A stretch of 64,000 nucleotides of DNA from Pseudothauera rhizosphaerae. Its GTDB lineage: Bacteria > Pseudomonadota > Gammaproteobacteria > Burkholderiales > Rhodocyclaceae. Positions 1-64,000 of the stretch are shown here, piece by piece. The stretch is taken from positions 1 to 64,000 of the forward strand of contig NZ_SSOD01000023.1 in the NCBI RefSeq assembly GCF_004801305.1, written 5' to 3'. The number at the start of each line of letters is the position of its first letter. The first letter of the stretch is position 1. The notes beneath the pieces are model-generated. The model was not told the origin of the DNA. It did no database searches and saw only the letters and a program-made list of their open reading frames with translations. The position numbers and the translations under genes were made by a program.

Positions 1-66
1 GGCGGGTGGCAGCTTGGGCTCCCACACGTGCTTTGCGCACCCCGGCCTGGCAGCTTGCCACCCGCC
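1..66. repeat. Inverted repeat at window edge
   Basis: The first 11 bases (GGCGGGTGGCA) are the exact reverse complement of 56-66. The decamer TGGCAGCTTG also occurs twice, near 7-16 and 48-57. This may be the tail of a terminator or palindromic element belonging to an upstream gene cut off by the window edge. Nothing more can be said without the flanking sequence. Confidence 0.4.
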
Positions 67-104
67 GCTCTCACCCACGATCCTACGGGGTATCGCAGAC
101 ACAA

Positions 105-167
105 GCGGGCTTGCCCGCGATGCGGCGTCATTTGCACTCGGAACGGCCGCATCGCGGGCAAGCCCGC
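105..167 (-). repeat. REPIN-like palindromic doublet, copy 1
   Basis: A 21-bp arm at 105-125 (core GCGGGCTTGCCCGCGA) is repeated as its exact reverse complement at 147-167, with a 21-bp spacer. Read on the minus strand, the whole element including the spacer matches the copy at 38828-38900 with about five differences. The core resembles REP sequences of pseudomonads and other proteobacteria. Two inverted REPs with a conserved spacer is the REPIN layout, which is mobilised in trans by RAYT transposases. No RAYT gene is in this window. It lies about 60 bp upstream of dinB. Confidence 0.8.
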
Positions 168-229
168 TCCTACATCATCGGCGGCGCAGGCGGCAGAATA
201 CGCACTTTCCCGGCTCGTCCGCGCCTTCG

Positions 230-1315
230 ATGAACCCCGCCCCCGCCCCGCGCAAGATCATCCACTGCGACTGCGATTGCTTCTACGCCGCGGTCGAGGT
301 GCGCGACGCCCCGGAACTGGCGGGACGCCCGGTGGCGGTGGGCGGGCGGCCGGAGGCGCGTGGGGTGGTCGCCACCTGCAACTACGAGGCGCGCGCCTTC
401 GGCGTGCGTTCGGCGATGTCCTCGGCCCACGCGCTCCGCCTGTGTCCGCAACTGGTGCTGCTGCCGCCGGATTTCGAGCGCTACCGCGCGGCGTCGCGGC
501 AGATACTGGCCATCTACCGGGACTACACGCCGCTGGTGGAGCCGCTTTCGCTGGACGAGGCCTATCTGGACGTGAGCGGTGTGGACCGCTGCCGCGGCAG
601 CGCCACGCTGATGGCGCAGGAGATCCGCGCGCGCATCTTCGCGGAGGTGGGCATTACCGCCTCGGCGGGCATCGCACCCAACAAGTTCATCGCCAAGGTG
701 GCGAGCGACTGGAACAAGCCCGACGGCCAGTTCGTGGTGCGCCCGGAGGAGGTGGACGCCTTCGTCGCCGCGCTGCCGGTGGGCAAGCTCTTCGGCGTCG
801 GCAAGGTCACCGCGGCGCGCCTCAATGCGCTGGGCGTGCACACCTGCGGCGAACTGCGGGCATGGAGCGAGGCCCGCCTGGTGGCGGAGTTCGGCCGCTT
901 CGGCGCCGCGCTCCACCGCCTGTGCCGCGGCATCGACGAGCGCCCGGTGGTGGCGCAGCGCGCGCGCAAGTCCCTGTCGGTGGAGACCACCTACACCAGC
1001 GACCTGCCCGATCTGGCCGCCTGCCGCGCGGCGCTGCCGGCGCTGGCGGAGGATTTCGCGCGGCGCTTCGAGCGGGCGCGGAACGACGGTACGGTGAACA
1101 AGGCTTTCGTCAAGGTGAAGTTCGCCGACTTCTCCCAGACCACCGTCGAGCGCAGCGCCGACGCGCCCTCCCTGGCCCTGTGGCAGACGCTGCTGGAAGA
1201 GGGCTTCGCGCGCCGCGCCCGTCCGGTGCGCCTGCTCGGCGTGGGCGTGCGCTATGCGGAAGAGCGCGACGAGGGGAGCCAGCTCGCGCTGTTCGGCGGC
1301 GAACGGGAAGAGTGA
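230..1315 (+). CDS. dinB: DNA polymerase IV (Y-family)
   Basis: 361-aa translesion polymerase that copies past lesions and extends mismatched primers. The N-terminus reads RKIIHCDCDCFYAAVE, the Y-family metal-binding start, and the second acidic motif SLDEAYLD lies near residue 112. The C-terminus has QLALF, a beta-clamp binding motif. The ATG at 230 is chosen because the family begins just before RKIIH; the frame is open for 72 more codons upstream through the palindromic repeat, which is not coding. I see no CTGT-N8-ACAG LexA operator between the repeat and the start, so SOS control is not evident here. The next gene, a P-type ATPase, is separate, with its own probable promoter. Confidence 0.95.
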   Translation: MNPAPAPRKIIHCDCDCFYAAVEVRDAPELAGRPVAVGGRPEARGVVATCNYEARAFGVRSAMSSAHALRLCPQLVLLPPDFERYRAASRQILAIYRDYTPLVEPLSLDEAYLDVSGVDRCRGSATLMAQEIRARIFAEVGITASAGIAPNKFIAKVASDWNKPDGQFVVRPEEVDAFVAALPVGKLFGVGKVTAARLNALGVHTCGELRAWSEARLVAEFGRFGAALHRLCRGIDERPVVAQRARKSLSVETTYTSDLPDLAACRAALPALAEDFARRFERARNDGTVNKAFVKVKFADFSQTTVERSADAPSLALWQTLLEEGFARRARPVRLLGVGVRYAEERDEGSQLALFGGEREE

Positions 1316-1349
1316 AGGCTGGCCGGCCGCGCCGGGCGCTGCCGCCGCG

Positions 1350-1379
1350 TTAGACGATCCCCGCCGGGGCCGGTAGAAT
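1350..1379 (+). promoter_or_regulatory. Probable sigma-70 promoter of the P-type ATPase gene
   Basis: TTAGAC (1350-1355) and TAGAAT (1374-1379) are separated by 18 bp. The position, about 70 bp before the ATG at 1448 and after the dinB stop, fits a promoter. Two mismatches in the -35 keep confidence moderate. Confidence 0.45.
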
Positions 1380-1447
1380 CTCCATGTACTTGCATTTGTC
1401 GTGCCGACGCATTCCCCATCCGGCAGGCCCGCACAGGTCCCGATGCC

Positions 1448-4201
1448 ATGATCGCCCGTCCGAATGCCCGTGATGCCGAAACCCCCCAGCCGGAGGCGTG
1501 GCACACGCTGCCCCGGGCCGAGGCCGAACGCATCCTGCTGACCGGGCCGGAAGGCCTGCAGGAAGACGAGGCCGAGCGCCGCATCGCCTTCTACGGCCCC
1601 AACCGGCTGGCGCCGCCCAAGCGCCGCGGGCCGCTGCTGCGGCTGCTGATGCAGTTCCACAACGTGCTGCTGTACGTGATGATCGCCGCGGCGGTCATCA
1701 CCGCCTTCCTCGGGCACTGGGTCGATACCGGCGTGCTGCTGGCCGCCGTGGTGGTCAATGCCATCATCGGCTTCATCCAGGAAGGCAAGGCCGAGGCCGC
1801 GCTCGATGCCATCCGCGCCATGCTGTCCCCCCATGCCACGGTGATCCGCGGCGGTCTGCGGCGCGAGATCGATGCCGCCGCGCTGGTTCCCGGCGACCTG
1901 GTGCTGCTGTCGTCCGGCGACCGCGTGCCGGCGGACCTGCGCCTCGCCGCGGTCAAGGATCTGCGCGTGGACGAGGCCGCGCTGACGGGCGAATCCGTGC
2001 CGGCCGAGAAGAACGCCGACACGGTGGCGCACGACGCGCCGCTGGGCGACCGCTGCGGCATGGCCTATTCGGGCACGCTGGTGGTCTACGGCCAGGCACG
2101 CGGCTTCGTGGTCGCCACCGGCGCGGCCACCGAACTGGGCAAGATCAGCGGGATGCTGGCCGGCATCCGCAGCGTGGCCACGCCCCTGCTGCGCCAGGTG
2201 GACCGTTTCGGCCGGCTGCTGGCACTGGCCATCCTGGCCTTCTCGGCGGCCACCTTCGCCGTCGGCACGCTGTGGCGCGGGCATGCGCCGGCGGAGATGT
2301 TCATGATGGTGGTGGCGCTCGCCGCCTCGGCCATTCCCGAGGGACTGCCGGCCATCATGACGGTGACCCTGGCCCTGGGCGTGCAGCGCATGGCGCGGCG
2401 CAGCGCCATCATCCGCCGCCTGCCGGCGGTGGAGGCGCTGGGCTCGGTGACGGTGATCTGCTCCGACAAGACCGGCACCCTGACCCGCAACGAGATGACG
2501 GTGCAGCGTGTGGTGTGCGGCGGGCACGTGTTCGACGTGGGCGGGGTGGGCTACGCGCCGGTGGGGGATTTCAGCGTCGACGACCACATCGTCGATACCG
2601 ACCGCTATCCGGCGTTCGAACTGGCGATCCGCGCCGGCGTGCTGTGCAACGACGCCCGCCTGCGGGAGGACGAGGGCCTGTGGTCGGTGGAGGGCGACCC
2701 CACCGAAGGCGCGCTGCTGGTAATGGGGGCCAAGGCCGGGTTCACGCAGCACGCGGGCGAGGCCGCGTGGCCGCGGCTGGATTCCATCCCCTTCGAGTCC
2801 GAGCACCGCTTCATGGCCACCTGGCATCGCGACGCCGACGGCGAGTCGTGGATCTTCGTCAAGGGGGCGCCGGAGCGGGTATTCGAGATGTGCGACGCCC
2901 AGCTCGACCACGACGGCGAACATCCGCTGGACGTGGACTACTGGCGCCGCATGGCCACCGACACGGCGGCGCAGGGGCTGCGCCTGCTGGCCCTGGCGTG
3001 CAGGCGTTCGGCGCCGGCGGGCGATCGTCTCGGCTTCGCCGACGTGGAAACGGGCTACGTGCTGCTGGCGCTGGTCGGCATCATCGACCCGCCGCGGGAG
3101 GAGGCCATCGAGGCGGTGGGCGAATGCCACCACGCCGGCATCCGGGTCAAGATGATCACCGGGGACCACGCCGAGACGGCGCGCGCCATCGGCGCCCAAC
3201 TCGCCATCGGCATCGGCAAGCCAGCGGTCACCGGCGCGGAGATCGCGCTGATGGACGACGCGGCCCTGCGCCGCGTGGCGATGGAGGTGGACGTGTTCGC
3301 CCGTGCCAGCCCGGAACACAAGCTGCGCCTGGTGCAGGCGCTGCAGGATGATGGCCAGGTGGTGGCGATGACCGGCGACGGGGTGAACGACGCCCCCGCG
3401 TTGAAGCGCGCCGACGTGGGCGTGGCCATGGGCATGAAGGGCACCGAGGCGGCCAAGGAGGCCGCCGACATGGTGCTGGCCGACGACAACTTCGCCACCA
3501 TCGCCGCGGCGGTGCGGGAAGGGCGGGCGGTCTACGACAACCTGAAGAAGTTCGTGCTGTTCATGCTGCCCACCAACGGCGGCGAGGCGCTGGTGGTGAT
3601 CGCCGCCATCCTGTTCGAACTGGCGCTGCCGCTGACGCCGGCCCAGGTGCTGTGGATCAACATGGTCACTTCCAGCACGCTGGGGCTGGCGCTCGCCTTC
3701 GAGCCCGCCGAGCGCGACATCATGCATCGCCGCCCGCGCCCGCCGGGCGAGGCGCTGCTGTCCGGCTTCTTCGTGTGGCGGGTGCTGATGGTGTCGGTGC
3801 TGATGATGACCGGCGCGCTCGGGCTCTTCCTGTGGGAGCTGGACAAGGGCGTCGGCATCGAGACCGCGCGCACCATGGCGGTCAATGCGGTGGTGGTGGC
3901 GGAGATGTTCTACCTGGTCAACAGCCGTTCCATCCTGGCCCCGGTCGCCAACCGGGAGGGCCTGACCGGCAACCGTTACGTGCTGGTCGCCATCGCCGCC
4001 TGCATTCCGCTGCAGATCGCCTTCACCCATACCGCGCCCATGCAGGCGGTCTTCGGTTCCACCGACCTGACCGCGCTGGAATGGGCCAAAGTGGTCGGTG
4101 CCGGGCTGCTGGTGTTCTGCGGCGCCGAACTGGAGAAGTTCATCATCCGTCGCACGCGCCTGGCCACACGCCTGGGCCTGCGCCAGCCGCCTGCCTATTA
4201 A
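1448..4201 (+). CDS. P2-type cation-transporting ATPase
   Basis: 917-aa inner-membrane ATPase that couples ATP hydrolysis to cation export. Visible motifs are the actuator TGES (DEAALTGESVP), IPEGLP in M4 with Glu about 298, the phosphorylation motif SDKTGTLT with Asp about 340, MITGDH, and the hinge TGDGVNDAPALK. The length and IPEGLP place it in the P2 (SERCA/PMR1/CtpF-like) group. M5 keeps N-G-G-E (N710, E713). In M6 the SERCA N-L-V-T-D is N-M-V-T-S, so the second Ca-ligand Asp is Ser742. The sequence LALAFEP after it resembles mycobacterial CtpF. The transported ion is therefore uncertain: Ca2+, Na+ or another cation. Confidence 0.93.
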   Translation: MIARPNARDAETPQPEAWHTLPRAEAERILLTGPEGLQEDEAERRIAFYGPNRLAPPKRRGPLLRLLMQFHNVLLYVMIAAAVITAFLGHWVDTGVLLAAVVVNAIIGFIQEGKAEAALDAIRAMLSPHATVIRGGLRREIDAAALVPGDLVLLSSGDRVPADLRLAAVKDLRVDEAALTGESVPAEKNADTVAHDAPLGDRCGMAYSGTLVVYGQARGFVVATGAATELGKISGMLAGIRSVATPLLRQVDRFGRLLALAILAFSAATFAVGTLWRGHAPAEMFMMVVALAASAIPEGLPAIMTVTLALGVQRMARRSAIIRRLPAVEALGSVTVICSDKTGTLTRNEMTVQRVVCGGHVFDVGGVGYAPVGDFSVDDHIVDTDRYPAFELAIRAGVLCNDARLREDEGLWSVEGDPTEGALLVMGAKAGFTQHAGEAAWPRLDSIPFESEHRFMATWHRDADGESWIFVKGAPERVFEMCDAQLDHDGEHPLDVDYWRRMATDTAAQGLRLLALACRRSAPAGDRLGFADVETGYVLLALVGIIDPPREEAIEAVGECHHAGIRVKMITGDHAETARAIGAQLAIGIGKPAVTGAEIALMDDAALRRVAMEVDVFARASPEHKLRLVQALQDDGQVVAMTGDGVNDAPALKRADVGVAMGMKGTEAAKEAADMVLADDNFATIAAAVREGRAVYDNLKKFVLFMLPTNGGEALVVIAAILFELALPLTPAQVLWINMVTSSTLGLALAFEPAERDIMHRRPRPPGEALLSGFFVWRVLMVSVLMMTGALGLFLWELDKGVGIETARTMAVNAVVVAEMFYLVNSRSILAPVANREGLTGNRYVLVAIAACIPLQIAFTHTAPMQAVFGSTDLTALEWAKVVGAGLLVFCGAELEKFIIRRTRLATRLGLRQPPAY

Positions 4202-4215
4202 CCCGGCAATCAAGT

Positions 4216-4284
4216 ACCGTTCGGGCTGAGCCTGTCGAAGCCTGCGCGGAGCCAATGCCCTTCGACAAGCTCAGGGCGAACGGT
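4216..4284. repeat. Imperfect palindromic element between convergent genes
   Basis: A 25-bp arm at 4216-4240 (begins ACCGTTCG, contains GAGCCTGTCGAAG) pairs with its inverted copy at 4260-4284 with three mismatches, across a 19-bp spacer. The core GAGC[CT]TGTCGAAG is a dispersed palindromic repeat seen in many GC-rich proteobacterial genomes. It is unrelated to the 105-167 element. Sitting 15 bp after the ATPase stop and 28 bp from the facing gene's stop, it could act as a bidirectional terminator. Confidence 0.75.
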
Positions 4285-4312
4285 GTTGCCTAAATGGTTG
4301 CCCGGTCAATAT

Positions 4313-6949
4313 CTACGCGTGGTCGACGGCGCTGACGACGCGGTTGCGCCCCTCGTTCTTGGCACGGTAGAGCGCGGCATCGGCCCGTTCGAGGATGGCG
4401 GGGCCGGTTCCTTCGAGGGGAGCGAGCCCGGCGCTCATGGTGATCCGGATGGTGGCGCTGCCGGTCTCGATGCTGCTCTCCTCCAGCATGGCGCGCAGCC
4501 GTTCGGCCAGTATGGCCGCGCCTGCGGGGTCGGTGTCCGGCAGCAGCACGGCGAATTCCTCCCCGCCCAGCCGCCCGGCGATGTCCTCCCGGCGCAGGGC
4601 CTGGCGCAGGAGGTGGGCCAGATGGACCAGCACCGCGTCGCCGGCGGCGTGCCCGTGGGTGTCGTTGACGCGCTTGAAGTGGTCCAGGTCGACCATGATC
4701 AGCGCGCCGCCGGGACCTCCGTGGGCGATGCGCGTCAGTTCCGCCTCCAGCCGCGCCATGAAGGAGCGGCGGTTCTCCAGCCCGGTCAGCGCGTCGGTGG
4801 TGGCCAGGCGTTCCAGCGTCTGCTCGTGCCGCCGCCGTTCGGTGACGTCGTGGACGATCCACAGGCGGCCGATGTCGTCCTCCCCGTGCAGGACCGGGAG
4901 CAGCGTGGTGCGGATGCTGCGGCCGTCGCTGAGCACGGTCTCGTGCGTCCGCCCGCTGCGGTCGGGCGGGGGCGGGAGGCGGTCGTCGGCGAGCACGACG
5001 TCGAGCACCTCCCGGGTGAGCGCGCGGCGCAGGCGGGCATGGTCGTGGCCGATCAGCGTGGCGGCGTGGATCGGCGCCGATGCGAGCAGGTCGCACAGCG
5101 TCTGGTTGGCGACCACGACGCGGCCGGCCTCGTCCTCCACCAGCACGCCGCCCGGGAAACGTTCGATGATCTTGGTCAGGCGTACATGAGCGGCGGCCAG
5201 CGCCTCTTCCGCGCGATGGCGGCTGGTGACGTCGATCATGGTCCAGATCACGTCCCCCTCGGGCTGGCCGGGATCGAGCAGGGCGCCGTAGAAGTCGTAC
5301 CAGCGCAGTTCGTTGCGGGCGTTCTTCAGCAGATGCTCGGCGTGGATGCTGCCGTGGGCGCGCAGGGGTGTGTAATTCACCGCGAAGGCCTCGTAGGCCT
5401 TGTCGTCCCGGTGGATGATGCGGATACTGCGGCCGTCCAGGGGCTCGCCATCGGGGGAGAAGGTGTCGATGGCGCGCTGGTTGGAGAAGCGTATGGTCCG
5501 ATCCGGGGCGGTGAGGATGATTTCGGCCGAGTTGTTGTCCAGCAGTGCGCGGCGCAGATGGGTTGCGGTGACGCGCTCGGTCAGGTCCACCTGGGTGCCG
5601 GACATGCGCAGGGGCTTGCCGTCGGGTGCGCGGTGGGTGATGCGGCCGCGCACGTCCACCCATACCCAGTGGCCGTCCCGGTGGCGGGCGCGGTGTTCGA
5701 TCTCGAGAATCTCGGTTTCGCCCCGGAAATGCCTGTCCAGCGCCGCCTGGACGCGCGGCCAGTCGTCCGGATGGGCGAGGCGGCGGATGGTGTCCAGGCT
5801 GGGTTCGAGTTCTTCCGGGCGGTAGCCGAGCATCCCGCACCAGCGCTCGTCGAACACGATGCGCCCGCTGGCTATGTCCCGGTCCCAGGAGCCGAGCTTG
5901 CCGCCTTCCAGGGCGAGTTCGAGACGCTCCTCGTTTGCTGCCAGCAGTTCCTGATCGGCCCGCAGGCGGGCGAACAGCAGTGCGATCCACACCGAGGTGG
6001 CAAGGATGATGGCCAGTCCCAGGGAGTTGCGGATCAGGCTGTTTCTCGTCTGGACGCGGGGGGTGGCGAGAGCCCTCTCCCGGTCCAGCCCGACGACGGC
6101 CACCAGCGGATACTCCATGACCCGGTGCCAGGCGTAGTAGCGCTCGATGCCGTCGACGGGGGAGACGATCAGGCGTTCGCCGCTGCGCGCCTCCGGTTCG
6201 GCACGGAACGGGTCTTCGGGGGGCAACTGCTTGTCCAGTACTTCCGCCTGCAGCCAGGAGCGCGCCAGGAAGCTGCCGTCGTTGCGCAGCAGCATGGCGA
6301 CGTCGCTCTCGGCGGCGAACACCTCGCGGAAATAACCGGAGATGTAGTCGGGCGAGATGGACAGCAGCATCACGCCGGCAAAGCGGCCATCGGTCCGGCG
6401 TATGGGGTAGGAGAGCTCGATGACCCACTTGCCCGATTCCCAGTCCAGGGCCGGGCGGCCGATGAGGAATTCCGCCTGGCCGCCGTTGGCATGGGCGCGG
6501 AACTGCTCCCGGTCGGCGATAGCGATGGAGGGCTGGGGGCTGGATGCCGGCGTGGGCCGGCTGGAGAAGACGGTGTGCCCCTGGTCGTCCAGCACCCTGA
6601 TGTGGGAAATGCTGCCGGGCGGAAAGGTGCCCAGCGCGGTGCGCACCGACAGGGCGAAATACCGTTCGGGATAGTTGGCGTACTCGCTCGCCAGGCTGCG
6701 CGCCAGGTGTTCCAGGCCGGCAACCAGCGTGCCGACCTGTACCGAAAGCGTCGCGGAGGTCTGCGTGGCACGCAGACGGGTCTGCTCCTCCACGTAGGCC
6801 AGCCGGTTCTGCCAGGACTGGACCAGCAGCCCCAAGTACAGCACACAGGCCAGCGCCACGCCCAGCAGCGCAATCCGGGAGCGTCGCGAGAGCTTGCTCA
6901 GGGGGCCGGCCGGTGCATGGCCGGGCGGCAGGCGGGGCGGAGTCGTCAT
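4313..6949 (-). CDS. Membrane-bound diguanylate cyclase with sensor and PAS domains
   Basis: 878 aa, predicted to make c-di-GMP from GTP in response to a periplasmic or redox signal. TM1 lies at about residues 26-45. A periplasmic Cache-like sensor region of about 250 residues follows, then TM2 (LAIILATSVWIALLFARL). Next come a PAS domain (ERLELALEGGKLGSWDRD), further PAS-like segments and a C-terminal GGDEF domain. The active site reads GRLGGEEFAVLLP and is intact. RRED five residues before it is a product-inhibition I-site. No EAL domain is present. I prefer the ATG at 6949; an in-frame TTG at 6994 would add 15 residues. Transcription converges on the P-type ATPase across the palindrome at 4216-4284. 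Confidence 0.9.
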   Translation of the reverse strand: MTTPPRLPPGHAPAGPLSKLSRRSRIALLGVALACVLYLGLLVQSWQNRLAYVEEQTRLRATQTSATLSVQVGTLVAGLEHLARSLASEYANYPERYFALSVRTALGTFPPGSISHIRVLDDQGHTVFSSRPTPASSPQPSIAIADREQFRAHANGGQAEFLIGRPALDWESGKWVIELSYPIRRTDGRFAGVMLLSISPDYISGYFREVFAAESDVAMLLRNDGSFLARSWLQAEVLDKQLPPEDPFRAEPEARSGERLIVSPVDGIERYYAWHRVMEYPLVAVVGLDRERALATPRVQTRNSLIRNSLGLAIILATSVWIALLFARLRADQELLAANEERLELALEGGKLGSWDRDIASGRIVFDERWCGMLGYRPEELEPSLDTIRRLAHPDDWPRVQAALDRHFRGETEILEIEHRARHRDGHWVWVDVRGRITHRAPDGKPLRMSGTQVDLTERVTATHLRRALLDNNSAEIILTAPDRTIRFSNQRAIDTFSPDGEPLDGRSIRIIHRDDKAYEAFAVNYTPLRAHGSIHAEHLLKNARNELRWYDFYGALLDPGQPEGDVIWTMIDVTSRHRAEEALAAAHVRLTKIIERFPGGVLVEDEAGRVVVANQTLCDLLASAPIHAATLIGHDHARLRRALTREVLDVVLADDRLPPPPDRSGRTHETVLSDGRSIRTTLLPVLHGEDDIGRLWIVHDVTERRRHEQTLERLATTDALTGLENRRSFMARLEAELTRIAHGGPGGALIMVDLDHFKRVNDTHGHAAGDAVLVHLAHLLRQALRREDIAGRLGGEEFAVLLPDTDPAGAAILAERLRAMLEESSIETGSATIRITMSAGLAPLEGTGPAILERADAALYRAKNEGRNRVVSAVDHA

Positions 6950-7052
6950 CGCTGTCGGGGTTCGTCTCGCAAGGGGGCGTCCTTCATGCAGCAACAGCCA
7001 TTCCGGCCTTGGCGCCGGGCCTCGCCCGCGGGGCGAGGGGTACTCATCTCGC

Positions 7053-7604
7053 TCAGGCGTTCTTGCCCTTCTGCCACAGCACGTCGCCGCGCCCGCCAGC
7101 GCGGTTGAGCACGCGGCCGAGCACGAAGAGGAGATCCGAGAGCCGGTTCAGGTACTGCCGCGGGCCGTCGTTGACCGCCTCGTCCTGGGCCAGGCCCACC
7201 AGCATGCGCTCGGCACGGCGGCACACGGTGCGCGCCAGATGGGCCAGCGCCGCGGCGCGGGTGCCGCCCGGCAGGATGAAATCCTTTAGGGGCGGCAGCG
7301 GCTCGTTGAGGCGGTCGAGCTCGGTTTCCAGCCGGTCCACCTGCCTGGCGGTGATCATGTTCATACCGGGGATGCACACTTCGCCGCCCAGGTCGAAGAG
7401 GTCGTTCTGCACGTCGGTGAGGAGTGCACGCACGTCGTCCGGCAGTTCTTCGGTGAGCAGCAGGCCGACCACCGCGTTCAGTTCGTCCACTTCGCCCAGG
7501 CTGTGGATGCGCAGGCTGTTCTTGGATACGCGCTTGCCATCGCCGAGGCCGGTGGTGCCGGCGTCGCCGGTGCGGGTGTAAATCTTGGAAAGGCGGTGTC
7601 CCAT
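7053..7604 (-). CDS. ATP:cob(I)alamin adenosyltransferase, PduO type
   Basis: 183-aa enzyme that transfers the adenosyl group of ATP to cob(I)alamin, giving coenzyme B12. The N-terminal ATP-binding stretch KIYTRTGDAGTTGLGDG is characteristic, as are the later RRAERMLVGL and YLNRLSDLLFVLGR segments of the helical trimer core. Length is normal for PduO/MMAB-type enzymes. AGAGAG lies shortly before the ATG. It faces away from the diguanylate cyclase start, which begins about 100 bp downstream on the same strand, so the two may be cotranscribed. Other cobalamin genes and the B12-dependent client enzyme are not in the window. Confidence 0.93.
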   Translation of the reverse strand: MGHRLSKIYTRTGDAGTTGLGDGKRVSKNSLRIHSLGEVDELNAVVGLLLTEELPDDVRALLTDVQNDLFDLGGEVCIPGMNMITARQVDRLETELDRLNEPLPPLKDFILPGGTRAAALAHLARTVCRRAERMLVGLAQDEAVNDGPRQYLNRLSDLLFVLGRVLNRAGGRGDVLWQKGKNA

Positions 7605-7679
7605 GGGTCTCTCTTGGTGTGGTTGTGTGAAGTAAAGCGCCGATCGGCAGGGTACTCAAGGTGAATGTGGCACGGGTTT

Positions 7680-8096
7680 TCAGTGGGGCGGCTCGCTGGT
7701 CCAGTCTTCCACGACCAGACCGTCGGGAACCAGGCTGAATGCGCGGTCCCGCGTTACCAGGATCGCGCCTGCCGCCCTGGCGTGGGCTGCGATCATCATG
7801 TCCAGCGGCGCCAGAGTGACGCCGGCCGTCTCGCAGGCAGCACGCAGATCGGCGTAGGTTTGCGCCACGTCCTGAGTCCAGGGCAGAACTTCGACGCGAA
7901 TCAGGAATTCGTGCACTCGCGCCGCCAACCCGGCAGGCTTGCCGCGCTTGGCCACACCGTAGCGTAGTTCCGCTTCGGTGACGACCGATATCGCGAGTTC
8001 GCTCATGGGTGTGGCGGTCAGGCGCTGCAGGACTGCGGGGATGTCGCCCCGGATGATGTGGCTGGCGATGTTCGTGTCCAGCATGTAGCGCGTCAT
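7680..8096 (-). CDS. vapC: VapC-type PIN ribonuclease toxin
   Basis: 138-aa PIN-domain endoribonuclease, toxin of a type II module. The acidic residues are present: D7 in YMLDTN, the Glu of TEAELRYG, D99 in [10 protein letters not shown] and D117 in VTRDRAF, so it should be active. LDTNI and [10 protein letters not shown] are typical of chromosomal VapC (FitB-like) toxins, which cut tRNA or rRNA. The start ATG at 8096 overlaps the antitoxin stop by 4 bp (ATGA), the standard coupling of antitoxin-first modules. A second, unrelated PIN module lies just upstream on the other strand. Confidence 0.92.
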
Positions 8097-8350
8097 ACCG
8101 CGTCCTCGAAGGGATCGCGGCGATGTTCGCCCTGGTTGCGGTCGGCCTCGTTCATGAAATCGGCCGGTACCTCGGTCGTGGCGTACAGCGCGAAAAAGCC
8201 TTCCCACGAATCCGGACGCCGGGACAGCACCACGTCGCCGGTTTTCGGATCGCGGCGGATGTAGACCTCGCTGCCTTCGAAGCGGTATTCGCGGGGCAGG
8301 CGCACCGCCTGGCTGCGGCCGGTGGTGAAGAGTTTCGCGGTGGTGCTCAT
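8093..8350 (-). CDS. vapB: VapB-type antitoxin (AbrB/MazE fold)
   Basis: 85-aa antitoxin. The N-terminal half ([20 protein letters not shown]) is the swapped-hairpin AbrB-type DNA-binding domain of VapB proteins. The C-terminal half, rich in Asp and Glu and ending DPFEDAV, should wrap the toxin. It is the first gene of vapBC and overlaps vapC by 4 bp. Its promoter lies about 40-65 bp upstream on the minus strand. Family knowledge predicts autorepression by the VapBC complex, enhanced by the correct toxin:antitoxin ratio. Confidence 0.9.
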
Positions 8351-8385
8351 GGTCGTTCCGAGGGTGATGGCGTGGTAGATACTGC

Positions 8386-8414
8386 AATATATATCGCGGG
8401 ATGGGAGCTATCAA
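8386..8414 (-). promoter_or_regulatory. vapBC promoter
   Basis: On the minus strand TTGATA (8414-8409) and TATATT (8391-8386) are 17 bp apart. The AT-rich run around the -10 (AATATATATC) stands out from the GC-rich surroundings and may include the operator for the VapBC complex. Confidence 0.7.
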
Positions 8415-8589
8415 GGAAGGTATTCCCGATCCCATGACGAGTGCCCCGCCGCGTGCGTCCTCGCGCGCACGGGCGTTGCCGGCCCTCGTCGCCGCCGGCA
8501 ATCCGGGCATGTACACCGTGCAGGCGCACCAGTACCATCCATGCCGAGTTTGTCGACGGTCCGGCCCTGCTGGCGGTGCGGCACTGCAA

Positions 8590-8639
8590 TTGACTTGTCC
8601 AGTGCCCCGGCATACGATGCGATACGCCGTGTAATACAC
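8590..8639 (+). promoter_or_regulatory. Promoter and possible operator of the second PIN module
   Basis: TTGACT (8590-8595) and TACGAT (8613-8618) have the ideal 17-bp spacing. A short dyad GTGT-AAT-ACAC at 8629-8639 sits just downstream of the -10, where an RHH antitoxin could bind and autorepress. The start codon follows at 8655. Confidence 0.7.
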
Positions 8640-8654
8640 CCCGGATGCCGTCCC

Positions 8655-8906
8655 ATGACCCTGTCGATCCGCCTCGATCCCGAACTGGAAGCCGAACTGG
8701 CCCGCGCCGCCGCGCAGACCGGGCGCAGCAAGAGCGAACTGGTCAAGGCCGGGCTGCGGGAATACCTTGCCCGTGTGGTGCCGAAGCAGACACCCTACGA
8801 ACTGGGCAAGGATCTGTTCGGCGGGCCGCAAGGCGGTCCCGCCGATCTCGCCGAGCGGCGCAAGGAGTATCTGGCGGAGTCGCTGCGTGCGAAGCATGAT
8901 CGTTGA
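8655..8906 (+). CDS. Ribbon-helix-helix (CopG/Arc-type) antitoxin
   Basis: 83-aa predicted antitoxin. The N-terminal [19 protein letters not shown] is a beta strand plus helix typical of RHH repressors, and [17 protein letters not shown] is the second helix. The remainder (about residues 45-83) is charged and should bind the toxin. The ATG at 8655 starts the RHH strand and fits the promoter. The frame is open upstream but gives no recognisable protein. It overlaps the downstream PIN gene by 11 bp. Its fold differs from the AbrB-type antitoxin next door, so this is a separate module and not a duplicate. Confidence 0.88.
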
Positions 8907-9309
8907 TGCAGGGCCGCTGATCGCGCTGTTCAATCCGGCCGATCGCGATCACGCGCGCTGCGTGGATTTTCTGCGCGGCTGCGAGTCCGCGCTGATGACC
9001 ACCTGGCCGGTGCTGACCGAGGCGATGCATCTGCTGCGCTTCAGCGTCGATGCCCAGTTGCGCCTGCTCAACTGGGCCGAGCGCGGCGGACTGGGTATCG
9101 TCGATCTGGAGCAGGGCAGCGTGGCGTCCGCCGCCGGCCTGATCGACAAGTACCGCGACCGGCCGATGGACCTGGCCGATGCCTCGGTCGTGTTGCTGGC
9201 ACTGCAGACCGGCTGCCGCGACGTGCTGTCCATCGACAGCGATTTCGACATCTACCGCCTGCCGGATGGCGGGTGGCTGAACAACGTATTGCGCGACAAT
9301 GCGCACTGA
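8896..9309 (+). CDS. PIN-domain toxin
   Basis: 137-aa PIN protein paired with the RHH antitoxin. The acidic residues are present: D4 in [12 protein letters not shown], Glu in VLTEAMHLL, Asp in [11 protein letters not shown], and Asp residues in [11 protein letters not shown], so nuclease activity is likely. Proteins of this type, often annotated as uncharacterised PIN domains near CopG/RHH genes, are type II toxins. The start overlaps the antitoxin's last codons by 11 bp. It ends 21 bp before alaS, so read-through into alaS is possible. Confidence 0.88.
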
Positions 9310-9330
9310 ATTGCCGTCACTGGAAACTCC

Positions 9331-11994
9331 ATGAAATCCGCCGAAATCCGCGAAAAATTCCTCAAATTCTTCGAGTCGAAGGGCCATCAGATCGTGGCCT
9401 CGTCCTCGCTGGTGCCCCACGAAGACCCCACGCTGCTGTTCACCAACGCGGGGATGAACCAGTTCAAGGATGTGTTCCTCGGCTTCGACAAGCGGCCCTA
9501 CACCCGCGCCACCACCTCGCAGAAGTGCGTGCGCGCCGGCGGCAAGCACAACGATCTGGAAAACGTCGGCTACACCGCGCGCCACCATACCTTCTTCGAG
9601 ATGCTGGGCAATTTCAGCTTCGGCGATTACTTCAAGCGCGACGCCATCGCCTACGCCTGGGAGCTGCTTACCGAAGTGTTCAAGCTGCCCAAGGACAAGC
9701 TGTGGGTCACGGTATATGCGGAGGACGACGAGGCCTACGACATCTGGACCAAGACCGTCGGCGTGCCGGCCGAGCGGGTGATCCGCATCGGTGACAACAA
9801 GGGCGCGCGCTACGCTTCGGACAACTTCTGGATGATGGGCGACACGGGTCCCTGCGGGCCGTGTACGGAAATCTTCTACGACCACGGCGCGGACATCTGG
9901 GGCGGCCCCCCGGGATCGCCGGAGGAAGACGGCGACCGCTACATCGAAATCTGGAACAACGTGTTCATGCAGTTCAACCGGGACGAGGCCGGCGTGATGC
10001 ATCCGCTGCCCAAGCCCAGCGTGGACACGGGCATGGGCCTGGAACGTATCTCCGCGGTGCTGCAGGGCGTGCACGCCAACTACGAGATCGACCTGTTTCA
10101 GCGCCTGATCGCCGCGGCGGCGCGGGAAACCTCGGGCGTGGATATGGATTCGCCGTCGCTGAAGGTGCTGGCCGACCACATCCGCGCGTGTTCCTTCCTG
10201 ATCGCCGACGGCGTCATCCCCGGCAACGAGGGCCGTGGCTACGTCCTGCGCCGCATCATCCGCCGCGCCATCCGCCACGGTTACAAGCTGGGCGCGCGGG
10301 CGGCCTTCTTCCACAGGCTGGTGCCGGACCTGGTGGCCGAGATGGGCGAAGCCTACCCGGAGCTCAAGGTCGGCGCGCACCGCGTCATGGACGTGCTGCG
10401 CCAGGAGGAGGAGCGCTTCTTCGCCACCATCGAGAACGGCATGGCCATCGTCGAGGCCGAACTGGCCGCCCTGGTCCAGTCCAGCAGGACGACATTCGAT
10501 GGCGGCAGGACGACATTCGATGGTGGTAGGACGATATTCGACGGCAACACCGCCTTCAAGCTGCACGACACCTACGGCTTCCCCCTCGACCTCACTGCCG
10601 ACATCTGCCGCGAGCGCGGCGTGAGCGTCGATGCCCAGGCCTTCGACGCCGCCATGGCGCGGCAGAAGGAGCAGGCGCGGGCGGCGGGCAAGTTCAGGAT
10701 GGCCGCGAACCTGGAATACGAAGGGCCGGAAACCGCCTTCCACGGCTACGAGCGCCTGGAGGAGAAGGGCACCATTCTCGCCCTGTACAAGGACGGCGCG
10801 CCGGTCAACGAGCTGGCCGAGGGCGAGCTGGGCGTGGTGGTGCTGGACCACACCCCGTTCTACGCCGAATCCGGCGGCCAGGTCGGCGACCGGGGCGAGC
10901 TGCGCGGCAGCGCGGGCATCTTCGCGGTGGAAGACACGCAGAAGATCCAGGCCGCGGTGTTCGGCCATCACGGCGTGGTCAAGACCGGCGCCCTGGCGGT
11001 GGGCCAGAGCGTGGCCGCCCGGGTGGACGAAGCCGCGCGGGCTTCCACCGCGCGCAACCATTCGGTGACCCACCTCATGCACAAGGCCCTGCGCGAAGTG
11101 CTGGGCGCCCACGTACAGCAGAAGGGCTCCCAGGTGGACCCGGAGCGCACGCGCTTCGACTTCGCCCACGGCGCGCCCATGACGGCCGAGGAAATCCGCG
11201 AGGTGGAGGACATCGTCAATGCCGAGATTCTCGCCAACACCGCCACCGACGCCCGTGTGATGGCGCTGGACGATGCCCAGAAGTCCGGCGCGGTGATGCT
11301 GTTCGGCGAGAAGTACGGCGACGAGGTGCGGGTGCTGTCCATCGGCAGCTCCAAGGAACTGTGCGGCGGCACCCACGTGGGGCGCACCGGGGACATCGGC
11401 CTTTTCAAGATCGTCGCCGAGGGCGGCGTGGCGGCTGGCGTGCGGCGCGTGGAAGCGGTCACCGGCGCCAACGCGCTGCGCTACGCCCAGGAGCAGGAGC
11501 GCCGCGTGCAGGGCGTGTCCGCGTTGTTGAAGGTGCAGCCGGACGAGGTCGGTGAGCGCGTGGCGGGCATCCTGGACAACGTGCGCGCGCTGGAAAAGGA
11601 ACTCGCGCGCCTGAAGAGCAAGCTGGCCGCCAGCCAGGGCGACGACCTGGCCGCCCAGGCGGTGGAGGTGAAGGGCGCCAAGGTGCTGGCCGCCGTGCTG
11701 GACGGCGCCGACGTGCCGACCCTGCGCGAGACCATGGACAAGCTCAAGGACAAGCTCAAGTCCGCGGCCATCGTGCTGGCGTCCCCGGCAGACGGCAAAG
11801 TCAGCCTGATCGCGGGCGTCACCCCGGACCTGACCGGCAGGGTCAAGGCCGGCGAACTGGTGAACTTCGTCGCCCAGCAGGTCGGCGGCAAGGGCGGCGG
11901 CCGGCCGGACATGGCGCAGGCCGGCGGCAACGATACGGCGGCCCTGCCCGGCGCGCTGGCCGGCGTCGTCGGCTGGGTGGACGGCAGGCTTTGA
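9331..11994 (+). CDS. alaS: Alanyl-tRNA synthetase
   Basis: 887-aa class II synthetase that charges tRNA-Ala. The aminoacylation domain covers about 1-460 (start [19 protein letters not shown]; motif GMGLERI). The editing domain follows, with its zinc ligands visible in [10 protein letters not shown] and [12 protein letters not shown]. The C-Ala domain ends the protein with [15 protein letters not shown]. Anomaly: just before the conserved [10 protein letters not shown] block, at 10483-10545, the reading frame contains three 21-bp units encoding [14 protein letters not shown] and GRTIFDG. Typical homologues have a single short linker there. The frame is kept, so the enzyme should remain functional. 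Confidence 0.97.
10483..10545 (+). repeat. Three 21-bp in-frame tandem repeats inside alaS
   Basis: The units are 10483-10503, 10504-10524 and 10525-10545. Units 1 and 2 differ at only a couple of positions; unit 3 has a few more changes (core AGGACGA[CT]ATTCGA). Each encodes seven residues of the pattern [GS]R-T-[TI]-F-D-G. This looks like recent slippage or duplication in a tolerant linker. Confidence 0.9.
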
Positions 11995-11999
11995 TTCCT

Positions 12000-12033
12000 G
12001 CCACGGCCGTGCCCGCATGGGCACGGCCGTGGC
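12000..12033 (+). terminator. Strong hairpin after alaS
   Basis: A 15-bp perfect stem (12000-12014 with 12019-12033) closes a GCAT loop. It begins 6 bp after the alaS stop. No T-run follows (GGATTTGG), so it is either a weak intrinsic terminator or an mRNA 3'-stabilising structure. Confidence 0.6.
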
Positions 12034-12076
12034 GGATTTGGCAGCGCCTTGTGCGGCCGGGGCCGATAATGCTGCG

Positions 12077-13612
12077 ATGATCCCCCGGCTGCGCCCGCCC
12101 CCGTTTCCGCTCCGCACTGCGTCCGCCGGAGGAGGGCTGGCTACAGCGGTGTGCGCCGCTCCGGCCCGGGCCACCGATACCGGCCCGGCCACGGCTTTTC
12201 CCGACGTTGCCGTCTTTCTGCTGCTCGCCGCCGCGCTCGGCCTGAGCATGCTGGGTGCCGTCCTGCTGCGTGCCCACCGGCGTTTGGCCCGTACCACCGA
12301 GCCGCGGCACGACGAGGCGGCCATGCGCCTGACCCTGGAGAACATGGCCGAGGCGGTCATCATGGTCGACGCCCGCCTGCGCCTGAGCAGCTTCAACCAG
12401 CGCTTCGTCGAGATTACCGGCTTCGACCCCGTCTTTCTCGCCTCCCATCCGCCGTACGCCGACGTGCTGCGCCTGTGGGCCACCGAGAACGGCGTGCCCG
12501 ACCGCCTGCTGGAGCGGGCGATGCTGCGCGCGCGCACGCGCGAACCCTTCCGCCACACCTTCGCCCATCGCGGGCGCGACTACGAGGGCAAGCACGTGCC
12601 CCTGCCCGGCGGCGGCTTCGTGCGCACCATCTCCGACGTCACCGAACAGCATCGCGCCGAGGAAGTGTTGCGCGACAGCGAGGCACGCCTGCGCCAGTTG
12701 CTGGCGCTCGTGCCGACGGCGATCCTGGTGGCCGACCGCTATGACGGCAGCGTGCTGTTCGTCAACCAGAAGGCCGCCGAAACCGCCGGATTGCGCGCGG
12801 ACGAGTTCCGCAGCCGCCGCGTGTTCGAGTTCTACGAGCATGACGAAGACCGCATCCGCCTGCAGCAGATGCTCAACCAGCACGGCGCGGTGAGCGATTT
12901 CGAAGTGCGCCTGCGGCGGGGCAACGGCGAACCGTTCTGGGCGCTGGTGTCGGCGATGCTGGGCGACTTCGGCGGACACCGCGCGGTGATCGCCGCCATC
13001 AGCGACGTCACCGCGCGCCGGCGCATGCGGGAGGAACTGGAACAGGCCCGCCACGAGCTGGAGGCGGCCAACCAGCAGATGCGGCAGGCCAACGAGGAGC
13101 TGGCGCGGGCCGCGTCCACCGACCGTCTCACCGGGCTGGCCAACCGCCGCCTTCTGGAGGAGACGGCCGAGGCCGAACTGTCCCGCGCGCGCCGCCACGG
13201 GCATCCCCTGAGCGTGGTGCTGTTCGACGTGGACTGGTTCAAGTCGGTCAATGACCGCTTCGGCCACGAGGTGGGCGATGCGGTGCTGCGGGACATGGCC
13301 TCCCGGCTCGGTCCGCAGATGCGCGCTTCCGACCTGCTGGCGCGCTGGGGCGGCGAGGAATTCCTGCTGCTGGCGCCGGCCACCGGGCAGGCCGAGGCGC
13401 TCGCGTGCGCGGAGAAGATGCGCCGGCTGATCTGTACCTGGCCCTTCCCGGTGGTCGGCTGTCTGACCGCGAGCTTCGGCGTGGCGCAGTACGACGGCAG
13501 CGAGCCGTTTTCGACCCTGGTGGCCCGCGCCGACCGGGCGCTCTATCGCGCCAAGGACGGCGGGCGCAACCGGGTCGAGTGGACCGGCGAGGACCAGCGC
13601 ATCGGCGGCTGA
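12077..13612 (+). CDS. Diguanylate cyclase with two PAS-type domains
   Basis: 511-aa protein. An N-terminal hydrophobic segment (FPDVAVFLLLAAALGLSMLGAVLL, about 40-63) anchors it in the membrane. A PAS-7-like region (TLENMAEAVIMVDARLRLSSFN) and a second PAS domain (LLALVPTAILVADRYDGSVLFVN) follow. A coiled linker (about 325-360) leads to the GGDEF domain. The catalytic motif is ARWGGEEFLLLAP. RASD five residues before it is an I-site. The ATG at 12077 is chosen because GATAATG precedes it and the alaS hairpin occupies the upstream frame. It is the second cyclase within 10 kb and shares no operon with the first. Confidence 0.9.
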   Translation: MIPRLRPPPFPLRTASAGGGLATAVCAAPARATDTGPATAFPDVAVFLLLAAALGLSMLGAVLLRAHRRLARTTEPRHDEAAMRLTLENMAEAVIMVDARLRLSSFNQRFVEITGFDPVFLASHPPYADVLRLWATENGVPDRLLERAMLRARTREPFRHTFAHRGRDYEGKHVPLPGGGFVRTISDVTEQHRAEEVLRDSEARLRQLLALVPTAILVADRYDGSVLFVNQKAAETAGLRADEFRSRRVFEFYEHDEDRIRLQQMLNQHGAVSDFEVRLRRGNGEPFWALVSAMLGDFGGHRAVIAAISDVTARRRMREELEQARHELEAANQQMRQANEELARAASTDRLTGLANRRLLEETAEAELSRARRHGHPLSVVLFDVDWFKSVNDRFGHEVGDAVLRDMASRLGPQMRASDLLARWGGEEFLLLAPATGQAEALACAEKMRRLICTWPFPVVGCLTASFGVAQYDGSEPFSTLVARADRALYRAKDGGRNRVEWTGEDQRIGG

Positions 13613-13640
13613 GCGCGCCGGCCGGCTCCGGCGGCGTGCT

Positions 13641-15029
13641 TCAGTAGGGCAGCGCGACGCCCGGCCACACCCCTTCGATGGCGCGGCGGAAATCCGCCTG
13701 GATGCGCGCGAGTGCCTCGGCGCTGTCGGCCTCGAAGCGCAGCACCACCACCGGCGTGGTGTTGGACGGGCGGGCGAGGCCGAAGCCGTGGGGGTATTCC
13801 ACGCGCACGCCGTCGATGGTGATGACCTCGTCCGCGCCTTCGAAGCGGGCCTGTTCGCGCAGGCGGCGCACCAGTTCGAAGGGTTCGCCTTCGGCCATCC
13901 CGATGTTCAGTTCCGGCGTGCTCACCGCGTCCGGCAGGGCGTTCAGCACGGCGCTCGGGTCGGCGTGGCGGGAGAGGATTTCCAGCAGGCGGGCGCCGGT
14001 GTAGAGGCCGTCGTCGAAGCCGTACCAGCGCTCCTTGAAGAACACGTGGCCGCTCATCTCGCCGGCCAGGGGGGCGCCGGTTTCCTTGAGCTTGGCCTTG
14101 ACCAGGGCATGGCCCGTGTTCCACATCAGCGGCTTGCCGCCGTGGCGGCGGATCCAGCCGGCCAGGTTGCGGGTGCATTTGACGTCGTAGATGATCTCGC
14201 CGCCCGGCACGCGGCTGAGCACGTCGGCGGCGAACAACATGAGCTGGCGATCCGGGTAGATGATGCGGCCGTCCTTGGTGACAACGCCCAGGCGGTCGCC
14301 GTCCCCGTCGAAGGCGAGGCCCAGCTCCGCGTCCGTCTCGCGCAGGGCGCGGACCACGTCCTGCAGGTTCTCCGGGCGCGAGGGGTCAGGGTGATGGTTG
14401 GGGAAGCTGCCGTCCACCTCGCAGAACAGTTCCACGACCTCGCAGCCCAGGCGGCGGAAGAGTTCCGGCGCGATGCCGCCGGCCACGCCGTTGCCGCAGT
14501 CCACCACCACCTTCATGGGCCGGGCCAGCTTCACGTCGCCGCAGATGCGGTCCAGGTAGGCGGCGCGCACGTCGGCGCTGCGCAGGCGGCCGGCGCCGCG
14601 GGCGAGGTCGCCGTCGGCGATGCGCCGGCGCAGGGCCTGGATCTGTTCGCCGAACAGGGTGTGGCCGCCCAGCACCATCTTGAGGCCGTTGTAGTCCGGT
14701 GGGTTGTGGCTGCCGGTGACGCTGACGCAGGAATTCGTGCCCAGTTCCCAGGCGGCGAAGTAGGTGAGCGGCGTGGGCACGCAGCCGATGTCCACCACGT
14801 CCACGCCGGCGGCACGGATGCCGTCCGCGAGCGCGCCGGCCAGGGCCGGGCCAGACAGGCGGCCGTCGCGTCCGACCGCGATCTCGCGCTGCCCGCGCGC
14901 CGCCGCCTCGCTGCCCAGGGCGTGGCCGATGGCGCGCACCGCGTCGGCGGTGAGGGTCTTGTCGACGATGCCGCGGATGTCGTAGGCCTTGAAGATTTCG
15001 GGGGCGGGCAGGGCGTGGGGCGTGGTCAT
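13641..15029 (-). CDS. Phosphomannomutase/phosphoglucomutase
   Basis: 462-aa alpha-D-phosphohexomutase that interconverts hexose 1- and 6-phosphates for exopolysaccharide and LPS precursors. FKAYDIRGIVD is the family's N-terminus. The phosphoserine loop reads VTGSHNPPDYNGLK, the metal-binding loop DGDGDRLGVV, and the sugar-specificity loop GEMSGHVFFK, which fits the AlgC-type bifunctional enzyme. RPSNTTPVVVLRFEA near the C-terminus is the phosphate-binding loop. The ATG at 15029 directly precedes the family start; the frame extends 71 codons upstream without similarity. It converges tightly with the diguanylate cyclase gene (28 bp). Confidence 0.95.
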   Translation of the reverse strand: MTTPHALPAPEIFKAYDIRGIVDKTLTADAVRAIGHALGSEAAARGQREIAVGRDGRLSGPALAGALADGIRAAGVDVVDIGCVPTPLTYFAAWELGTNSCVSVTGSHNPPDYNGLKMVLGGHTLFGEQIQALRRRIADGDLARGAGRLRSADVRAAYLDRICGDVKLARPMKVVVDCGNGVAGGIAPELFRRLGCEVVELFCEVDGSFPNHHPDPSRPENLQDVVRALRETDAELGLAFDGDGDRLGVVTKDGRIIYPDRQLMLFAADVLSRVPGGEIIYDVKCTRNLAGWIRRHGGKPLMWNTGHALVKAKLKETGAPLAGEMSGHVFFKERWYGFDDGLYTGARLLEILSRHADPSAVLNALPDAVSTPELNIGMAEGEPFELVRRLREQARFEGADEVITIDGVRVEYPHGFGLARPSNTTPVVVLRFEADSAEALARIQADFRRAIEGVWPGVALPY

Positions 15030-15133
15030 GGGCGATCCAGGGAGGGGAGGTCGGTGCAGCGCGGAATTATCCCAGATCGGGGCAGGCGGCTGAACCGCGG
15101 CATGGTGCCTGGATGTGAGCAATGGCGCGGGTT

Positions 15134-16096
15134 TCACACCCAAAGGGTGTCGAAATGTTGCAACAGGCGTTGCGGCAGCCAATCGATGTGTCCGGGAAAG
15201 GCGCCGCTCAGGAACCCGACGTGGCCGCCCTGGGGAGGGCATTCGAAGCGCACGGCGGCGGACAGTTCGCCCGGCTGCGGCAGCGCGGCGGGCGGCACGA
15301 AGGGATCGTTGGCGGCATTGAGGAGCAGGGTGGGCACGCGGATGGCGGGGAGCCAGGGCTTGCTCGATGCCCGCCGCCAGTAGTCGGCGGCGCCGTCGAA
15401 GCCGTGCACCGGGCCGGTGTAGGCGTCATCGAACTCGTACAGGTTGCGCGCGCGGCGCACCCGCCCGGCGTCGAACAGGCCGGGGTGGCGGGCGTGCTTG
15501 GCGAGCGCCTTGGCCCGCAGCGTGGCGAGGAAATGCGCGCTGTAGAGGCGGTTGAAGCCGTGTCCGAGGGCGTGGCCGGAGATGGTCAGGTCGAGCGGCG
15601 GGCATACCGCGGCCGCGCTGGCGACGAGCCTTGCGGCCTCTTCGCCCCGTTCGCCGAGCCATTTCAGCAGCGCATTGCCGCCCAGGGACACGCCGGCGGC
15701 AAACAGGGGCGCGCTGCCGGCCAGCGGCGCCAGGCGGCGCAGTATCCAGTTGATCTCGTCGCTGTCGCCGGAGTGGTAGGCGCGGGCGAGGCGGTTGGGT
15801 TCGCCGGAGCAGCCGCGGAAATGGGGCACCACGCCGCGCCAGCCGCGTGCGGCCACTGCACGCAGCAGGGCGCGGGCGTAGTGGGAGCGGCTGCTGCCTT
15901 CGAGGCCGTGGAAAAGTGCGACCAGCGGCCGGGAGGGGGCGGCCGGCTCGTCCAGCCAGTCGAGATCGATGAAGTCGCCGTCCGGGGTGGTCCAGCGTTC
16001 CCGCCGCAGGGCGGGCAGGTTGCCCTTGCGGGCCAGCGGCCAGATCGTCTGCGCGTGGCCCCCCGGCAGCCACGCGGGGGAACGGAACGGGCTCAA
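15134..16096 (-). CDS. YheT-family alpha/beta hydrolase
   Basis: 320-aa hydrolase. The start SPFRSPAWLPGGHAQTIWP is the conserved N-terminal block of the YheT/ABHD1-3 family. The nucleophile elbow reads GVSLGGNALLK, LVALFHGLEGSSRSHYA is the oxyanion region, and NAANDPFVP and GGHVGF carry the Asp and His. Physiological substrates are unclear; short-chain ester or lipid hydrolysis is suggested for relatives. I start it at a TTG (16096) that overlaps the stop of the SnoaL-like gene by 3 bases in the string TTGA, because the conserved block begins there and no ATG is available. This implies translational coupling. Confidence 0.85.
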   Translation of the reverse strand: MSPFRSPAWLPGGHAQTIWPLARKGNLPALRRERWTTPDGDFIDLDWLDEPAAPSRPLVALFHGLEGSSRSHYARALLRAVAARGWRGVVPHFRGCSGEPNRLARAYHSGDSDEINWILRRLAPLAGSAPLFAAGVSLGGNALLKWLGERGEEAARLVASAAAVCPPLDLTISGHALGHGFNRLYSAHFLATLRAKALAKHARHPGLFDAGRVRRARNLYEFDDAYTGPVHGFDGAADYWRRASSKPWLPAIRVPTLLLNAANDPFVPPAALPQPGELSAAVRFECPPQGGHVGFLSGAFPGHIDWLPQRLLQHFDTLWV

Positions 16097-16524
16097 TGGA
16101 CGCTGTGCGGCGTGTCCTGCCCCATCAGCTCGGCGATATCGGGCAGCGGCGAGGCGTGGTGCATGACCATGCGCCAGCCCACCGCGCCGCGCACGTAGAC
16201 GTTGGTGGCGACCATGGGCGTCGGGATGCGGTCGTCGCCTTCCACGGTGACGTGTTCGAGCACGTTGTGCACGGTCAGCATCATGCTGGCGCTCACCGTC
16301 TGGTGCGTGGTGCGCACGATCATCCGCGTGCCGTTGGCGAACATCTGGCGCCAGGATTCGCGCACCTCGGCCAGCCCGGTGAGGCGCGGGCCGCCGGGGT
16401 GGATGCAGACGATTTCCTCGTCCTCCGACCACACCGTCATCATCGCATCGAGGTCGGACCGGGCCAGGGCGTCGTAGAAAGCGGCCTCGACGTCGGCGGC
16501 GGACGTGAAGATGGTCTTGCTCAC
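16093..16524 (-). CDS. SnoaL/NTF2-like protein
   Basis: 143-aa single-domain protein of the NTF2-like fold. The features seen are FTSAADVEAAFYDALARSDLDAMMTVWSED at the N-terminus and a barrel region ending GAVGWRMVMHHASPLPD. This is the pattern of the nuclear-transport-factor-2/SnoaL-like (DUF4440-type) family. No enzymatic residues can be assigned. It overlaps the start of the YheT-type hydrolase gene and lies in the ilvE-zinc finger gene row, so they are probably cotranscribed. Confidence 0.8.
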   Translation of the reverse strand: MSKTIFTSAADVEAAFYDALARSDLDAMMTVWSEDEEIVCIHPGGPRLTGLAEVRESWRQMFANGTRMIVRTTHQTVSASMMLTVHNVLEHVTVEGDDRIPTPMVATNVYVRGAVGWRMVMHHASPLPDIAELMGQDTPHSVH

Positions 16525-16554
16525 GGCAGCATGCTCCCGGGCATGAAGGGATGC

Positions 16555-16571
16555 GGGGGCGCTCCGCCCCC
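16555..16571 (-). terminator. GC hairpin between zinc-finger and SnoaL-like genes
   Basis: GGGGGCG-CTC-CGCCCCC forms a 7-bp GC-only stem in a 67-bp gap. There is no T-run on either side. It may attenuate transcription from ilvE and the zinc-finger gene into the following genes. Confidence 0.35.
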
Positions 16572-16591
16572 GGGACCGCGCGGACGGGTTC

Positions 16592-16792
16592 TCAGTGGTG
16601 GCCCTTGGGGCGCTCGCCGGTGAACACGTAGCGCGCGCTGCAATACGGACAGGTGGCCTCGCCTTCCTTCAGTACGTCGAGGAACACGCGCGGGTGGCGC
16701 GCCCACAGTGGGGCGCCGGGTTGCGGGCAGTGCAGCGGCAGGTCGGCGGCGGTGACCTGTACCGCTTCGCTCTTGTCGGTGTTTTCAGCCAT
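16592..16792 (-). CDS. Small CHCC zinc-finger protein
   Basis: 66-aa protein with C22 (LPLHCPQPG), H33 (ARHPRVFL) and CPYC (48-51) in the order C-H-C-C, followed by ARYVFTGE. This is the zf-CHCC fold shared with the NDUFS6 accessory subunit of complex I. In betaproteobacteria a gene of this kind commonly follows ilvE, as here, 12 bp after the aminotransferase stop. Its role is not established; zinc binding is predicted from the ligands. Confidence 0.88.
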   Translation of the reverse strand: MAENTDKSEAVQVTAADLPLHCPQPGAPLWARHPRVFLDVLKEGEATCPYCSARYVFTGERPKGHH

Positions 16793-16804
16793 GGGGAACT
16801 CCGT

Positions 16805-17725
16805 TCAGACGTAGGCGAGCCAGGATTCGTATTCGGGCGCGCGGCCGCCGACCACGTCGAAGAAGCGCGCCTGGATTTTCGAGGTGACCGGGCCGCGGCG
16901 GCCTTCGCCGATGACGCGGTTGTCCAGTTCGCGGATCGGGGTGACTTCGGCGGCGGTGCCGGTGAAGAAGGCTTCGTCGGCCAGGTAGATGTCGTCGCGG
17001 GTGAGGCGGCGCGACTGCACGTCGTAGCCCAGTTCGCGGGCGATGCGGATCACCGAGTCGCGCGTGATGCCGGTCAGCGCGGAGGCGATCTCGGGTTCGA
17101 GGATCACGCCATCCTTGACCACGAAGAGGTTCTCGCCCGAGCCCTCGGCCACGAAGCCCTGGGTGTCGAGGAGCAGCGCCTCGTCGTAGCCGTCGCGCGT
17201 GGCTTCCAGGTTGGCGAGGATGGAGTTGGTGTAGGCGCCGGCCAGCTTGGCGCGGGGCATGGTGACGTTGACGTGGTGGCGGGCGTAGGACGAGGTCTTC
17301 ACGCGGATGCCCTTTTCCAGGCCTTCCTCGCCCAGGTAGGCGCCCCACGGCCAGGCGGCGATGGCCACGTGCACGGTGGCGCCGACGGTGGAGATGCCCA
17401 TCTTCTCGGAGCCGTAGAAGGCGATCGGGCGCAGGTAGCAGGATTCGAGCTTGTTGGCGCGCACGACTTCCTTCTGCGCTTCCATGAGAACGTCCTTGGC
17501 GTAGGGGATGTCCATCATGTAGATCCGGGCGGAGTTGAGCAGGCGCTGGGTGTGCTCGGCCAGACGGTAGATCGCGGTGCCCTTGGCGGTCTTGTAGGCG
17601 CGCACGCCTTCGAACACGGCGAGGCCGTAGTGCAGCGAGTGGGTGAGCACGTGGGTGTTCGCCTCGCGCCACGGCACGAGCTTGCCGTCGTACCAGATGA
17701 AGCCGTCGCGGTCTGCCATCGACAT
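16805..17725 (-). CDS. ilvE: Branched-chain amino acid aminotransferase
   Basis: 306-aa PLP-dependent transaminase (fold type IV) that performs the last step of Ile, Val and Leu synthesis. Visible features are the N-terminal DGFIWYDGKLVPW, LHYGLAVFEGVRAY, the PLP-lysine segment PRAKLAGAYTNSILA, EGSGENLFVV, and FFTGTAAEVTPI. The length matches E. coli IlvE (309). GGAG lies 9 bp before the ATG at 17725; an internal ATG two codons later is possible. It appears to head a minus-strand operon with the zinc-finger, SnoaL-like and YheT genes. Confidence 0.96.
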   Translation of the reverse strand: MSMADRDGFIWYDGKLVPWREANTHVLTHSLHYGLAVFEGVRAYKTAKGTAIYRLAEHTQRLLNSARIYMMDIPYAKDVLMEAQKEVVRANKLESCYLRPIAFYGSEKMGISTVGATVHVAIAAWPWGAYLGEEGLEKGIRVKTSSYARHHVNVTMPRAKLAGAYTNSILANLEATRDGYDEALLLDTQGFVAEGSGENLFVVKDGVILEPEIASALTGITRDSVIRIARELGYDVQSRRLTRDDIYLADEAFFTGTAAEVTPIRELDNRVIGEGRRGPVTSKIQARFFDVVGGRAPEYESWLAYV

Positions 17726-17825
17726 GATGTGAATCTCCAGCGTATGTGTTGGTGCGGATCGCCCGCCGGGCGGCGGGCATAACGCGCAATTCTAGCGCAA
17801 AGCCCGCGTGCCGGACTCGCCCCGC

Positions 17826-18674
17826 TCAGTCCGCGGCGGCGATGGCCTGTCCCTGCACCACGTGCAGCGTGCGCTGAGGGAAGGGGATGGTGAGGCCGGC
17901 CGCGTCGAAGCGTTCCTTGGCCTGCTCCTGCAGTTCGAAGAACACCGGCCAGTAGTCGTCGGTCTTCGCCCACACGCGCAACACCAGGTTGACCGAGCTT
18001 TCGCCCAGGGAGGCCAGCCACACCACCGGAGCGGGGTCCGCGAGCACGCGCGGGTCGTTGCCGGCCAGTTCCAGCAGGATGGCGCGGGCGGTCTTCACGT
18101 CGTCGTCGTAGGCGATGCCCAGGCTCAGATCCACGCGGCGGGTGTGCTGGCGCGAGTAGTTGACCACGCTGCCGTTGGAGAGATTGCCGTTGGGGATCAC
18201 CACGGTCTTGTTGTCCGCGGTGCGCAGGATGGTGTGGAAGATCTGGATCTGGTCCACCGTGCCGCCCATGCCCTGCGCCTCGATGTACTCGCCGACCTTG
18301 AACGGGCGGAAGATCAGGATCAGCACGCCGCCGGCGAAGTTGGCCAGGCTGCCCTGCAGCGCCAGGCCGACGGTCAGGCCGGCCGCGCCGATCATGGCGA
18401 TGAAGGAGGTGGTCTCCACGCCCACCATGCCCGCCACGCTGACCAGCAGCAGGACCTTCAGCGCGATGCCGATCAGGCTGCCGAGGAAGCTGTGCAGGGT
18501 CGGTTCCACGTGGCGCCGTGCGAGCAGCGCGAACAGGCTGCGGGTGAGCTTGCCCACCAGCCACCAGCCGACGACCAGGGTGATGAGGGCGAGCAGCAGG
18601 CGGCCGCCGTACTGCACGAGGAGGGGCAGCCAGATGTCGTGCATGCGGGAGAGGATGCCGTTTACGTCTTCCAT
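17826..18674 (-). CDS. mscS: Small-conductance mechanosensitive channel
   Basis: 282-aa inner-membrane channel that opens on hypo-osmotic shock. Three N-terminal helices are visible. The pore helix reads GAAGLTVGLALQGSLANFAGGVLILIFRPFKVGEYI, with the Gly/Ala pattern of TM3 in E. coli MscS (286 aa). The beta domain follows (TVDQIQIFHTILRTADNKTVVIPNG), then the alpha/beta C-terminus. GGAG lies 7 bp before the ATG at 18674. It is transcribed toward ilvE but about 100 bp separates them, and a short GC hairpin (17761-17778) lies in the gap. Confidence 0.94.
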   Translation of the reverse strand: MEDVNGILSRMHDIWLPLLVQYGGRLLLALITLVVGWWLVGKLTRSLFALLARRHVEPTLHSFLGSLIGIALKVLLLVSVAGMVGVETTSFIAMIGAAGLTVGLALQGSLANFAGGVLILIFRPFKVGEYIEAQGMGGTVDQIQIFHTILRTADNKTVVIPNGNLSNGSVVNYSRQHTRRVDLSLGIAYDDDVKTARAILLELAGNDPRVLADPAPVVWLASLGESSVNLVLRVWAKTDDYWPVFFELQEQAKERFDAAGLTIPFPQRTLHVVQGQAIAAAD

Positions 18675-18744
18675 GGGGAACTCCTTGCCACGTTTGCCGC
18701 GATTGTCGCATTCCGGCATGGCGGTGCAAGGCGGGCGTACGCGG

Positions 18745-18750
18745 TAAAAT
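18745..18750 (+). promoter_or_regulatory. Probable -10 element before nudJ
   Basis: TAAAAT stands 25 bp before the nudJ ATG in the gap between divergent mscS and nudJ. I do not see a good -35 at 16-18 bp, so this is tentative. Confidence 0.35.
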
Positions 18751-18774
18751 CCGCACTTTTGCCGGGCCCGCGAG

Positions 18775-19230
18775 ATGGAGCGCAACTGGAAACCGAACGT
18801 CACCGTGGCCGCCGTGATCGAGCGCGACGGCCGCTTCCTGGTGGTGGAAGAAGAAACCGCCGACGGCCTGCGCTTCAACCAGCCGGCCGGGCACCTGGAA
18901 GAGGGCGAGTCGCTGCTCGCCGCCAGCGTGCGCGAGGCGCTGGAGGAAACCGCCCACCACTTCGTGCCCGAGTACCTGGTCGGCATCTACCAGTGGCCGC
19001 GCCCGCAGGGCGATATCACCTATCTGCGCTTCGCCTTCGGCGGCCGTGCGGCGGGCGAGGAGGCGGGCCGGGCGCTGGATACGGGCATCCTGCGCGCGGT
19101 CTGGCTCAACCTCGACGAACTGCGCACCTGCCGCGAACGCCACCGCAGCCCGCTGGTCATGCAGTGCGTGGAGGACTGGCTGGCCGGACGGCGCCACCCG
19201 CTCGAACTGATCCGCCACTACGACGCATGA
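18775..19230 (+). CDS. nudJ: Nudix hydrolase, NudJ-like
   Basis: 151-aa phosphatase predicted to act on nucleoside or thiamine pyrophosphates. The Nudix box starts at GHLEEGESLLAASVREALEE, matching G-x5-E-x7-REUxEE. The N-terminal KPNVTVAAVIERDGRFLVVEE and the C-terminal [10 protein letters not shown] match NudJ (YmfB). In E. coli nudJ is also directly upstream of mnmA; here one extra gene separates the two. The stop overlaps the next ATG by 4 bp (ATGA). Confidence 0.9.
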   Translation: MERNWKPNVTVAAVIERDGRFLVVEEETADGLRFNQPAGHLEEGESLLAASVREALEETAHHFVPEYLVGIYQWPRPQGDITYLRFAFGGRAAGEEAGRALDTGILRAVWLNLDELRTCRERHRSPLVMQCVEDWLAGRRHPLELIRHYDA

Positions 19231-19892
19231 GGTTCTTCTGCCTTCTCGTGCTGGCCGCCGCCGCGGGCTTCGCCCACGCCGTGCCGCCGGTGGCGCTGTG
19301 CTACAACTACGGCTGTGCGTCGCGCGTGGAAGTGCGTTTCGCCGATAAGGAAATCGACGCCCTCGACGCCCGCCTGCGCACCGCCGGCAGCGCCGCCGAG
19401 GAGCGGGAAGTGCTGGCCGGGGTCGTCGGCCGCCTGTATCGCCTGGCCGGCAAGCAGACGCCGGTGGCGGCCGACCGGGCCGGTAACCTGCTCGATGCCG
19501 GGGCCAACGGGCGCATGGACTGCATCGACCACTCCACCAGCACCACGGCGCTGCTCGAACTGCTCGCCGCGCGCGGCAGCCTGCGCTTTCACCGCGTGCT
19601 GGCGCCGAGCCGGCGCGGTGTCATCTTTCAGCATTTCTCGGCGGTGATCGAGGAGATCGCACCGCCCGCGGTCCTTGCGGCGCCCGCCGAGGTGCCCGAC
19701 CATGTGGGCCTGCTGCTCGCCCTGTGCGACTGCCCCGACGTGGTCGAGGACATCCCCCGCCCGCCCGCGCCGCCGCCGGGCGAACCGGGCGCGCGCTACG
19801 TGGTGGATAGCTGGTTCGTGGACAACGGCGAAGCGGCGGTGGTGCTGCCGCTGGCAGACTGGTTGAATGGAGATGGACCGAATGTCCAATGA
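19227..19892 (+). CDS. Secreted protein with a possible transglutaminase-like Cys-His-Asp triad
   Basis: 221-aa protein I do not recognise by family. A signal peptide ([18 protein letters not shown]) should send it to the periplasm. A disulfide-like CYNYGC follows. Later blocks appear in the order [17 protein letters not shown] (Cys at the start of a helix), [11 protein letters not shown] (His on a strand) and [13 protein letters not shown] (Asp on a strand). That is the order of catalytic residues in papain/transglutaminase-like cysteine peptidases, but this is inference from spacing alone. It is coupled to nudJ by ATGA and overlaps the chosen mnmA start by 11 bp, so the three genes form one operon. 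Confidence 0.8.
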
Positions 19893-21021
19893 TGTGGTGA
19901 AGCCCGGCGCCGACGCGCAGGGCATGAAGGTGGTCGTCGGCATGTCCGGCGGCGTCGATTCCTCGGTCGCCGCGCTGCTGCTCAAGCAGCAGGGCTATCA
20001 GGTCACCGGCCTGTTCATGAAGAACTGGGAGGACGACGACGACGCCGAATACTGTTCCACCCGCCAGGACCTGGTGGACGTGGCCTCCGTGTGCGACGTC
20101 ATCGGCATCGACCTGGAAGTGGTGAATTTCAGCGCCGAGTACAAGGACCGCGTGTTCGCCGACTTCCTGCGCGAATACGAGGCCGGGCGCACGCCCAACC
20201 CGGACGTGCTGTGCAACTCGGAAATCAAGTTCCGCTGCTTCCTGGACCACGCCATGCAGATGGGCGCCGAGCGTATCGCCACCGGCCACTACGCCCAGGT
20301 GCGGGCATGGAGCAACGACGGCCGTACCGAATACCAGTTGCTCAAGGCCGAGGACGGCACCAAGGACCAGAGCTACTTCCTCTACCGCCTCAACCAGGAG
20401 CAACTGGCGAGGACGCTCTTTCCGCTGGGCACGCTGTACAAGCGCGAGGTGCGCCGCATCGCCGAACAGGCCGGCCTGCACGTGGCCGCCAAGAAGGACT
20501 CCACCGGCATCTGCTTCATCGGCGAACGCCCCTTCCGCGAGTTCCTGATGCGCTACCTGCCCACGAAACCGGGCGAGATCCGTGCCCTGGACGACGAGCG
20601 CGTGCTGGGCGAACACCAGGGGCTGATGTACCACACCATCGGCCAGCGCAAGGGCTTGCACATCGGCGGCATCAAGGGCAACCAGGACGAGGCCGGCGAA
20701 CACGAGGCCTGGTACGTGGCGAAGAAGGACGTGAAAGCCAACGTGCTCTACGTGGTGCAGGGCCACGACCACCCGGCCCTGCTCAAGGACCACCTGACGG
20801 CCGCCGACCTCAACTGGATTTCGGGGCGCGATCCGCACACCCACTGGGTGTATACCGCCAAGCCGCGCTACCGCACCCCCGACATGCCCTGTGAGATCGA
20901 GCGCATCGAAGGCGGACGGGCGGAGATCGCCTTCGCCGAGCCCCAATGGGCATTGACGCCGGGGCAGAGCGTGGTGGTGTACGAATCCCGGGTGTGCCTG
21001 GGCGGCGGCATCATCGTCTGA
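19882..21021 (+). CDS. mnmA: tRNA-specific 2-thiouridylase
   Basis: 379-aa enzyme that makes 2-thiouridine at position 34 of Lys, Glu and Gln tRNAs, taking sulfur from the relay fed by IscS. The PP-loop is [18 protein letters not shown]. The catalytic cysteines lie in [11 protein letters not shown] and [21 protein letters not shown] and DQSYFLYRL are further signature blocks. The ATG at 19882 has GGAG nine bases upstream; 19867 and 19924 are in-frame alternatives, the last just before the PP-loop. It ends the nudJ operon and converges on the small minus-strand gene at 21041. Confidence 0.96.
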
Positions 21022-21040
21022 GCCGCGCTCCGGCCCGGCG

Positions 21041-21217
21041 CTACCGCTCCCCGCCTTCCGCGGGCTTCTGCCCGAGCAGCTTCGCCACCAGCGGATTGAC
21101 GCGGGCGCCCGCTTTCCCGCCGCCGGACGAGGTGCCGAAGCGCGGCGGGGGCGGGGTGCCCTTGAGGCGGTTGTTGATCTTCATGCCCTTGAGCTTTTCC
21201 AGGTCGGTGCGTTTCAT
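21041..21217 (-). CDS. Small basic conserved-type protein
   Basis: 58-aa protein starting MKRTDLEKLKGMKINNRLKG, then a Pro/Gly-rich middle (TPPPPRFGTSSGGG) and VNPLVAKLLGQK. The start MKR[TS]DLEK-KG-KI resembles small uncharacterised betaproteobacterial proteins. Its ATG overlaps the TGA of the upstream gene (ATGA), and the KINNR region is strongly basic, so nucleic-acid binding is conceivable but unproven. Codon use matches neighbours (GC-rich third positions). I assign no function. Confidence 0.7.
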   Translation of the reverse strand: MKRTDLEKLKGMKINNRLKGTPPPPRFGTSSGGGKAGARVNPLVAKLLGQKPAEGGER

Positions 21218-21963
21218 GGATGGTTCCGTATCGGGTGGTGTGCCAGGAAAGTGTGTGTTGATCCGCCACGCAGTTCCTGGGTCGCACGGTTCTCGGCCGG
21301 GGCACGGTCGCCATCATCCGGTTGCACGGTGCCGACGATACCGAATTCCGGATTCCGCGGTGCGACAAGGCTGCAGCGAGCGTCTGCCCGGCCGCATTCT
21401 CGCATTGTCTTGGCCTGGCCGTCCGCGGTGACTATGACCTCTTCTTCCGGCATCTGGACCGCGTACAAGCCTTTCCCGAACAGAAAGGTCCACTCGTCGG
21501 ACCAGCGGCGTATACGGGGTGTGAAATCGGGGTAGTCCCTTCTGAGATCGTGCAAGTCACGGTAGATCGACGGGTACCTGTGTCCGATCGCTGCCTGGAT
21601 GAGGCGCTCACGATCCGGTTGCGAGCAATTCAAACCAAGGCAGTCCGGTGAGACGGCGCATCGGCGCAGGAATTTCGAGCGCGTGACGGTTATCGAATCT
21701 CCGGGCCGATAGATAGACGGATCCGCAGGCTCGCATGAGTCCGGGGCGCCGCCCGTGCTGGGAATGATGTAGAAAATGCGGCCGTCTCTGATGGTGCGGT
21801 GACCTACGACCGTGTCTATCCAGTGAGGCGGAACGACCGTATCTGCGACGAGTACCATCCCACACAGGGCCAGCCAGGAGCCGAGAATCATCAGCGGAGT
21901 CCGGATGCGCCTCGGTATGCCCGCAACGAGTGCCGGCCATCCGCCGCGTCTGCGGCGCGGCAT
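21214..21963 (-). CDS. Hypothetical single-pass membrane protein
   Basis: 249 aa, no family recognised. One N-terminal hydrophobic segment (TPLMILGSWLALCGMVLVADTVV, about 23-45) should anchor it, leaving about 200 residues outside. That part contains six cysteines, consistent with disulfides in the periplasm. The ATG at 21963 has GGAGG five bases upstream; a GTG at 22002 would add 13 residues but lacks a ribosome site. Local composition is visibly less GC-rich than the neighbours, hinting at a different history. It is coupled to the 58-aa gene by a 4-bp overlap. Confidence 0.7.
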   Translation of the reverse strand: MPRRRRGGWPALVAGIPRRIRTPLMILGSWLALCGMVLVADTVVPPHWIDTVVGHRTIRDGRIFYIIPSTGGAPDSCEPADPSIYRPGDSITVTRSKFLRRCAVSPDCLGLNCSQPDRERLIQAAIGHRYPSIYRDLHDLRRDYPDFTPRIRRWSDEWTFLFGKGLYAVQMPEEEVIVTADGQAKTMRECGRADARCSLVAPRNPEFGIVGTVQPDDGDRAPAENRATQELRGGSTHTFLAHHPIRNHP

Positions 21964-22008
21964 CCCGCCCTCCGGGTCTTGCGCTCGCGGCGTTTCATCC
22001 ACGTTCGT

Positions 22009-22944
22009 TCAGGGCAGCGGTTCGAGCGCGTCGCCCGCAACGCCCGTCTTGCAGGCCGCTTCGAAGACCTTGCAGCGCTCGATGTACTCGCGCGTGCTCT
22101 TGGGCATGGGCACCCGGGCGCGGGTGATGTAGGTCACCAGGTCGCGGCCTTGGACGATCAGGCGCTGTCCGGCGGCGGCGAGCTGGCGCTGGTCTATCGT
22201 GGCGTCGGCGGGCAGGTGCGGGGTGAAGGCGCTGAGCGCTTCGGAGGTGACGACGAAATCGGCCCACACGTCGAAGATGGCGTCGTCCGTGCGCAGCGTC
22301 TCGCACTTGACCTTGGCGATGTCGGCAAAGCGCCGGATCAGCGGCTCGATGCCTTCGAACAGCGGGTTACAGGCCAGCGTGGTGATCATCTCCGCGGCGA
22401 TGCGGTCGATGTCGCGCATGGTCTGGGCGATCTTGACGTAGCGGCTGTCATAGAAGGCCTCGACGGGAATCGAGAAGGCCCGGAAGGGTTCGCCCCACAG
22501 TTCGTCTATGCCTTCCTCGCCGCTGCGGTGCAGGACCAGCTTGCCCAGCGTCAGCGACTCCTGCAGGCACTGGCCGCATTCGCGCATCAGCGCGTTGTCC
22601 TGATCGATCTCCACGCCCTGTTCCTGCAGTTCCACCAGCTTGGTGAAGATGTCCGTGGCGCGGTTGAAGAGCGCCCCGGCCAGCATGGCGCCCTTCACCC
22701 GGCGGTGGGCGGGGTCGGTCTCGGCCTCGAAGGCCGCGCGCGCCTCGCCGATGCGCTTGCCGGGGATGTTGATGCCGTGCTCGACGTGGTTGAACAGGCG
22801 CCGGGTGAGGGCGCCGATCAGCGTCTTCTTGGCCTGCAGGCTGTCGGCCGGCGGAGCGTAGACCTTGAGCCAGTAGCCGTCGTAATGGATGCGCTCGACG
22901 CCGTCGATGACGCGCACGGTGCCGTTGGCGATGGGGGTGTTCAT
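22009..22944 (-). CDS. Uncharacterised cytoplasmic protein
   Basis: 311-aa protein with no signal peptide or membrane helix that I can see. The N-terminus reads NGTVRVIDGVERIHYDGYWLKVY; the rest is mostly helical, with an acidic, leucine-rich middle (LVELQEQGVEIDQDNALMRECG). I do not recognise the family. Codon use and length argue that it is real. The ATG at 22944 is chosen because the upstream in-frame extension to 23010 has no ribosome site. It is followed after about 45 bp by the membrane-protein/small-protein pair on the same strand, so an operon is possible. Confidence 0.75.
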   Translation of the reverse strand: MNTPIANGTVRVIDGVERIHYDGYWLKVYAPPADSLQAKKTLIGALTRRLFNHVEHGINIPGKRIGEARAAFEAETDPAHRRVKGAMLAGALFNRATDIFTKLVELQEQGVEIDQDNALMRECGQCLQESLTLGKLVLHRSGEEGIDELWGEPFRAFSIPVEAFYDSRYVKIAQTMRDIDRIAAEMITTLACNPLFEGIEPLIRRFADIAKVKCETLRTDDAIFDVWADFVVTSEALSAFTPHLPADATIDQRQLAAAGQRLIVQGRDLVTYITRARVPMPKSTREYIERCKVFEAACKTGVAGDALEPLP

Positions 22945-23041
22945 GGACGGTATCGGATGCTTTCGCTGTGCCACAAGTGTAGGCAATGATAGCCCGATTG
23001 TGCAGTGCACTGCAGACTCGCGCGGACCCTTCGCGTGCCGC

Positions 23042-24643
23042 TCATGCGCCGCGCATGGACTCGGCCACGTAGCGGCGCGTGCGCGGCAGTTCCGTGCCCT
23101 GGTGGAAGGCCAGCCGGCGCTCGCGCAGGCCCGCGTCGGCCGCGGTGAAGCGCTCCAGGCGGCGCTGGTGCTCGATCCAGTTCTCGTCCAGGAAGTACTC
23201 GATGTAGCGCCCCGGCTGCGCCGCGTCGCGGAACAGGCCCCACGACAGCGCGCCCTGGCGCAGCCGGGCGCGGCGCGTCTCCTGCATGACGGCCTTGAAT
23301 TCGGCGGCGCGCGCCGGATCGATCAGGTACTCGACGGTGACCATCACCGGCCCCTCGTCGGCTCCGACGTCGACGGCCGGCGGCGCGGTGACGGTCGGCG
23401 CAGCCGGGCTGAGGTCCTCGTGGTGGGCGCCACCGGCGCCCAGGCGGCGGGTGAGCAGCAGCACCAGCGGGCCGGCGAGGGAGGCGGCGAGGATGCTGGC
23501 GGTCACCGTGCCGAGGCTGGCGACGTAGCCCCACAGCGCCGAGCCGGTGGCGATGCCGCCCATCAGCGCCATCTGGTAGATGGCCATGCCGCGCGCGCGC
23601 ACCCAGTTGGGCAGGGCCATCTGGGCGGACACGGTGAGCGTGTTGGCGGTGCCGATCCAGGCCATGCCGGCCACGAACGACGCGGCCACCGCCAGCCAGG
23701 TGGACGTGGCGAGCGCCGCCGTGGCCGACGCGACCGCATGCACGCCGGTGCCCCAATACACCTGCGCGTCGTGGCCCATGTGGCGGCGCAGGCGCGGCAG
23801 CGACAGGGCCAGCAGAATGGCGCCCGCGCCCATGGCCGCCAGTAGCGCGGTATAGGTGCCCGGACCGTCGCTCGACAGCCGGCGCGCGACGAGGGGCAGC
23901 AGGGCGGTGAGCGCGCTGGCCTGCAGGAAGAACAGGAAGATGCGCAGCAGCACGATGCGCATGCGCGGCGCCTGCACCACGTGCTGCAGGCCGACCCGCA
24001 TCGCGGCGAAGAAGCGTTCGCCGGGCAGCGCGCTCACCTTCGGCGCCGCGCGCCACTGCAGGATGAGCGCGAAGGCGACCACGGCGAGGGCCGCGTTGAG
24101 CAGGAACACGTAAGGGCTGCCCACCCCGGCGATGATGGTGCCGGCGATGACCGGCCCGACCACGCGCGACATGTTCATGGCGATGCCGTTCAGCGCCAGC
24201 GCGGCCGGCAGTTCCGGGCGCGGCACCACGTCCGGCACGATGGCCGCGAACACCGGCCAGCGCATGGCCATGCCGATGCCGTTGGCGCAGGTGAGCGCGA
24301 GCAGCAGCGGCGCGGTGAGCGCGCCGCTGAAGGACAGGGCGGCGAGGACGATGGCCACCGCCGACACCCACACCTGCGTGAAGGCGAAGTAGCGCCGGCG
24401 ATCCACGATGTCGGCCAGCGCGCCGCTGGGCAGGCCCAGCAGAAACACCGGCAGGGTGGAGGCCGCCTGCACCAGGGCCACCATCAGCGCGCTGTCGGTG
24501 AGCGAGGTCATCACCCAGGCGGAGGCGACCTCGTTCATCCACATGGTGACGTTGGCGGCCAGCCAGGCCAGCCACAGCATGCGGAACACCGGCCCGTACA
24601 GGGGAGCGAGGGCCGGCGACGGCGCGACGGATTCGGTGGCCAA
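23042..24643 (-). CDS. MFS transporter (MFS_3/EntS-like) with C-terminal dimeric-barrel domain
   Basis: 533 aa. About twelve membrane segments occupy residues 20-405, starting LYGPVFRMLWLAWLAANVTMWM, with the loop GALADIVDRRRYF between TM2 and TM3. A hydrophilic tail (about 430-533; MVTVEYLIDPARAAEFKAVMQETRRARL) resembles the antibiotic-monooxygenase/ferredoxin-like fold that ends many MFS_3 proteins. Members include the enterobactin exporter EntS, but this copy sits 17 kb from the siderophore genes and has no Fur box that I can see. Substrate is unknown; small-molecule efflux is likely. Confidence 0.85.
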   Translation of the reverse strand: MATESVAPSPALAPLYGPVFRMLWLAWLAANVTMWMNEVASAWVMTSLTDSALMVALVQAASTLPVFLLGLPSGALADIVDRRRYFAFTQVWVSAVAIVLAALSFSGALTAPLLLALTCANGIGMAMRWPVFAAIVPDVVPRPELPAALALNGIAMNMSRVVGPVIAGTIIAGVGSPYVFLLNAALAVVAFALILQWRAAPKVSALPGERFFAAMRVGLQHVVQAPRMRIVLLRIFLFFLQASALTALLPLVARRLSSDGPGTYTALLAAMGAGAILLALSLPRLRRHMGHDAQVYWGTGVHAVASATAALATSTWLAVAASFVAGMAWIGTANTLTVSAQMALPNWVRARGMAIYQMALMGGIATGSALWGYVASLGTVTASILAASLAGPLVLLLTRRLGAGGAHHEDLSPAAPTVTAPPAVDVGADEGPVMVTVEYLIDPARAAEFKAVMQETRRARLRQGALSWGLFRDAAQPGRYIEYFLDENWIEHQRRLERFTAADAGLRERRLAFHQGTELPRTRRYVAESMRGA

Positions 24644-24816
24644 GGACTGTGCTCCGGAGTGGGTATGCGACCCGCGCCATGGCGCGGGCCGGGCGCAAGC
24701 ATACCGCGCTCCGCGGGCGCTGCGCAGGGGGCGGGCCGGGGCAGCCCCGGGCGGGGCGATCGGGCCGGTTCGGGTATGCGGCGGCCGAAGGCGTCAGCCG
24801 CGCCGCCCGGCCCGGG

Positions 24817-25269
24817 TCAGGCGAAATCGGCGGGGATGACGGCGCGCAGCACGGTCTGGGTTTCGCCTTCGCGCACGCGGTTGGTGAACCACCATAGCGC
24901 GCCCTTCTTGATGGTCCAGTCGGCTTCGTGGCCGGACAGCAGCAGCGCGGCCATGCGGCCGAGGGCGGGCTGGTGGCCGACCACCAGCACGGCGCCGCTG
25001 GAATCCGGCCAGCCGGTGGCGGCGAGGAGGCCGGGCACGTCGCCGTCCGGGCCGAGGGCGCCGACCACCTCGAATTCGTCGGTGAACGCCGCCGCGGTCT
25101 GGCGCGTGCGCACCGTGGGGCTGGCCAGCACCTTCAGGCGCTTGGGGCGGTGCCCGTCCAGCCAGGCGGCGATGCGGCGCGCCTGCTTGCGGCCGCGTTC
25201 GGTGAGTTCGCGGGCGAAGTCCGGGTTGCCTTCGACGGCTTCGGCGTGACGCCACAACAACAGATCCAT
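24817..25269 (-). CDS. sixA: SixA-type phosphohistidine phosphatase
   Basis: 150-aa histidine-phosphatase-superfamily enzyme. The active-site motif is LLLWRHAEA (RHG-type, near residue 7), the second His lies in VVGHQPALGR, and RTRQTA is also conserved. Small SixA proteins dephosphorylate phosphohistidine in HPt or PTS (NPr) proteins. The ATG at 25269 is preceded by GGAGGAAGG. It lies 59 bp downstream of the CYTH-CHAD gene on the same strand; both families handle phosphate chains or phosphohistidine, so a shared role is plausible. Confidence 0.88.
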   Translation of the reverse strand: MDLLLWRHAEAVEGNPDFARELTERGRKQARRIAAWLDGHRPKRLKVLASPTVRTRQTAAAFTDEFEVVGALGPDGDVPGLLAATGWPDSSGAVLVVGHQPALGRMAALLLSGHEADWTIKKGALWWFTNRVREGETQTVLRAVIPADFA

Positions 25270-25328
25270 GCCTTCCTCCATGTCATAGAACCCTGGAGTG
25301 TGCACCGCCGGTATTACGCGGCCGTGAA

Positions 25329-26834
25329 TCAGGCGCGCCAAGGGGCCTTGCCCCACAGCAGGGGCTTGGCCTCCTGCAGCGCGCGGCGGCGCAGGCGGGC
25401 GTAGCGCGGGCCGTGCCAGCCGGTGATGAAGGCCGCGGCGGCGAGCAGGTCCTCGACCTCGTCGGCCCAGGATTCGAGGCGGCCGCGGGCCACGTCCACG
25501 TCGTTGAGGAAGCCCAGCGTGTCCTGCGCGCGGGCCAGCGTCTCCAGGTAGCGCGCGACCTGCTTGGCGGGGAACAGCGGGCCGAAGAACTCCACACCGT
25601 AGCGCAGGTGCTTCAGCGCGATGCGCAGCGCGTGCAGGCGGGCGGGGATCAGCTTGTCCGCGGCCTCGAAGCGGCGCCGCGCCTTCTTGCGCAGGCGGGT
25701 GAGCTGCAGGCGGGCGAAGGTGGTGAGATCGGCGGCCCCGATCAGGTTGTTGCTCGGCAGGCGGTGCAGCGCCAGGCTGAATTCCAGCATCAGGCGGCCC
25801 TGGCCGGCGGCGTCCAGGTTGCGCACGGCGGAGTCGCGGGCCTGGTCGCGCGCGGTGCGCGCGATGGCGAGCAGGCGCGGCAGGGCTTCGTCCCGGGAGA
25901 GGCCCTCCGCCTCCACCGGGGCGAGCAGTTCCTCGTAGAGCACGTCCAGGTCGCGCGCTTCGGCGAAGCGGGCGGCGGTGTCGCGCAGGTGTTCGTTCCA
26001 CTCGTCGACGAAGTCCGGCGGCAGCGCCGGACCGAACAGGCGCAGCAGGGAGCGCAGGCGACGCAGGGCCACGCGCAACTGGTGGATGAACTCGGGCGCG
26101 TCGTTCTGCGCGGCGCCCGCGGCATTGGCCTGCCATTGGCGCAGGCCGGCGAAGGCCAGCCCGCGGAAGGCGTCCACCAGGTTCATCTGCGGCGTCAGGC
26201 AGGACGGTTCGGCGCGCAGCGGTTCGAGCGGCTGGTCCAGGAAGAGGCGGTAGCCGCGCTCGGCCTTGGACACGTCGCCGGGCATCAGCGGCAGGCTGCG
26301 CGCCAGTTCGCAGGCCAGTTCCAGCAGATCGGTGGCGCTGCCGGACTGCAGTTCCAGCTCCAGTTCGCAGATCGGTGCGCTGCGCCCGACGGCGAGGATT
26401 TCGCCGTGGTCGATCATCAGCAGGATTTCCACGCCTTCGGCCGGCGAGTACAGCCGGGTCTCGCGGCGGAATCGGGTGGTGAAGGCCGGCACCAGGTCGG
26501 CTTCGTGGCGGATCAGCAGGCGGGCGGCGGCGGGGTTGTCCACCGCGGAGAAATCGAAGGCGCCGGAATAGGGTTGCTCCCATTCCGGGCGCTGGCTCAG
26601 CCCGCCGGTGGAGGGCGCTGCGCACTTGACCGTCTGCAGCCAGATGCGGCCCTGGCGGCGCGTGCGCAGCGCCACCTTGCGGGCTTTGAGGGCGAGATCG
26701 GGGGTGTCGTAGTAAGTGTTGTCGAGGGTGACCGTCTGGCCCAGTTTCTGAGCCCCGGCGACCAGCGGATGGCGGCGCAAGGCCGGCAGGGATCTGGCCG
26801 GCAGGCTCAGCTTGAGTTCGATTTCGTGGCCCAT
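25329..26834 (-). CDS. CYTH-CHAD protein (probable inorganic triphosphatase)
   Basis: 501 aa. The N-terminal CYTH domain (about 1-200) begins with EIELKLSLP, the ExExK signature of triphosphate tunnel metalloenzymes, and later has LDNTYYDTPDLAL and CELELELQSG. The C-terminal CHAD domain (about 225-495) is helical and rich in Arg and His, with HQLRVALRRLRSLLRLFG and ALRIALKHLRYGVEFFGPLF, the polyphosphate-binding histidine/arginine pattern. E. coli YgiF has this architecture and hydrolyses tripolyphosphate. The ATG at 26834 directly precedes the ExExK motif. Confidence 0.93.
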   Translation of the reverse strand: MGHEIELKLSLPARSLPALRRHPLVAGAQKLGQTVTLDNTYYDTPDLALKARKVALRTRRQGRIWLQTVKCAAPSTGGLSQRPEWEQPYSGAFDFSAVDNPAAARLLIRHEADLVPAFTTRFRRETRLYSPAEGVEILLMIDHGEILAVGRSAPICELELELQSGSATDLLELACELARSLPLMPGDVSKAERGYRLFLDQPLEPLRAEPSCLTPQMNLVDAFRGLAFAGLRQWQANAAGAAQNDAPEFIHQLRVALRRLRSLLRLFGPALPPDFVDEWNEHLRDTAARFAEARDLDVLYEELLAPVEAEGLSRDEALPRLLAIARTARDQARDSAVRNLDAAGQGRLMLEFSLALHRLPSNNLIGAADLTTFARLQLTRLRKKARRRFEAADKLIPARLHALRIALKHLRYGVEFFGPLFPAKQVARYLETLARAQDTLGFLNDVDVARGRLESWADEVEDLLAAAAFITGWHGPRYARLRRRALQEAKPLLWGKAPWRA

Positions 26835-26903
26835 GCGACCCATTCTAGTGTCGCCGCGCCGCGACGTCATGCACGGAAATATTACAGTGGCGGGTGCGGG
26901 CGT

Positions 26904-27218
26904 TCAGGCGAATGCGGCCTCGTCGCTGCGGCTGCCGCCCTGGTTGTCCTGCCAGGCGATGCGCACCTTGTCGCCGGCCTTGACGCCGTCGATGTGGAAC
27001 ACGAACAGCGGATTGGCGGACACCGCCGGGCCGAGCCGGCCGCGGATGATCTCGCGGCCGTTGAGGGCGATGGTGAGCGTCTCGATGTAGTGCGCGGGGA
27101 TCAGGTCGCCGGACGGGGCGCGGCGCTGCCCGGATTCCATCGGGTGCGGCAGCAGGGTGCGGATTTCGCCGACGCCGCCGTCGCGGACCATGGCACGGAT
27201 GCGGATGGGATCGCTCAC
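26904..27218 (-). CDS. soxZ: Thiosulfate oxidation carrier subunit SoxZ
   Basis: 104-aa periplasmic partner of SoxY. DPIRIRAMVRDGGVGEIRTLLPHPMESGQRR is the conserved N-terminal half; NGREIIRGRLGPAVSANPLFVFHI completes the fold. It starts at GTG (27218), with GGAG seven bases upstream, 10 bp after the soxY stop. No signal peptide is present, as usual, because SoxZ is exported with Tat-targeted SoxY. No soxA, B, X, C or D gene is in the window. Confidence 0.95.
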   Translation of the reverse strand: MSDPIRIRAMVRDGGVGEIRTLLPHPMESGQRRAPSGDLIPAHYIETLTIALNGREIIRGRLGPAVSANPLFVFHIDGVKAGDKVRIAWQDNQGGSRSDEAAFA

Positions 27219-27228
27219 GGTATCTCCT

Positions 27229-27699
27229 TCAGGCGCCGCAGCCGCCGATGGTGACCTGCACCGGGCGGGCGGCGATCCAGGCGCCGCCGTCGGCTTCGGC
27301 CAGCACGCGCACCTGGGAGCTCTGGCCCATCTTGATGCGCGCCTGGAAGCGCGGCTGCACCTCGGCGGCGAATTCGAACTGCAGCGCCAGCGGCTGCGGG
27401 TTGTCGTCCACCAGCACCGAGATGCGCCGCGTGCCGGGCAGGCGGCTGGTGATCGCCAGCGGAACGGCGGCGCCGTTTTCGGCCACGTCCGGGACGTCGA
27501 TGACGATGTCGGCGCTCGTTGGCGGTTGCGGGTTGCCGAGCGCCTGCAGCGCGGCGGCGAGGGTGCGGGCCTGGAAGGCGATGCGTTCGCTTCCGGCAGC
27601 GAGGGCATGCGCCGGGCGCAGCACGCCGGCGGCAAGCAGGACGCCGAGGGCGGCCGATGCGCCGGTGGCGTGCAGGAAGCGGCGGCGTTGCGGGTGCAT
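27229..27699 (-). CDS. soxY: Thiosulfate oxidation carrier protein SoxY
   Basis: 156-aa carrier on which sulfur intermediates are bound during thiosulfate oxidation. The Tat signal is QRRRFLHATGASAALG. The C-terminus is VTIGGCGA, the swinging arm whose Cys carries the substrate; the usual ending is GGCGG, so the last residue is changed and the arm Cys kept. GGAG precedes the ATG at 27699. The pair soxYZ stands alone between glnE and a CYTH-CHAD gene, so the other Sox proteins must come from elsewhere, or the carrier serves another sulfur route. Confidence 0.94.
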   Translation of the reverse strand: MHPQRRRFLHATGASAALGVLLAAGVLRPAHALAAGSERIAFQARTLAAALQALGNPQPPTSADIVIDVPDVAENGAAVPLAITSRLPGTRRISVLVDDNPQPLALQFEFAAEVQPRFQARIKMGQSSQVRVLAEADGGAWIAARPVQVTIGGCGA

Positions 27700-27784
27700 G
27701 GGTTCTCCTGGGGCTGGCGCAGCCATTGTCGGCCCCCGCGGGCTGGGCCGGAAGACATGAGCTGCGCTGTTCTTGGAACCGCGG

Positions 27785-27790
27785 ATTATA
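27785..27790 (-). promoter_or_regulatory. Probable -10 of soxYZ
   Basis: Minus-strand TATAAT (within GGTATATAATCC) lies 86 bp upstream of the soxY ATG, immediately after the glnE stop. I find no matching -35 at the usual distance, so an activator-dependent promoter is possible. Confidence 0.4.
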
Positions 27791-27805
27791 TACCGGAGCG
27801 GCCGC

Positions 27806-30490
27806 TCAGCCTTCGCCGAACACGTGCCGCCACAGCGCCTGCACCGGCCGGCGCACGGCCGCGGCCTCGTCCGGATCGACCCGCGACGGGCGGTCGTTGA
27901 GGCGCTGACGGTGCTGCAGGTGGCGCAGGCGGCGGTAGCTGTCGCCGCAGGCGGCGGCGAGGTCGGCCGGGATCAGCCCCAGCTCGCCGGCGATGCGCAG
28001 CAGGGCGATGTTGCCCAGGTTGCCGGTGAGCTGCGGGTGGGCGTGGGCATGGCCGAGCACCAGGTACTGGACGAGGAATTCCACGTCCACGAGGCCGCCG
28101 TCGTCGTGCTTGAGGTCGAACAGCTCGCTCTTGCCGGCGTGGGCGTCGCGCATCTTCTGCCGCATCTCCAGCACTTCGCGGCGCAGTTCGGCCAGGTCGC
28201 GCGGCAGGCGCAGCACTTCGTCGCGGATGCCCTCGAAGGCTTCGCCCAGCGCCGCGTCGCCGGCGGAGAAACGCGCGCGGGTGAGCGCCTGGTGTTCCCA
28301 CACCCAGGCGGATTCGAGCTGGTACTTGCGGAAGGAATCGAGGGAGCAGGCGATCAGGCCGGCGTCGCCGTTGGGGCGCAGGCGCAGGTCGGTCTCGAAC
28401 AGGATGCCGGCCGCGGTCTGGCTGGAGAGCCAGGTGTTGACGCGCTGGGCGAGGCGGGAATACAGCTCGGCGGCCTCGGGCGCGTCGTCGTCGTAGAGGA
28501 AGACGATGTCCAGGTCCGAGGCGTAGCCCAGTTCCTTGCCGCCCAGCTTGCCGTAGCTGATCACGGCGAACTTCGGCTCGTCCCGGTGGCGGTTCCTGAT
28601 CTTGCGCCAGCACAGGGGGATGGCCAGCGCCAGCATGATGTCGGCCAGCGCCGAGAGGTGGTCGGCGAGCCGCTCCACCGTGAGCACGCCGGCGATGTCT
28701 TGGGTGAGCAGGCGGAACACCTTGGCGTGGTGCTGCTCCCGCATCAGATCCATCTGGCGTTCCATGTCCGGCTCGATGGCGTCGAGCTGGGCGGCCAGTT
28801 CGGCGCGGAAGGCGGTCCAGTCGGGCGTGGTTTCCAGCTCCCGGTCGTCGAGCAGCTCGTCGAGCAGGATGGGGTGGCGGGTGAGGAACTGGGCCGCCCA
28901 GCGCGAAACCCCCGCCAGTTCGGCCACCCGGCGCAGGGCATGCGGGTACTGCTGCAGCAGCGCCAGGTAGGCGCCGCGCCGGCCGATCGCCTCCATCAGG
29001 TCCAGGCAGCGCGCCAGCGTGTCGTCCGGGGCCCTGGTCTGCGTCGCCGCTTCCACCACGCGCGGCATCAGCGCGTCGAAGCGGCTGCGGATGTGGTCCG
29101 GGAGATGGCGGTAGCGTACAGCGCCCCTGATGGCGGCCAGCCGCTCGGCGGCGGCGCGCGGGTCGCGGTAGCCCAGTTCGGCGAGGGCGGCGGCGCCCTG
29201 TTCGGTGTCTTCGGCGCCGGCCCACATGTCGTCCAGGCCGTGGCCTTCCCCGTTGGGGTTGCCGAACACGTCCTCGAAGTGGCGGCTCACCACCGCCCGG
29301 TGGCGGTCCAGCTCCGCGAGCAGCGCACGCCAGTCGGCGCAGCCCATGGCGCGGGCGATCAGGGCGCGGTCCTCGTCGCCCTCGGGCAGGTCGTGGGTTT
29401 GGGCGTCGTCCAGGTACTGCAGGCGGTGTTCCAGGCGGCGCAGGAAGGTGTAGGCGGAGGACAGTTCCTCCACGGTGGCCGGGGAGAGGGTGCCGCGCTT
29501 GGCCAGGCGGGCGAGCACCTGCAGCGTGGGGCGGATCTGCAGGCCGGCGTCGCGCCCGCCGCGGATGAGCTGGAAGACCTGGGCGATGAACTCGATCTCG
29601 CGGATGCCGCCCGGCCCCAGCTTGATGTTGTGGGCGCGGTCGCGGCGCGCCACCTCGCGGCGGATCTGCGCGTGCAGGTCGCGCATGGCGTTGATGGCGC
29701 CGAAGTCCAGGTACTTGCGGAACACGAAGGGGCGGGCGATCTCCTCCAGCTCCCGCCAGCGCTCGCCGTTGAGCACGCGCGCCTTGATCCAGGCGTAGCG
29801 CTCCCATTCGCGGCCCTGGGTGATGAAGTAGTTCTCCAGCATGTCGAAGCTCGCCACCAGCGGCCCGGAGTCGCCGTTGGGGCGCAGGCGCATGTCCACG
29901 CGGAACACCTGGCCGTTCTCGGTGACTTCGGCCAGCGCCTGGATGAGCTGCTTGCCGAGCTTCTCGAAGAACTCGAAGTTGCTGATGACCTTCCTGCCGC
30001 CGGTGTCGCCGTCCTCGGGGTAGACGAAGATCAGGTCGATGTCAGAGGACACGTTGAGCTCGCGTCCGCCCAGTTTGCCCATGCCGATCACCAGCAGTTC
30101 CTGCTCCCAGCCGGTGGGCGAGAGCGGCACGCCGTAGCGTTCCACCAGCGCTTCCCGCAGCAGGTCGTGGGCGGTGCGGATGGCGACCTCGGCCAGCACC
30201 GTCATGGTCTCGGTGACCTCGGTCAGGCTCGCCAGGCCGGCCAGATCGCGCACCAGCACGTGGCAGATGGTCCAGGCGCGCAGGTCGCGCAGCGCCGGCC
30301 GCAGCGTGTCGGCCGAGAGACCCCGCTGCGCGAGGAACGCGCGCATCGCGTCGGCGTCGACACTTTCATCCAGATGGGCGGCGAGCTGTTCGCCCAGCCA
30401 GGGCCGGCAGTCCAGCATGCGGCGCAGGAAGCGCGACAGGCCGGCGGCATGGCGGATGGGGTCGGGCAGGGCGGAAAGGTCGCAGGACAT
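27806..30490 (-). CDS. glnE: Glutamine synthetase adenylyltransferase/deadenylase
   Basis: 894-aa bifunctional enzyme that adenylylates and deadenylylates glutamine synthetase in response to PII and glutamine. Two nucleotidyltransferase cores are visible: GMGKLGGRELNVSSDIDLIF in the N-terminal half and SYGKLGGKELGYASDLDIVF in the C-terminal half, joined by a helical regulatory region. Slightly shorter than E. coli GlnE (946). The start is uncertain between ATG 30490 and ATG 30511, neither with a clear ribosome site. It is divergent from yhdP, an order common in betaproteobacteria. Confidence 0.95.
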   Translation of the reverse strand: MSCDLSALPDPIRHAAGLSRFLRRMLDCRPWLGEQLAAHLDESVDADAMRAFLAQRGLSADTLRPALRDLRAWTICHVLVRDLAGLASLTEVTETMTVLAEVAIRTAHDLLREALVERYGVPLSPTGWEQELLVIGMGKLGGRELNVSSDIDLIFVYPEDGDTGGRKVISNFEFFEKLGKQLIQALAEVTENGQVFRVDMRLRPNGDSGPLVASFDMLENYFITQGREWERYAWIKARVLNGERWRELEEIARPFVFRKYLDFGAINAMRDLHAQIRREVARRDRAHNIKLGPGGIREIEFIAQVFQLIRGGRDAGLQIRPTLQVLARLAKRGTLSPATVEELSSAYTFLRRLEHRLQYLDDAQTHDLPEGDEDRALIARAMGCADWRALLAELDRHRAVVSRHFEDVFGNPNGEGHGLDDMWAGAEDTEQGAAALAELGYRDPRAAAERLAAIRGAVRYRHLPDHIRSRFDALMPRVVEAATQTRAPDDTLARCLDLMEAIGRRGAYLALLQQYPHALRRVAELAGVSRWAAQFLTRHPILLDELLDDRELETTPDWTAFRAELAAQLDAIEPDMERQMDLMREQHHAKVFRLLTQDIAGVLTVERLADHLSALADIMLALAIPLCWRKIRNRHRDEPKFAVISYGKLGGKELGYASDLDIVFLYDDDAPEAAELYSRLAQRVNTWLSSQTAAGILFETDLRLRPNGDAGLIACSLDSFRKYQLESAWVWEHQALTRARFSAGDAALGEAFEGIRDEVLRLPRDLAELRREVLEMRQKMRDAHAGKSELFDLKHDDGGLVDVEFLVQYLVLGHAHAHPQLTGNLGNIALLRIAGELGLIPADLAAACGDSYRRLRHLQHRQRLNDRPSRVDPDEAAAVRRPVQALWRHVFGEG

Positions 30491-30511
30491 GGGCGGAGGG
30501 TTCCCCAACAT

Positions 30512-30520
30512 TGATAGAAT
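30512..30520 (+). promoter_or_regulatory. Possible extended -10 promoter of yhdP
   Basis: TG-A-TAGAAT (30512-30520) is an extended -10 in the glnE/yhdP divergent gap, about 107 bp before the yhdP ATG. No good -35 is seen. Confidence 0.35.
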
Positions 30521-30626
30521 CGCCGTTTTGCCGGCACGCGGCGGACGCGGCGATGATTGTAGCCAAGCTTGCCGGGTAGCGGCCCGCCGGGGCCCGCCGT
30601 GCCGCCCCTTTCCATTCTGTCCCCCG

Positions 30627-33600
30627 ATGAACGCAATTCCTCCTTCCTCCACCGAACCGCCGTCCGGGCCCGCTCCCGAGGCGGGACGCCGCCGGCTGGG
30701 CAGGAGGGTGCTGCTGGGGCTGGCGCTGGCCTGGCTCGTCGTCGGCGGGCTGTTCCTGGTGCTGCGCGAGGTGGTGATCCCGCGCGTCGGCGAGTATCGC
30801 CCGCAGATCGCGGCCGCGCTCGAACGGGCCATCGGCCTGCCGGTGGCGATCGACGCCTTGTCGGCGGACTGGTCCGGGCTGCGCCCGCGCTTCCACATCG
30901 GCGGCCTGCAGATCAGCGAGCGCGACGGCAGCGCCGCGCTGCGTTTCGAACGCGTGGACGCCGTGCTCGCCTGGTCCTCCCTGCTGCGTCTGCAGCCGCA
31001 TTTCCACCGCCTGGAAATCTTCGCGCCGCAACTGGCCCTGCGCCGCGATGCCGCCGGGCGGCTCTTCGTCGCCGGCCTGGCGGTGGATGCGCAGGCGCCG
31101 GGCGGCGGCGCGCTGGAGTGGCTGCTCGCCCAGCGCCAGATCGTCATCCGCGATGCCGCGCTGAACTGGACCGACGGGCTGCGCGGCGCGCCGGAACTGC
31201 GCCTGGATAAGGTGGACTTCCGCCTGGAGCGCCGCGGCGAACGCTATCGCTTCGGCCTCGCCGCCGAACCGCCTGCCGCGCTGGCTTCGCGTCTGGACCT
31301 GCGCGGCGACCTGCGCAGCGTGCGGGCGGACGACCCCGCCGCCTGGGCGGGGGAGGTGTATCTGGCGCTGGACCATGCCGAACTGGGCGCCTGGCGGCCG
31401 TGGATCGACTATCCGGTGGAGCTCGACGGCGGCGGCGGGCTGCGGGCATGGATCGGCCTGGAGGGCGGGCGCCGGGCGAGCCTGAGCGTGAATCTCGCCC
31501 TCGACGGCGTCACCACCCGGCTCGCGCCCGAACTGCCGCAGCTCGACCTGGAAAGCCTGCGCGGGCAGTTGTCCCTGCGCCACGGTCCCGGCGGGCTGTC
31601 GGTGCAGACGCGCGGGCTGGCGCTGCGCACGGGCGACGGCGTGGTGCTCGCTCCCACCGACGCGGACCTGGCGCTGCAGGGACTGGAAGAGGGCCAGACG
31701 CCCGAAGGCGAATTCCGCGCCAACCGCCTCGAATTCGCCGCGCTCGCCCGCCTGGCCGCCCATCTGCCCCTCGGCGACGCGGCGCGCGCGCGCTTGGCGG
31801 CGTTCGACCCGCGCGGCCAGGCCAGCGCGGTGCGCGTGCAATGGCGCGGCCCGATCGCCGAGCCGCAGAGCTGGAAGGTGCACGCCGGCTTTGCCGGCAT
31901 CGGCCTGGCGGCGCAGGGTGCGCTGCCCGGCCTGGGCGGCCTGTCCGGCGAGATCGACGGCGACGAGCGCGGCGGGCGCTTCCGCATCGCCGGGCAGAAC
32001 GGCTGGATCGACCTGCCGGCGGTGTTTGCCGAACCGCGCCTGGCCCTGTCCACGCTGAAGGCGGAAGGCGGCTGGACGCGGCGCGACGGCCGTCTGGAAA
32101 TCGCCGTCGACACCGCCTCGTTCGAAAACCCGGATGCCGCGGGCTCCGCCTCGGGGCGCTACCTGCCGGCGGCCGACGGGCCCGGGGAAATCGACCTCAG
32201 CGCCCGCCTGCTGCGTGCCGACGGCCCGGCGGTGTGGCGCTACATGCCGCTGGTGGTGAACCAGGACACGCGCAACTGGCTGCGCCGCAGCATCGTCGGC
32301 GGCACGGCGCCCGACGCGCGCCTGCGCCTGCGCGGCGATCTTTCCAAATTCCCCTTCCGCGACGGCGCCGACGGCCAGTTCCTGGTCACGGCGCGCATCG
32401 CCGGGGCGCGCCTGGAGTACGCCCCGGGCTGGCCGGCCATCGAAGGCATCAATGGCGAACTGCGTTTCGAGGGCGCGGCCATGCGGGTCAGCGCCGAGCG
32501 CGGCAGCATCTTCGGCGTGCAACTGAGCGGCGTGAGCGCCGAGATACCGAACCTGATGGCCCACGGCGAGGAAGTGCTGACCATACGCGGGAACGCCGCC
32601 GGGCCGACCGCCGACTTCCTGCGCTTCGTCGCGGAAAGCCCGGTGGCGCGCCGCACCGGCCGTTTCACCGCCGGCCTGCGCGCCGAAGGGGACGGCACGC
32701 TGGACCTGACGCTGACCATGCCCTTGCACCACGTGGCCGACACCGCCGTGGACGGCGGCTTCCGCTTCGCCGGCAACCGGCTGTGGGCGGTGCAGGGCCT
32801 GCCGCCCTTCGAAGCCGCCGCCGGCACGCTGCAATTCACCGGCGACACGCTCGCCATCCCGCAGGCGCGCGCCCGCCTGTTCGGCCAGGCGCTGACGCTG
32901 ACCGCGGCCACCGGCGCGGACGGCACGGTGAGTTTCCGCGCCAGCGGCGCGCTGGGCACGGCCGCACTGCGGCGCGACTTCGACTGGCCCGCACTCGCCC
33001 ACCTGTCCGGCACCACCGCGTGGCAGGCCGACGTGGCGCTGCGCGGCGACGGCACCCGTATCGTGCTGCAGTCGGCGCTCGACGGCATCGCCTCCAGCCT
33101 GCCCGAACCCTTCAACAAGCCGGCCGCCGAGCGCTGGCCGCTGCGCGTGGAGATCGACGCCGCGGCCGACGGCGAGCGCCAGGACATCCGCGCCACCCTC
33201 GCCGAACGCGCCAGCCTGGCCCTTGCGCGCCGGGCCACCCCGCTGGGCTGGGCGGTGGAGCGTGGCGGCGTGGCGGTGAACCGGCCGCTCGCCAGCGCCG
33301 CCGACGGCGTGCTGGTCCACGCCCGGCTCGACACCCTGGACCTGGATGCCTGGCGGCGCGTGCTGCGCAACGGCGCCGCTGCCGACGACGATGACGCCCC
33401 GGCGCTGCCGCTCGCCGGCGTGGACCTGTCCGCCGGGCAACTGCAGGTCTTCGGCCAGGATTTCAACGAGGTTGAACTGAAAGCCTCCGCCCTGGGCGGC
33501 GACTGGCAGGGCCGGCTCGCCAGCCGCGAGGCGGCCGGCCGCTTCGAGTGGCACGGGGCTGGCGACGGCGCGCTGCTCGCGCGCCTGCAGCATCTGCATC

Positions 33601-34496
33601 TGGCGGGCGGCGAGCGCGGCACCGCAGCCGAGGACGAGGCGGAGGACGACGAACCGCTGCGCAAACTGCCCGCGATCGACCTGCACGTGGACCGCTTCAC
33701 GCTGCGCGACAAGGAACTGGGCGAACTGGAAGTGAAAGCGTTCAACCGTGCCGGAGAATGGCAGCTGGAACGGCTCGCCCTGCGCAACCCGGACGGCGAA
33801 CTGACCGGATCGGGCACCTGGCGCACCGGGCTGCGGCCGGTCACGCGGCTGGACTTCCGCCTGCAGACCGGCAACGTCGGCGCGCTGCTGCACCGCGTGG
33901 GCTACCCGGACGCGGTGCGCGACGGCAGCGGATCGCTGACCGGTGCCCTGGACTGGCGCGGCACGCCGCTGAAGGTGGATTACCCTTCGCTGGCCGGCGC
34001 GCTGCAGGTGGACGTGAGCCAGGGTCAGTTCAACAAACTCGAACCGGGCGTCGGGCGTCTGCTCGGCGTGCTCAGCCTGCAGGCGCTGCCTCGCCGCATC
34101 TCGCTGGATTTCCGCGACGTGTTCTCGGAAGGATTCGTGTTCGACCGGGTTTCCGGTAGCATCGCCATCGATGCGGGCGTGATGCGCACCGACGACCTGA
34201 CCATCCGCGGCCCGGCAGCGCGCATCGCCATGCGCGGCAGTGCCGACCTGGCCGCCGAGAGCCAGGAACTGCGGGTCACCGTGCAGCCCACCCTGAGCGA
34301 ATCGGTCGCCATCGGCGCGGCGGCCGGGCTGATCAACCCGGTGGCCGGCGTGGTGACCTACATCGCCCAGAAGGCGTTGAGCGACCCCATCGAAAAGCTG
34401 TTCGCCTTCGACTACGCGATCACCGGCAACTGGAGCGACCCCAAGGTCGAGAAGCTCACCGGCCGCGCGGCGGCACCGGCGTCCCAAGTGAACTGA
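30627..34496 (+). CDS. yhdP: YhdP-type AsmA-like envelope protein
   Basis: 1289-aa single-pass inner-membrane protein with a very large periplasmic part. After a Pro-rich cytoplasmic tail, one helix (VLLGLALAWLVVGGLFLVL, about 30-48) is followed by repeated beta-strand segments of the DUF3971/AsmA_2 type. The length matches E. coli YhdP (1266). Family members form hydrophobic grooves spanning the periplasm and carry phospholipids to the outer membrane together with TamB and YdbH. The next genes, nit and tldD, follow within 15 and 66 bp, a conserved betaproteobacterial order. Confidence 0.93.
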   Translation: MNAIPPSSTEPPSGPAPEAGRRRLGRRVLLGLALAWLVVGGLFLVLREVVIPRVGEYRPQIAAALERAIGLPVAIDALSADWSGLRPRFHIGGLQISERDGSAALRFERVDAVLAWSSLLRLQPHFHRLEIFAPQLALRRDAAGRLFVAGLAVDAQAPGGGALEWLLAQRQIVIRDAALNWTDGLRGAPELRLDKVDFRLERRGERYRFGLAAEPPAALASRLDLRGDLRSVRADDPAAWAGEVYLALDHAELGAWRPWIDYPVELDGGGGLRAWIGLEGGRRASLSVNLALDGVTTRLAPELPQLDLESLRGQLSLRHGPGGLSVQTRGLALRTGDGVVLAPTDADLALQGLEEGQTPEGEFRANRLEFAALARLAAHLPLGDAARARLAAFDPRGQASAVRVQWRGPIAEPQSWKVHAGFAGIGLAAQGALPGLGGLSGEIDGDERGGRFRIAGQNGWIDLPAVFAEPRLALSTLKAEGGWTRRDGRLEIAVDTASFENPDAAGSASGRYLPAADGPGEIDLSARLLRADGPAVWRYMPLVVNQDTRNWLRRSIVGGTAPDARLRLRGDLSKFPFRDGADGQFLVTARIAGARLEYAPGWPAIEGINGELRFEGAAMRVSAERGSIFGVQLSGVSAEIPNLMAHGEEVLTIRGNAAGPTADFLRFVAESPVARRTGRFTAGLRAEGDGTLDLTLTMPLHHVADTAVDGGFRFAGNRLWAVQGLPPFEAAAGTLQFTGDTLAIPQARARLFGQALTLTAATGADGTVSFRASGALGTAALRRDFDWPALAHLSGTTAWQADVALRGDGTRIVLQSALDGIASSLPEPFNKPAAERWPLRVEIDAAADGERQDIRATLAERASLALARRATPLGWAVERGGVAVNRPLASAADGVLVHARLDTLDLDAWRRVLRNGAAADDDDAPALPLAGVDLSAGQLQVFGQDFNEVELKASALGGDWQGRLASREAAGRFEWHGAGDGALLARLQHLHLAGGERGTAAEDEAEDDEPLRKLPAIDLHVDRFTLRDKELGELEVKAFNRAGEWQLERLALRNPDGELTGSGTWRTGLRPVTRLDFRLQTGNVGALLHRVGYPDAVRDGSGSLTGALDWRGTPLKVDYPSLAGALQVDVSQGQFNKLEPGVGRLLGVLSLQALPRRISLDFRDVFSEGFVFDRVSGSIAIDAGVMRTDDLTIRGPAARIAMRGSADLAAESQELRVTVQPTLSESVAIGAAAGLINPVAGVVTYIAQKALSDPIEKLFAFDYAITGNWSDPKVEKLTGRAAAPASQVN

Positions 34497-34510
34497 CCGA
34501 ACCCGAAGCC

Positions 34511-35329
34511 ATGACCCAAGCGATCTCAGCCCCCGTGCCCATAGCCGCCGTGCAGACCGTCTCCGGCCCCGACGTGGCCGAGAACTGCCGCATTGCCGGC
34601 GAATTGGTGGCCGAGGCCGCCGCCGCGGGCGCGCGCCTGGTGGCGCTGCCGGAATACTTTCCGCTGATCACCGCCGACGAGACCGCCAAGGTGCGCATCC
34701 GCGAGCGGGACGGGGAAGGGCCGCTGCAGGACTTCCTGCGCGAGACCGCGCTGCGCCACAAGGTCTGCCTGGTGGGCGGCACCATTCCGCTGGCGGCCGC
34801 GGCCGGCGACAAGGTGCGCAACACCACGCTGGTCTACGACGAACGCGGCGAGCGCATCGCGCGCTACGACAAGATCCACCTGTTCGGCTTCCGCAAGGGC
34901 GAGGAGCGCTACGACGAGGCGGCCACCATCGAACCCGGCCGCGAGGTCGTCGTGTTCGATTCGCCGGCCGGCCGCACGGGGCTGTCCGTGTGCTACGACC
35001 TGCGCTTCCCCGAGCTCTTCCGCGCCTTCGGCGAGGTGGACCTGATCATCCTGCCGGCCGCCTTCACCCACACCACCGGGCGCGCGCACTGGGAAGTGCT
35101 GCTGCGGGCGCGGGCCATCGAGAACCAGTGCTACGTGCTGGCCCCGGCCCAGGGTGGGCGCCATCCCAGCGGCCGGGTGACCTGGGGCCACAGCTTGGTC
35201 ATCGACCCCTGGGGCGAGGTGCTGGCCTGCCGGGAGGAAGGGCCGGGCGTGGTGACGGCCAAGCTCGACCCCGCACGCATCGCCGCGGTGCGCGAAAGCC
35301 TGCCCGCGCTGCGCCACCGCTGCCTGTGA
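34511..35329 (+). CDS. Carbon-nitrogen hydrolase (Nit-type amidase)
   Basis: 272-aa nitrilase-superfamily amidase. The catalytic triad is visible: Glu in [10 protein letters not shown], Lys in [11 protein letters not shown] and Cys in [13 protein letters not shown]. The [11 protein letters not shown] pattern resembles Nit1/YbeM, which repairs deaminated glutathione. The start is ATG 34511, 14 bp after yhdP. It is in the yhdP-nit-tldD operon. Confidence 0.93.
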
Positions 35330-35395
35330 GGCGCGCCCATTGATCGTTTTCCGCCGGGCGGGGTCGAACCCGCTCAGCCCCCGACAGGACACACC

Positions 35396-36841
35396 ATGAG
35401 CAAAGCCAAGAACGCGCTGAAGGTCGCCGACCGCTACCTGCTGAACCCCTACGGCCTGGACGAGGAAGGGTTGGAGAAGGTGTTCCGCAAGCTGATGCGG
35501 CACGACATCGACTACGCGGACCTCTACTTTCAGTACCACCGCGCCGAAGCCTGGAGCCTGGAGGAAGGCATCGTCAAGGCCGGCAGCTTCGACATCGAGC
35601 AGGGCGTGGGCGTGCGCGCGGTGAGCGGGGAGAAGACCGCCTTCGCCTACTCCGACGACATCTCGCTGGATGCCCTGGTCGATGCCGCCACCGCCACCCG
35701 CGCCATCGCTGCGGCCGGCGCCCGGCGCCGGGTGAAGGTGGCGCCGAGCAGCGTGTCGCGGCGCCTGTATCGGGCCGACGATCCGCTGGACTCCCTTGAA
35801 GACACCGCCAAGGTGAAGCTGCTCGAACGCCTGGAAGGCTTCGCCCGCGCCGAAGATCCCCGCGTCGCCCAGGTCATGGCCCACGTGGCCGGCTCCTGGG
35901 AGGTGGTGCTGGTGGCGCGCAGCGACGGGCATCTGGCCGCCGACGTGCGCCCGCTGGTGCGCGTGTCCATCACCGTGATCATGGAAGACGGCGAGCGGCG
36001 CGAGCAGGGCAGCGCCGGCGGCGGCGGGCGCTTCGACTACGGCTATTTCTCCGACGAACTGCTGCGGGACTACGCCCGCGCCGCGGTGCACCAGGCGCGC
36101 ACCAACCTGGATGCTGCGCCGGCGCCTGCCGGTACCATGACCGTCGTGCTCGGCGCCGGCTGGCCCGGCATCCTGCTGCACGAAGCCATCGGCCATGGGC
36201 TGGAGGGCGACTTCAACCGCAAGGGCAGCTCCGCCTTCTCCGGCCGCATCGGCCAGCAGGTGGCTGCGAAAGGCGTCACCGTGGTGGACGACGGCACCAT
36301 CCCCGACCGGCGCGGCTCGCTCACCATCGACGACGAGGGCAATCCCACCGAGCGCACGGTGCTGATCGAGGACGGCATCCTCACCGGCTACATGCAGGAC
36401 ATCACCAACGCTCGCCTGATGGGCATGGCGCTCACCGGCAACGGGCGGCGCGAATCCTACGCCCACCTGCCCATGCCGCGCATGACCAACACCTACATGC
36501 TCAACGGCGACCGGGACCCGGAAGAGATCATCAAGTCGGTCAAGAAAGGCCTGTACGCGGCCAACTTCGGCGGCGGCCAGGTGGACATCACCTCGGGCAA
36601 GTTCGTGTTCTCCACCTCAGAGGCGTATCTGATCGAGAACGGCAAGGTCACCCGCCCGGTCAAGGGCGCCACGCTCATCGGCAACGGCCCGGACGCGCTC
36701 ACCCGGGTGTCCATGATCGGCAACGACATGGCGCTGGACCCGGGCGTGGGCACCTGCGGCAAGGACGGCCAGAGCGTGCCCGTGGGCGTGGGCCAGCCCA
36801 CGCTGCGCATCGACGGGCTGACCGTGGGCGGAACCGCCTGA
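35396..36841 (+). CDS. tldD: Metalloprotease TldD
   Basis: 481-aa cytoplasmic subunit of the TldD/TldE heterodimeric zinc protease, which degrades unfolded peptides and matures some ribosomal peptides. The metal site is [14 protein letters not shown] (HExxxH), with a further Cys in [14 protein letters not shown] precedes the ATG. The partner gene tldE (pmbA) is not in the window, as is normal because it is often elsewhere. It ends the yhdP-nit-tldD operon; the AsmA gene follows after 61 bp. Confidence 0.97.
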
Positions 36842-36902
36842 AGCGAAGGAGTTTCTTTCAAGCCGCGGGGCCGGCCCTGCCGCTCCGCACTACGGAGACG
36901 AC

Positions 36903-38801
36903 ATGAAGGCACTGAAGATCGGCTTGCTCGCCCTGCTCGCAATCGTGGTCCTGGTGGTCGGCGTGGCGGTGTTCCTCGTCGCCACCTTCGACGCCAACCG
37001 GCACAAGGAAACCCTGGTCGAACTGGTGCGCGAGAAATCCGGGCGCGAACTGAAGATCGGCGGCGACGTGGGCCTGGCCCTGTTCCCCCGCCTGGCGGTG
37101 ACCGCCGCCGGCCTGAACCTGACCGACCCGGACGGCAAGACGCCCTTCGCCGCCATCGATGAAGTGGAACTCGCCGTGCAGGTGCTGCCCCTGCTGAAGG
37201 GCGCCGTCGAGGTGGACCGGGTGCGCGTTATCCGTCCCGAACTGAACTACCGCCGGCTGGCCGACGGGCGCAGCAACATCGACGACCTGACCGGCGCCAC
37301 GGCGGCCGGTGGTGCGGACAAGGGCGGCGATGGCGGGAAATCCGCCGGGGCGGGCGGGGATCTCGCCCTCGACATCCGCGGCGTGGAACTGGTCGATGCG
37401 CGGGTCAAGGTGGACGACGCCCAGGGCGGGCTCAAGGGCGAGGTCAGCGGCCTCAACCTGACCCTGGGCCGTTTTGCCCCCGCCACGCCGGCGCCGCTGG
37501 CCTTCTCCACCGCCTTCGCCTTCACCCAGCCCGCCCTGCGCGGCAAGCTGGACCTGACCACCAGCCTGTTCGTGGACGCCGGGCAGGCCGCCCTGCGCGA
37601 CCTGACGCTCGACCTGGCCCTGCAGCCGGCCGCCACCGCGCCGATCCAGCTCGCCCTGAAGGGTGAAGTCGCCCATGGACTCGCCGACGGCAGCACCCAC
37701 GCGCAAGTCACCGGCAAGCTGGATGACAGCAAGCTCGAAGGGCGGGTGGACGCCGTCGCCGGACAGCCGCTGAAGTTCGAGTTCAAGCTCGACCGCCTGG
37801 ACGTGGACCGCTACACCGCCGGCCAGCCAGCCTCGCAACCGGTCGCCGCGGCCCCGGCCGCCAAGCCTGCGGCCGGTGCGGGCGACGCCCAGCCGGTGGA
37901 CCTGTCCTTCGCCGCCATGCCGCCCCTCGAAGGCAGGCTGGAGGTCGGCGAACTGCGGGCTGCCGGTCTCAGCCTCAGTGCGCTGTCCGCCAGCCTCAAG
38001 GGCGACGGGCGCACCCTCGCCGTGGCGCCGCTGACGGCGAGCGGCTACGGCGGCACGCTGCAGGGCGAGGTGCGCATCGACAGCCAGGCGCGGCGCGTGC
38101 AGACGCGGCAGACCTACGCCGACATCCAGGTCGGCCCGCTGCTGCGCGACCTGTCCGGCAAGGACACGCTGGAGGGCCGTGGGCGCCTGCAGTTCGACCT
38201 GGACACGCGCGGGCGCACCGTGGGCGAACTCAAGCGCGCGCTGGCCGGCACTGCCGCGCTGAACCTGCGCGACGGCGCGGTGAAGGGCTACAACATCGGC
38301 CAGATCCTGCGCGACGGCCAGGCCCTGCTGGGTGGCAAGCGCGACGAGGCCCACCAGTTCCGCAGCACCGAACAGACCGACTTCAGCGCCCTGGACGCCA
38401 CCTTCCGCATCGCCGGCGGCGTCGCGCGCAACGACGACCTCGCGATGCAGAGCCCGCTGCTGCGGCTGGGCGGCGCGGGTCTTGTGGATATCGGCGCCAA
38501 CCGCATCGACTACACCCTGCGCGCCACCGTGGTACCCACGGCGGAGGGCCAGGGCGGCGCCGGGCTGGACAAGCTCGCCGGACTCACCGTGCCGGTGCGC
38601 ATCACCGGGCCGCTGGAAGGACCGTCGCCCCAGGTGCAGTGGTCCGCGGTGGCGGGCCAGGCGGCACGCAGTGCCATCGCCGAGCGCCTGGAGAAAAAGC
38701 TCGGCGGCAGCGGCGAGAGTGGCAAGGACGGCACTGCGGCCAAGCCCGAGGATGCGCTGAAGGAAGAACTGGGGCGGCGCCTCAAGGGCCTGCTGCGCTG
38801 A
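36903..38801 (+). CDS. AsmA-family protein
   Basis: 632-aa inner-membrane-anchored periplasmic protein. One N-terminal helix (IGLLALLAIVVLVVGVAVFLVATF) precedes an AsmA domain (HKETLVELVREKSGRELKIGGDVG). The C-terminal AsmA_2 region includes LRDGAVKGYNIGQILRDGQALL. Low-complexity Ala/Gly linkers lie near 135-150 and 310-325. Relatives (AsmA, YhjG) affect outer-membrane assembly and lipid traffic. GGAG precedes the ATG. A REPIN-like element follows the stop. Confidence 0.92.
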   Translation: MKALKIGLLALLAIVVLVVGVAVFLVATFDANRHKETLVELVREKSGRELKIGGDVGLALFPRLAVTAAGLNLTDPDGKTPFAAIDEVELAVQVLPLLKGAVEVDRVRVIRPELNYRRLADGRSNIDDLTGATAAGGADKGGDGGKSAGAGGDLALDIRGVELVDARVKVDDAQGGLKGEVSGLNLTLGRFAPATPAPLAFSTAFAFTQPALRGKLDLTTSLFVDAGQAALRDLTLDLALQPAATAPIQLALKGEVAHGLADGSTHAQVTGKLDDSKLEGRVDAVAGQPLKFEFKLDRLDVDRYTAGQPASQPVAAAPAAKPAAGAGDAQPVDLSFAAMPPLEGRLEVGELRAAGLSLSALSASLKGDGRTLAVAPLTASGYGGTLQGEVRIDSQARRVQTRQTYADIQVGPLLRDLSGKDTLEGRGRLQFDLDTRGRTVGELKRALAGTAALNLRDGAVKGYNIGQILRDGQALLGGKRDEAHQFRSTEQTDFSALDATFRIAGGVARNDDLAMQSPLLRLGGAGLVDIGANRIDYTLRATVVPTAEGQGGAGLDKLAGLTVPVRITGPLEGPSPQVQWSAVAGQAARSAIAERLEKKLGGSGESGKDGTAAKPEDALKEELGRRLKGLLR

Positions 38802-38827
38802 ATTCCCCTTGCGCGGATCGGCACGCG

Positions 38828-38900
38828 TGGGAGCGGGCTTGCCCGCGATAGGGCGGTTCCGGGTGCAAAGGACGCCGCATCGCGGGCAAGCCCGCTCCCA
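38828..38900 (+). repeat. REPIN-like palindromic doublet, copy 2
   Basis: A 22-bp arm at 38828-38849 (TGGGAGCGGGCTTGCCCGCG plus AT) is exactly inverted at 38879-38900, with a 29-bp spacer. The spacer carries GTTCCGGGTGCAAAGGACG, which matches the reverse-complemented spacer of the element at 105-167. It lies between convergent genes (AsmA stop at 38801, sigma-54 activator stop at 38976) and may stop transcription both ways. Confidence 0.85.
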
Positions 38901-38975
38901 CCCGCAGCCGAGCAGCATGCCGCCGTTCCGCAGGCCCCCGCCGCAGTTGTCGTACCCGCGCGGCCTCCCGGCCGC

Positions 38976-40376
38976 TCAGCACCAGGTAGCGCCGAAATCC
39001 GCGTCGTCGTTGGGATGGCGGAACAGTTCCGCGTTCAGGCCGTTGCGCTGCAGCAGGCGGTAGAACTCGGTGCGGTTGCGCCCGGCCAGGCGCGCGGCGT
39101 CCGTGACCTTGCCGCCGGTGAGCTTGAGCAGGCCCACCAGGTAGTCGCGCTCGAAGTGCTGTTTGGCCTCGACGTAGTTCAGCGACACCGCGCCGTGGCG
39201 CTGCAGCGCGCGCTGCACCAGGGCGCGGGTGATCAGCGGCGTGGTGCTCAGCGCGCAGGCCTGTTCCACCACGTTCTGCAACTGGCGCAGATTGCCCGGC
39301 CAGGCGGCGGTGGCCAGCAGTTCCAGCGCGTCGGGCGCGAAGGCGCGGCACTGCCGGCCGTAGCGCTGCGCGGCCTGGGCGAGGAAGTAGGCTGCGAGCA
39401 GCGGAATGTCCTCGCGCCGCTCGTCGAGCGCCGGCAGGTGCAGGCCGACCACGTTGAGGCGGTAGTACAGATCCTCGCGGAAGCGTCCTTCCACCAGGGC
39501 GCGGTCCAGGTCGCGGTGGGTGGCCGACAGGATGCGCACGTCCACCGCTTCGGAGGCCGTGGCGCCCACCGGCCTCACCGCGCGTTCCTGCAGCACGCGC
39601 AGCAGCTTGACCTGCAGCGCGAGCGGCATGTCGCCGATCTCGTCCAGGAACAGCGTGCCGCCGTGGGCATGGCGGAACAGGCCGCGCTGATCCGAGACCG
39701 CGCCGGTGAAGGCGCCGCGGCGGTGGCCGAAGAGCTCCGATTCCAGCAACTGTTCGGGAATGGCGCCGCAGTTGATCGCCACGAAGGGGCCGGCGGCGCG
39801 CGGGCTGGCGCGGTGGATGGCGCGCGCCAGCAGTTCCTTGCCGGTGCCGCTGTCGCCGCGGATCAGCACGCTGGCCTCGGTGGCCGCCACCAGGCGGGCT
39901 TCTTCGAGCAGGCGCTCCATGCGCGTGCTGCGGCTGACGATGCCGGCGCGCCAGCCGGAATCCGCCGGCGCCTGGGAGGTGCCGGTGCCGGCCCAGCGCA
40001 GGGCGTGTTCCACGTGCTGCAGCAGAATCTGGCCCTGCACCGGTTGCGGCAGATAGGCGGCAGCGCCGCGCGAAATCGCCTCCACCGCTTCGGCGATGCT
40101 GCCGGGCACGGCGAGCAGGATGACGGGCAGGGCGGGGCGCTGCGTGCGCACGCGGTCGAACAGGTCGAGGCCGGTGCCGTCGGACAGGCTGGACGCGGCG
40201 ATCACCAGGTCGCACGGCTGCGCGGCGAGCAGCGCATGCGCCGCGGTCGCGCTGTCCGCCTGGCTGACGCGGTAGCCGTGCGCGCGCAACGGCGCGGCGA
40301 GGTCTCCCAAGGGCGGCAGACCGCCGTCGACCAGCAGCAGGTGTGCGGGTTGCGGGCTGTAGGGCGTGGCGGTCAT
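38976..40376 (-). CDS. Sigma-54-dependent activator with degenerate receiver domain
   Basis: 466 aa. The N-terminus (about 12-125) is a response-regulator fold closest to GlrR in pattern, but the phosphoacceptor Asp position is Ala61 ([15 protein letters not shown]), the Thr position is Ala89 and the conserved Lys is Gln111 (YLPQPV). The AAA+ domain follows, with Walker A GDSGTGKE, the sigma-54 contact loop [13 protein letters not shown] and Walker [13 protein letters not shown] Fis-type HTH ([20 protein letters not shown]) ends it. The ATG at 40376 is used. No kinase gene is adjacent. It is divergent from a bactofilin gene with a sigma-54 promoter, the likely target. Confidence 0.92.
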
Positions 40377-40470
40377 CGGTGCGGGAGTGTGTGCGAAGGC
40401 GTCGGTGGGCGGCGGGGGATGCGAAGCAGTGTAGGGGGCGCATCGGGGCGGCTCGGTAAGCAAGTGCAAG

Positions 40471-40485
40471 GCGATGTTTCATCGC
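40471..40485. promoter_or_regulatory. Candidate activator-binding dyad
   Basis: GCGATG-TTT-CATCGC is a perfect 6-bp inverted repeat about 180 bp upstream of the sigma-54 promoter, an expected distance for an enhancer-like site of a Fis-type activator. Confidence 0.5.
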
Positions 40486-40653
40486 GGCACGGTGTCGGCA
40501 TTTGGCGACGGCATATAGGTTGAATAATTTCAATAGCTTATGTTGAATTGTTGATGTTGATTGTCTGTCGGCGACGACGTTTTTGCTGCCTGAATGTCGT
40601 TTTGCCGCCGATGTATTTGCGCAAAACCATGAATGCAAAGGATGTTTTCCGGA

Positions 40654-40669
40654 TGGCACGGCGCTTGCC
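40654..40669 (+). promoter_or_regulatory. Sigma-54 promoter of the bactofilin gene
   Basis: TGGCACG-GCGC-TTGCC has GG (40655-40656) and GC (40667-40668) separated by exactly 10 bp, and the -24 half is fully consensus. The ATG of the bactofilin gene is 59 bp downstream. Confidence 0.9.
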
Positions 40670-40727
40670 ATGGCGCGGTAGTTCGCGGCGCCGTTCCGGA
40701 GCGCCGGACGCACCATCAGGAGAGACC

Positions 40728-41309
40728 ATGTTCAACAAACCCGCCCTGTTCCCCAAGACCCCCGAACCCCAGGGTGTGCGCAGTGCGCGCAGCACGTCTA
40801 CGGCCGCTACCGGCAGCGTCCCGGTGCAGCCGCTTTCCCAATCCGCCAGCAGCGTGCACAAGGAGACGCTGGCTCAGTCCGCGGCCGAGGACCGGAAGGG
40901 CGCCGAGGCGCAACTGCCCGAGGGCGGCAACCGCCTGATCGTCGGCCCGGAGGTGAAGCTGAAGGGTGCCGAGATCCTCGACTGCGACACCCTGGTGGTG
41001 GAAGGGCGGGTCGAGGCGACCATGGACAGCCGGGTCATCCGCATCGCGGAAAACGGCGCCTTCTCCGGCACGGTGGGCATCGACGTGGCCGAAATCCACG
41101 GCCGCTTCGACGGCGAACTGACCGCGCGCAAGCAGCTCATCGTGCATGCCACCGGGCGGGTGAGCGGCAAGATCCGCTACGGCAAGATCCTCATCGAGGA
41201 GGGCGGCGAGATTTCGGGCGACGTGCAGTCGCTGTCGTCCGCGCAGGAGGGTTCGCGGACGGCGGAACGTGAACCGGCTGCGCCGCGGGTGGTAGCCGCC
41301 GCCGGCTGA
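40728..41309 (+). CDS. Bactofilin family cytoskeletal protein
   Basis: 193-aa polymer-forming protein. The central DUF583 beta-helix (about 65-165) is clear: NRLIVGPEVKLKGAEILDCDTLVVEGRVEA, then repeated strands with GTVGIDVAEIHGRFDGELTA and GRVSGKIRYGKILIEEGGEI. Disordered tails flank it (Ser/Thr/Gln-rich N-terminus, Ala/Glu-rich C-terminus), as in other bactofilins. Family roles include cell shape, polar localisation, stalk or flagellar placement. AGGAGA precedes the ATG. Expression should require RpoN and the divergent activator. Confidence 0.94.
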   Translation: MFNKPALFPKTPEPQGVRSARSTSTAATGSVPVQPLSQSASSVHKETLAQSAAEDRKGAEAQLPEGGNRLIVGPEVKLKGAEILDCDTLVVEGRVEATMDSRVIRIAENGAFSGTVGIDVAEIHGRFDGELTARKQLIVHATGRVSGKIRYGKILIEEGGEISGDVQSLSSAQEGSRTAEREPAAPRVVAAAG

Positions 41310-41321
41310 GGCCGTCCCGTT

Positions 41322-41350
41322 CCGGATGGCGGTCTGCGGCCGCCATCCGG
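41322..41350 (+). terminator. Terminator-like hairpin after the bactofilin gene
   Basis: CCGGATGGCGG (41322-41332) and its exact inverse (41340-41350) form an 11-bp stem with a 7-base loop 13 bp after the stop. A pyrimidine-rich tract (CTTCCCCTTCCTCC) follows. Confidence 0.65.
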
Positions 41351-41556
41351 GGCCTGCTTCCCCTTCCTCCCGGCGCCTCCCCGCGCGCCTGCCGCAGTTC
41401 CTTCCCTTCCCGCACCGGTCTTCGCAGGCCGGCGACCGATCCCGACCGCCGCAAGGCGGTGTCGGCGTTTCGGCCGTGCCCGGACCCGTCCCGCACGGCC
41501 GTGGACGCATGTCCGATCCGGGCCTGCGGGCCGGCATGTCCGCCCGATTGTTGCAG

Positions 41557-41590
41557 CGCAAACAACTTTCTTGCGCGGGCAAACAAAAAA
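41557..41590 (+). promoter_or_regulatory. Siderophore regulator box 1 (upstream of exporter)
   Basis: This 34-bp stretch is 31/34 identical to 54048-54081. It contains two direct GCAAACA units about 20 bp apart (CGCAAACA near 41557 and GGCAAACAAAAAA at 41578-41590), separated by CTTTCTTGC. Direct repeats on one helix face suit an AraC-type activator; the AraC-type gene at 53022 is the obvious candidate. The box ends 15 bp before the -10 (41606), so the activator would sit over the -35 region. Confidence 0.75.
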
Positions 41591-41605
41591 TCCGCCGCGG
41601 CTTCC

Positions 41606-41611
41606 TACACT
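41606..41611 (+). promoter_or_regulatory. -10 element of the exporter/biosynthesis operon
   Basis: TACACT lies 15 bp after the activator box, the same spacing as GATACT at 54097. No consensus -35 is present, which fits activator dependence. Confidence 0.55.
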
Positions 41612-41624
41612 GCATGGTCATAAA

Positions 41625-41647
41625 TGAGAACGATTGTCAGTATCGTT
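41625..41647 (+). promoter_or_regulatory. Fur-box-like operator of the exporter/biosynthesis operon
   Basis: TGAGAACGATTGTCA (41625-41639) matches 11 of 14 defined positions of the Fur 7-1-7 motif TGATAAT-N-ATTATCA. An overlapping dyad AACGAT-N7-ATCGTT spans 41629-41647. It lies just downstream of the predicted -10, where Fur would block transcription under iron sufficiency. Confidence 0.75.
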
Positions 41648-41706
41648 AAGCTGGCCACGGACGGCCGGCGAGCGATCGGCACCGGACGAGCACAAGGACC
41701 CCGCAG

Positions 41707-42942
41707 ATGGAAATCGCCGCAACAGCCGCAGCGCAAGAAACGCACCGCACGGGCCGGCAGGAACGCTGGCTGGTGTTCGCCCTGGCGGGCATCCAGTTCT
41801 CCCACATCCTCGACTTCATGGTCGTGATGCCGCTCGGGCCGGTGCTCATGGAGGCGCTGGCCATCGACGCGCGGCAGTTCGCCCTGCTGGTGTCCATCTA
41901 TACGCTGGCGGCCGCGGGCAGCGGGCTGGCGGCCGCCGGCTTCATCGACCTGTTCGGCCGCAAGGGCCTGCTGCTGGGCCTGTTCGCCCTGTTCTGCCTC
42001 GCCACGCTGGCTTGCGGGCTGGCGCCCGATTACTCGACCCTGCTGCTCGCCCGCGCCCTGGCCGGCGCCTTCGGCGGGGTGCTGGCGGCCATGCTGCAGA
42101 CCGTGATCGGCGACGCCATCCCCTTCGAGCGGCGCGCGCGGGCCAGCGGCGCGGTGATGGCGGCCACCTCCCTGGCCGGTGTGCTGGGCGTGCCGCTCTC
42201 CCTGCTGGTGGCCGCCACCTTCGGCTGGCAGTGGCCCTTCGTGGCCATCGCGGCGGTGGCGGCGCTGTTCTGGGCGCTCGCCGCGCGCCACGTGCCGCGC
42301 CTGCCGCGCCATCCGGCGGGGCCGCGGCCCTTTGCGGGCATGGCGGCCGTGCTGCGCGAGCGCAACCACTGGGTGGCGCTGCTGTTCATGGCCCTGGGCG
42401 CGTTCTCCACCTTCACGGTGATGCCTTATCTCACCCTCCACCTCGTCCGCAACGTCGGGCTCGGCGTAGGGGACATGCCGCTGATCTACGCGCTGGGCGG
42501 CCTGGGCGGCTTCCTGGGGGCGCGCTGGATCGGCGGGCTGGCCGACCGCGCGGGCAAGGCGCGCATCTACCGCCTGGCCGGCTTGCTGTCGATCCCGGCC
42601 ATCCTGCTGCAGACCCATCTGCCGGCGCTCGCCCTGGGCTGGGTGCTGCCCTGCGCCATGGTCTTTCTGACCCTGATGCCGGCGCGCGCGGTGCCGGCGA
42701 TGGCGATTGCCATCTCGGCGGTGCCGCCGCCCGTGCGCGGCACCTTCCTGTCCCTCAGCGCGGCGGTCCAGCAACTGGCCTGCAGCGCCGCCGCCTACGC
42801 GGGCGGCCTGCTGATCGCCGAGGCGGCCGACGGCACCCTGAGCGGCTACGGCACGGCCGGCTGGCTGGCGGCGGCGCTGACCGGGGCCACGGTGCTGCTG
42901 GCGGGACGGATACGGATGCATGTCCGGCCGCCCGGCGCCTGA
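41707..42942 (+). CDS. MFS exporter, probable siderophore export
   Basis: 411-aa inner-membrane transporter with about twelve helices. The motif GFIDLFGRKGLLLG between TM2 and TM3 is the MFS motif A, and FSHILDFMVVMPLGP opens TM1 as in drug/siderophore exporters such as AlcS and CsbX-type proteins. It is the first gene behind the Fur box and activator box, and 49 bp before entC, so export of the catecholate made by the operon is the likely job. Confidence 0.88.
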   Translation: MEIAATAAAQETHRTGRQERWLVFALAGIQFSHILDFMVVMPLGPVLMEALAIDARQFALLVSIYTLAAAGSGLAAAGFIDLFGRKGLLLGLFALFCLATLACGLAPDYSTLLLARALAGAFGGVLAAMLQTVIGDAIPFERRARASGAVMAATSLAGVLGVPLSLLVAATFGWQWPFVAIAAVAALFWALAARHVPRLPRHPAGPRPFAGMAAVLRERNHWVALLFMALGAFSTFTVMPYLTLHLVRNVGLGVGDMPLIYALGGLGGFLGARWIGGLADRAGKARIYRLAGLLSIPAILLQTHLPALALGWVLPCAMVFLTLMPARAVPAMAIAISAVPPPVRGTFLSLSAAVQQLACSAAAYAGGLLIAEAADGTLSGYGTAGWLAAALTGATVLLAGRIRMHVRPPGA

Positions 42943-42991
42943 GCACGGCGCCGGGTGGATTCGATAGTCGTTGAACTGCGGAGGCAGACCC

Positions 42992-44196
42992 ATGAATGAT
43001 GTGATCAGAGGCGTGACCGACGCGCGCGCCCGGCTCCTGCTGGAGGATTACCGCGCCGAAGACCCGTTCTTCTTCGCCACGGCCGAGCACACCCTGCTGG
43101 CGCGGGGCTGCTACGCCACGGTGCCGCCGGCCGGCGATCTGGTGGAACTCAGCCAGGTGGTGGACGAGCAGTTGCAGGCCGCGCGGCGCAACGGACATCC
43201 GAACCCGATCGTGGTCGGCGCCGTCCCCTTCGACGCGCGCAGGCCGGCGTGCCTGTCGATTCCGCGCGAAGTCTCCTTCGCCGGGCCCCTGGAGCGCGGC
43301 CGTGCGGCCACATGGCGGCCGGAGCGCTACGAGGTGCGCCCGGAGCCCGAGCCCCAGGCCTATGCCGACGCGGTGGCCGAGGCGGTGCGCCGGATCAGGG
43401 CCGGCGGGCTGACCAAGGTGGTGCTGGCACGCACGCTGGCGCTCACCGGCGGCGAGGCCGTGGACGTGCCCGGCCTGCTCGAACGGCTGGCGCAGCGCAA
43501 TACCCACGGCTACACCTTTGCCGCCCGCCTGGGGGGCGAGGGGGGCGAGGGCGACGACGGGGCCGCCGCCACCCTCGTCGGCGCCAGCCCGGAACTGCTG
43601 GTCAGCCGCCGCGGCCTGCTGGTGCGCTCCAATCCCCTCGCCGGCTCGGCCGCGCGCAGCGGCGACGCGGCCGAGGACGCCCGCCGCGGGCAGGCCCTGC
43701 TGGGCTCGGCCAAGGACCTGCACGAACACAAGGTGGTGGCCGACGCGGTGGCGGCGGGGCTGCGCCCCCACTGCCGCAGGCTCGCAGCGCCGGCGGCGCC
43801 GGCGCTGCTGCACACCGCCACCATGCTGCATCTCTCCAGCGACATCCGCGGCGAACTGGCCGAACCGGCCGCCAACACGCTGCGGCTCGCCGCCAGCCTG
43901 CACCCCACGCCCGCGGTATGCGGCCATCCGGGCGCCGCGGCCTTCGATCTGATCGGCCGCCTCGACGCCTTCGACCGCGGCTTCTACGCCGGCCTGGTGG
44001 GCTGGTGCGACGCTGACGGCAACGGCGAATGGGTGGTGGCGCTGCGCTGCGCCGAGGTACAGGGCAAGCGCATGCGCCTCTTTGCCGGCGCCGGCATCGT
44101 CGCCGATTCCGATCCCCACAGCGAAGTGGCCGAGACCGGCGCCAAGTTCAGGACCATGCTCAACGCCATCGGCCACGTCCCGGAAGGAGCGCTGTG

Positions 44197-44197
<1 letters not shown>
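42992..44197 (+). CDS. entC: Isochorismate synthase
   Basis: 401-aa enzyme that converts chorismate to isochorismate, the first step to 2,3-dihydroxybenzoate. The chorismate-binding domain shows [57 protein letters not shown] and [12 protein letters not shown]. The latter half is very close to EntC/DhbC. The ATG at 42992 has GGAGG eight bases upstream. The stop overlaps the entE start (TGATG). Confidence 0.95.
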
Positions 44198-45810
<1,613 letters not shown>

Positions 45811-45842
45811 CCCGGCACCCAACCCGACCCACGGAGCAAGAC

Positions 45843-46718
45843 ATGGCCATACCCAAGATCGCCTCCTACCCCATGCCCGCCCAGGGCTGGAACAACCGCG
45901 TGCTGTGGCAGCCGGAGGCCCGCCGCGCGGCGCTGCTGGTGCACGACATGCAGGACTACTTTCTCGACTTCTACGACCGCGAGCGCGCGCCGGTCCCGGA
46001 ACTGCTCGCCAACGTCCGCCGGCTGCTCGACCTCGCCCGTGAACTGGGCATGCCGGTGATCTACACCGCCCAGTCGCCGGCCCAGACCCCGGCCGAGCGC
46101 GGGCTGCTGCAGGACATGTGGGGGCCGGGCCTGACCGCCCGGCCGCAGCGCAAGGACATTGCCGCCGAACTGGCGCCCCAGCCCCAGGACGTGGTCCTCG
46201 ACAAGTGGCGCTACAGCGCCTTCCAGCGCTCCCCCCTGCTCGAACTGCTGCGCGGCCAGGGGCGCGACCAGTTGATCGTGTGCGGCATCTACGCTCACAT
46301 CGGCTGCATGGCGACCGCCTGCGAAGCCTTCATGAGCGACATCCAGCCCTTCTTCGCCGCCGACGCCCTGGCCGACTTCTCCGCCCAGGAGCACGAAATG
46401 GCGCTGCGCTACGTCTCCCAGCGCTGCGGGGTGACGCTCCCCACCCAGGCCCTGGTGGACGGACTGCGTCCCCGCCTGCCGGCATCGCCCGGAGAACTCC
46501 GGCAGATCGTCGCCGACAGCCTCAAGATCGCCGCGGCGGACCCGGGCGAGGATGAAAGCCTGCTCGACTGGGGGCTGGACTCGATCCGCATCATGGCGCT
46601 GCTGGAGACCTGGCGCCGGGCCGGGCTGGACGTGGACTTCATGGCCCTGGCCGGGCAGCCCACGCTGGCGGCCTGGTGGGCGCTGCTGAACCGGCGCGAG
46701 GCGGAGGTGTGCGCATGA
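45843..46718 (+). CDS. entB: Isochorismatase with aryl carrier domain
   Basis: 291-aa bifunctional protein. The N-terminal isochorismatase (about 1-210) has ALLVHDMQDYFLDFY with the catalytic Asp and VCGIYAHIGCMATACEAFM. The C-terminal aryl carrier domain (about 215-285) has its phosphopantetheine Ser at about 247 in LLDWGLDSIRIMAL. It makes 2,3-dihydro-dihydroxybenzoate and then presents the activated acyl group to the NRPS. GGAG precedes the ATG. Its stop overlaps the esterase ATG by 4 bp. Confidence 0.96.
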   Translation: MAIPKIASYPMPAQGWNNRVLWQPEARRAALLVHDMQDYFLDFYDRERAPVPELLANVRRLLDLARELGMPVIYTAQSPAQTPAERGLLQDMWGPGLTARPQRKDIAAELAPQPQDVVLDKWRYSAFQRSPLLELLRGQGRDQLIVCGIYAHIGCMATACEAFMSDIQPFFAADALADFSAQEHEMALRYVSQRCGVTLPTQALVDGLRPRLPASPGELRQIVADSLKIAAADPGEDESLLDWGLDSIRIMALLETWRRAGLDVDFMALAGQPTLAAWWALLNRREAEVCA

Positions 46719-47671
46719 CGGTCCGCTCCATGCTGTGGCGCGCGCTGCTGGCGACGCTGCTGGTCGCCGCGCTGCCCGTCCGGGCGCAGACCGCCACCGA
46801 GCTCGCGCCGCCGCCGGCCGAATGGGGGCCGGTGCAGTTGTCGCGCAGCCTCGGCTTCGACATCGACTCGCGCCACACCGGCCAGCGCTACCGCATCGCC
46901 CTGGGCCTGCCCCACAAGCCGGCGCCGGCCGGAGGCTATCCGGTGCTGTGGGCGCTGGACGGCATGGCGAGCTTCCCCCTCATGGAAGTGATGCGCCCGC
47001 GCCCGCCGGCGGACGGCGAGAGCACCGCCTGGCGCCGCAAGGTGGGCGACGAGCCGGCCGGGCTGATCGTCGCCGTCGGCTACGCCAGCGGCGAGCCCAT
47101 CGACGTCCACGGGCGTGCGCTGGACTACACGCCGCCGGGGACCAGCGGGCCGACCGGAGACAAGTTCTCCACCCGCCACGGCGGCGCCGACGCCTTCCTG
47201 CGCTTCCTCACCGAGGAACTGCGCCCGCTGCTGGCGCGGCACTTCCCCATGGACCCGCAGCGCCACACCCTGTTCGGCTTCTCCTATGGCGGGCTGTTCG
47301 CGCTGCACGTGCTGAGCACCCGGCCGCAGCACTTCCAGCGCTACTGGGCCGCCAGCCCGTCCCTGTGGTTCGCCGGCCACCACCTCCTCGACGCCCTGCC
47401 GCAACGTCTGCCGGCGCTGGATTTCGCCGCCCATCCCGTTCTGGTGGAGATCACCGCCGGCGTAGACGAGCAATACCCGCAGAACGCCGTCTCCCCCGAA
47501 CGCCTGGCCCATCTGCAGGCCCGGCGCGTGGTCGACAACGCCGAACGTTTCGCCCGGCTGCTGGACGGGGCCGGCGCCCAGGTGCGCTTCCACAAGCTCG
47601 CCGACCATGACCACCACGACATGCTGACGCACGGCGCCCGGCGGGTGATCGAATTCGCCTTTGCGCCGTAA
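46715..47671 (+). CDS. Periplasmic esterase, Fes/IroE-like
   Basis: 318-aa alpha/beta hydrolase with a signal peptide (MLWRALLATLLVAALPVRAQ). The nucleophile elbow is TLFGFSYGGLFALHVLS; EITAGVDEQYP and the His in LADHDHHDML are candidate triad members. The pattern (RYRIALGLPHKPAPAGGYPVLWALDG) matches IroE/PfeE-type siderophore esterases, which hydrolyse catecholate esters in the periplasm. It is coupled to entB by ATGA. If the product lacks ester bonds, as the NRPS code suggests, this enzyme would act on foreign siderophores such as enterobactin. Confidence 0.88.
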   Translation: MTVRSMLWRALLATLLVAALPVRAQTATELAPPPAEWGPVQLSRSLGFDIDSRHTGQRYRIALGLPHKPAPAGGYPVLWALDGMASFPLMEVMRPRPPADGESTAWRRKVGDEPAGLIVAVGYASGEPIDVHGRALDYTPPGTSGPTGDKFSTRHGGADAFLRFLTEELRPLLARHFPMDPQRHTLFGFSYGGLFALHVLSTRPQHFQRYWAASPSLWFAGHHLLDALPQRLPALDFAAHPVLVEITAGVDEQYPQNAVSPERLAHLQARRVVDNAERFARLLDGAGAQVRFHKLADHDHHDMLTHGARRVIEFAFAP

Positions 47672-47704
47672 ACCCCCGCCCTTGCGCCCCGAAGGAATTT
47701 CCCC

Positions 47705-50700
47705 ATGACCTCGACCTCCCCCCGCCTGGCCGCCACCTCGGCCCAGTACGGCATCTGGATGGGCCAGCAGATGGCGCCCCAAAGCCCGTGCTACCTCACC
47801 GCCGAGGCCATCGAACTGCGCGGCGCCCTTGACCGCGCGGCGCTGTCCGCCAGCGTGGCCGAAGTGCTGGGCCATTGCAGCACGCTGCACATGCGCTTCG
47901 AGATGAACGACGACGGGCTGTGGCAGTGGCCGCAGCCGCCCGGCGACACGCGGCCCGAGGGGCACGACTTCCGCGGCGCGGCGGACCCCGACGCGGCGGC
48001 GCGGCAGTGGATGGCGCAGTCGCTGTCGAAGCTGTGCGACCCGGCGCGCGATGCGCTCCACCGCACCGCTCTGCTGCGCCTGGCCGACGACCGCCACCTG
48101 TGGTACCTGCAGGCCCACCACATCGCGCTGGACGGCTACGGCTACGGCCTGGTGTGCCAGGCGGTGGCTGCGCGCTACAGCGCGCGCATGCGCGGCGAAG
48201 CGCCGCCGGCCCTGCCCGACTGGCGCCTGGAGCCGCTGGTGGAGGCGGAACGGGCCTACAAGGCCAACGGCGGCTTCGCGCGCGACCAGGCGTTCTGGCG
48301 CGAACATCTGCATCAGGTGCCGCCGCCCGCCGTCGTTGCGCCGCAGCAGGAGCCCGCGGACGAGATCCTGCGCCGCAGCACCCGCCTGGGGCCGGCCGAG
48401 ATCGACGCCTTGCAGCAGGCCGCCCGCCGCTGCGGGCAGGACTGGGGAAGCTGGATGCTGGCGGCGATCGGCCTGTGGCTGGCGCGGCACTCGGGCCAGC
48501 GCCGGCTCACCTTCGGCCTGCCGGTGATGAACCGCCTCGGCACGCCCGCCCTCGGCGTACCCTGCATGGCGATGAACATCGTACCGATGATGGTACAGGT
48601 GGACCCCGCCCAGGACATGCAGGCCATGAGCCGCCAGATCGCCGAACGCATGCGCGCCATGCGCCCCCACCTCTACTACCGCTACGGCTGGATACGCGGC
48701 GACCTCGGCCTGCTGGAAATCCAGAAGCACCTCTTCAACCAGGCGGTGAACCTGATGCCCTTCGACCGCCACGCACCCTTCGCCGGGCTGGAAAGCGTCA
48801 TCCACCCCATCACCGCCGGCCCGGTCAAGGACCTCAACGTCAGCCTGTCGGTGCTCAACGCCGAATGGCGCCTGCTGGTCGAGGCCAACCCGAACGCCTA
48901 TCCGGCCGTGCGCCTGGACGAACTCCACCGCGACCTGCTCGACTGGCTGGCGAAGCTGGCGGCGCATCCCCCCGAGGCCGCGCTCGCGCCCTTGCTGGAG
49001 CTGCCGCCGCCGGCGGTGCTGGAAGGGCCGCCCCTGGACGGGCCGGCGCATCCGGTGCTCGACCGCCTGCGCGCCGCCGCCGCGCGCACGCCGGACAAGG
49101 CCGCGCTCGAATGGGCCGGGGAAAGCATGAGCTACGCCGAACTGCTGTGCCGGGTCCGCCGCCTGGCCGCGCGCCTGAAGGAGGAGGGGCTGGAAGCGGG
49201 CGAGCGGGTGGTGATCCTGCTCCCGCGCGGCCCGCAGGCCATCGTCGCCCTGCTGGCCACGCTGTGGGCCGGCGGCTGCTACGTGCCGCTCGACCCCCTC
49301 GGCCCGCCCGCCCGCCTGGCGCTGGTGCTGGACGACGCCGCGCCGCGGCGGGTGCTCAGCCTGCGCCGCTGGGCGGACAAGGCCGGGGTGCGCCCGGTGC
49401 TGTGCCTGGATGAAGGGCACGACGGCGGGGCCGGCGAGGGCATGCCGGCCCCGCCCGCCGCGGCCGCCGGGCAGCCGGCCTACCTGCTCTACACCTCCGG
49501 CTCCACCGGCCGGCCCAACGGTGTGGAGGTGGGCCACGGTGCCCTGGCCCACTTCGTCGCCAGCGCCGGGCAGCTCTACCGCATCGCCGCCGCAGACCGC
49601 GTGCTGCAATTCGCCCCGCTGCACTTCGACGCCAGCATCGAGGAAATCTTCCTGGCCCTGTGCCACGGCGCCACGCTGGTGCTGCGCGACGACGCCGTGC
49701 TCGATTCCATCGCCGCCTTCACCACCTTCGCCGAGGGTGCGCGCATCAGCGTGCTCGACCTGCCCACCGCCTACTGGCACGAACTGGCGCACGCCCTCGA
49801 CGGTGAACGGGCGGCGCAACTGCGCCACGTGCGGCTGACCATCATCGGCGGCGAAGCCGCGCTGCCGGCGCGCGCGCGGCGTTGGCGCGACCTGCTGCCG
49901 GACAACGAACTGCTCAACAGCTACGGGCCCACCGAAGCCTCGGTGATCGCCACCACGGCTGCCCTCGGCGGCCCGGCGGCGGTGTGGGACGGCAGCGACG
50001 AACTGCCCATCGGCCGTCCGCGCCCCGACGTGAAGGTGCTGGTGGTGGACGACCATCTCCACCCCGTGGCCGCCGGCCGGCCCGGCGAACTGGTGCTGTG
50101 CGGCGAGGCGCTGGCGCTGGGCTATCGCGGCAACGCGGAACTCACCGCGCGCCGCTTCGTGACCCTGCCGGGGACGGGCGAGCGCGGCTACCGCACAGGC
50201 GACCGCGCCTGCCTGCGCGACGGCCAGTTGTTCTTCCTCGGCCGCCTCGACCACGAAGTCAAGATCAGCGGGCTGCGGGTGGACCCCACCGAAATCGAAA
50301 ACGCGCTGCTCGCCCATCCCGACGTGCGCGAAGCCGCCGTGGTGGCGGTGCCCCATGCCCACGGCGGCTACCGGCTGGCGGCCTTCCTGGCCGGCACCGC
50401 CGCGTCCGCGTCGCTGCGCGGCGAACTGGCGCAACTGCTGCCGCACGCCGCGGTGCCCGACCACTGGCAGGCGCTGGACAGCCTGCCGCGCAACCCCAAC
50501 GGCAAGATCGACCGCAAGCACCTGGCCGAAATCGCCGGCCGGCAATGCGGCACGGTGCTGCCCCAGGCCACGGCGCTGGAGCGCCGCATCATGGAAGTGT
50601 GGCAGGAAGTGCTGGGCCGGGCGCCGGAGGGCGTGGAGGCCAACTTCTTCGACCTCGGCGGCAAGTCGCTGCAAGCCATCCAGGTCTCCAACCGGCTGAG

Positions 50701-51595
50701 CCGGCTGCTGCAGCACGAAGTGCCCGTGTCGGCCCTGTTCCAGCACGCCACCGTGCAGGCCCTGGCCCGCGCGCTGGGCGCGCCGGCGGCCCACCGGCCG
50801 CCCGCGGAAGAAGCGGACCAGGCTTTCGGCGCGGTGCTGACCCTGCAACCGGGGCCCCCGCCGGCGCTGTTCTGCCTGCCGCCGGCCGAAGGGCTGTCGT
50901 GGTGCTACCTGGGCCTGGCGCGCCACCTGCCCGGCGTGGCGATCCACGGCCTGCAGGCCACCGGACTGGAAGCCGCGGCCATCGACCGCTTCGACGCCCT
51001 GGTGGCCTACTACGTGGCGCGCATCCGCGGGCGGCAGGCCAGCGGCCCCTACCGTTTGCTGGGCTGGTCCCTCGGCGGCGCGCTGGCGCAGGCGGTGGCG
51101 GTCGAATTGCAGCAGCAGGGGGAAGAGGTGGACCTGGTGGCGATGATGGACGGCTACCCGGCCGAGGCGTTCGCGGACTGGCGCCCGCCCGCCCTGGAGG
51201 ATGCCCTGGTCGCCCTCTCCAGCGTCAACGGCGACATCGCGCCCGGCACCCCGGAGGCGCTCTACCACCGCATGCTGCAGGCCGACGGCCCCCTGGCGGC
51301 GCTGGGCCGCGCGGGGCTGGAACGCCTGGGGGGAGCCTCCCTGCGCGGCATGCAGGCGTTCCGCAACGCCCGCACCCGCCGCTACCGCGGCGACCTGCTG
51401 CTGTTCAGCGCCGGCCAGCGCGAGGACATCGCGCCGCGGCCGTCGTCCTGGCAGCCCTACCTGGACGGCCGGCTGGACTGCATCGAACTCGACTGCGACC
51501 ACTTCGGCATGAGCGATCCCGCGCCCCTGCGGGCCATCGGCGAAGCGTTGGCCGAGCGCCTCGGCGTGGGCGCGGCCGAACTGGTGGAGGGCTGA
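47705..51595 (+). CDS. One-module catecholate siderophore NRPS (C-A-T-TE)
   Basis: 1296-aa synthetase. Condensation (about 1-430) has HHIALDG. Adenylation (about 455-930) has [29 protein letters not shown] and [10 protein letters not shown] carrier domain follows with [13 protein letters not shown] (Ser about 988), then a thioesterase with [10 protein letters not shown] (Ser about 1122) and DCDHFG (His about 1266). This is the EntF domain order and length. Aligning to GrsA by eye, the specificity residues are D-A-E-D-I-G-S-V-I plus Lys. The two acidic positions favour a basic side chain, most likely lysine, not the serine of EntF. No epimerase domain and no MbtH-like gene are present. Confidence 0.93.
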
Positions 51596-51599
51596 GCCG

Positions 51600-52361
51600 A
51601 TGAACGGAAAACTGGCCATCGTCAGCGGCGCGGCGCAGGGCATCGGTGCCGCCATCGTCGACGCCCTGGTGGTGCGCGGCGCACGGGTCGCCGCCCTCGA
51701 CGTGCAGGGCGGGCCGCTGGAGGAGATGGCGGCGCGCCACGGCGGACGGGTACGGCCCTACGCGGTGGACCTGCGCGCCAGCCGGGAGGTGGAGCGCACG
51801 GTGGCGGCGGTCGAAAACGGGATGGGCGAGATCGGCATGCTGGCCCACAGCGCCGGCATCCTGCGCCTGGGCGGGGTGACCGCGCTGAGCGACCGGGACT
51901 GGGAGGACACCTTCGCGGTCAACGTGCACGGCGTGTTCTACCTGGCGCGGGCGGTGGCGCGGCACATGGTGCCGCGCCGGCGCGGCGCCATCGTCACCGT
52001 GGGCTCCAACGCCGCCGCCGTGCCGCGCACGGGCATGGCGGCCTATGCGGCGTCCAAGGCCGCGGTGTGCCACTTCACCAAATGCCTGGGCCTGGAACTG
52101 GCCGGCTTCGGCATCCGCTGCAACGTGGTCTCGCCGGGCTCCACCGACACCGCCATGCAGCGCCAGTTGTGGCAGTCGGAGGACGATGCGGCGCGCGTCA
52201 TCGCCGGCACGCCGGCCGAGTTCAGAACCGGCATTCCCCTGGGCCGCATCGCCCGCCCGCAGGACATCGCCGAGGCGGTCCTGTTCCTGCTCGGCGACGG
52301 GGCGCGCCACATCACCATGCACGAACTGTGCGTCGATGGCGGCGCCACGCTGGGCGTCTAG
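51600..52361 (+). CDS. entA: 2,3-dihydro-2,3-dihydroxybenzoate dehydrogenase
   Basis: 253-aa short-chain dehydrogenase that oxidises the EntB product to 2,3-dihydroxybenzoate with NAD+. The Rossmann motif is [13 protein letters not shown]; the active site has Ser in [15 protein letters not shown], then Tyr and Lys in [23 protein letters not shown] is typical of EntA/DhbA. It starts 5 bp after the NRPS stop, so is coupled to it, and completes the DHB pathway (EntC, EntB, EntA) within one operon. Confidence 0.95.
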
Positions 52362-52391
52362 ACGGCCTTGGCCTATGTCGAGCGTGAGTTG

Positions 52392-53081
52392 ATGCCGGGC
52401 GGCCTGCCGGCGGGGGTGCGCGTCTGGCTGCTGTCCTTCGTGCTCGCCGAGCAGCGGCTGGCGTTGCTGCTGCCGCTGCTCTCCGCGGCGGAGCGCGCGC
52501 GCTGCCTGCGCTACCGGTCGGGGGCGGACCGCATCCGCTTCGCCGCCGCGCGCGCGGTGCTGCGGCGGCGGCTGGGCGAGCGCCTGGGGCTGCCCGCGGC
52601 GGAGGTGGGGATCGTGATCGGCCCCTATGGCAAGCCCATGCTGCGGGGCGGCGCGGTGCCGCACTTCAACCTCTCCCATGGGGGCGCCTGGGGGCTGCTG
52701 GCGATGTCCGAAGCCGGCCCGGTGGGGGCCGACATCGAAGCGGTGGATGGCCGCCTCGGCCGCGCGGCGCTGGCCGGCTGCCTGACGCCGGCCGAGCGCC
52801 GCTATTGCGGGCGGCGCGATGCCGAGGCCCTGTTCCGCGTGTGGTGCGGCAAGGAGGCGGTGCTCAAGGCCCTGGGCACCGGCTTCGCGGCCGACCCGGC
52901 GGCGGTGGCGGCGGTGCCCGCGGCCGGGCGGCGCTACGCGGTGGCGCTGCCGCCCGGCCTGCCCGCGACCCGTGCCTGGCAACTGCCCGCGCCGGACGGG
53001 TTCGCCGCGGCCCTGGCCTTGTCAGACGCGATTCCGGCAGTGCTTGGGCGGCAGGCCGAAATGGCGGCGGAAGGCGGTTGA
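52392..53081 (+). CDS. 4'-phosphopantetheinyl transferase, Sfp/EntD type
   Basis: 229-aa enzyme that would convert the carrier Ser of EntB and the NRPS to the holo form. Family motifs are present: KPMLRGGAVPHFNLSHGG, GADIEAVD (Mg-binding acidic residues) and FRVWCGKEAVLKALGTG (W-x2-KEA). The start is uncertain; ATG 52392 is chosen, TTG 52368 (7 bp after entA) is in frame. Its last 60 bp run antisense through the 3' end of the araC-type gene, an unusual convergent coding overlap. It is the last gene of the exporter-ent operon. Confidence 0.92.
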   Translation: MPGGLPAGVRVWLLSFVLAEQRLALLLPLLSAAERARCLRYRSGADRIRFAAARAVLRRRLGERLGLPAAEVGIVIGPYGKPMLRGGAVPHFNLSHGGAWGLLAMSEAGPVGADIEAVDGRLGRAALAGCLTPAERRYCGRRDAEALFRVWCGKEAVLKALGTGFAADPAAVAAVPAAGRRYAVALPPGLPATRAWQLPAPDGFAAALALSDAIPAVLGRQAEMAAEGG

Positions 53082-54056
53082 GAAGTTGGCCTGGTTGCTG
53101 TAGCCGGCGATCTCGGCCGCGCGCGCCACGCTGACGCCCTCGTGCTGCAGGGCATGGGCGGCGCGGCGCAGCCGGCTGCAGCGCAGATAGTCGTAGATGG
53201 ACTGGCCGCACACGTCGCGGAATTCGTGCTGCAGGGTGTTGGCGTTGCAGCCCATGTACACGGCGATGGCGCGCAGGTCGAGGTGGTCGGCCTCGCCGCT
53301 GTCCAGGAAGGCCTGCAGGCGGCGCACGCGCTGGTGGCAGCCGGCGGGCAGGGTGGCCGCGCCGTGGGGCATGTCGGTCATGGTCTGGGACAGGGCCTCG
53401 ACGATCAGTTCCAGCGCCCGGCTTTCCTGGTGCAGGCGCAGGATGGGGCCTTCGAGTTCGAGCGGATGGATGAGTTGCTCGGCGATGGCGGTAGCGCGCC
53501 GGGAAGGTTCCCACGGCCGGACCGAGACGTGCTCGCGGAACACGTCCGGGGAGATCCGCAGCGCGTCGAACCATGCCGGGCGCAGGGTCAGTACCACCAT
53601 GCGCTGGCGGCCGCCGGCGCGGGCCTGGCGCTGCAGCGTGTCGGGGGCGTTGAGGGTCACCACCGCGCCGCGGGGGACGGCGTTGGGGGCCTGGCCGGCG
53701 TCGAGCGGCAGCACCTGCCGGCCCACCATGACCTGCGCATTGCCTTCGAGGCGGAGCATGACCTTGATGCTGCGCTCCTCGATGGCGTACTGGGTGGTCA
53801 TGTCCTGCAACTGGACCACGTCGGTGCAGTGCAGCGACATGCCGTCCCGCAGCGGCGTGAGCGAAAAGCTGCCCTGCATCAATGGCGTCGCCTGGCCGGC
53901 GTTGGGGCACAGCAACTGGTGGCCGCGGCCCACCTGGGCGCCCAGCCGGTCGCCGTCGATGGAGCTGGGCGGCTTGCCTGCGGCGAATCCGCGGGTGGGG
54001 AAGGTCTTCTTGCGGCGGGCGGTACGCGCCGCGGCGGGAGGGGGGCTCGCAAACAT
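53022..54056 (-). CDS. AraC-family regulator of siderophore genes (PchR/AlcR-like)
   Basis: 344-aa regulator. The C-terminal about 100 residues are two HTH motifs (LDLRAIAVYMGCNANTLQHEF and VSVARAAEIAGYSNQANFSTAFRRHFGL). The N-terminal half (SFSLTPLRDGMSLHCTDVVQL) resembles the effector domain of PchR/AlcR-type activators, which bind ferri-siderophore. The ATG at 54056 has GGAG eight bases upstream; that ribosome site lies inside the shared 34-bp box (54048-54081). It is divergent from the fepA-like gene, and its 3' end overlaps the transferase gene by 60 bp. Confidence 0.9.
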   Translation of the reverse strand: MFASPPPAAARTARRKKTFPTRGFAAGKPPSSIDGDRLGAQVGRGHQLLCPNAGQATPLMQGSFSLTPLRDGMSLHCTDVVQLQDMTTQYAIEERSIKVMLRLEGNAQVMVGRQVLPLDAGQAPNAVPRGAVVTLNAPDTLQRQARAGGRQRMVVLTLRPAWFDALRISPDVFREHVSVRPWEPSRRATAIAEQLIHPLELEGPILRLHQESRALELIVEALSQTMTDMPHGAATLPAGCHQRVRRLQAFLDSGEADHLDLRAIAVYMGCNANTLQHEFRDVCGQSIYDYLRCSRLRRAAHALQHEGVSVARAAEIAGYSNQANFSTAFRRHFGLPPKHCRNRV

Positions 54057-54081
54057 CTTTCTTGCTCCGGCAAACAAAAAA
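54048..54081 (+). promoter_or_regulatory. Siderophore regulator box 2 (upstream of receptor)
   Basis: Near-copy (31/34) of the box at 41557-41590, in the same orientation relative to the gene it would activate. It contains CGCAAACA at 54048-54055 and GGCAAACAAAAAA at 54069-54081. It also covers the ribosome-binding site and start codon of the divergent regulator gene, so binding could limit the regulator's own synthesis. Confidence 0.75.
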
Positions 54082-54096
54082 CGTGCGGCTTGTTGA

Positions 54097-54102
54097 GATA
54101 CT
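54097..54102 (+). promoter_or_regulatory. -10 element of the receptor/uptake operon
   Basis: GATACT begins 15 bp after box 2, the same distance as TACACT after box 1. It has no recognisable -35, in keeping with activation by the AraC-type protein. Confidence 0.5.
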
Positions 54103-54119
54103 AAGCACGGTATTGTAAA

Positions 54120-54134
54120 TGCGAACAATTTGCA
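54120..54134 (+). promoter_or_regulatory. Fur-box-like operator of the receptor operon
   Basis: TGCGAACAATTTGCA matches 10 of 14 defined positions of the Fur 7-1-7 motif and sits inside the longer palindrome AAATGC-N9-GCATTT. It lies 38 bp after box 2 (34 bp at box 1) and 37 bp before the receptor ATG. Confidence 0.7.
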
Positions 54135-54171
54135 TTTTCAAATTGCAACGCATATCAGGGAGAGTAAAAAA

Positions 54172-56421
54172 ATGCAATCGTGGAAGGTGAGCGGCCGTTT
54201 CAGGGTACTGGCGGCGGCCATGGCAGCGGCCTATGCAGGCGCGCCGGCGCTGGCCCAGCAAGGCGAAGCGGTGCTCCGGGAAGTGACGGTGCTGGGCACG
54301 GCCGAAGAGACGCTCAAGCAGGCGCCGGGGGTGTCCATCATCACCGCCGAGGACATCGGGAAGCGGCCACCGGTCAACGACATCTCGGAGATCATCCGCA
54401 CCATGCCCGGCGTGAACCTGACCGGCAACTCCACCAGCGGACAGCGTGGCAACAACCGCCAGATCGACCTGCGCGGCATGGGGCCGGAGAACACGCTGAT
54501 CCTGATCGATGGCAAACCCGCTACCAGCCGCAACTCGGTACGCTTCGGCTGGCGCGGTGAGCGCGACACCCGCGGCGACAGCAACTGGGTGCCGGCGGAA
54601 CAGATCGAGCGCATCGAGGTGATCCGCGGCCCCGCCGCGGCACGCTACGGCAACGGCGCGGCCGGCGGGGTGGTGAACATCATCACCAAGAAGGCGGGTA
54701 AGGAACTGCACGGAGAGGTAAGCCTGTATGCCAATGCCCCCGAGCATTCGGACGAGGGCGCGACACGGCGGTTGAACTTCGGCCTCAGCGGCCCGCTGGG
54801 CGAGCAGTTCTCCTTCCGCGTCATGGGCAACTACAACCGCACGGAGGAGGACGACCGCTACATCAACGACGGCCATCAGGCGCCGGGATTTGCGAATGCG
54901 ATGCCGGCCGGCCGCGAAGGCGTGAACAACCGCGACTTCAGCGGGCAACTGAGCTGGCAGCCGTCGGCCGCCCACCGCCTGGACTTGGACCTGGGCTACA
55001 GCCGGCAGGGCAACCTCTACGCCGGCGACACGCAGAACGCGAGCTCCAACCCGGTCGTCGATCCCGTCGTCGAACGCATGCGGGGCAAGGAAACGAACGT
55101 CATGCGGCGTACCAACTACGCGCTGACCCATACCGGCAAGTACGACTTCGGCAGCTCGCTGAGCTACGTGCAGTACACCGCAACCGACAACAAGCGCATC
55201 CAGGAAGGCCTGGCCGGGGCCACCGAGGGCGCCTTCCTCGCCGGCAATCCCCCTTTCATGACCAATGAGCTGCGCGATCTGACCGTGCATGGCGAGGTGA
55301 ATCTGCCCCTGAGCGGCGTGTTCAAGCAGGTGCTCACCGTCGGTGCGGAATGGACCCGCTCGGAACTGGAGGATCCGACCTCCACCACCCAGACTACGCA
55401 GTTCGGCACCATTCCGGGCGTCAGCAGCACCGGGCGCAGCCCGGATGCGTCGGCGCGCATCGCCTCGGTGTTCGTGGAGGACAACATCGAGCTTTCCGAG
55501 AACACCGTGCTCACGCCGGGCCTGCGTTTCGACCGGCACTCGGAGGCGGGCGGCAACTGGAGTCCGGCGCTCAACCTGATGCACATGTTCAGCGACCGGG
55601 TCACGCTGAAGGGCGGTATCGCCCGCGCCTACAAGGCACCCAACCTGTACCAGGGCAATCCGAACTACCTGCTCTACAGCAACGGCAACGGCTGCCCGAC
55701 CGTGGGCAACGGTACCACCGGCTGCTACCTGATCGGCAACGACGACCTGGATGCCGAAACCAGTATCAACAAGGAACTGGGCATCGAGTACAAGGTGGGC
55801 GGCTTCTCCGCCGGGGTGACCTGGTTCCGCAACGACTACCGCGACAAGATCCAGGCCGACACGACGCCGGTGGGCATCACCGCCACGGGCAACCGCAGCA
55901 TCTACCAGTGGACGAACATTCCCAAGGCGGTGGTGGAAGGGCTGGAAGGCAGCCTGCGCCTGCCGCTGGCCACCGGGCTGGACTGGCTGACCAACTTCAC
56001 CTATATGATCGAGTCGAAGAACAAGACCACCGGCGACTATCTCTCGATCATCCCGGAATACACGGTGAACACCTCCCTCGATTGGCGTGCCAGCGACAAG
56101 TTCGGCCTGCTGCTGGCGGTGACCTTCTATGGCGAGCAGGAGCCGATGAAGTACGACTTCAAGGGCGACCGGGTGACCGGCACGTCGGCCGATTCGGTCG
56201 ATCCCTACGCGGTGGTCAACCTGAGCGGCGACTATGCGGTGTCCAAGCATCTCAAGGTCACGGCCGGCATCAACAACCTCTTCGACAAGCGGCAATACCG
56301 CCGCGGCAACGCGGTTTCCGTGAGCTCGACGCCGGTATACGGCACCAGTGGCGGGGCCGGGGCGGCCACCTACAACGAGCATGGCCGCACCCTCTACGTC
56401 GCGCTGACGACCTCGTTCTGA
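54172..56421 (+). CDS. fepA: TonB-dependent catecholate siderophore receptor
   Basis: 749-aa outer-membrane receptor (E. coli FepA 746). A signal peptide ends near PALAQQ; a TonB-box-like LREVTVLGTAEE follows. The plug contains RQIDLRGMGPENTLILIDGK, SRNSVRFGWRGERDTRGDSN and RGPAAARYGNGAAGGVVNII, all FepA-class blocks. The 22-strand barrel ends YVALTTSF with the terminal Phe. GGGAGAG precedes the ATG at 54172. It starts the uptake operon and should import Fe-catecholates, probably including enterobactin-type compounds. Confidence 0.95.
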   Translation: MQSWKVSGRFRVLAAAMAAAYAGAPALAQQGEAVLREVTVLGTAEETLKQAPGVSIITAEDIGKRPPVNDISEIIRTMPGVNLTGNSTSGQRGNNRQIDLRGMGPENTLILIDGKPATSRNSVRFGWRGERDTRGDSNWVPAEQIERIEVIRGPAAARYGNGAAGGVVNIITKKAGKELHGEVSLYANAPEHSDEGATRRLNFGLSGPLGEQFSFRVMGNYNRTEEDDRYINDGHQAPGFANAMPAGREGVNNRDFSGQLSWQPSAAHRLDLDLGYSRQGNLYAGDTQNASSNPVVDPVVERMRGKETNVMRRTNYALTHTGKYDFGSSLSYVQYTATDNKRIQEGLAGATEGAFLAGNPPFMTNELRDLTVHGEVNLPLSGVFKQVLTVGAEWTRSELEDPTSTTQTTQFGTIPGVSSTGRSPDASARIASVFVEDNIELSENTVLTPGLRFDRHSEAGGNWSPALNLMHMFSDRVTLKGGIARAYKAPNLYQGNPNYLLYSNGNGCPTVGNGTTGCYLIGNDDLDAETSINKELGIEYKVGGFSAGVTWFRNDYRDKIQADTTPVGITATGNRSIYQWTNIPKAVVEGLEGSLRLPLATGLDWLTNFTYMIESKNKTTGDYLSIIPEYTVNTSLDWRASDKFGLLLAVTFYGEQEPMKYDFKGDRVTGTSADSVDPYAVVNLSGDYAVSKHLKVTAGINNLFDKRQYRRGNAVSVSSTPVYGTSGGAGAATYNEHGRTLYVALTTSF

Positions 56422-57590
56422 TGCCGGACACGACGCATATGAAGACAAGGTGGCGACGAATCGGCGCCGGCCTGGCGCTCACCCTGGGCCTTGCCGCGGG
56501 CCCCCTGCACGCGGCCGACGACGCGGTGACGGACCTCGCCGGGCGTACGCTGCGGGTGCCGGCCAACACCCAGCGCATCCTGCTCGGCGAGGCGCGCCTG
56601 ATCCCCGCGCTGGCGGTGCTGGAACGGGAGACGCTGGGCGAACGCATCGTCGGCATGCCGGCCGACTTCGAACTGCTCGACCCGCCCGGCTACGCCCAGT
56701 ACCTGGAGCGCTACCCGCAACTGCGCGAGGTGGCGCGCACCGGGCGGATGACGGCGGACACCTTCAGCGTGGAGATGGCCCTCTCCCTCAAGCCCGACCT
56801 GGCCATCTTCGGCCTGGAAGGGCACGGCCCTTCGCCCGAGCACCGCGAAACCCTGGACCGCCTGGCGGCGGCCGGCGTCACCGTGGTGTTCGTCGATTTC
56901 CGCAAGGAGCCGCTGCGCAACACTCCGCGCAGCATCGAGGTGCTCGGCCGGGTGCTGGGGCGCGAGGGCGAGGCGGCCGCCTTCGTGGAGGAATACGAAG
57001 CCCAGCTCGCGCGCGTGACCGAGCGCCTGGCGGCGCGCACGGCCGACGGCCCCACGGTGTTCATCGAGAACCGCGTCGGGCTCTCCGAGGAATGCTGCGC
57101 GACCATGAGCGAGGGCCTGATGGGCACGCTGCTGGACGCCGCCGGCGGGCGCAACGTGGCCAAGGGGCTGGTGCCCGGCGCCTTTGGCGTGCTCAGCCTG
57201 GAGCATCTGGTGAGCCGCCCGCCGGAGGTCTACATCGGCACCGCGATCGGCTCCCGCGCCACCATGGAGCGCATGCCCATGCGCATCGTGCTCGGCCCCG
57301 GCGTCGACGGGCAGACCGCGCGCGAATCCCTGGCGCGCGCCCTGCAGCGTCCCGGCATCGCCACGCTGCCGGCGGTCCGGCAGGGCAGGGCGCACGCCAT
57401 CTGGCACCACTTCTACGTCTCGCCGTTCAACGTGGTCGCGGTGCAGGTGTTCGCCAAGTGGCTGTACCCGGAACTCTTCGCCGACCTGCGCCCGGAAGAG
57501 ACGCTCGCCATGTTCTATCGCCGCTTCCAGCCCGTGCCGCTGGACGGCGAATACTGGACGAGCCTGGGCGCGGAGGGCGCCGTACGGTGA
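56421..57590 (+). CDS. Siderophore ABC transporter, periplasmic binding protein
   Basis: 389-aa FepB/FecB-type binding protein. The signal peptide is TRWRRIGAGLALTLGLAAG; the mature part begins ADDAVTDLAGRTLRVPANTQRILL, the usual entry of helical-backbone binding proteins. MALSLKPDLAIFGLEG and LVSRPPEVYIGT are the interlobe segments. The start may be ATG 56421 (overlapping the receptor stop, TGATG) or ATG 56439. It overlaps the permease start. Confidence 0.88.
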   Translation: MPDTTHMKTRWRRIGAGLALTLGLAAGPLHAADDAVTDLAGRTLRVPANTQRILLGEARLIPALAVLERETLGERIVGMPADFELLDPPGYAQYLERYPQLREVARTGRMTADTFSVEMALSLKPDLAIFGLEGHGPSPEHRETLDRLAAAGVTVVFVDFRKEPLRNTPRSIEVLGRVLGREGEAAAFVEEYEAQLARVTERLAARTADGPTVFIENRVGLSEECCATMSEGLMGTLLDAAGGRNVAKGLVPGAFGVLSLEHLVSRPPEVYIGTAIGSRATMERMPMRIVLGPGVDGQTARESLARALQRPGIATLPAVRQGRAHAIWHHFYVSPFNVVAVQVFAKWLYPELFADLRPEETLAMFYRRFQPVPLDGEYWTSLGAEGAVR

Positions 57591-58648
57591 TCGCGGCACA
57601 GAATGCGGGCATGACCCTGGCCGAGCGCTACGCCGCGTGCGTGCGCCGCCGGGTCGCGGTGCTGTCGGCCCTGCTGCTGGCGCTGGGGCTGATCTTCCTC
57701 GCCGATCTGGCCACCGGCCCGTCGGGCCTGCCGTGGCAAACCGTGTGGCAGGGCGTGCTCGACCCGCAGCACCTGGACGTGGGCACGCGGGTGATCCTGT
57801 GGGACGTGCGCCTGCCCTACGCGGTCATGGCGGTGCTGGTGGGTGCCGCCCTCGGCCTGGCCGGCGCGCAGATGCAGACGGTGCTGAACAACCCGCTCGC
57901 CAGCCCGTTCACCCTCGGCCTGTCGGCGGCGGCCACGGTGGGGGCCTCGCTGGCCCTCATCACCGGCTTCTCCGCCTGGGGGCTGGGGCAATCGATCGCG
58001 CTGCCCCTGTGCGCCTTCGGCGGCGCGGCCGTGGGGGCGCTGCTGATCCACCTGCTGGCCCTGCGCTGGGGCGCTTCGGTGAACTCGGTGGTGCTGTTCG
58101 GCATCGCGCTGATGTTCAGCTTCGAAGCCCTGCTGTGGCTGCTGCAGTACGTGGCGGACAACGCCCTGCAGCAGATCGTGTTCTGGAGCATGGGCAGCCT
58201 GGGCCGTTCCACCTGGCCCCGGATCGGCGTGCTGGCGGTGGTGGTGCTCGTCTGTGCGTTGTGGACCCAGTCCCAGGCCTGGGCCATGACCGCCCTGCGC
58301 AGCGGCGAGGACCATGCCCGCAGTTGCGGCGTGGCGGTGGAGCGGCTGCGCCTGGTGAGCCTGATCCGGGTCTGCCTGTTGAGCGGCACGGCGCTCGCCT
58401 TCGTCGGCACCATCGGCTTCGTCGGCCTGGTGGGGCCGCACATGGCGCGCCTCGCCCTGGGCGAGGATCACCGCTTCTTCCTGCCCGCGAGCGCCCTGGC
58501 CGGCGCGCTGATGCTGTCGTGCGCCTCCATACTGAGCAAGGTGCTGGTGCCGGGCGTGGTCCTGCCGATCGGCATCGTCACCGCGCTGGTGGGGGTGCCG
58601 GTCTTCATGCTGCTGGTGGTGCGCCACCAGAAGGGGCTGCGCGAATGA
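57587..58648 (+). CDS. Siderophore ABC transporter, FecCD-type permease
   Basis: 353-aa inner-membrane permease with about nine to ten helices. LVGAALGLAGAQMQTVLNNPLASPFTLGLSAAATVGA and GTIGFVGLVGPHMARLALGEDHRF are the FecCD/BtuC signature segments, the latter being the coupling region for the ATPase. Only one permease is encoded, so it should work as a homodimer, unlike FepD/FepG. It starts at GTG 57587, overlapping the binding-protein stop (GTGA), with GGAGGG upstream. An ATG at 57611 is the alternative. Confidence 0.92.
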   Translation: MIAAQNAGMTLAERYAACVRRRVAVLSALLLALGLIFLADLATGPSGLPWQTVWQGVLDPQHLDVGTRVILWDVRLPYAVMAVLVGAALGLAGAQMQTVLNNPLASPFTLGLSAAATVGASLALITGFSAWGLGQSIALPLCAFGGAAVGALLIHLLALRWGASVNSVVLFGIALMFSFEALLWLLQYVADNALQQIVFWSMGSLGRSTWPRIGVLAVVVLVCALWTQSQAWAMTALRSGEDHARSCGVAVERLRLVSLIRVCLLSGTALAFVGTIGFVGLVGPHMARLALGEDHRFFLPASALAGALMLSCASILSKVLVPGVVLPIGIVTALVGVPVFMLLVVRHQKGLRE

Positions 58649-59493
58649 ACGCGCAGCAATGCTGCTTCACGGCCGCTGCGCGGTCCCCGGCCGCGCCCGC
58701 CACGGAGGTGCCGGCGGGGCTGGTGTTGCGCGGCCTCGGCGTGTCCTACGGCAGCAAGGCGGTGGTGCGCGACATCGACCTGGCGCCCTTGCCCACGGGT
58801 TGCGTGGTGGCCATGGTGGGCGCCAACGGCGCGGGCAAGTCCTCCACCCTGCGCGCTCTGGCCGGCCTCAACCCCATGAGCGGGCAGGCGCTGCTCGACG
58901 GCGACGATCTCGCCGCCCTCGACCCGGCCACGCGCGCGCGCCGCGTGGCCTACATGCCCCAGAGCCTGCCCCAGGCCTCCTCGCTCACGGTCTACGAATC
59001 GGTGCTGAGCGCGGTGCGCACCGCCTGTCCGCAACTGGGCACCGCGGTGGTGCACCAGCGCATCGAGACCGTGCTGGGCGACCTTGGCCTGCGGGATCTG
59101 GCCATGCGGCCCCTGCTGGCCCTGTCCGGCGGGCAGCGCCAGATGGCCGGGCTGGCCCAGTTGCTGGTACGCGAGCCGCGCCTGCTGCTGCTCGACGAGC
59201 CCACCAGCGCACTCGACCTGCGCTGGCAGTTGTGCCTGATGGAGGCCCTGCGCCGCCACGTGGCCGGCCGCCAGGCCCTGTGCCTGATGGCGGTCCACGA
59301 CCTGAACCTGGCGGCACGCTTCTGCAGCGACATGCTGGTGATGGCGCAGGGACGGCTGATCGCGCGCGGCGCGCCCGGCCGCATCCTCACGCCGGACCTG
59401 CTGCGGCGGGCCTACGGCATTGCCGCGCGCGTGGAAACCTGCTCGCTGGGCACGCCGCTGGTGATCGCGGAGCGGGCATTCGATCCGGAGTGA
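58645..59493 (+). CDS. Siderophore ABC transporter, ATP-binding protein
   Basis: 282-aa FepC/FhuC-type ATPase. Walker A is VGANGAGKSSTLRAL, the Q-loop AYMPQSLPQ, the signature ALSGGQRQMAGLAQLL, Walker B LLLLDEPTSALD, and the switch His lies in MAVHDLNLAARF. A 30-residue N-terminal tail before LRGLGVSYGSKAV is longer than usual. The ATG overlaps the permease stop by 4 bp. Together with the FepB-like and FecCD proteins it forms the inner-membrane importer. Confidence 0.95.
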   Translation: MNAQQCCFTAAARSPAAPATEVPAGLVLRGLGVSYGSKAVVRDIDLAPLPTGCVVAMVGANGAGKSSTLRALAGLNPMSGQALLDGDDLAALDPATRARRVAYMPQSLPQASSLTVYESVLSAVRTACPQLGTAVVHQRIETVLGDLGLRDLAMRPLLALSGGQRQMAGLAQLLVREPRLLLLDEPTSALDLRWQLCLMEALRRHVAGRQALCLMAVHDLNLAARFCSDMLVMAQGRLIARGAPGRILTPDLLRRAYGIAARVETCSLGTPLVIAERAFDPE

Positions 59494-59539
59494 GGCGGAG
59501 CGATCCGCCGTGCAAGCCCAAAATAACCGGGAGACAACG

Positions 59540-59833
59540 ATGCATCGTGTGAAGGGCAGCATGCCGACCCCCGAACCCAGCCGCTATCTGACCCGGCTGT
59601 GCCACCACTTCCGCAGGAAGATCGAGGTGGAATACGACGAGCGCCAGGGCCTGGCGCGCTTCCCCTGGGGCGACTGCCGGCTCACGGCGCGGGAGGGCGA
59701 GCTCGAATTCGAATGTTCGAGCGCCACGGCCGAGCAACTGGGCCGGGTGCGGTTCGTCATCGACGAGCACGTGGCGCTGTTCTCGCGCAGGGCGCCGCTG
59801 ACGGTGCACTGGCAGCCGCCCGACCCGGACTGA
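59540..59833 (+). CDS. DUF2218-family protein
   Basis: 97-aa protein with SRYLTRLCHHFRRKIEVEYDE, GDCRLTAREGELEFECSSATAEQLGRV and HWQPP, the pattern of DUF2218. Members often sit beside iron-siderophore uptake genes; function unknown. Two His-rich points (CHHF and the C-terminal DEHVALF) could bind metal but this is not shown. The ATG at 59540 has GGGAG seven bases upstream. It ends the uptake operon and faces the next gene with a 1-bp gap between stops. Confidence 0.85.
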   Translation: MHRVKGSMPTPEPSRYLTRLCHHFRRKIEVEYDERQGLARFPWGDCRLTAREGELEFECSSATAEQLGRVRFVIDEHVALFSRRAPLTVHWQPPDPD

Positions 59834-59834
59834 T

Positions 59835-62800
59835 TCAGCGCGCGGTGACCACCGGAATGCCCTTCAGCGTGCCGCTTGGCCGCGGCAGCGTGTCGGCGGG
59901 CACGGCGTCGGCCAGATGGGGGGCGAGCCCCAGCCGCCGGCACAGCTCGGCCTCCTGCGCCAGCACCCCGGCCAGGGCGGCGAGCTTGACGTGGCCGAAG
60001 CCGCGGATGCGGTCGGGCAGGGCGGCCAGCGCCACGGCGTCGGCGAGATTTCCGGCGTCCAGCCGCGGCAGCAGGGCTTCGACCAGATCGGCGTAGCGTG
60101 CCGCCAGCGTGCGCTCCATGCGCCGCTCCGCGGTATGGCCGAAGGGGTCCAGCCGGGTGCCGCGCAGCACCTTGCCGCGGGCGAGCCATTTCATCGCGCG
60201 GAGCAGCCAGGGGCCGTAGCGCACTTTGGCCGGCGGCGCGCCGTCCTTCGGCTTCACCAGCAGCGGCGGGGCCATGTGGAAGGACAGGCGCAGCTCGCCT
60301 TCGAAGGTCTCTTCCAGGGCGCGCCGGAAGCGTCCGTTGGTGAAGAGGCGCGCCACCTCGTATTCGTCCTTGTAGGCCAGCAGTTTGGCGTAGCCCTGCG
60401 CCACGGCGCGGGTCAGCGGCAGGGCCGGGTCGGCCGCGAGCCGCGTTTCGGCGTCGCGCACGCGTTCCACCAGGGTGCGGTAGCGCGCGGCGTAGGCAGC
60501 GTTCTGGTAGGCGGCGAGGTGTTCGCTGCGCTGGGCGATCACGTCGTCCAGCGTCCGGGTGCGCGGGGCGGGTTCCTCGGCCAGCGCCAATACGGTGTCC
60601 GGCTCCTCCGCGGCCAGCCGGCCCAGGTGGAGGGCCATGCGGTTGGAGTCCACGGCCACACCGTTGAGGGCGATGGCGCGCTCCAGCGCGGGGAGCGACA
60701 CCGGCACGAGTCCCCGTTGCCAGGCGTAGCCGAGCAGCAGCAGGTTGGCGCCGATGGAATCCCCCTGCAGGCGCAGGGCGAGGTCGTAGGCGTCCACGGT
60801 GTCCAGTGCCGCGGGGTTGTCGTCCGCGCCGGCCGCGAAGAGCAGCTTGTCGAACAATGCATCGGCGTGCAGGCTGGCGTCCGGGTCGCGCACGAATCTG
60901 TCGGTGGGGGTGCGGTGGCTGCTCGCGACGATGCGGGTGCGGCCGCGGCGCACGGTGCCGAGCGTATCGGGCGAGGCGCCCACGACCAGGTCGCAGGCCA
61001 GCAGCAGGTCGGCCTGCTGGGAGTCGATGCGTACCTGGTTGAGCAGTTCCGGGCGCTTCGCCCAGCGGATGAAGGCCAGCACCGCGCCGCCCTTCTGGGC
61101 GAAGCCCATGAAGTCGAGCTGGGAGCTGGCCAGGCCGTCCAGGTGGGCGGCCATGCTGACCAGGGCGCCCACGGTGACCACGCCGGTGCCGCCCACGCCG
61201 GTGATCAGCATGTCGTAGGGGGCTTCGTCGAGCTGTGCGGCGGGCTGGGGCAGGTGGGCGATCAACTCGTCCAGTTTGTCGCGCCCCAGGCGGGCGACGC
61301 GCTTCTTCAACCTGCCGCCTTCCACCGAGACGAAGCTCGGGCAGAAGCCCTGCACGCAGGAATAGTCCTTGTTGCAGGACGACTGCTCGATCTGGCGCTT
61401 GCGCCCGAACGGGGTCTCCAGCGGCAGCACGGACAGGCAGTTGGATTGCTGCCCGCAGTCGCCGCAGCCCTCGCACACCTCGGCGTTGATGAAGATGCGC
61501 CGGTCCGGGTCGGGGTATTCGCCCTTCTTGCGCCGGCGGCGCTTCTCGGCGGCACAGGTCTGGTCGTAGATCAGGCAGGTGACGCCTTCCACGTCCCGCA
61601 GCGTGCGCTGCACCGCGTCCAACTCGCCGCGGGGGTGGAAGGTGGTGCCGGGCGGGAACAGGCTCTCCTGGCCGCGATACTTCTCCGGCTCGTCGCTCAC
61701 CACCGCCAGCCGGCGCACGCCTTCGGCCTCCACCTGGCGGGCGATGCGCTCCACGCCGATGACGCCGTCCACCGGTTGGCCGCCGGTCATGGCCACCGCG
61801 TCGTTGTAGAGGATCTTGTAGGTGACGTTGGCGCGGGCCGCGATGGCCTGGCGGATGGCGAGCGAACCGGAGTGGAAGTAGGTGCCGTCGCCCAGGTTCT
61901 GGAACACGTGGGGGCGGGCGGTGAAGCGGCCGTGGGCGGCCCAGTCCACGCCCTCGCCGCCCATCTGGATCAGCCCGGTGGTGGAACGCTCCATCCACGA
62001 GGCCATGAAGTGGCAGCCGATGCCGGCCTGGGCGATGGAGCCTTCCGGCACGCGGGTGGAGGTGTTGTGGGGACAGCCGGAGCAGAAGTAGGGCAGGCGG
62101 CGCACCGTATCGGCCACGTTGGAGAGGAGTTCCGGGGCGGTGAAATCCGTGACCCGGTTGCGGCGATCCAGCGCCGGTTTGTGGCGCGCCAGCCATTCGG
62201 CGAGGACGGGCATGATGCGCGATGGGCGCAGTTCGCCCAGGGCGGACAGCAGCGGCCGGCCGTCGGCGTCCGCCTTGCCGATCACGCGCGGGCGTTGCGG
62301 CAGGTTGAAGAGCAGGTCGCGGAGCTGGCGTTCCACCACCGGGGCCTTCTCCTCGATCACCAGCACCTCGGTGAGGCCGTCGACCAGCTCGGCGACGCGG
62401 GTGGGCTCCAGGGGGAACACCAGGCCGACCTTGTAGATGCGGATGCCGGCCGCTTCCAGGTCGGCGAGCGTCAGGCCCAGCCGGCGCAGCACTTCGAGGA
62501 AGTCGTAGTGCGCCTTGCCCACGGTGACGATGGCGAGGTCCGCCTGCGGGGTGCGGCAGATCCAGCGGTCGATGCTGTTGACCCGCGCGAAGGCGCGCAC
62601 CGCGTCCAGCTTGGCCGCCAGGCGTTGCTCGATGGTCAGGCTGGGCAGGTCCGGCCAGCGGTAGTGCAGGCCGCCGGGCGGGGGGACGAATCCGGCCGGT
62701 GCTGGGAAGTGGGTGCGCACGCCGTCCAGGTCCACGGTCATGCCGCTCTCCACCACTTCGGAAATCGCCTTGAAGCCCACCCAGTTGCCCGAGAAGCGGG

Positions 62801-63428
62801 ACAGGGCCCAGCCGTAGAGGCCGAACTCCAGGTACTCGGCCACGTTGCCTGGATGCAGTACCGGCATGCTCCAGGCCTGCAGGGCCAGATCGCTCTGGTG
62901 GGGCATGGAGGAGGACACGCAGCCGTGGTCGTCGCCGGTCACCACCAGCACGCCGCCGGTGGGCGAGGAACCGTAGGCGTTGCCGTGCTTGAGGGCGTCC
63001 CCGGCCCGGTCCACGCCCGGGCCCTTGCCGTACCACAGGGCGAACACGCCATCCACGGTACGCTCCGGGTCGGATTCCACCTGCTGGCTGCCGAGCACCG
63101 CGGTGCCGGCCAGTTCCTCGTTGATGGCCGGCAGGAACTGCACGCCGGCCGCATCGAGCAGGGTCTTCGCCTTCCACAGGGCCTGGTCGTAGCCGCCCAG
63201 GGGAGAACCTCGGTAGCCGCTGACGAAGCCGGCGGTGTGGAGTCCCCGGGCGCGGTCCAGCGCGGCCTGCATCAGCGGCAGGCGCACCAGGGCCTGGATG
63301 CCGGTGAGGAACACGGCGCCGTGGGTGGCTTCGAGGTTGTCCGTGAGACGGTAGTCGGTGCGAAAGGGAAGGGAGGGGGACGCGGCGCGAACGCCGGTGT
63401 CCGCTTCACGCGGAACGGGGGCTTGCAT
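59835..63428 (-). CDS. Indolepyruvate ferredoxin oxidoreductase, fused subunits
   Basis: 1197-aa 2-oxoacid:ferredoxin oxidoreductase that decarboxylates arylpyruvates to aryl-CoA. The alpha-type part comes first (TAGFVSGYRGSPLGGYDQAL, then GCVSSSMPHQSDL). A TPP-binding region follows (FCSGCPHNTSTRVPEGS, GGEGVDWAAHGRF, GDGTYFHSGSLAIRQA). A Cys-rich segment for iron-sulfur clusters has CEGCGDCGQQSNC and CNKDYSCVQGFCPSF. The gamma-type domain (GVGGTGVVTVGALVSMAAHL) ends the fusion, with an extra C-terminal region to about 1197. GGAGAG precedes the ATG at 63428. An Lrp-type regulator is divergent. Confidence 0.94.
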   Translation of the reverse strand: MQAPVPREADTGVRAASPSLPFRTDYRLTDNLEATHGAVFLTGIQALVRLPLMQAALDRARGLHTAGFVSGYRGSPLGGYDQALWKAKTLLDAAGVQFLPAINEELAGTAVLGSQQVESDPERTVDGVFALWYGKGPGVDRAGDALKHGNAYGSSPTGGVLVVTGDDHGCVSSSMPHQSDLALQAWSMPVLHPGNVAEYLEFGLYGWALSRFSGNWVGFKAISEVVESGMTVDLDGVRTHFPAPAGFVPPPGGLHYRWPDLPSLTIEQRLAAKLDAVRAFARVNSIDRWICRTPQADLAIVTVGKAHYDFLEVLRRLGLTLADLEAAGIRIYKVGLVFPLEPTRVAELVDGLTEVLVIEEKAPVVERQLRDLLFNLPQRPRVIGKADADGRPLLSALGELRPSRIMPVLAEWLARHKPALDRRNRVTDFTAPELLSNVADTVRRLPYFCSGCPHNTSTRVPEGSIAQAGIGCHFMASWMERSTTGLIQMGGEGVDWAAHGRFTARPHVFQNLGDGTYFHSGSLAIRQAIAARANVTYKILYNDAVAMTGGQPVDGVIGVERIARQVEAEGVRRLAVVSDEPEKYRGQESLFPPGTTFHPRGELDAVQRTLRDVEGVTCLIYDQTCAAEKRRRRKKGEYPDPDRRIFINAEVCEGCGDCGQQSNCLSVLPLETPFGRKRQIEQSSCNKDYSCVQGFCPSFVSVEGGRLKKRVARLGRDKLDELIAHLPQPAAQLDEAPYDMLITGVGGTGVVTVGALVSMAAHLDGLASSQLDFMGFAQKGGAVLAFIRWAKRPELLNQVRIDSQQADLLLACDLVVGASPDTLGTVRRGRTRIVASSHRTPTDRFVRDPDASLHADALFDKLLFAAGADDNPAALDTVDAYDLALRLQGDSIGANLLLLGYAWQRGLVPVSLPALERAIALNGVAVDSNRMALHLGRLAAEEPDTVLALAEEPAPRTRTLDDVIAQRSEHLAAYQNAAYAARYRTLVERVRDAETRLAADPALPLTRAVAQGYAKLLAYKDEYEVARLFTNGRFRRALEETFEGELRLSFHMAPPLLVKPKDGAPPAKVRYGPWLLRAMKWLARGKVLRGTRLDPFGHTAERRMERTLAARYADLVEALLPRLDAGNLADAVALAALPDRIRGFGHVKLAALAGVLAQEAELCRRLGLAPHLADAVPADTLPRPSGTLKGIPVVTAR

Positions 63429-63586
63429 GGGTGTCTCTCCACGGGGTCGGGGGCGTTCGTGTCGCCGCCTTCGTTGTCGTGATTAAAGCTTAGTGGCCGC
63501 TCGGGAAGAGAGGGTTCTTTTCTTGCGCGGAAATCGCCGCTGATGAGTATGATCGATCCACTGAAACGGATTCATGGAGTACGAAC

Positions 63587-64000
63587 ATGCTCGATCGTAT
63601 GGTGCGTCGCATCCTCCACGAACTGCAGCGCGATGCGCGCCTGTCGGTGCAGGAACTGGCCGCCCGCATCGGCCTGTCGGCCACGCCGTGCTGGCGGCGG
63701 CTGAAGGAGATCGAGAAGAGTGGCCTCATCCGCCGCCACACGGTATTGCTCGACCGGGAGGCGCTGGGGCTCAAGGAATGCCTGCTGGCCCACGTGACGT
63801 TGCTGCGCCACGCCGGCAATACGGTGGAGGAATTCGAGCGCGCGGTACTGGAGCACCCGGAGGTGATCGAGTGCTACAGCACCACGGGGGACTCGGACTA
63901 CATCCTGAAGATCGTGGTGCCGGACATGAAGGCCTACGATGCCTTCCTGCACCGCCACATCTTCGGCATCCCCGGCGTGGCCAACGTGCGCACCGCGGTG
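63587..64000 (+). CDS. Lrp/AsnC-family regulator (partial, runs off window)
   Basis: 138 codons are visible, with no stop before the window end. The N-terminal HTH reads MVRRILHELQRDARLSVQELAARIGLSATPCWRRLKEIEKSGLIRR, which is the Lrp/AsnC pattern. The RAM effector domain follows (CLLAHVTLLRH, VIECYSTTGDSDYILKIVVPDMKAYDAFLHRHI). GGAG lies eight bases before the ATG. It is divergent from the indolepyruvate oxidoreductase gene across 158 bp, so it probably regulates that gene in response to an aromatic amino acid or its keto acid. A few residues are missing at the C-terminus, where such proteins normally end near 150-160 residues. Confidence 0.93.
   Translation, partial: MLDRMVRRILHELQRDARLSVQELAARIGLSATPCWRRLKEIEKSGLIRRHTVLLDREALGLKECLLAHVTLLRHAGNTVEEFERAVLEHPEVIECYSTTGDSDYILKIVVPDMKAYDAFLHRHIFGIPGVANVRTAV

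Follow-up and report, generated by a model that had tools for sequence, protein, structure and literature searches.

The window, by which is meant the whole 64,000-nucleotide stretch of Pseudothauera rhizosphaerae DNA that was analysed, carries a nonribosomal peptide synthetase (NRPS) gene among genes for 2,3-dihydroxybenzoate (DHB) biosynthesis, siderophore transport and regulation, with the following features.

41558..41590, +: 33-bp operator-like element, copy 1, ahead of the biosynthetic operon (30/33 positions identical to copy 2)
41626..41644, no strand assigned: best Fur-box-like site of the window (14/19 on +, 15/19 on -; at most 13 when 40 dinucleotide-shuffled versions of the window were scored on both strands)
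41707..42942, +: MFS exporter, opening the operon (PF07690)
42971..44197, +: isochorismate synthase, EntC/DhbC (TIGR00543 284 bits, cut-off 225; DhbC model 480, slightly below its cut-off of 486)
44197..45810, +: 2,3-DHB-AMP ligase, EntE (TIGR02275 771 bits, cut-off 724)
45843..46718, +: isochorismatase with aryl carrier protein, EntB (PF00857, PF00550)
46715..47671, +: IroE/Fes-like siderophore esterase (PF00756; apparent signal peptide, by eye)
47705..51595, +: lysine-type NRPS, C-A-T-TE, 1296 aa (Pfam architecture, code DAEDIGSVIK, A tree, C trees)
47705..49003, +: condensation (C) domain, residues 1-433, motif HHIALDG (Pfam)
49040..50539, +: adenylation (A) domain, residues 446-945 (Pfam and pocket-code reading)
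49628, 49631, 49640, 49757, 49841, 49847, 49919, 49943, 49946, 50504, +: first bases of the pocket codons
50570..50794, +: thiolation (T) domain, LGGKS
50825..51592, +: thioesterase (TE) domain, GWSLGG
51600..52361, +: 2,3-dihydro-2,3-DHB dehydrogenase, EntA (TIGR04316 347 bits, cut-off 300)
52368..53081, +: 4'-phosphopantetheinyl transferase (PF01648)
53022..53879, -: AraC-type regulator, start codon estimated, frame open to 54128 (PF12833)
54049..54081, +: copy 2 of the 33-bp operator-like element, lying in the divergent AraC/fepA promoter region (30/33 positions identical to copy 1)
54121..54139, no strand assigned: weak Fur-box-like site upstream of fepA (12/19, the level of shuffled sequence)
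54172..56421, +: FepA-family TonB-dependent receptor, start estimated (NF010048 1114 bits, cut-off 493)
56439..57590, +: periplasmic siderophore-binding protein (PF01497)
57611..58648, +: FecCD permease (PF01032)
58645..59493, +: ABC ATPase (PF00005)

The NRPS open reading frame runs intact from ATG to stop with a third-codon-position GC of 0.93, and Pfam resolves its product into Condensation (residues 9-423), AMP-binding (456-807), AMP-binding_C (863-934), PP-binding (961-1024) and Thioesterase (1054-1270), in agreement with the single C-A-T-TE module described in an earlier sequence-only reading of the locus. The EntC, EntE, EntB and EntA neighbours named there were recovered by profile matches, and the 2,3-DHB genes thus stand beside one C-A-T-TE protein, the arrangement looked for in an azotochelin/cepaciachelin-type system. 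That reading names neither the exporter nor the IroE-like esterase, and likewise leaves out the phosphopantetheinyl transferase, the AraC regulator, the FepA-type receptor and the transporter made up of binding protein, FecCD permease and ATPase. Among solved structures the esterase lies nearest to ferric enterobactin esterase 6gi0 and BES 2qm0, and IroE 2gzr matches it too.

The order MFS-EntC-EntE-EntB-Est-NRPS-EntA-PPT-FepA recurs in two Rhodoferax, a Curvibacter, Methylobacillus, G660 and G151, the last drawn from a sample of the family of Methylobacillus. The AraC-type regulator gene is kept in relatives, and close to it lies one copy of the operator-like element that the biosynthetic operon and fepA have in common.

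Adenylation code and kinship of the synthetase

Alignment-column reading gave the pocket residues of the A domain as D642 A643 E646 D685 I713 G715 S739 V747 I748 K934 (DAEDIGSVIK), reproducing all ten residues read earlier by eye; the GrsA numbering is a mapping made independently of a 1AMU alignment, and the control is internal, namely the EntF-type rows. All eight of these rows showed, in the same columns, DVWHFSLVDK, the EntF serine code, which begins D-V-W-H as in the earlier reading.

A homologue scan of genome contigs confirmed 117 stretches, of which 80, at 78 loci, were kept. The 81 NRPS rows surveyed carried a lysine-type code in 70 cases (one incomplete at the last position) and the serine code in 8, the same gene standing behind rows L022, L023 and L046, with L022 incomplete. 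The remaining three rows fell out of frame (A. vinelandii, B. lata and L035), two of which were re-read as DAEDIGTVIK (A. vinelandii) and DAEDIGTIIK (B. lata). The window code differs from those of the Azotobacter vinelandii, Burkholderia, Chromobacterium and Myxococcus MxcG enzymes at positions 7-9 only. In the genus of C. subtsugae a 58-61% identical relative was found in 13 of 19 genomes (DAEDIGSIIK in 12 of the 13, DAEDIGSVIK in one), while the best match in G868, of the Chromobacterium genus, was a 41% relative. Querying the literature with the ten-letter codes brought up a single paper, about eggshell proteins.

Trees were built on 47 of the 81 rows. The A-domain tree unites the window with Burkholderia and Chromobacterium in a group of 18 rows (support 100/99, the bootstrap being not fully settled) and holds the EntF-type rows far off on their own long branch. 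The C-domain trees, both unrooted, join the window with the same relatives at 100/100; the first also included three stand-alone C domains, and the second was made without the long or odd rows L088, L085, L076 and L084 and with six rows added. In the A and C trees alike the window enzyme thus stands beside enzymes of producer genera, the named producer strains of the literature being represented here by relatives of their genera. A C-domain swap as the source of the window NRPS is needless, since the A tree likewise unites these three lineages.

Given the code, this placement and the published cepaciachelin and azotochelin makers among close relatives of the organisms with such enzymes, L-lysine is very likely the substrate of the A domain, and the lysine specificity proposed earlier finds support in code, phylogeny and gene context. 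Six genomes of the window's own genus were searched; one had the lysine system and another (G001) a serine, EntF-type system, which looks like siderophore replacement among close relatives.

Proposed pathway and product

We assign the NRPS, at a probability of about 0.85, to the lysine-specific azotochelin/cepaciachelin-type synthetases of a DHB-lysine catecholate pathway. DHB would be formed by EntC, EntB and EntA and transferred by EntE to the EntB carrier, with the carriers activated by the phosphopantetheinyl transferase; L-lysine would be activated by the A domain and loaded on the T domain, whereupon the single C domain may acylate both amines of lysyl-S-T with DHB from EntB. No second C domain was found by a PF00668 search of the whole genome, the NRPS domain being the sole match. 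The TE domain would free bis-DHB-lysine hydrolytically, as azotochelin, or by transfer to putrescine, as cepaciachelin, or in both ways. Decarboxylase families able to supply diamines were found in the genome. Export may proceed via the MFS protein and uptake of the iron complex via the FepA-type receptor with the binding protein/FecCD/ATPase system, under putative control by Fur and the AraC-type regulator.

The most likely product, as judged from the genes, is cepaciachelin and/or azotochelin. A bis-DHB-lysine product, as first suggested, is retained with the backing of code, phylogeny and context; free azotochelin is not expected to be the sole end product, because the closest enzymes with published products give cepaciachelin. 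According to passages of PMC13251462, B. ambifaria, C. violaceum and Methylophilus sp. strain 5 all produce cepaciachelin (bis-DHB-lysyl-putrescine, [M+H]+ 489.234), and Methylophilus makes azotochelin and aminochelin besides. An excerpt of PMC4906002 describes a DHB cluster of Burkholderia ambifaria AMMD that includes a Cstarter-A-Te protein, with Lys as the predicted substrate of its A domain. Lysochelin of Lysobacter was considered as a relative and set aside, as part of PMC11233812 describes it as a DHB-spermidine siderophore made independently of NRPS.

The IroE-type esterase and FepA-type receptor of the operon count against the proposed product, which has amides only and two catechols. 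Such proteins usually accompany ester-linked tris-catecholates. A hexadentate tris-catecholate, either protochelin (azotochelin plus DHB-putrescine) or a DHB-lysine oligomer made by the TE domain via side-chain amines, would suit this pair, the receptor scoring well above its cut-off; we nevertheless consider it improbable, as an esterase is not expected to cleave amides and, to our knowledge, a lysine oligomer siderophore has no precedent. Azotobacter vinelandii, a protochelin maker (PMC10669500, in part), does have the window-type C domain as a stand-alone protein, but for Methylophilus the passages of PMC13251462 name only cepaciachelin, azotochelin and aminochelin.

Activation of ornithine or some other basic amino acid in place of lysine, yielding for instance bis-DHB-ornithine, is considerably less likely still. 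The acidic E646 and D685 would suit any basic side chain, but code and phylogeny group the enzyme with azotochelin, cepaciachelin and myxochelin organisms, and the ornithine codes DMENLGLINK and DVGEIGSIDK are unlike DAEDIGSVIK.

Free-standing condensation domains

The window C domain is fused, and does not stand alone as a VibH-like free amide synthase would; among its solved-structure matches the amide synthase VibH (1l5a) reached 90 bits, whereas the top-scoring C domain of known structure reached 189. Window-type stand-alone C domains were found in four genomes (A. vinelandii, Uliginosibacterium, Aquabacterium and G235), all of which also carry a second lysine synthetase. A single origin of the four was rejected (AU test, p 0.00016) and a clade of the 22 fused C domains excluding the stand-alone ones was rejected as well (p 1.5e-39), both values being too lenient because the groups were named after tree inspection. 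The stand-alone domains seem to have arisen at least twice and, in unrooted trees, look derived; they are candidate aminochelin/protochelin amide synthases.

A literature search found no enzyme assigned to the formation of putrescine-containing catecholates, including the attachment of putrescine in cepaciachelin, and the C-domain pattern offers a testable lead to it. Tentatively, and with the odds somewhat against it, the window-type C domain may be a versatile acylator of both lysine amines and of free putrescine, separated from its synthetase at least twice and retained as a free-standing amide synthase where another kind of lysine synthetase is also present (A. vinelandii and Uliginosibacterium; Aquabacterium and G235). 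If true, the A. vinelandii stand-alone gene at 15935-17230 of L044, adjoining the IroE-like esterase, would encode the aminochelin/protochelin-forming enzyme, and C-domain type and fusion state would predict azotochelin, cepaciachelin or protochelin production.

Comparison with known systems

EntF of enterobactin synthesis shares with the window enzyme the C-A-T-TE architecture and the DHB donor, and a serine-trilactone-making variant might be suggested by these, by the FepA-like receptor and IroE-like esterase and by the EntF-type enzyme with serine code in the congener G001; it is effectively ruled out by the different code, an EntF model score of 531 bits against the equivalog cut-off of 2400 and the separation in the A tree, EntF-type enzymes being only 34-35% identical to the window NRPS. 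The earlier description as an EntF-shaped enzyme with a different substrate is thereby refined, the NRPS not being an EntF whose substrate has changed, and the EntF label, easily given to such genes, is corrected. The best NCBIfam match is MxcG of myxochelin synthesis, over C-A-T, although its 1002 bits lie far below the cut-off of 2300. MxcG of Myxococcus xanthus has the lysine-type code DAEDIGTVVK, and double acylation of lysine by MxcG is known, but its defining C-terminal reductase is replaced in the window by a thioesterase.

The azotochelin/aminochelin/protochelin cluster of A. vinelandii likewise has a C-A-T-TE enzyme with a lysine code, and an IroE-like esterase adjoins a window-type C domain there as well; its NRPS, however, bears another C-domain type (44%), the window-type domain being a separate protein (62%).

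The cepaciachelin synthetases (B. ambifaria, Methylophilus sp. strain 5, and Chromobacterium violaceum with 'chromobactin') resemble the window in combining 2,3-DHB genes with one lysine-code C-A-T-TE protein. The Burkholderia and Chromobacterium relatives, whose A- and C-domain clade includes the window, are 52-61% identical to its NRPS (partly by best segment), and the window lineage differs further in its adjacent esterase, its FepA-type receptor and an AraC/operator system of its own. Overall, the enzyme kind is already published and the window NRPS is a further member of it, not an altered EntF, whereby the likely lysine-catecholate makers gain a lineage in the Uliginosibacterium family.

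The probable lysine synthetase and its operon

47705-51595, forward strand: NRPS gene
46715-47671: IroE/Fes-like esterase
59835-63428, reverse strand: large protein containing POR and DUF6537 domains

The NRPS gene called by the sequence-only reading was confirmed as a single open frame of 1296 aa with the Pfam order Condensation (C), AMP-binding and AMP-binding_C (A), PP-binding (T) and Thioesterase (TE), the last carrying a GWSLGG motif. Its claimed neighbours EntC, EntE, EntB and EntA are all present in an operon ordered MFS exporter, EntC, EntE, EntB, esterase, NRPS, EntA and phosphopantetheinyl transferase, downstream of which lie an AraC-type regulator (reverse strand) and then a FepA-family receptor, a periplasmic binding protein, a FecCD permease and an ATPase. 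EntE and EntA score above the curated cut-offs for 2,3-dihydroxybenzoate (DHB) enzymes; EntC is above the isochorismate synthase subfamily cut-off and slightly below that of DhbC. The POR/DUF6537 protein that adjoins the siderophore genes is probably an unrelated ferredoxin oxidoreductase.

The ten adenylation pocket positions read DAEDIGSVIK, reproducing the residues proposed earlier. Codes were compared over 81 NRPS rows in one alignment with identical columns read throughout and, as had been claimed, the serine code is different, these columns giving DVWHFSLVDK in 8 of 8 EntF-type rows. Of the 81 rows, 70 (one incomplete) carry a DAED/DTED-type code; three gave nonsense codes from a wrong frame, and two of them were re-read as DAEDIGTVIK (A. 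vinelandii) and DAEDIGTIIK (B. lata). The code of Myxococcus xanthus is DAEDIGTVVK, and myxochelin contains lysine. The leading NCBIfam models were MxcG, at 1002 bits across residues 10-1039, and then EntF, at 531 bits; both scores fall below the respective cut-offs of 2300 and 2400, so neither model claims the NRPS. In the A-domain tree, whose bootstrap was unsettled (0.986 against the 0.99 wanted; 18 of 44 inner branches open), the NRPS, its nearest relatives and the Burkholderia and Chromobacterium enzymes formed one group of 18 rows (100/99), nested with A. vinelandii in a mostly betaproteobacterial group of 32 rows (100/98), and the EntF-type rows occupied a separate long branch. Taken together, these comparisons support a lysine synthetase, as first proposed; its placement as EntF-like gives way to the azotochelin (bis-DHB-lysine) and cepaciachelin (bis-DHB-lysyl-putrescine) kind.

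Distribution and candidate regulatory sites

The NRPS of G660, a genome of the same family, is 79% identical and has an identical code. Out of 297 genomes of the family, 3 had a C-domain match at E <= 1e-70; out of 399 in the order, 6 did. Both figures include the window genome, and among those six only the window genome, G257 and G235 exceeded 50% identity; the predicted lysine synthetase system of this lineage is rare. Within the genus, 2 of 6 genomes had an NRPS match at E <= 1e-100, namely the window's own and that of congener G001 (locus L024, G001:C4:52000-71900), whose enzyme is EntF-type (35% identity, code DVWHFSLVDK) with its own DHB genes nearby, an apparent siderophore replacement within one genus.

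41558-41590: 33-bp operator-like element, copy 1, before the biosynthetic operon
54049-54081: 33-bp operator-like element, copy 2, AraC/fepA promoter region
41626: best Fur-like site of the window, before the first gene

The two element copies are identical at 30 of 33 positions, and the pattern derived from them, scored out of 30, had its next-best window site at 17, with 17-18 in five shuffled sequences. Among 12 other loci scored, the pair recurs in five, one copy ahead of the exporter gene and one ahead of fepA, with scores of 23-28 in L053, L081, L025 and L136 and of 23 and 22 in L027, near background (a maximum of 20 across these loci). Locus L148 carries a single copy (29), its stretch stopping near the second place, and the element was not found in L026, L149, L046, L044, L022 or L024. 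Across 16 loci searched, the AraC protein was present at 57-84% identity in all six element-bearing loci, with weaker matches (25-36%) in L032, L022 and L149; we infer that this regulator binds the element. The Fur-like site at 41626 scored 15/19, above the maximum of 13 reached in 40 dinucleotide shuffles, and the one before fepA was at chance level (12/19).

Proposed assembly and the stand-alone condensation domains

In the proposed assembly, EntB would be loaded with DHB and the T domain with lysine, and both lysine amines would be acylated by the single C domain, which must serve both because the genome search found no other: the one Condensation-domain match in the entire genome (4.6 Mb, 99.9% complete) is the NRPS itself. 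The TE would release the product by water or by putrescine. Decarboxylase families forming diamines are encoded in the genome and, being common, are weak evidence for putrescine supply; in another system, a C domain has been shown to be able to attach putrescine to a peptide (PMC10587159).

The closest solved relatives of the esterase are enterobactin-type esterases, and both it and the FepA-type receptor are unexpected for a two-catechol amide siderophore, which weighs against the proposed product. In all nine fused lineage members (window, G660, two Rhodoferax, Methylobacillus, G151, Curvibacter, Iodobacter and G257) the esterase gene immediately precedes the NRPS, yet the proposed product has no ester. 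IroE-family genes are also reported beside siderophore uptake genes in A. vinelandii (review PMC10669500).

Stand-alone C domains of the same type as that in the window NRPS
L044 (A. vinelandii), 15935-17230
L022, 10529-11872
L100, 10001-11281
L150, 8287-9576

These domains occur in A. vinelandii (62%), Uliginosibacterium (66%; U. aquaticum, G016, shares the family of the window genome), Aquabacterium (54%) and G235 (52%), and in 4 of 4 they accompany a full second lysine-type synthetase with another C-domain type (42-45%). Excluding Myxococcus MxcG and Paracoccus EntF, 13 of the 16 genomes with a synthetase of that other type lack such a stand-alone domain. No second C-domain match above 29% identity was found at E <= 1e-25 in the 13 fused window-type genomes, nor any at E <= 1e-70 in the window, G257 and G660 genomes. 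Unrelated C-domain frames of stand-alone size were seen in Collimonas (518 aa, 29%) and Paracoccus denitrificans (489 aa, 32%).

In the C-domain tree, the A. vinelandii and Uliginosibacterium domains nest in the window lineage (96/95), with the esterase just upstream as it is upstream of the window NRPS; those of Aquabacterium and G235 adjoin Burkholderia (100/99), their esterase (36-38%) lying kilobases away on the opposite strand. A single clade of all four was rejected (AU test, p 0.00016, too kind a value as the groups were named after the tree was seen), and the stand-alone form apparently had at least two origins. The HHxxxDG motif is retained in 4 of 4, and the simplest reading of the overall pattern is that the domain has a function of its own when stand-alone, most likely transfer of DHB or bis-DHB-lysine to putrescine. 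Precedent for such putrescine acylation is the engineered E. coli pathway in which polyamines condensed with EntB-tethered DHB gave aminochelin (PMC5635690); the literature consulted, largely without subscription papers, assigned no enzyme to this step.

Comparison with published producers

A DHB cluster of B. ambifaria AMMD, with a Cstarter-A-Te protein predicted to use Lys, has been tied to cepaciachelin (PMC4906002), which is made by B. ambifaria, Methylophilus sp. strain 5 and C. violaceum, Methylophilus also yielding azotochelin and aminochelin (PMC13251462). These strains lie outside the named genome set, and relatives of their genera served as stand-ins. Among the matches listed were at least 12 named Burkholderia loci (52-57% identity to the window NRPS) and at least 7 of Chromobacterium (55-61%, one species twice). 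Across the Chromobacterium genus, 13 of 19 genomes had a 58-61% relative, all 13 with code DAEDIGSIIK or DAEDIGSVIK, and the remaining six had weaker matches only (G868 at 41%). In the Methylobacillus family 3 of 150 sampled genomes matched at E <= 1e-100, two at full length (65-66%), Methylobacillus itself and G151, both with the window gene order. As a class the window NRPS is ordinary, and the stand-alone C-domain pattern is the part deserving a test.
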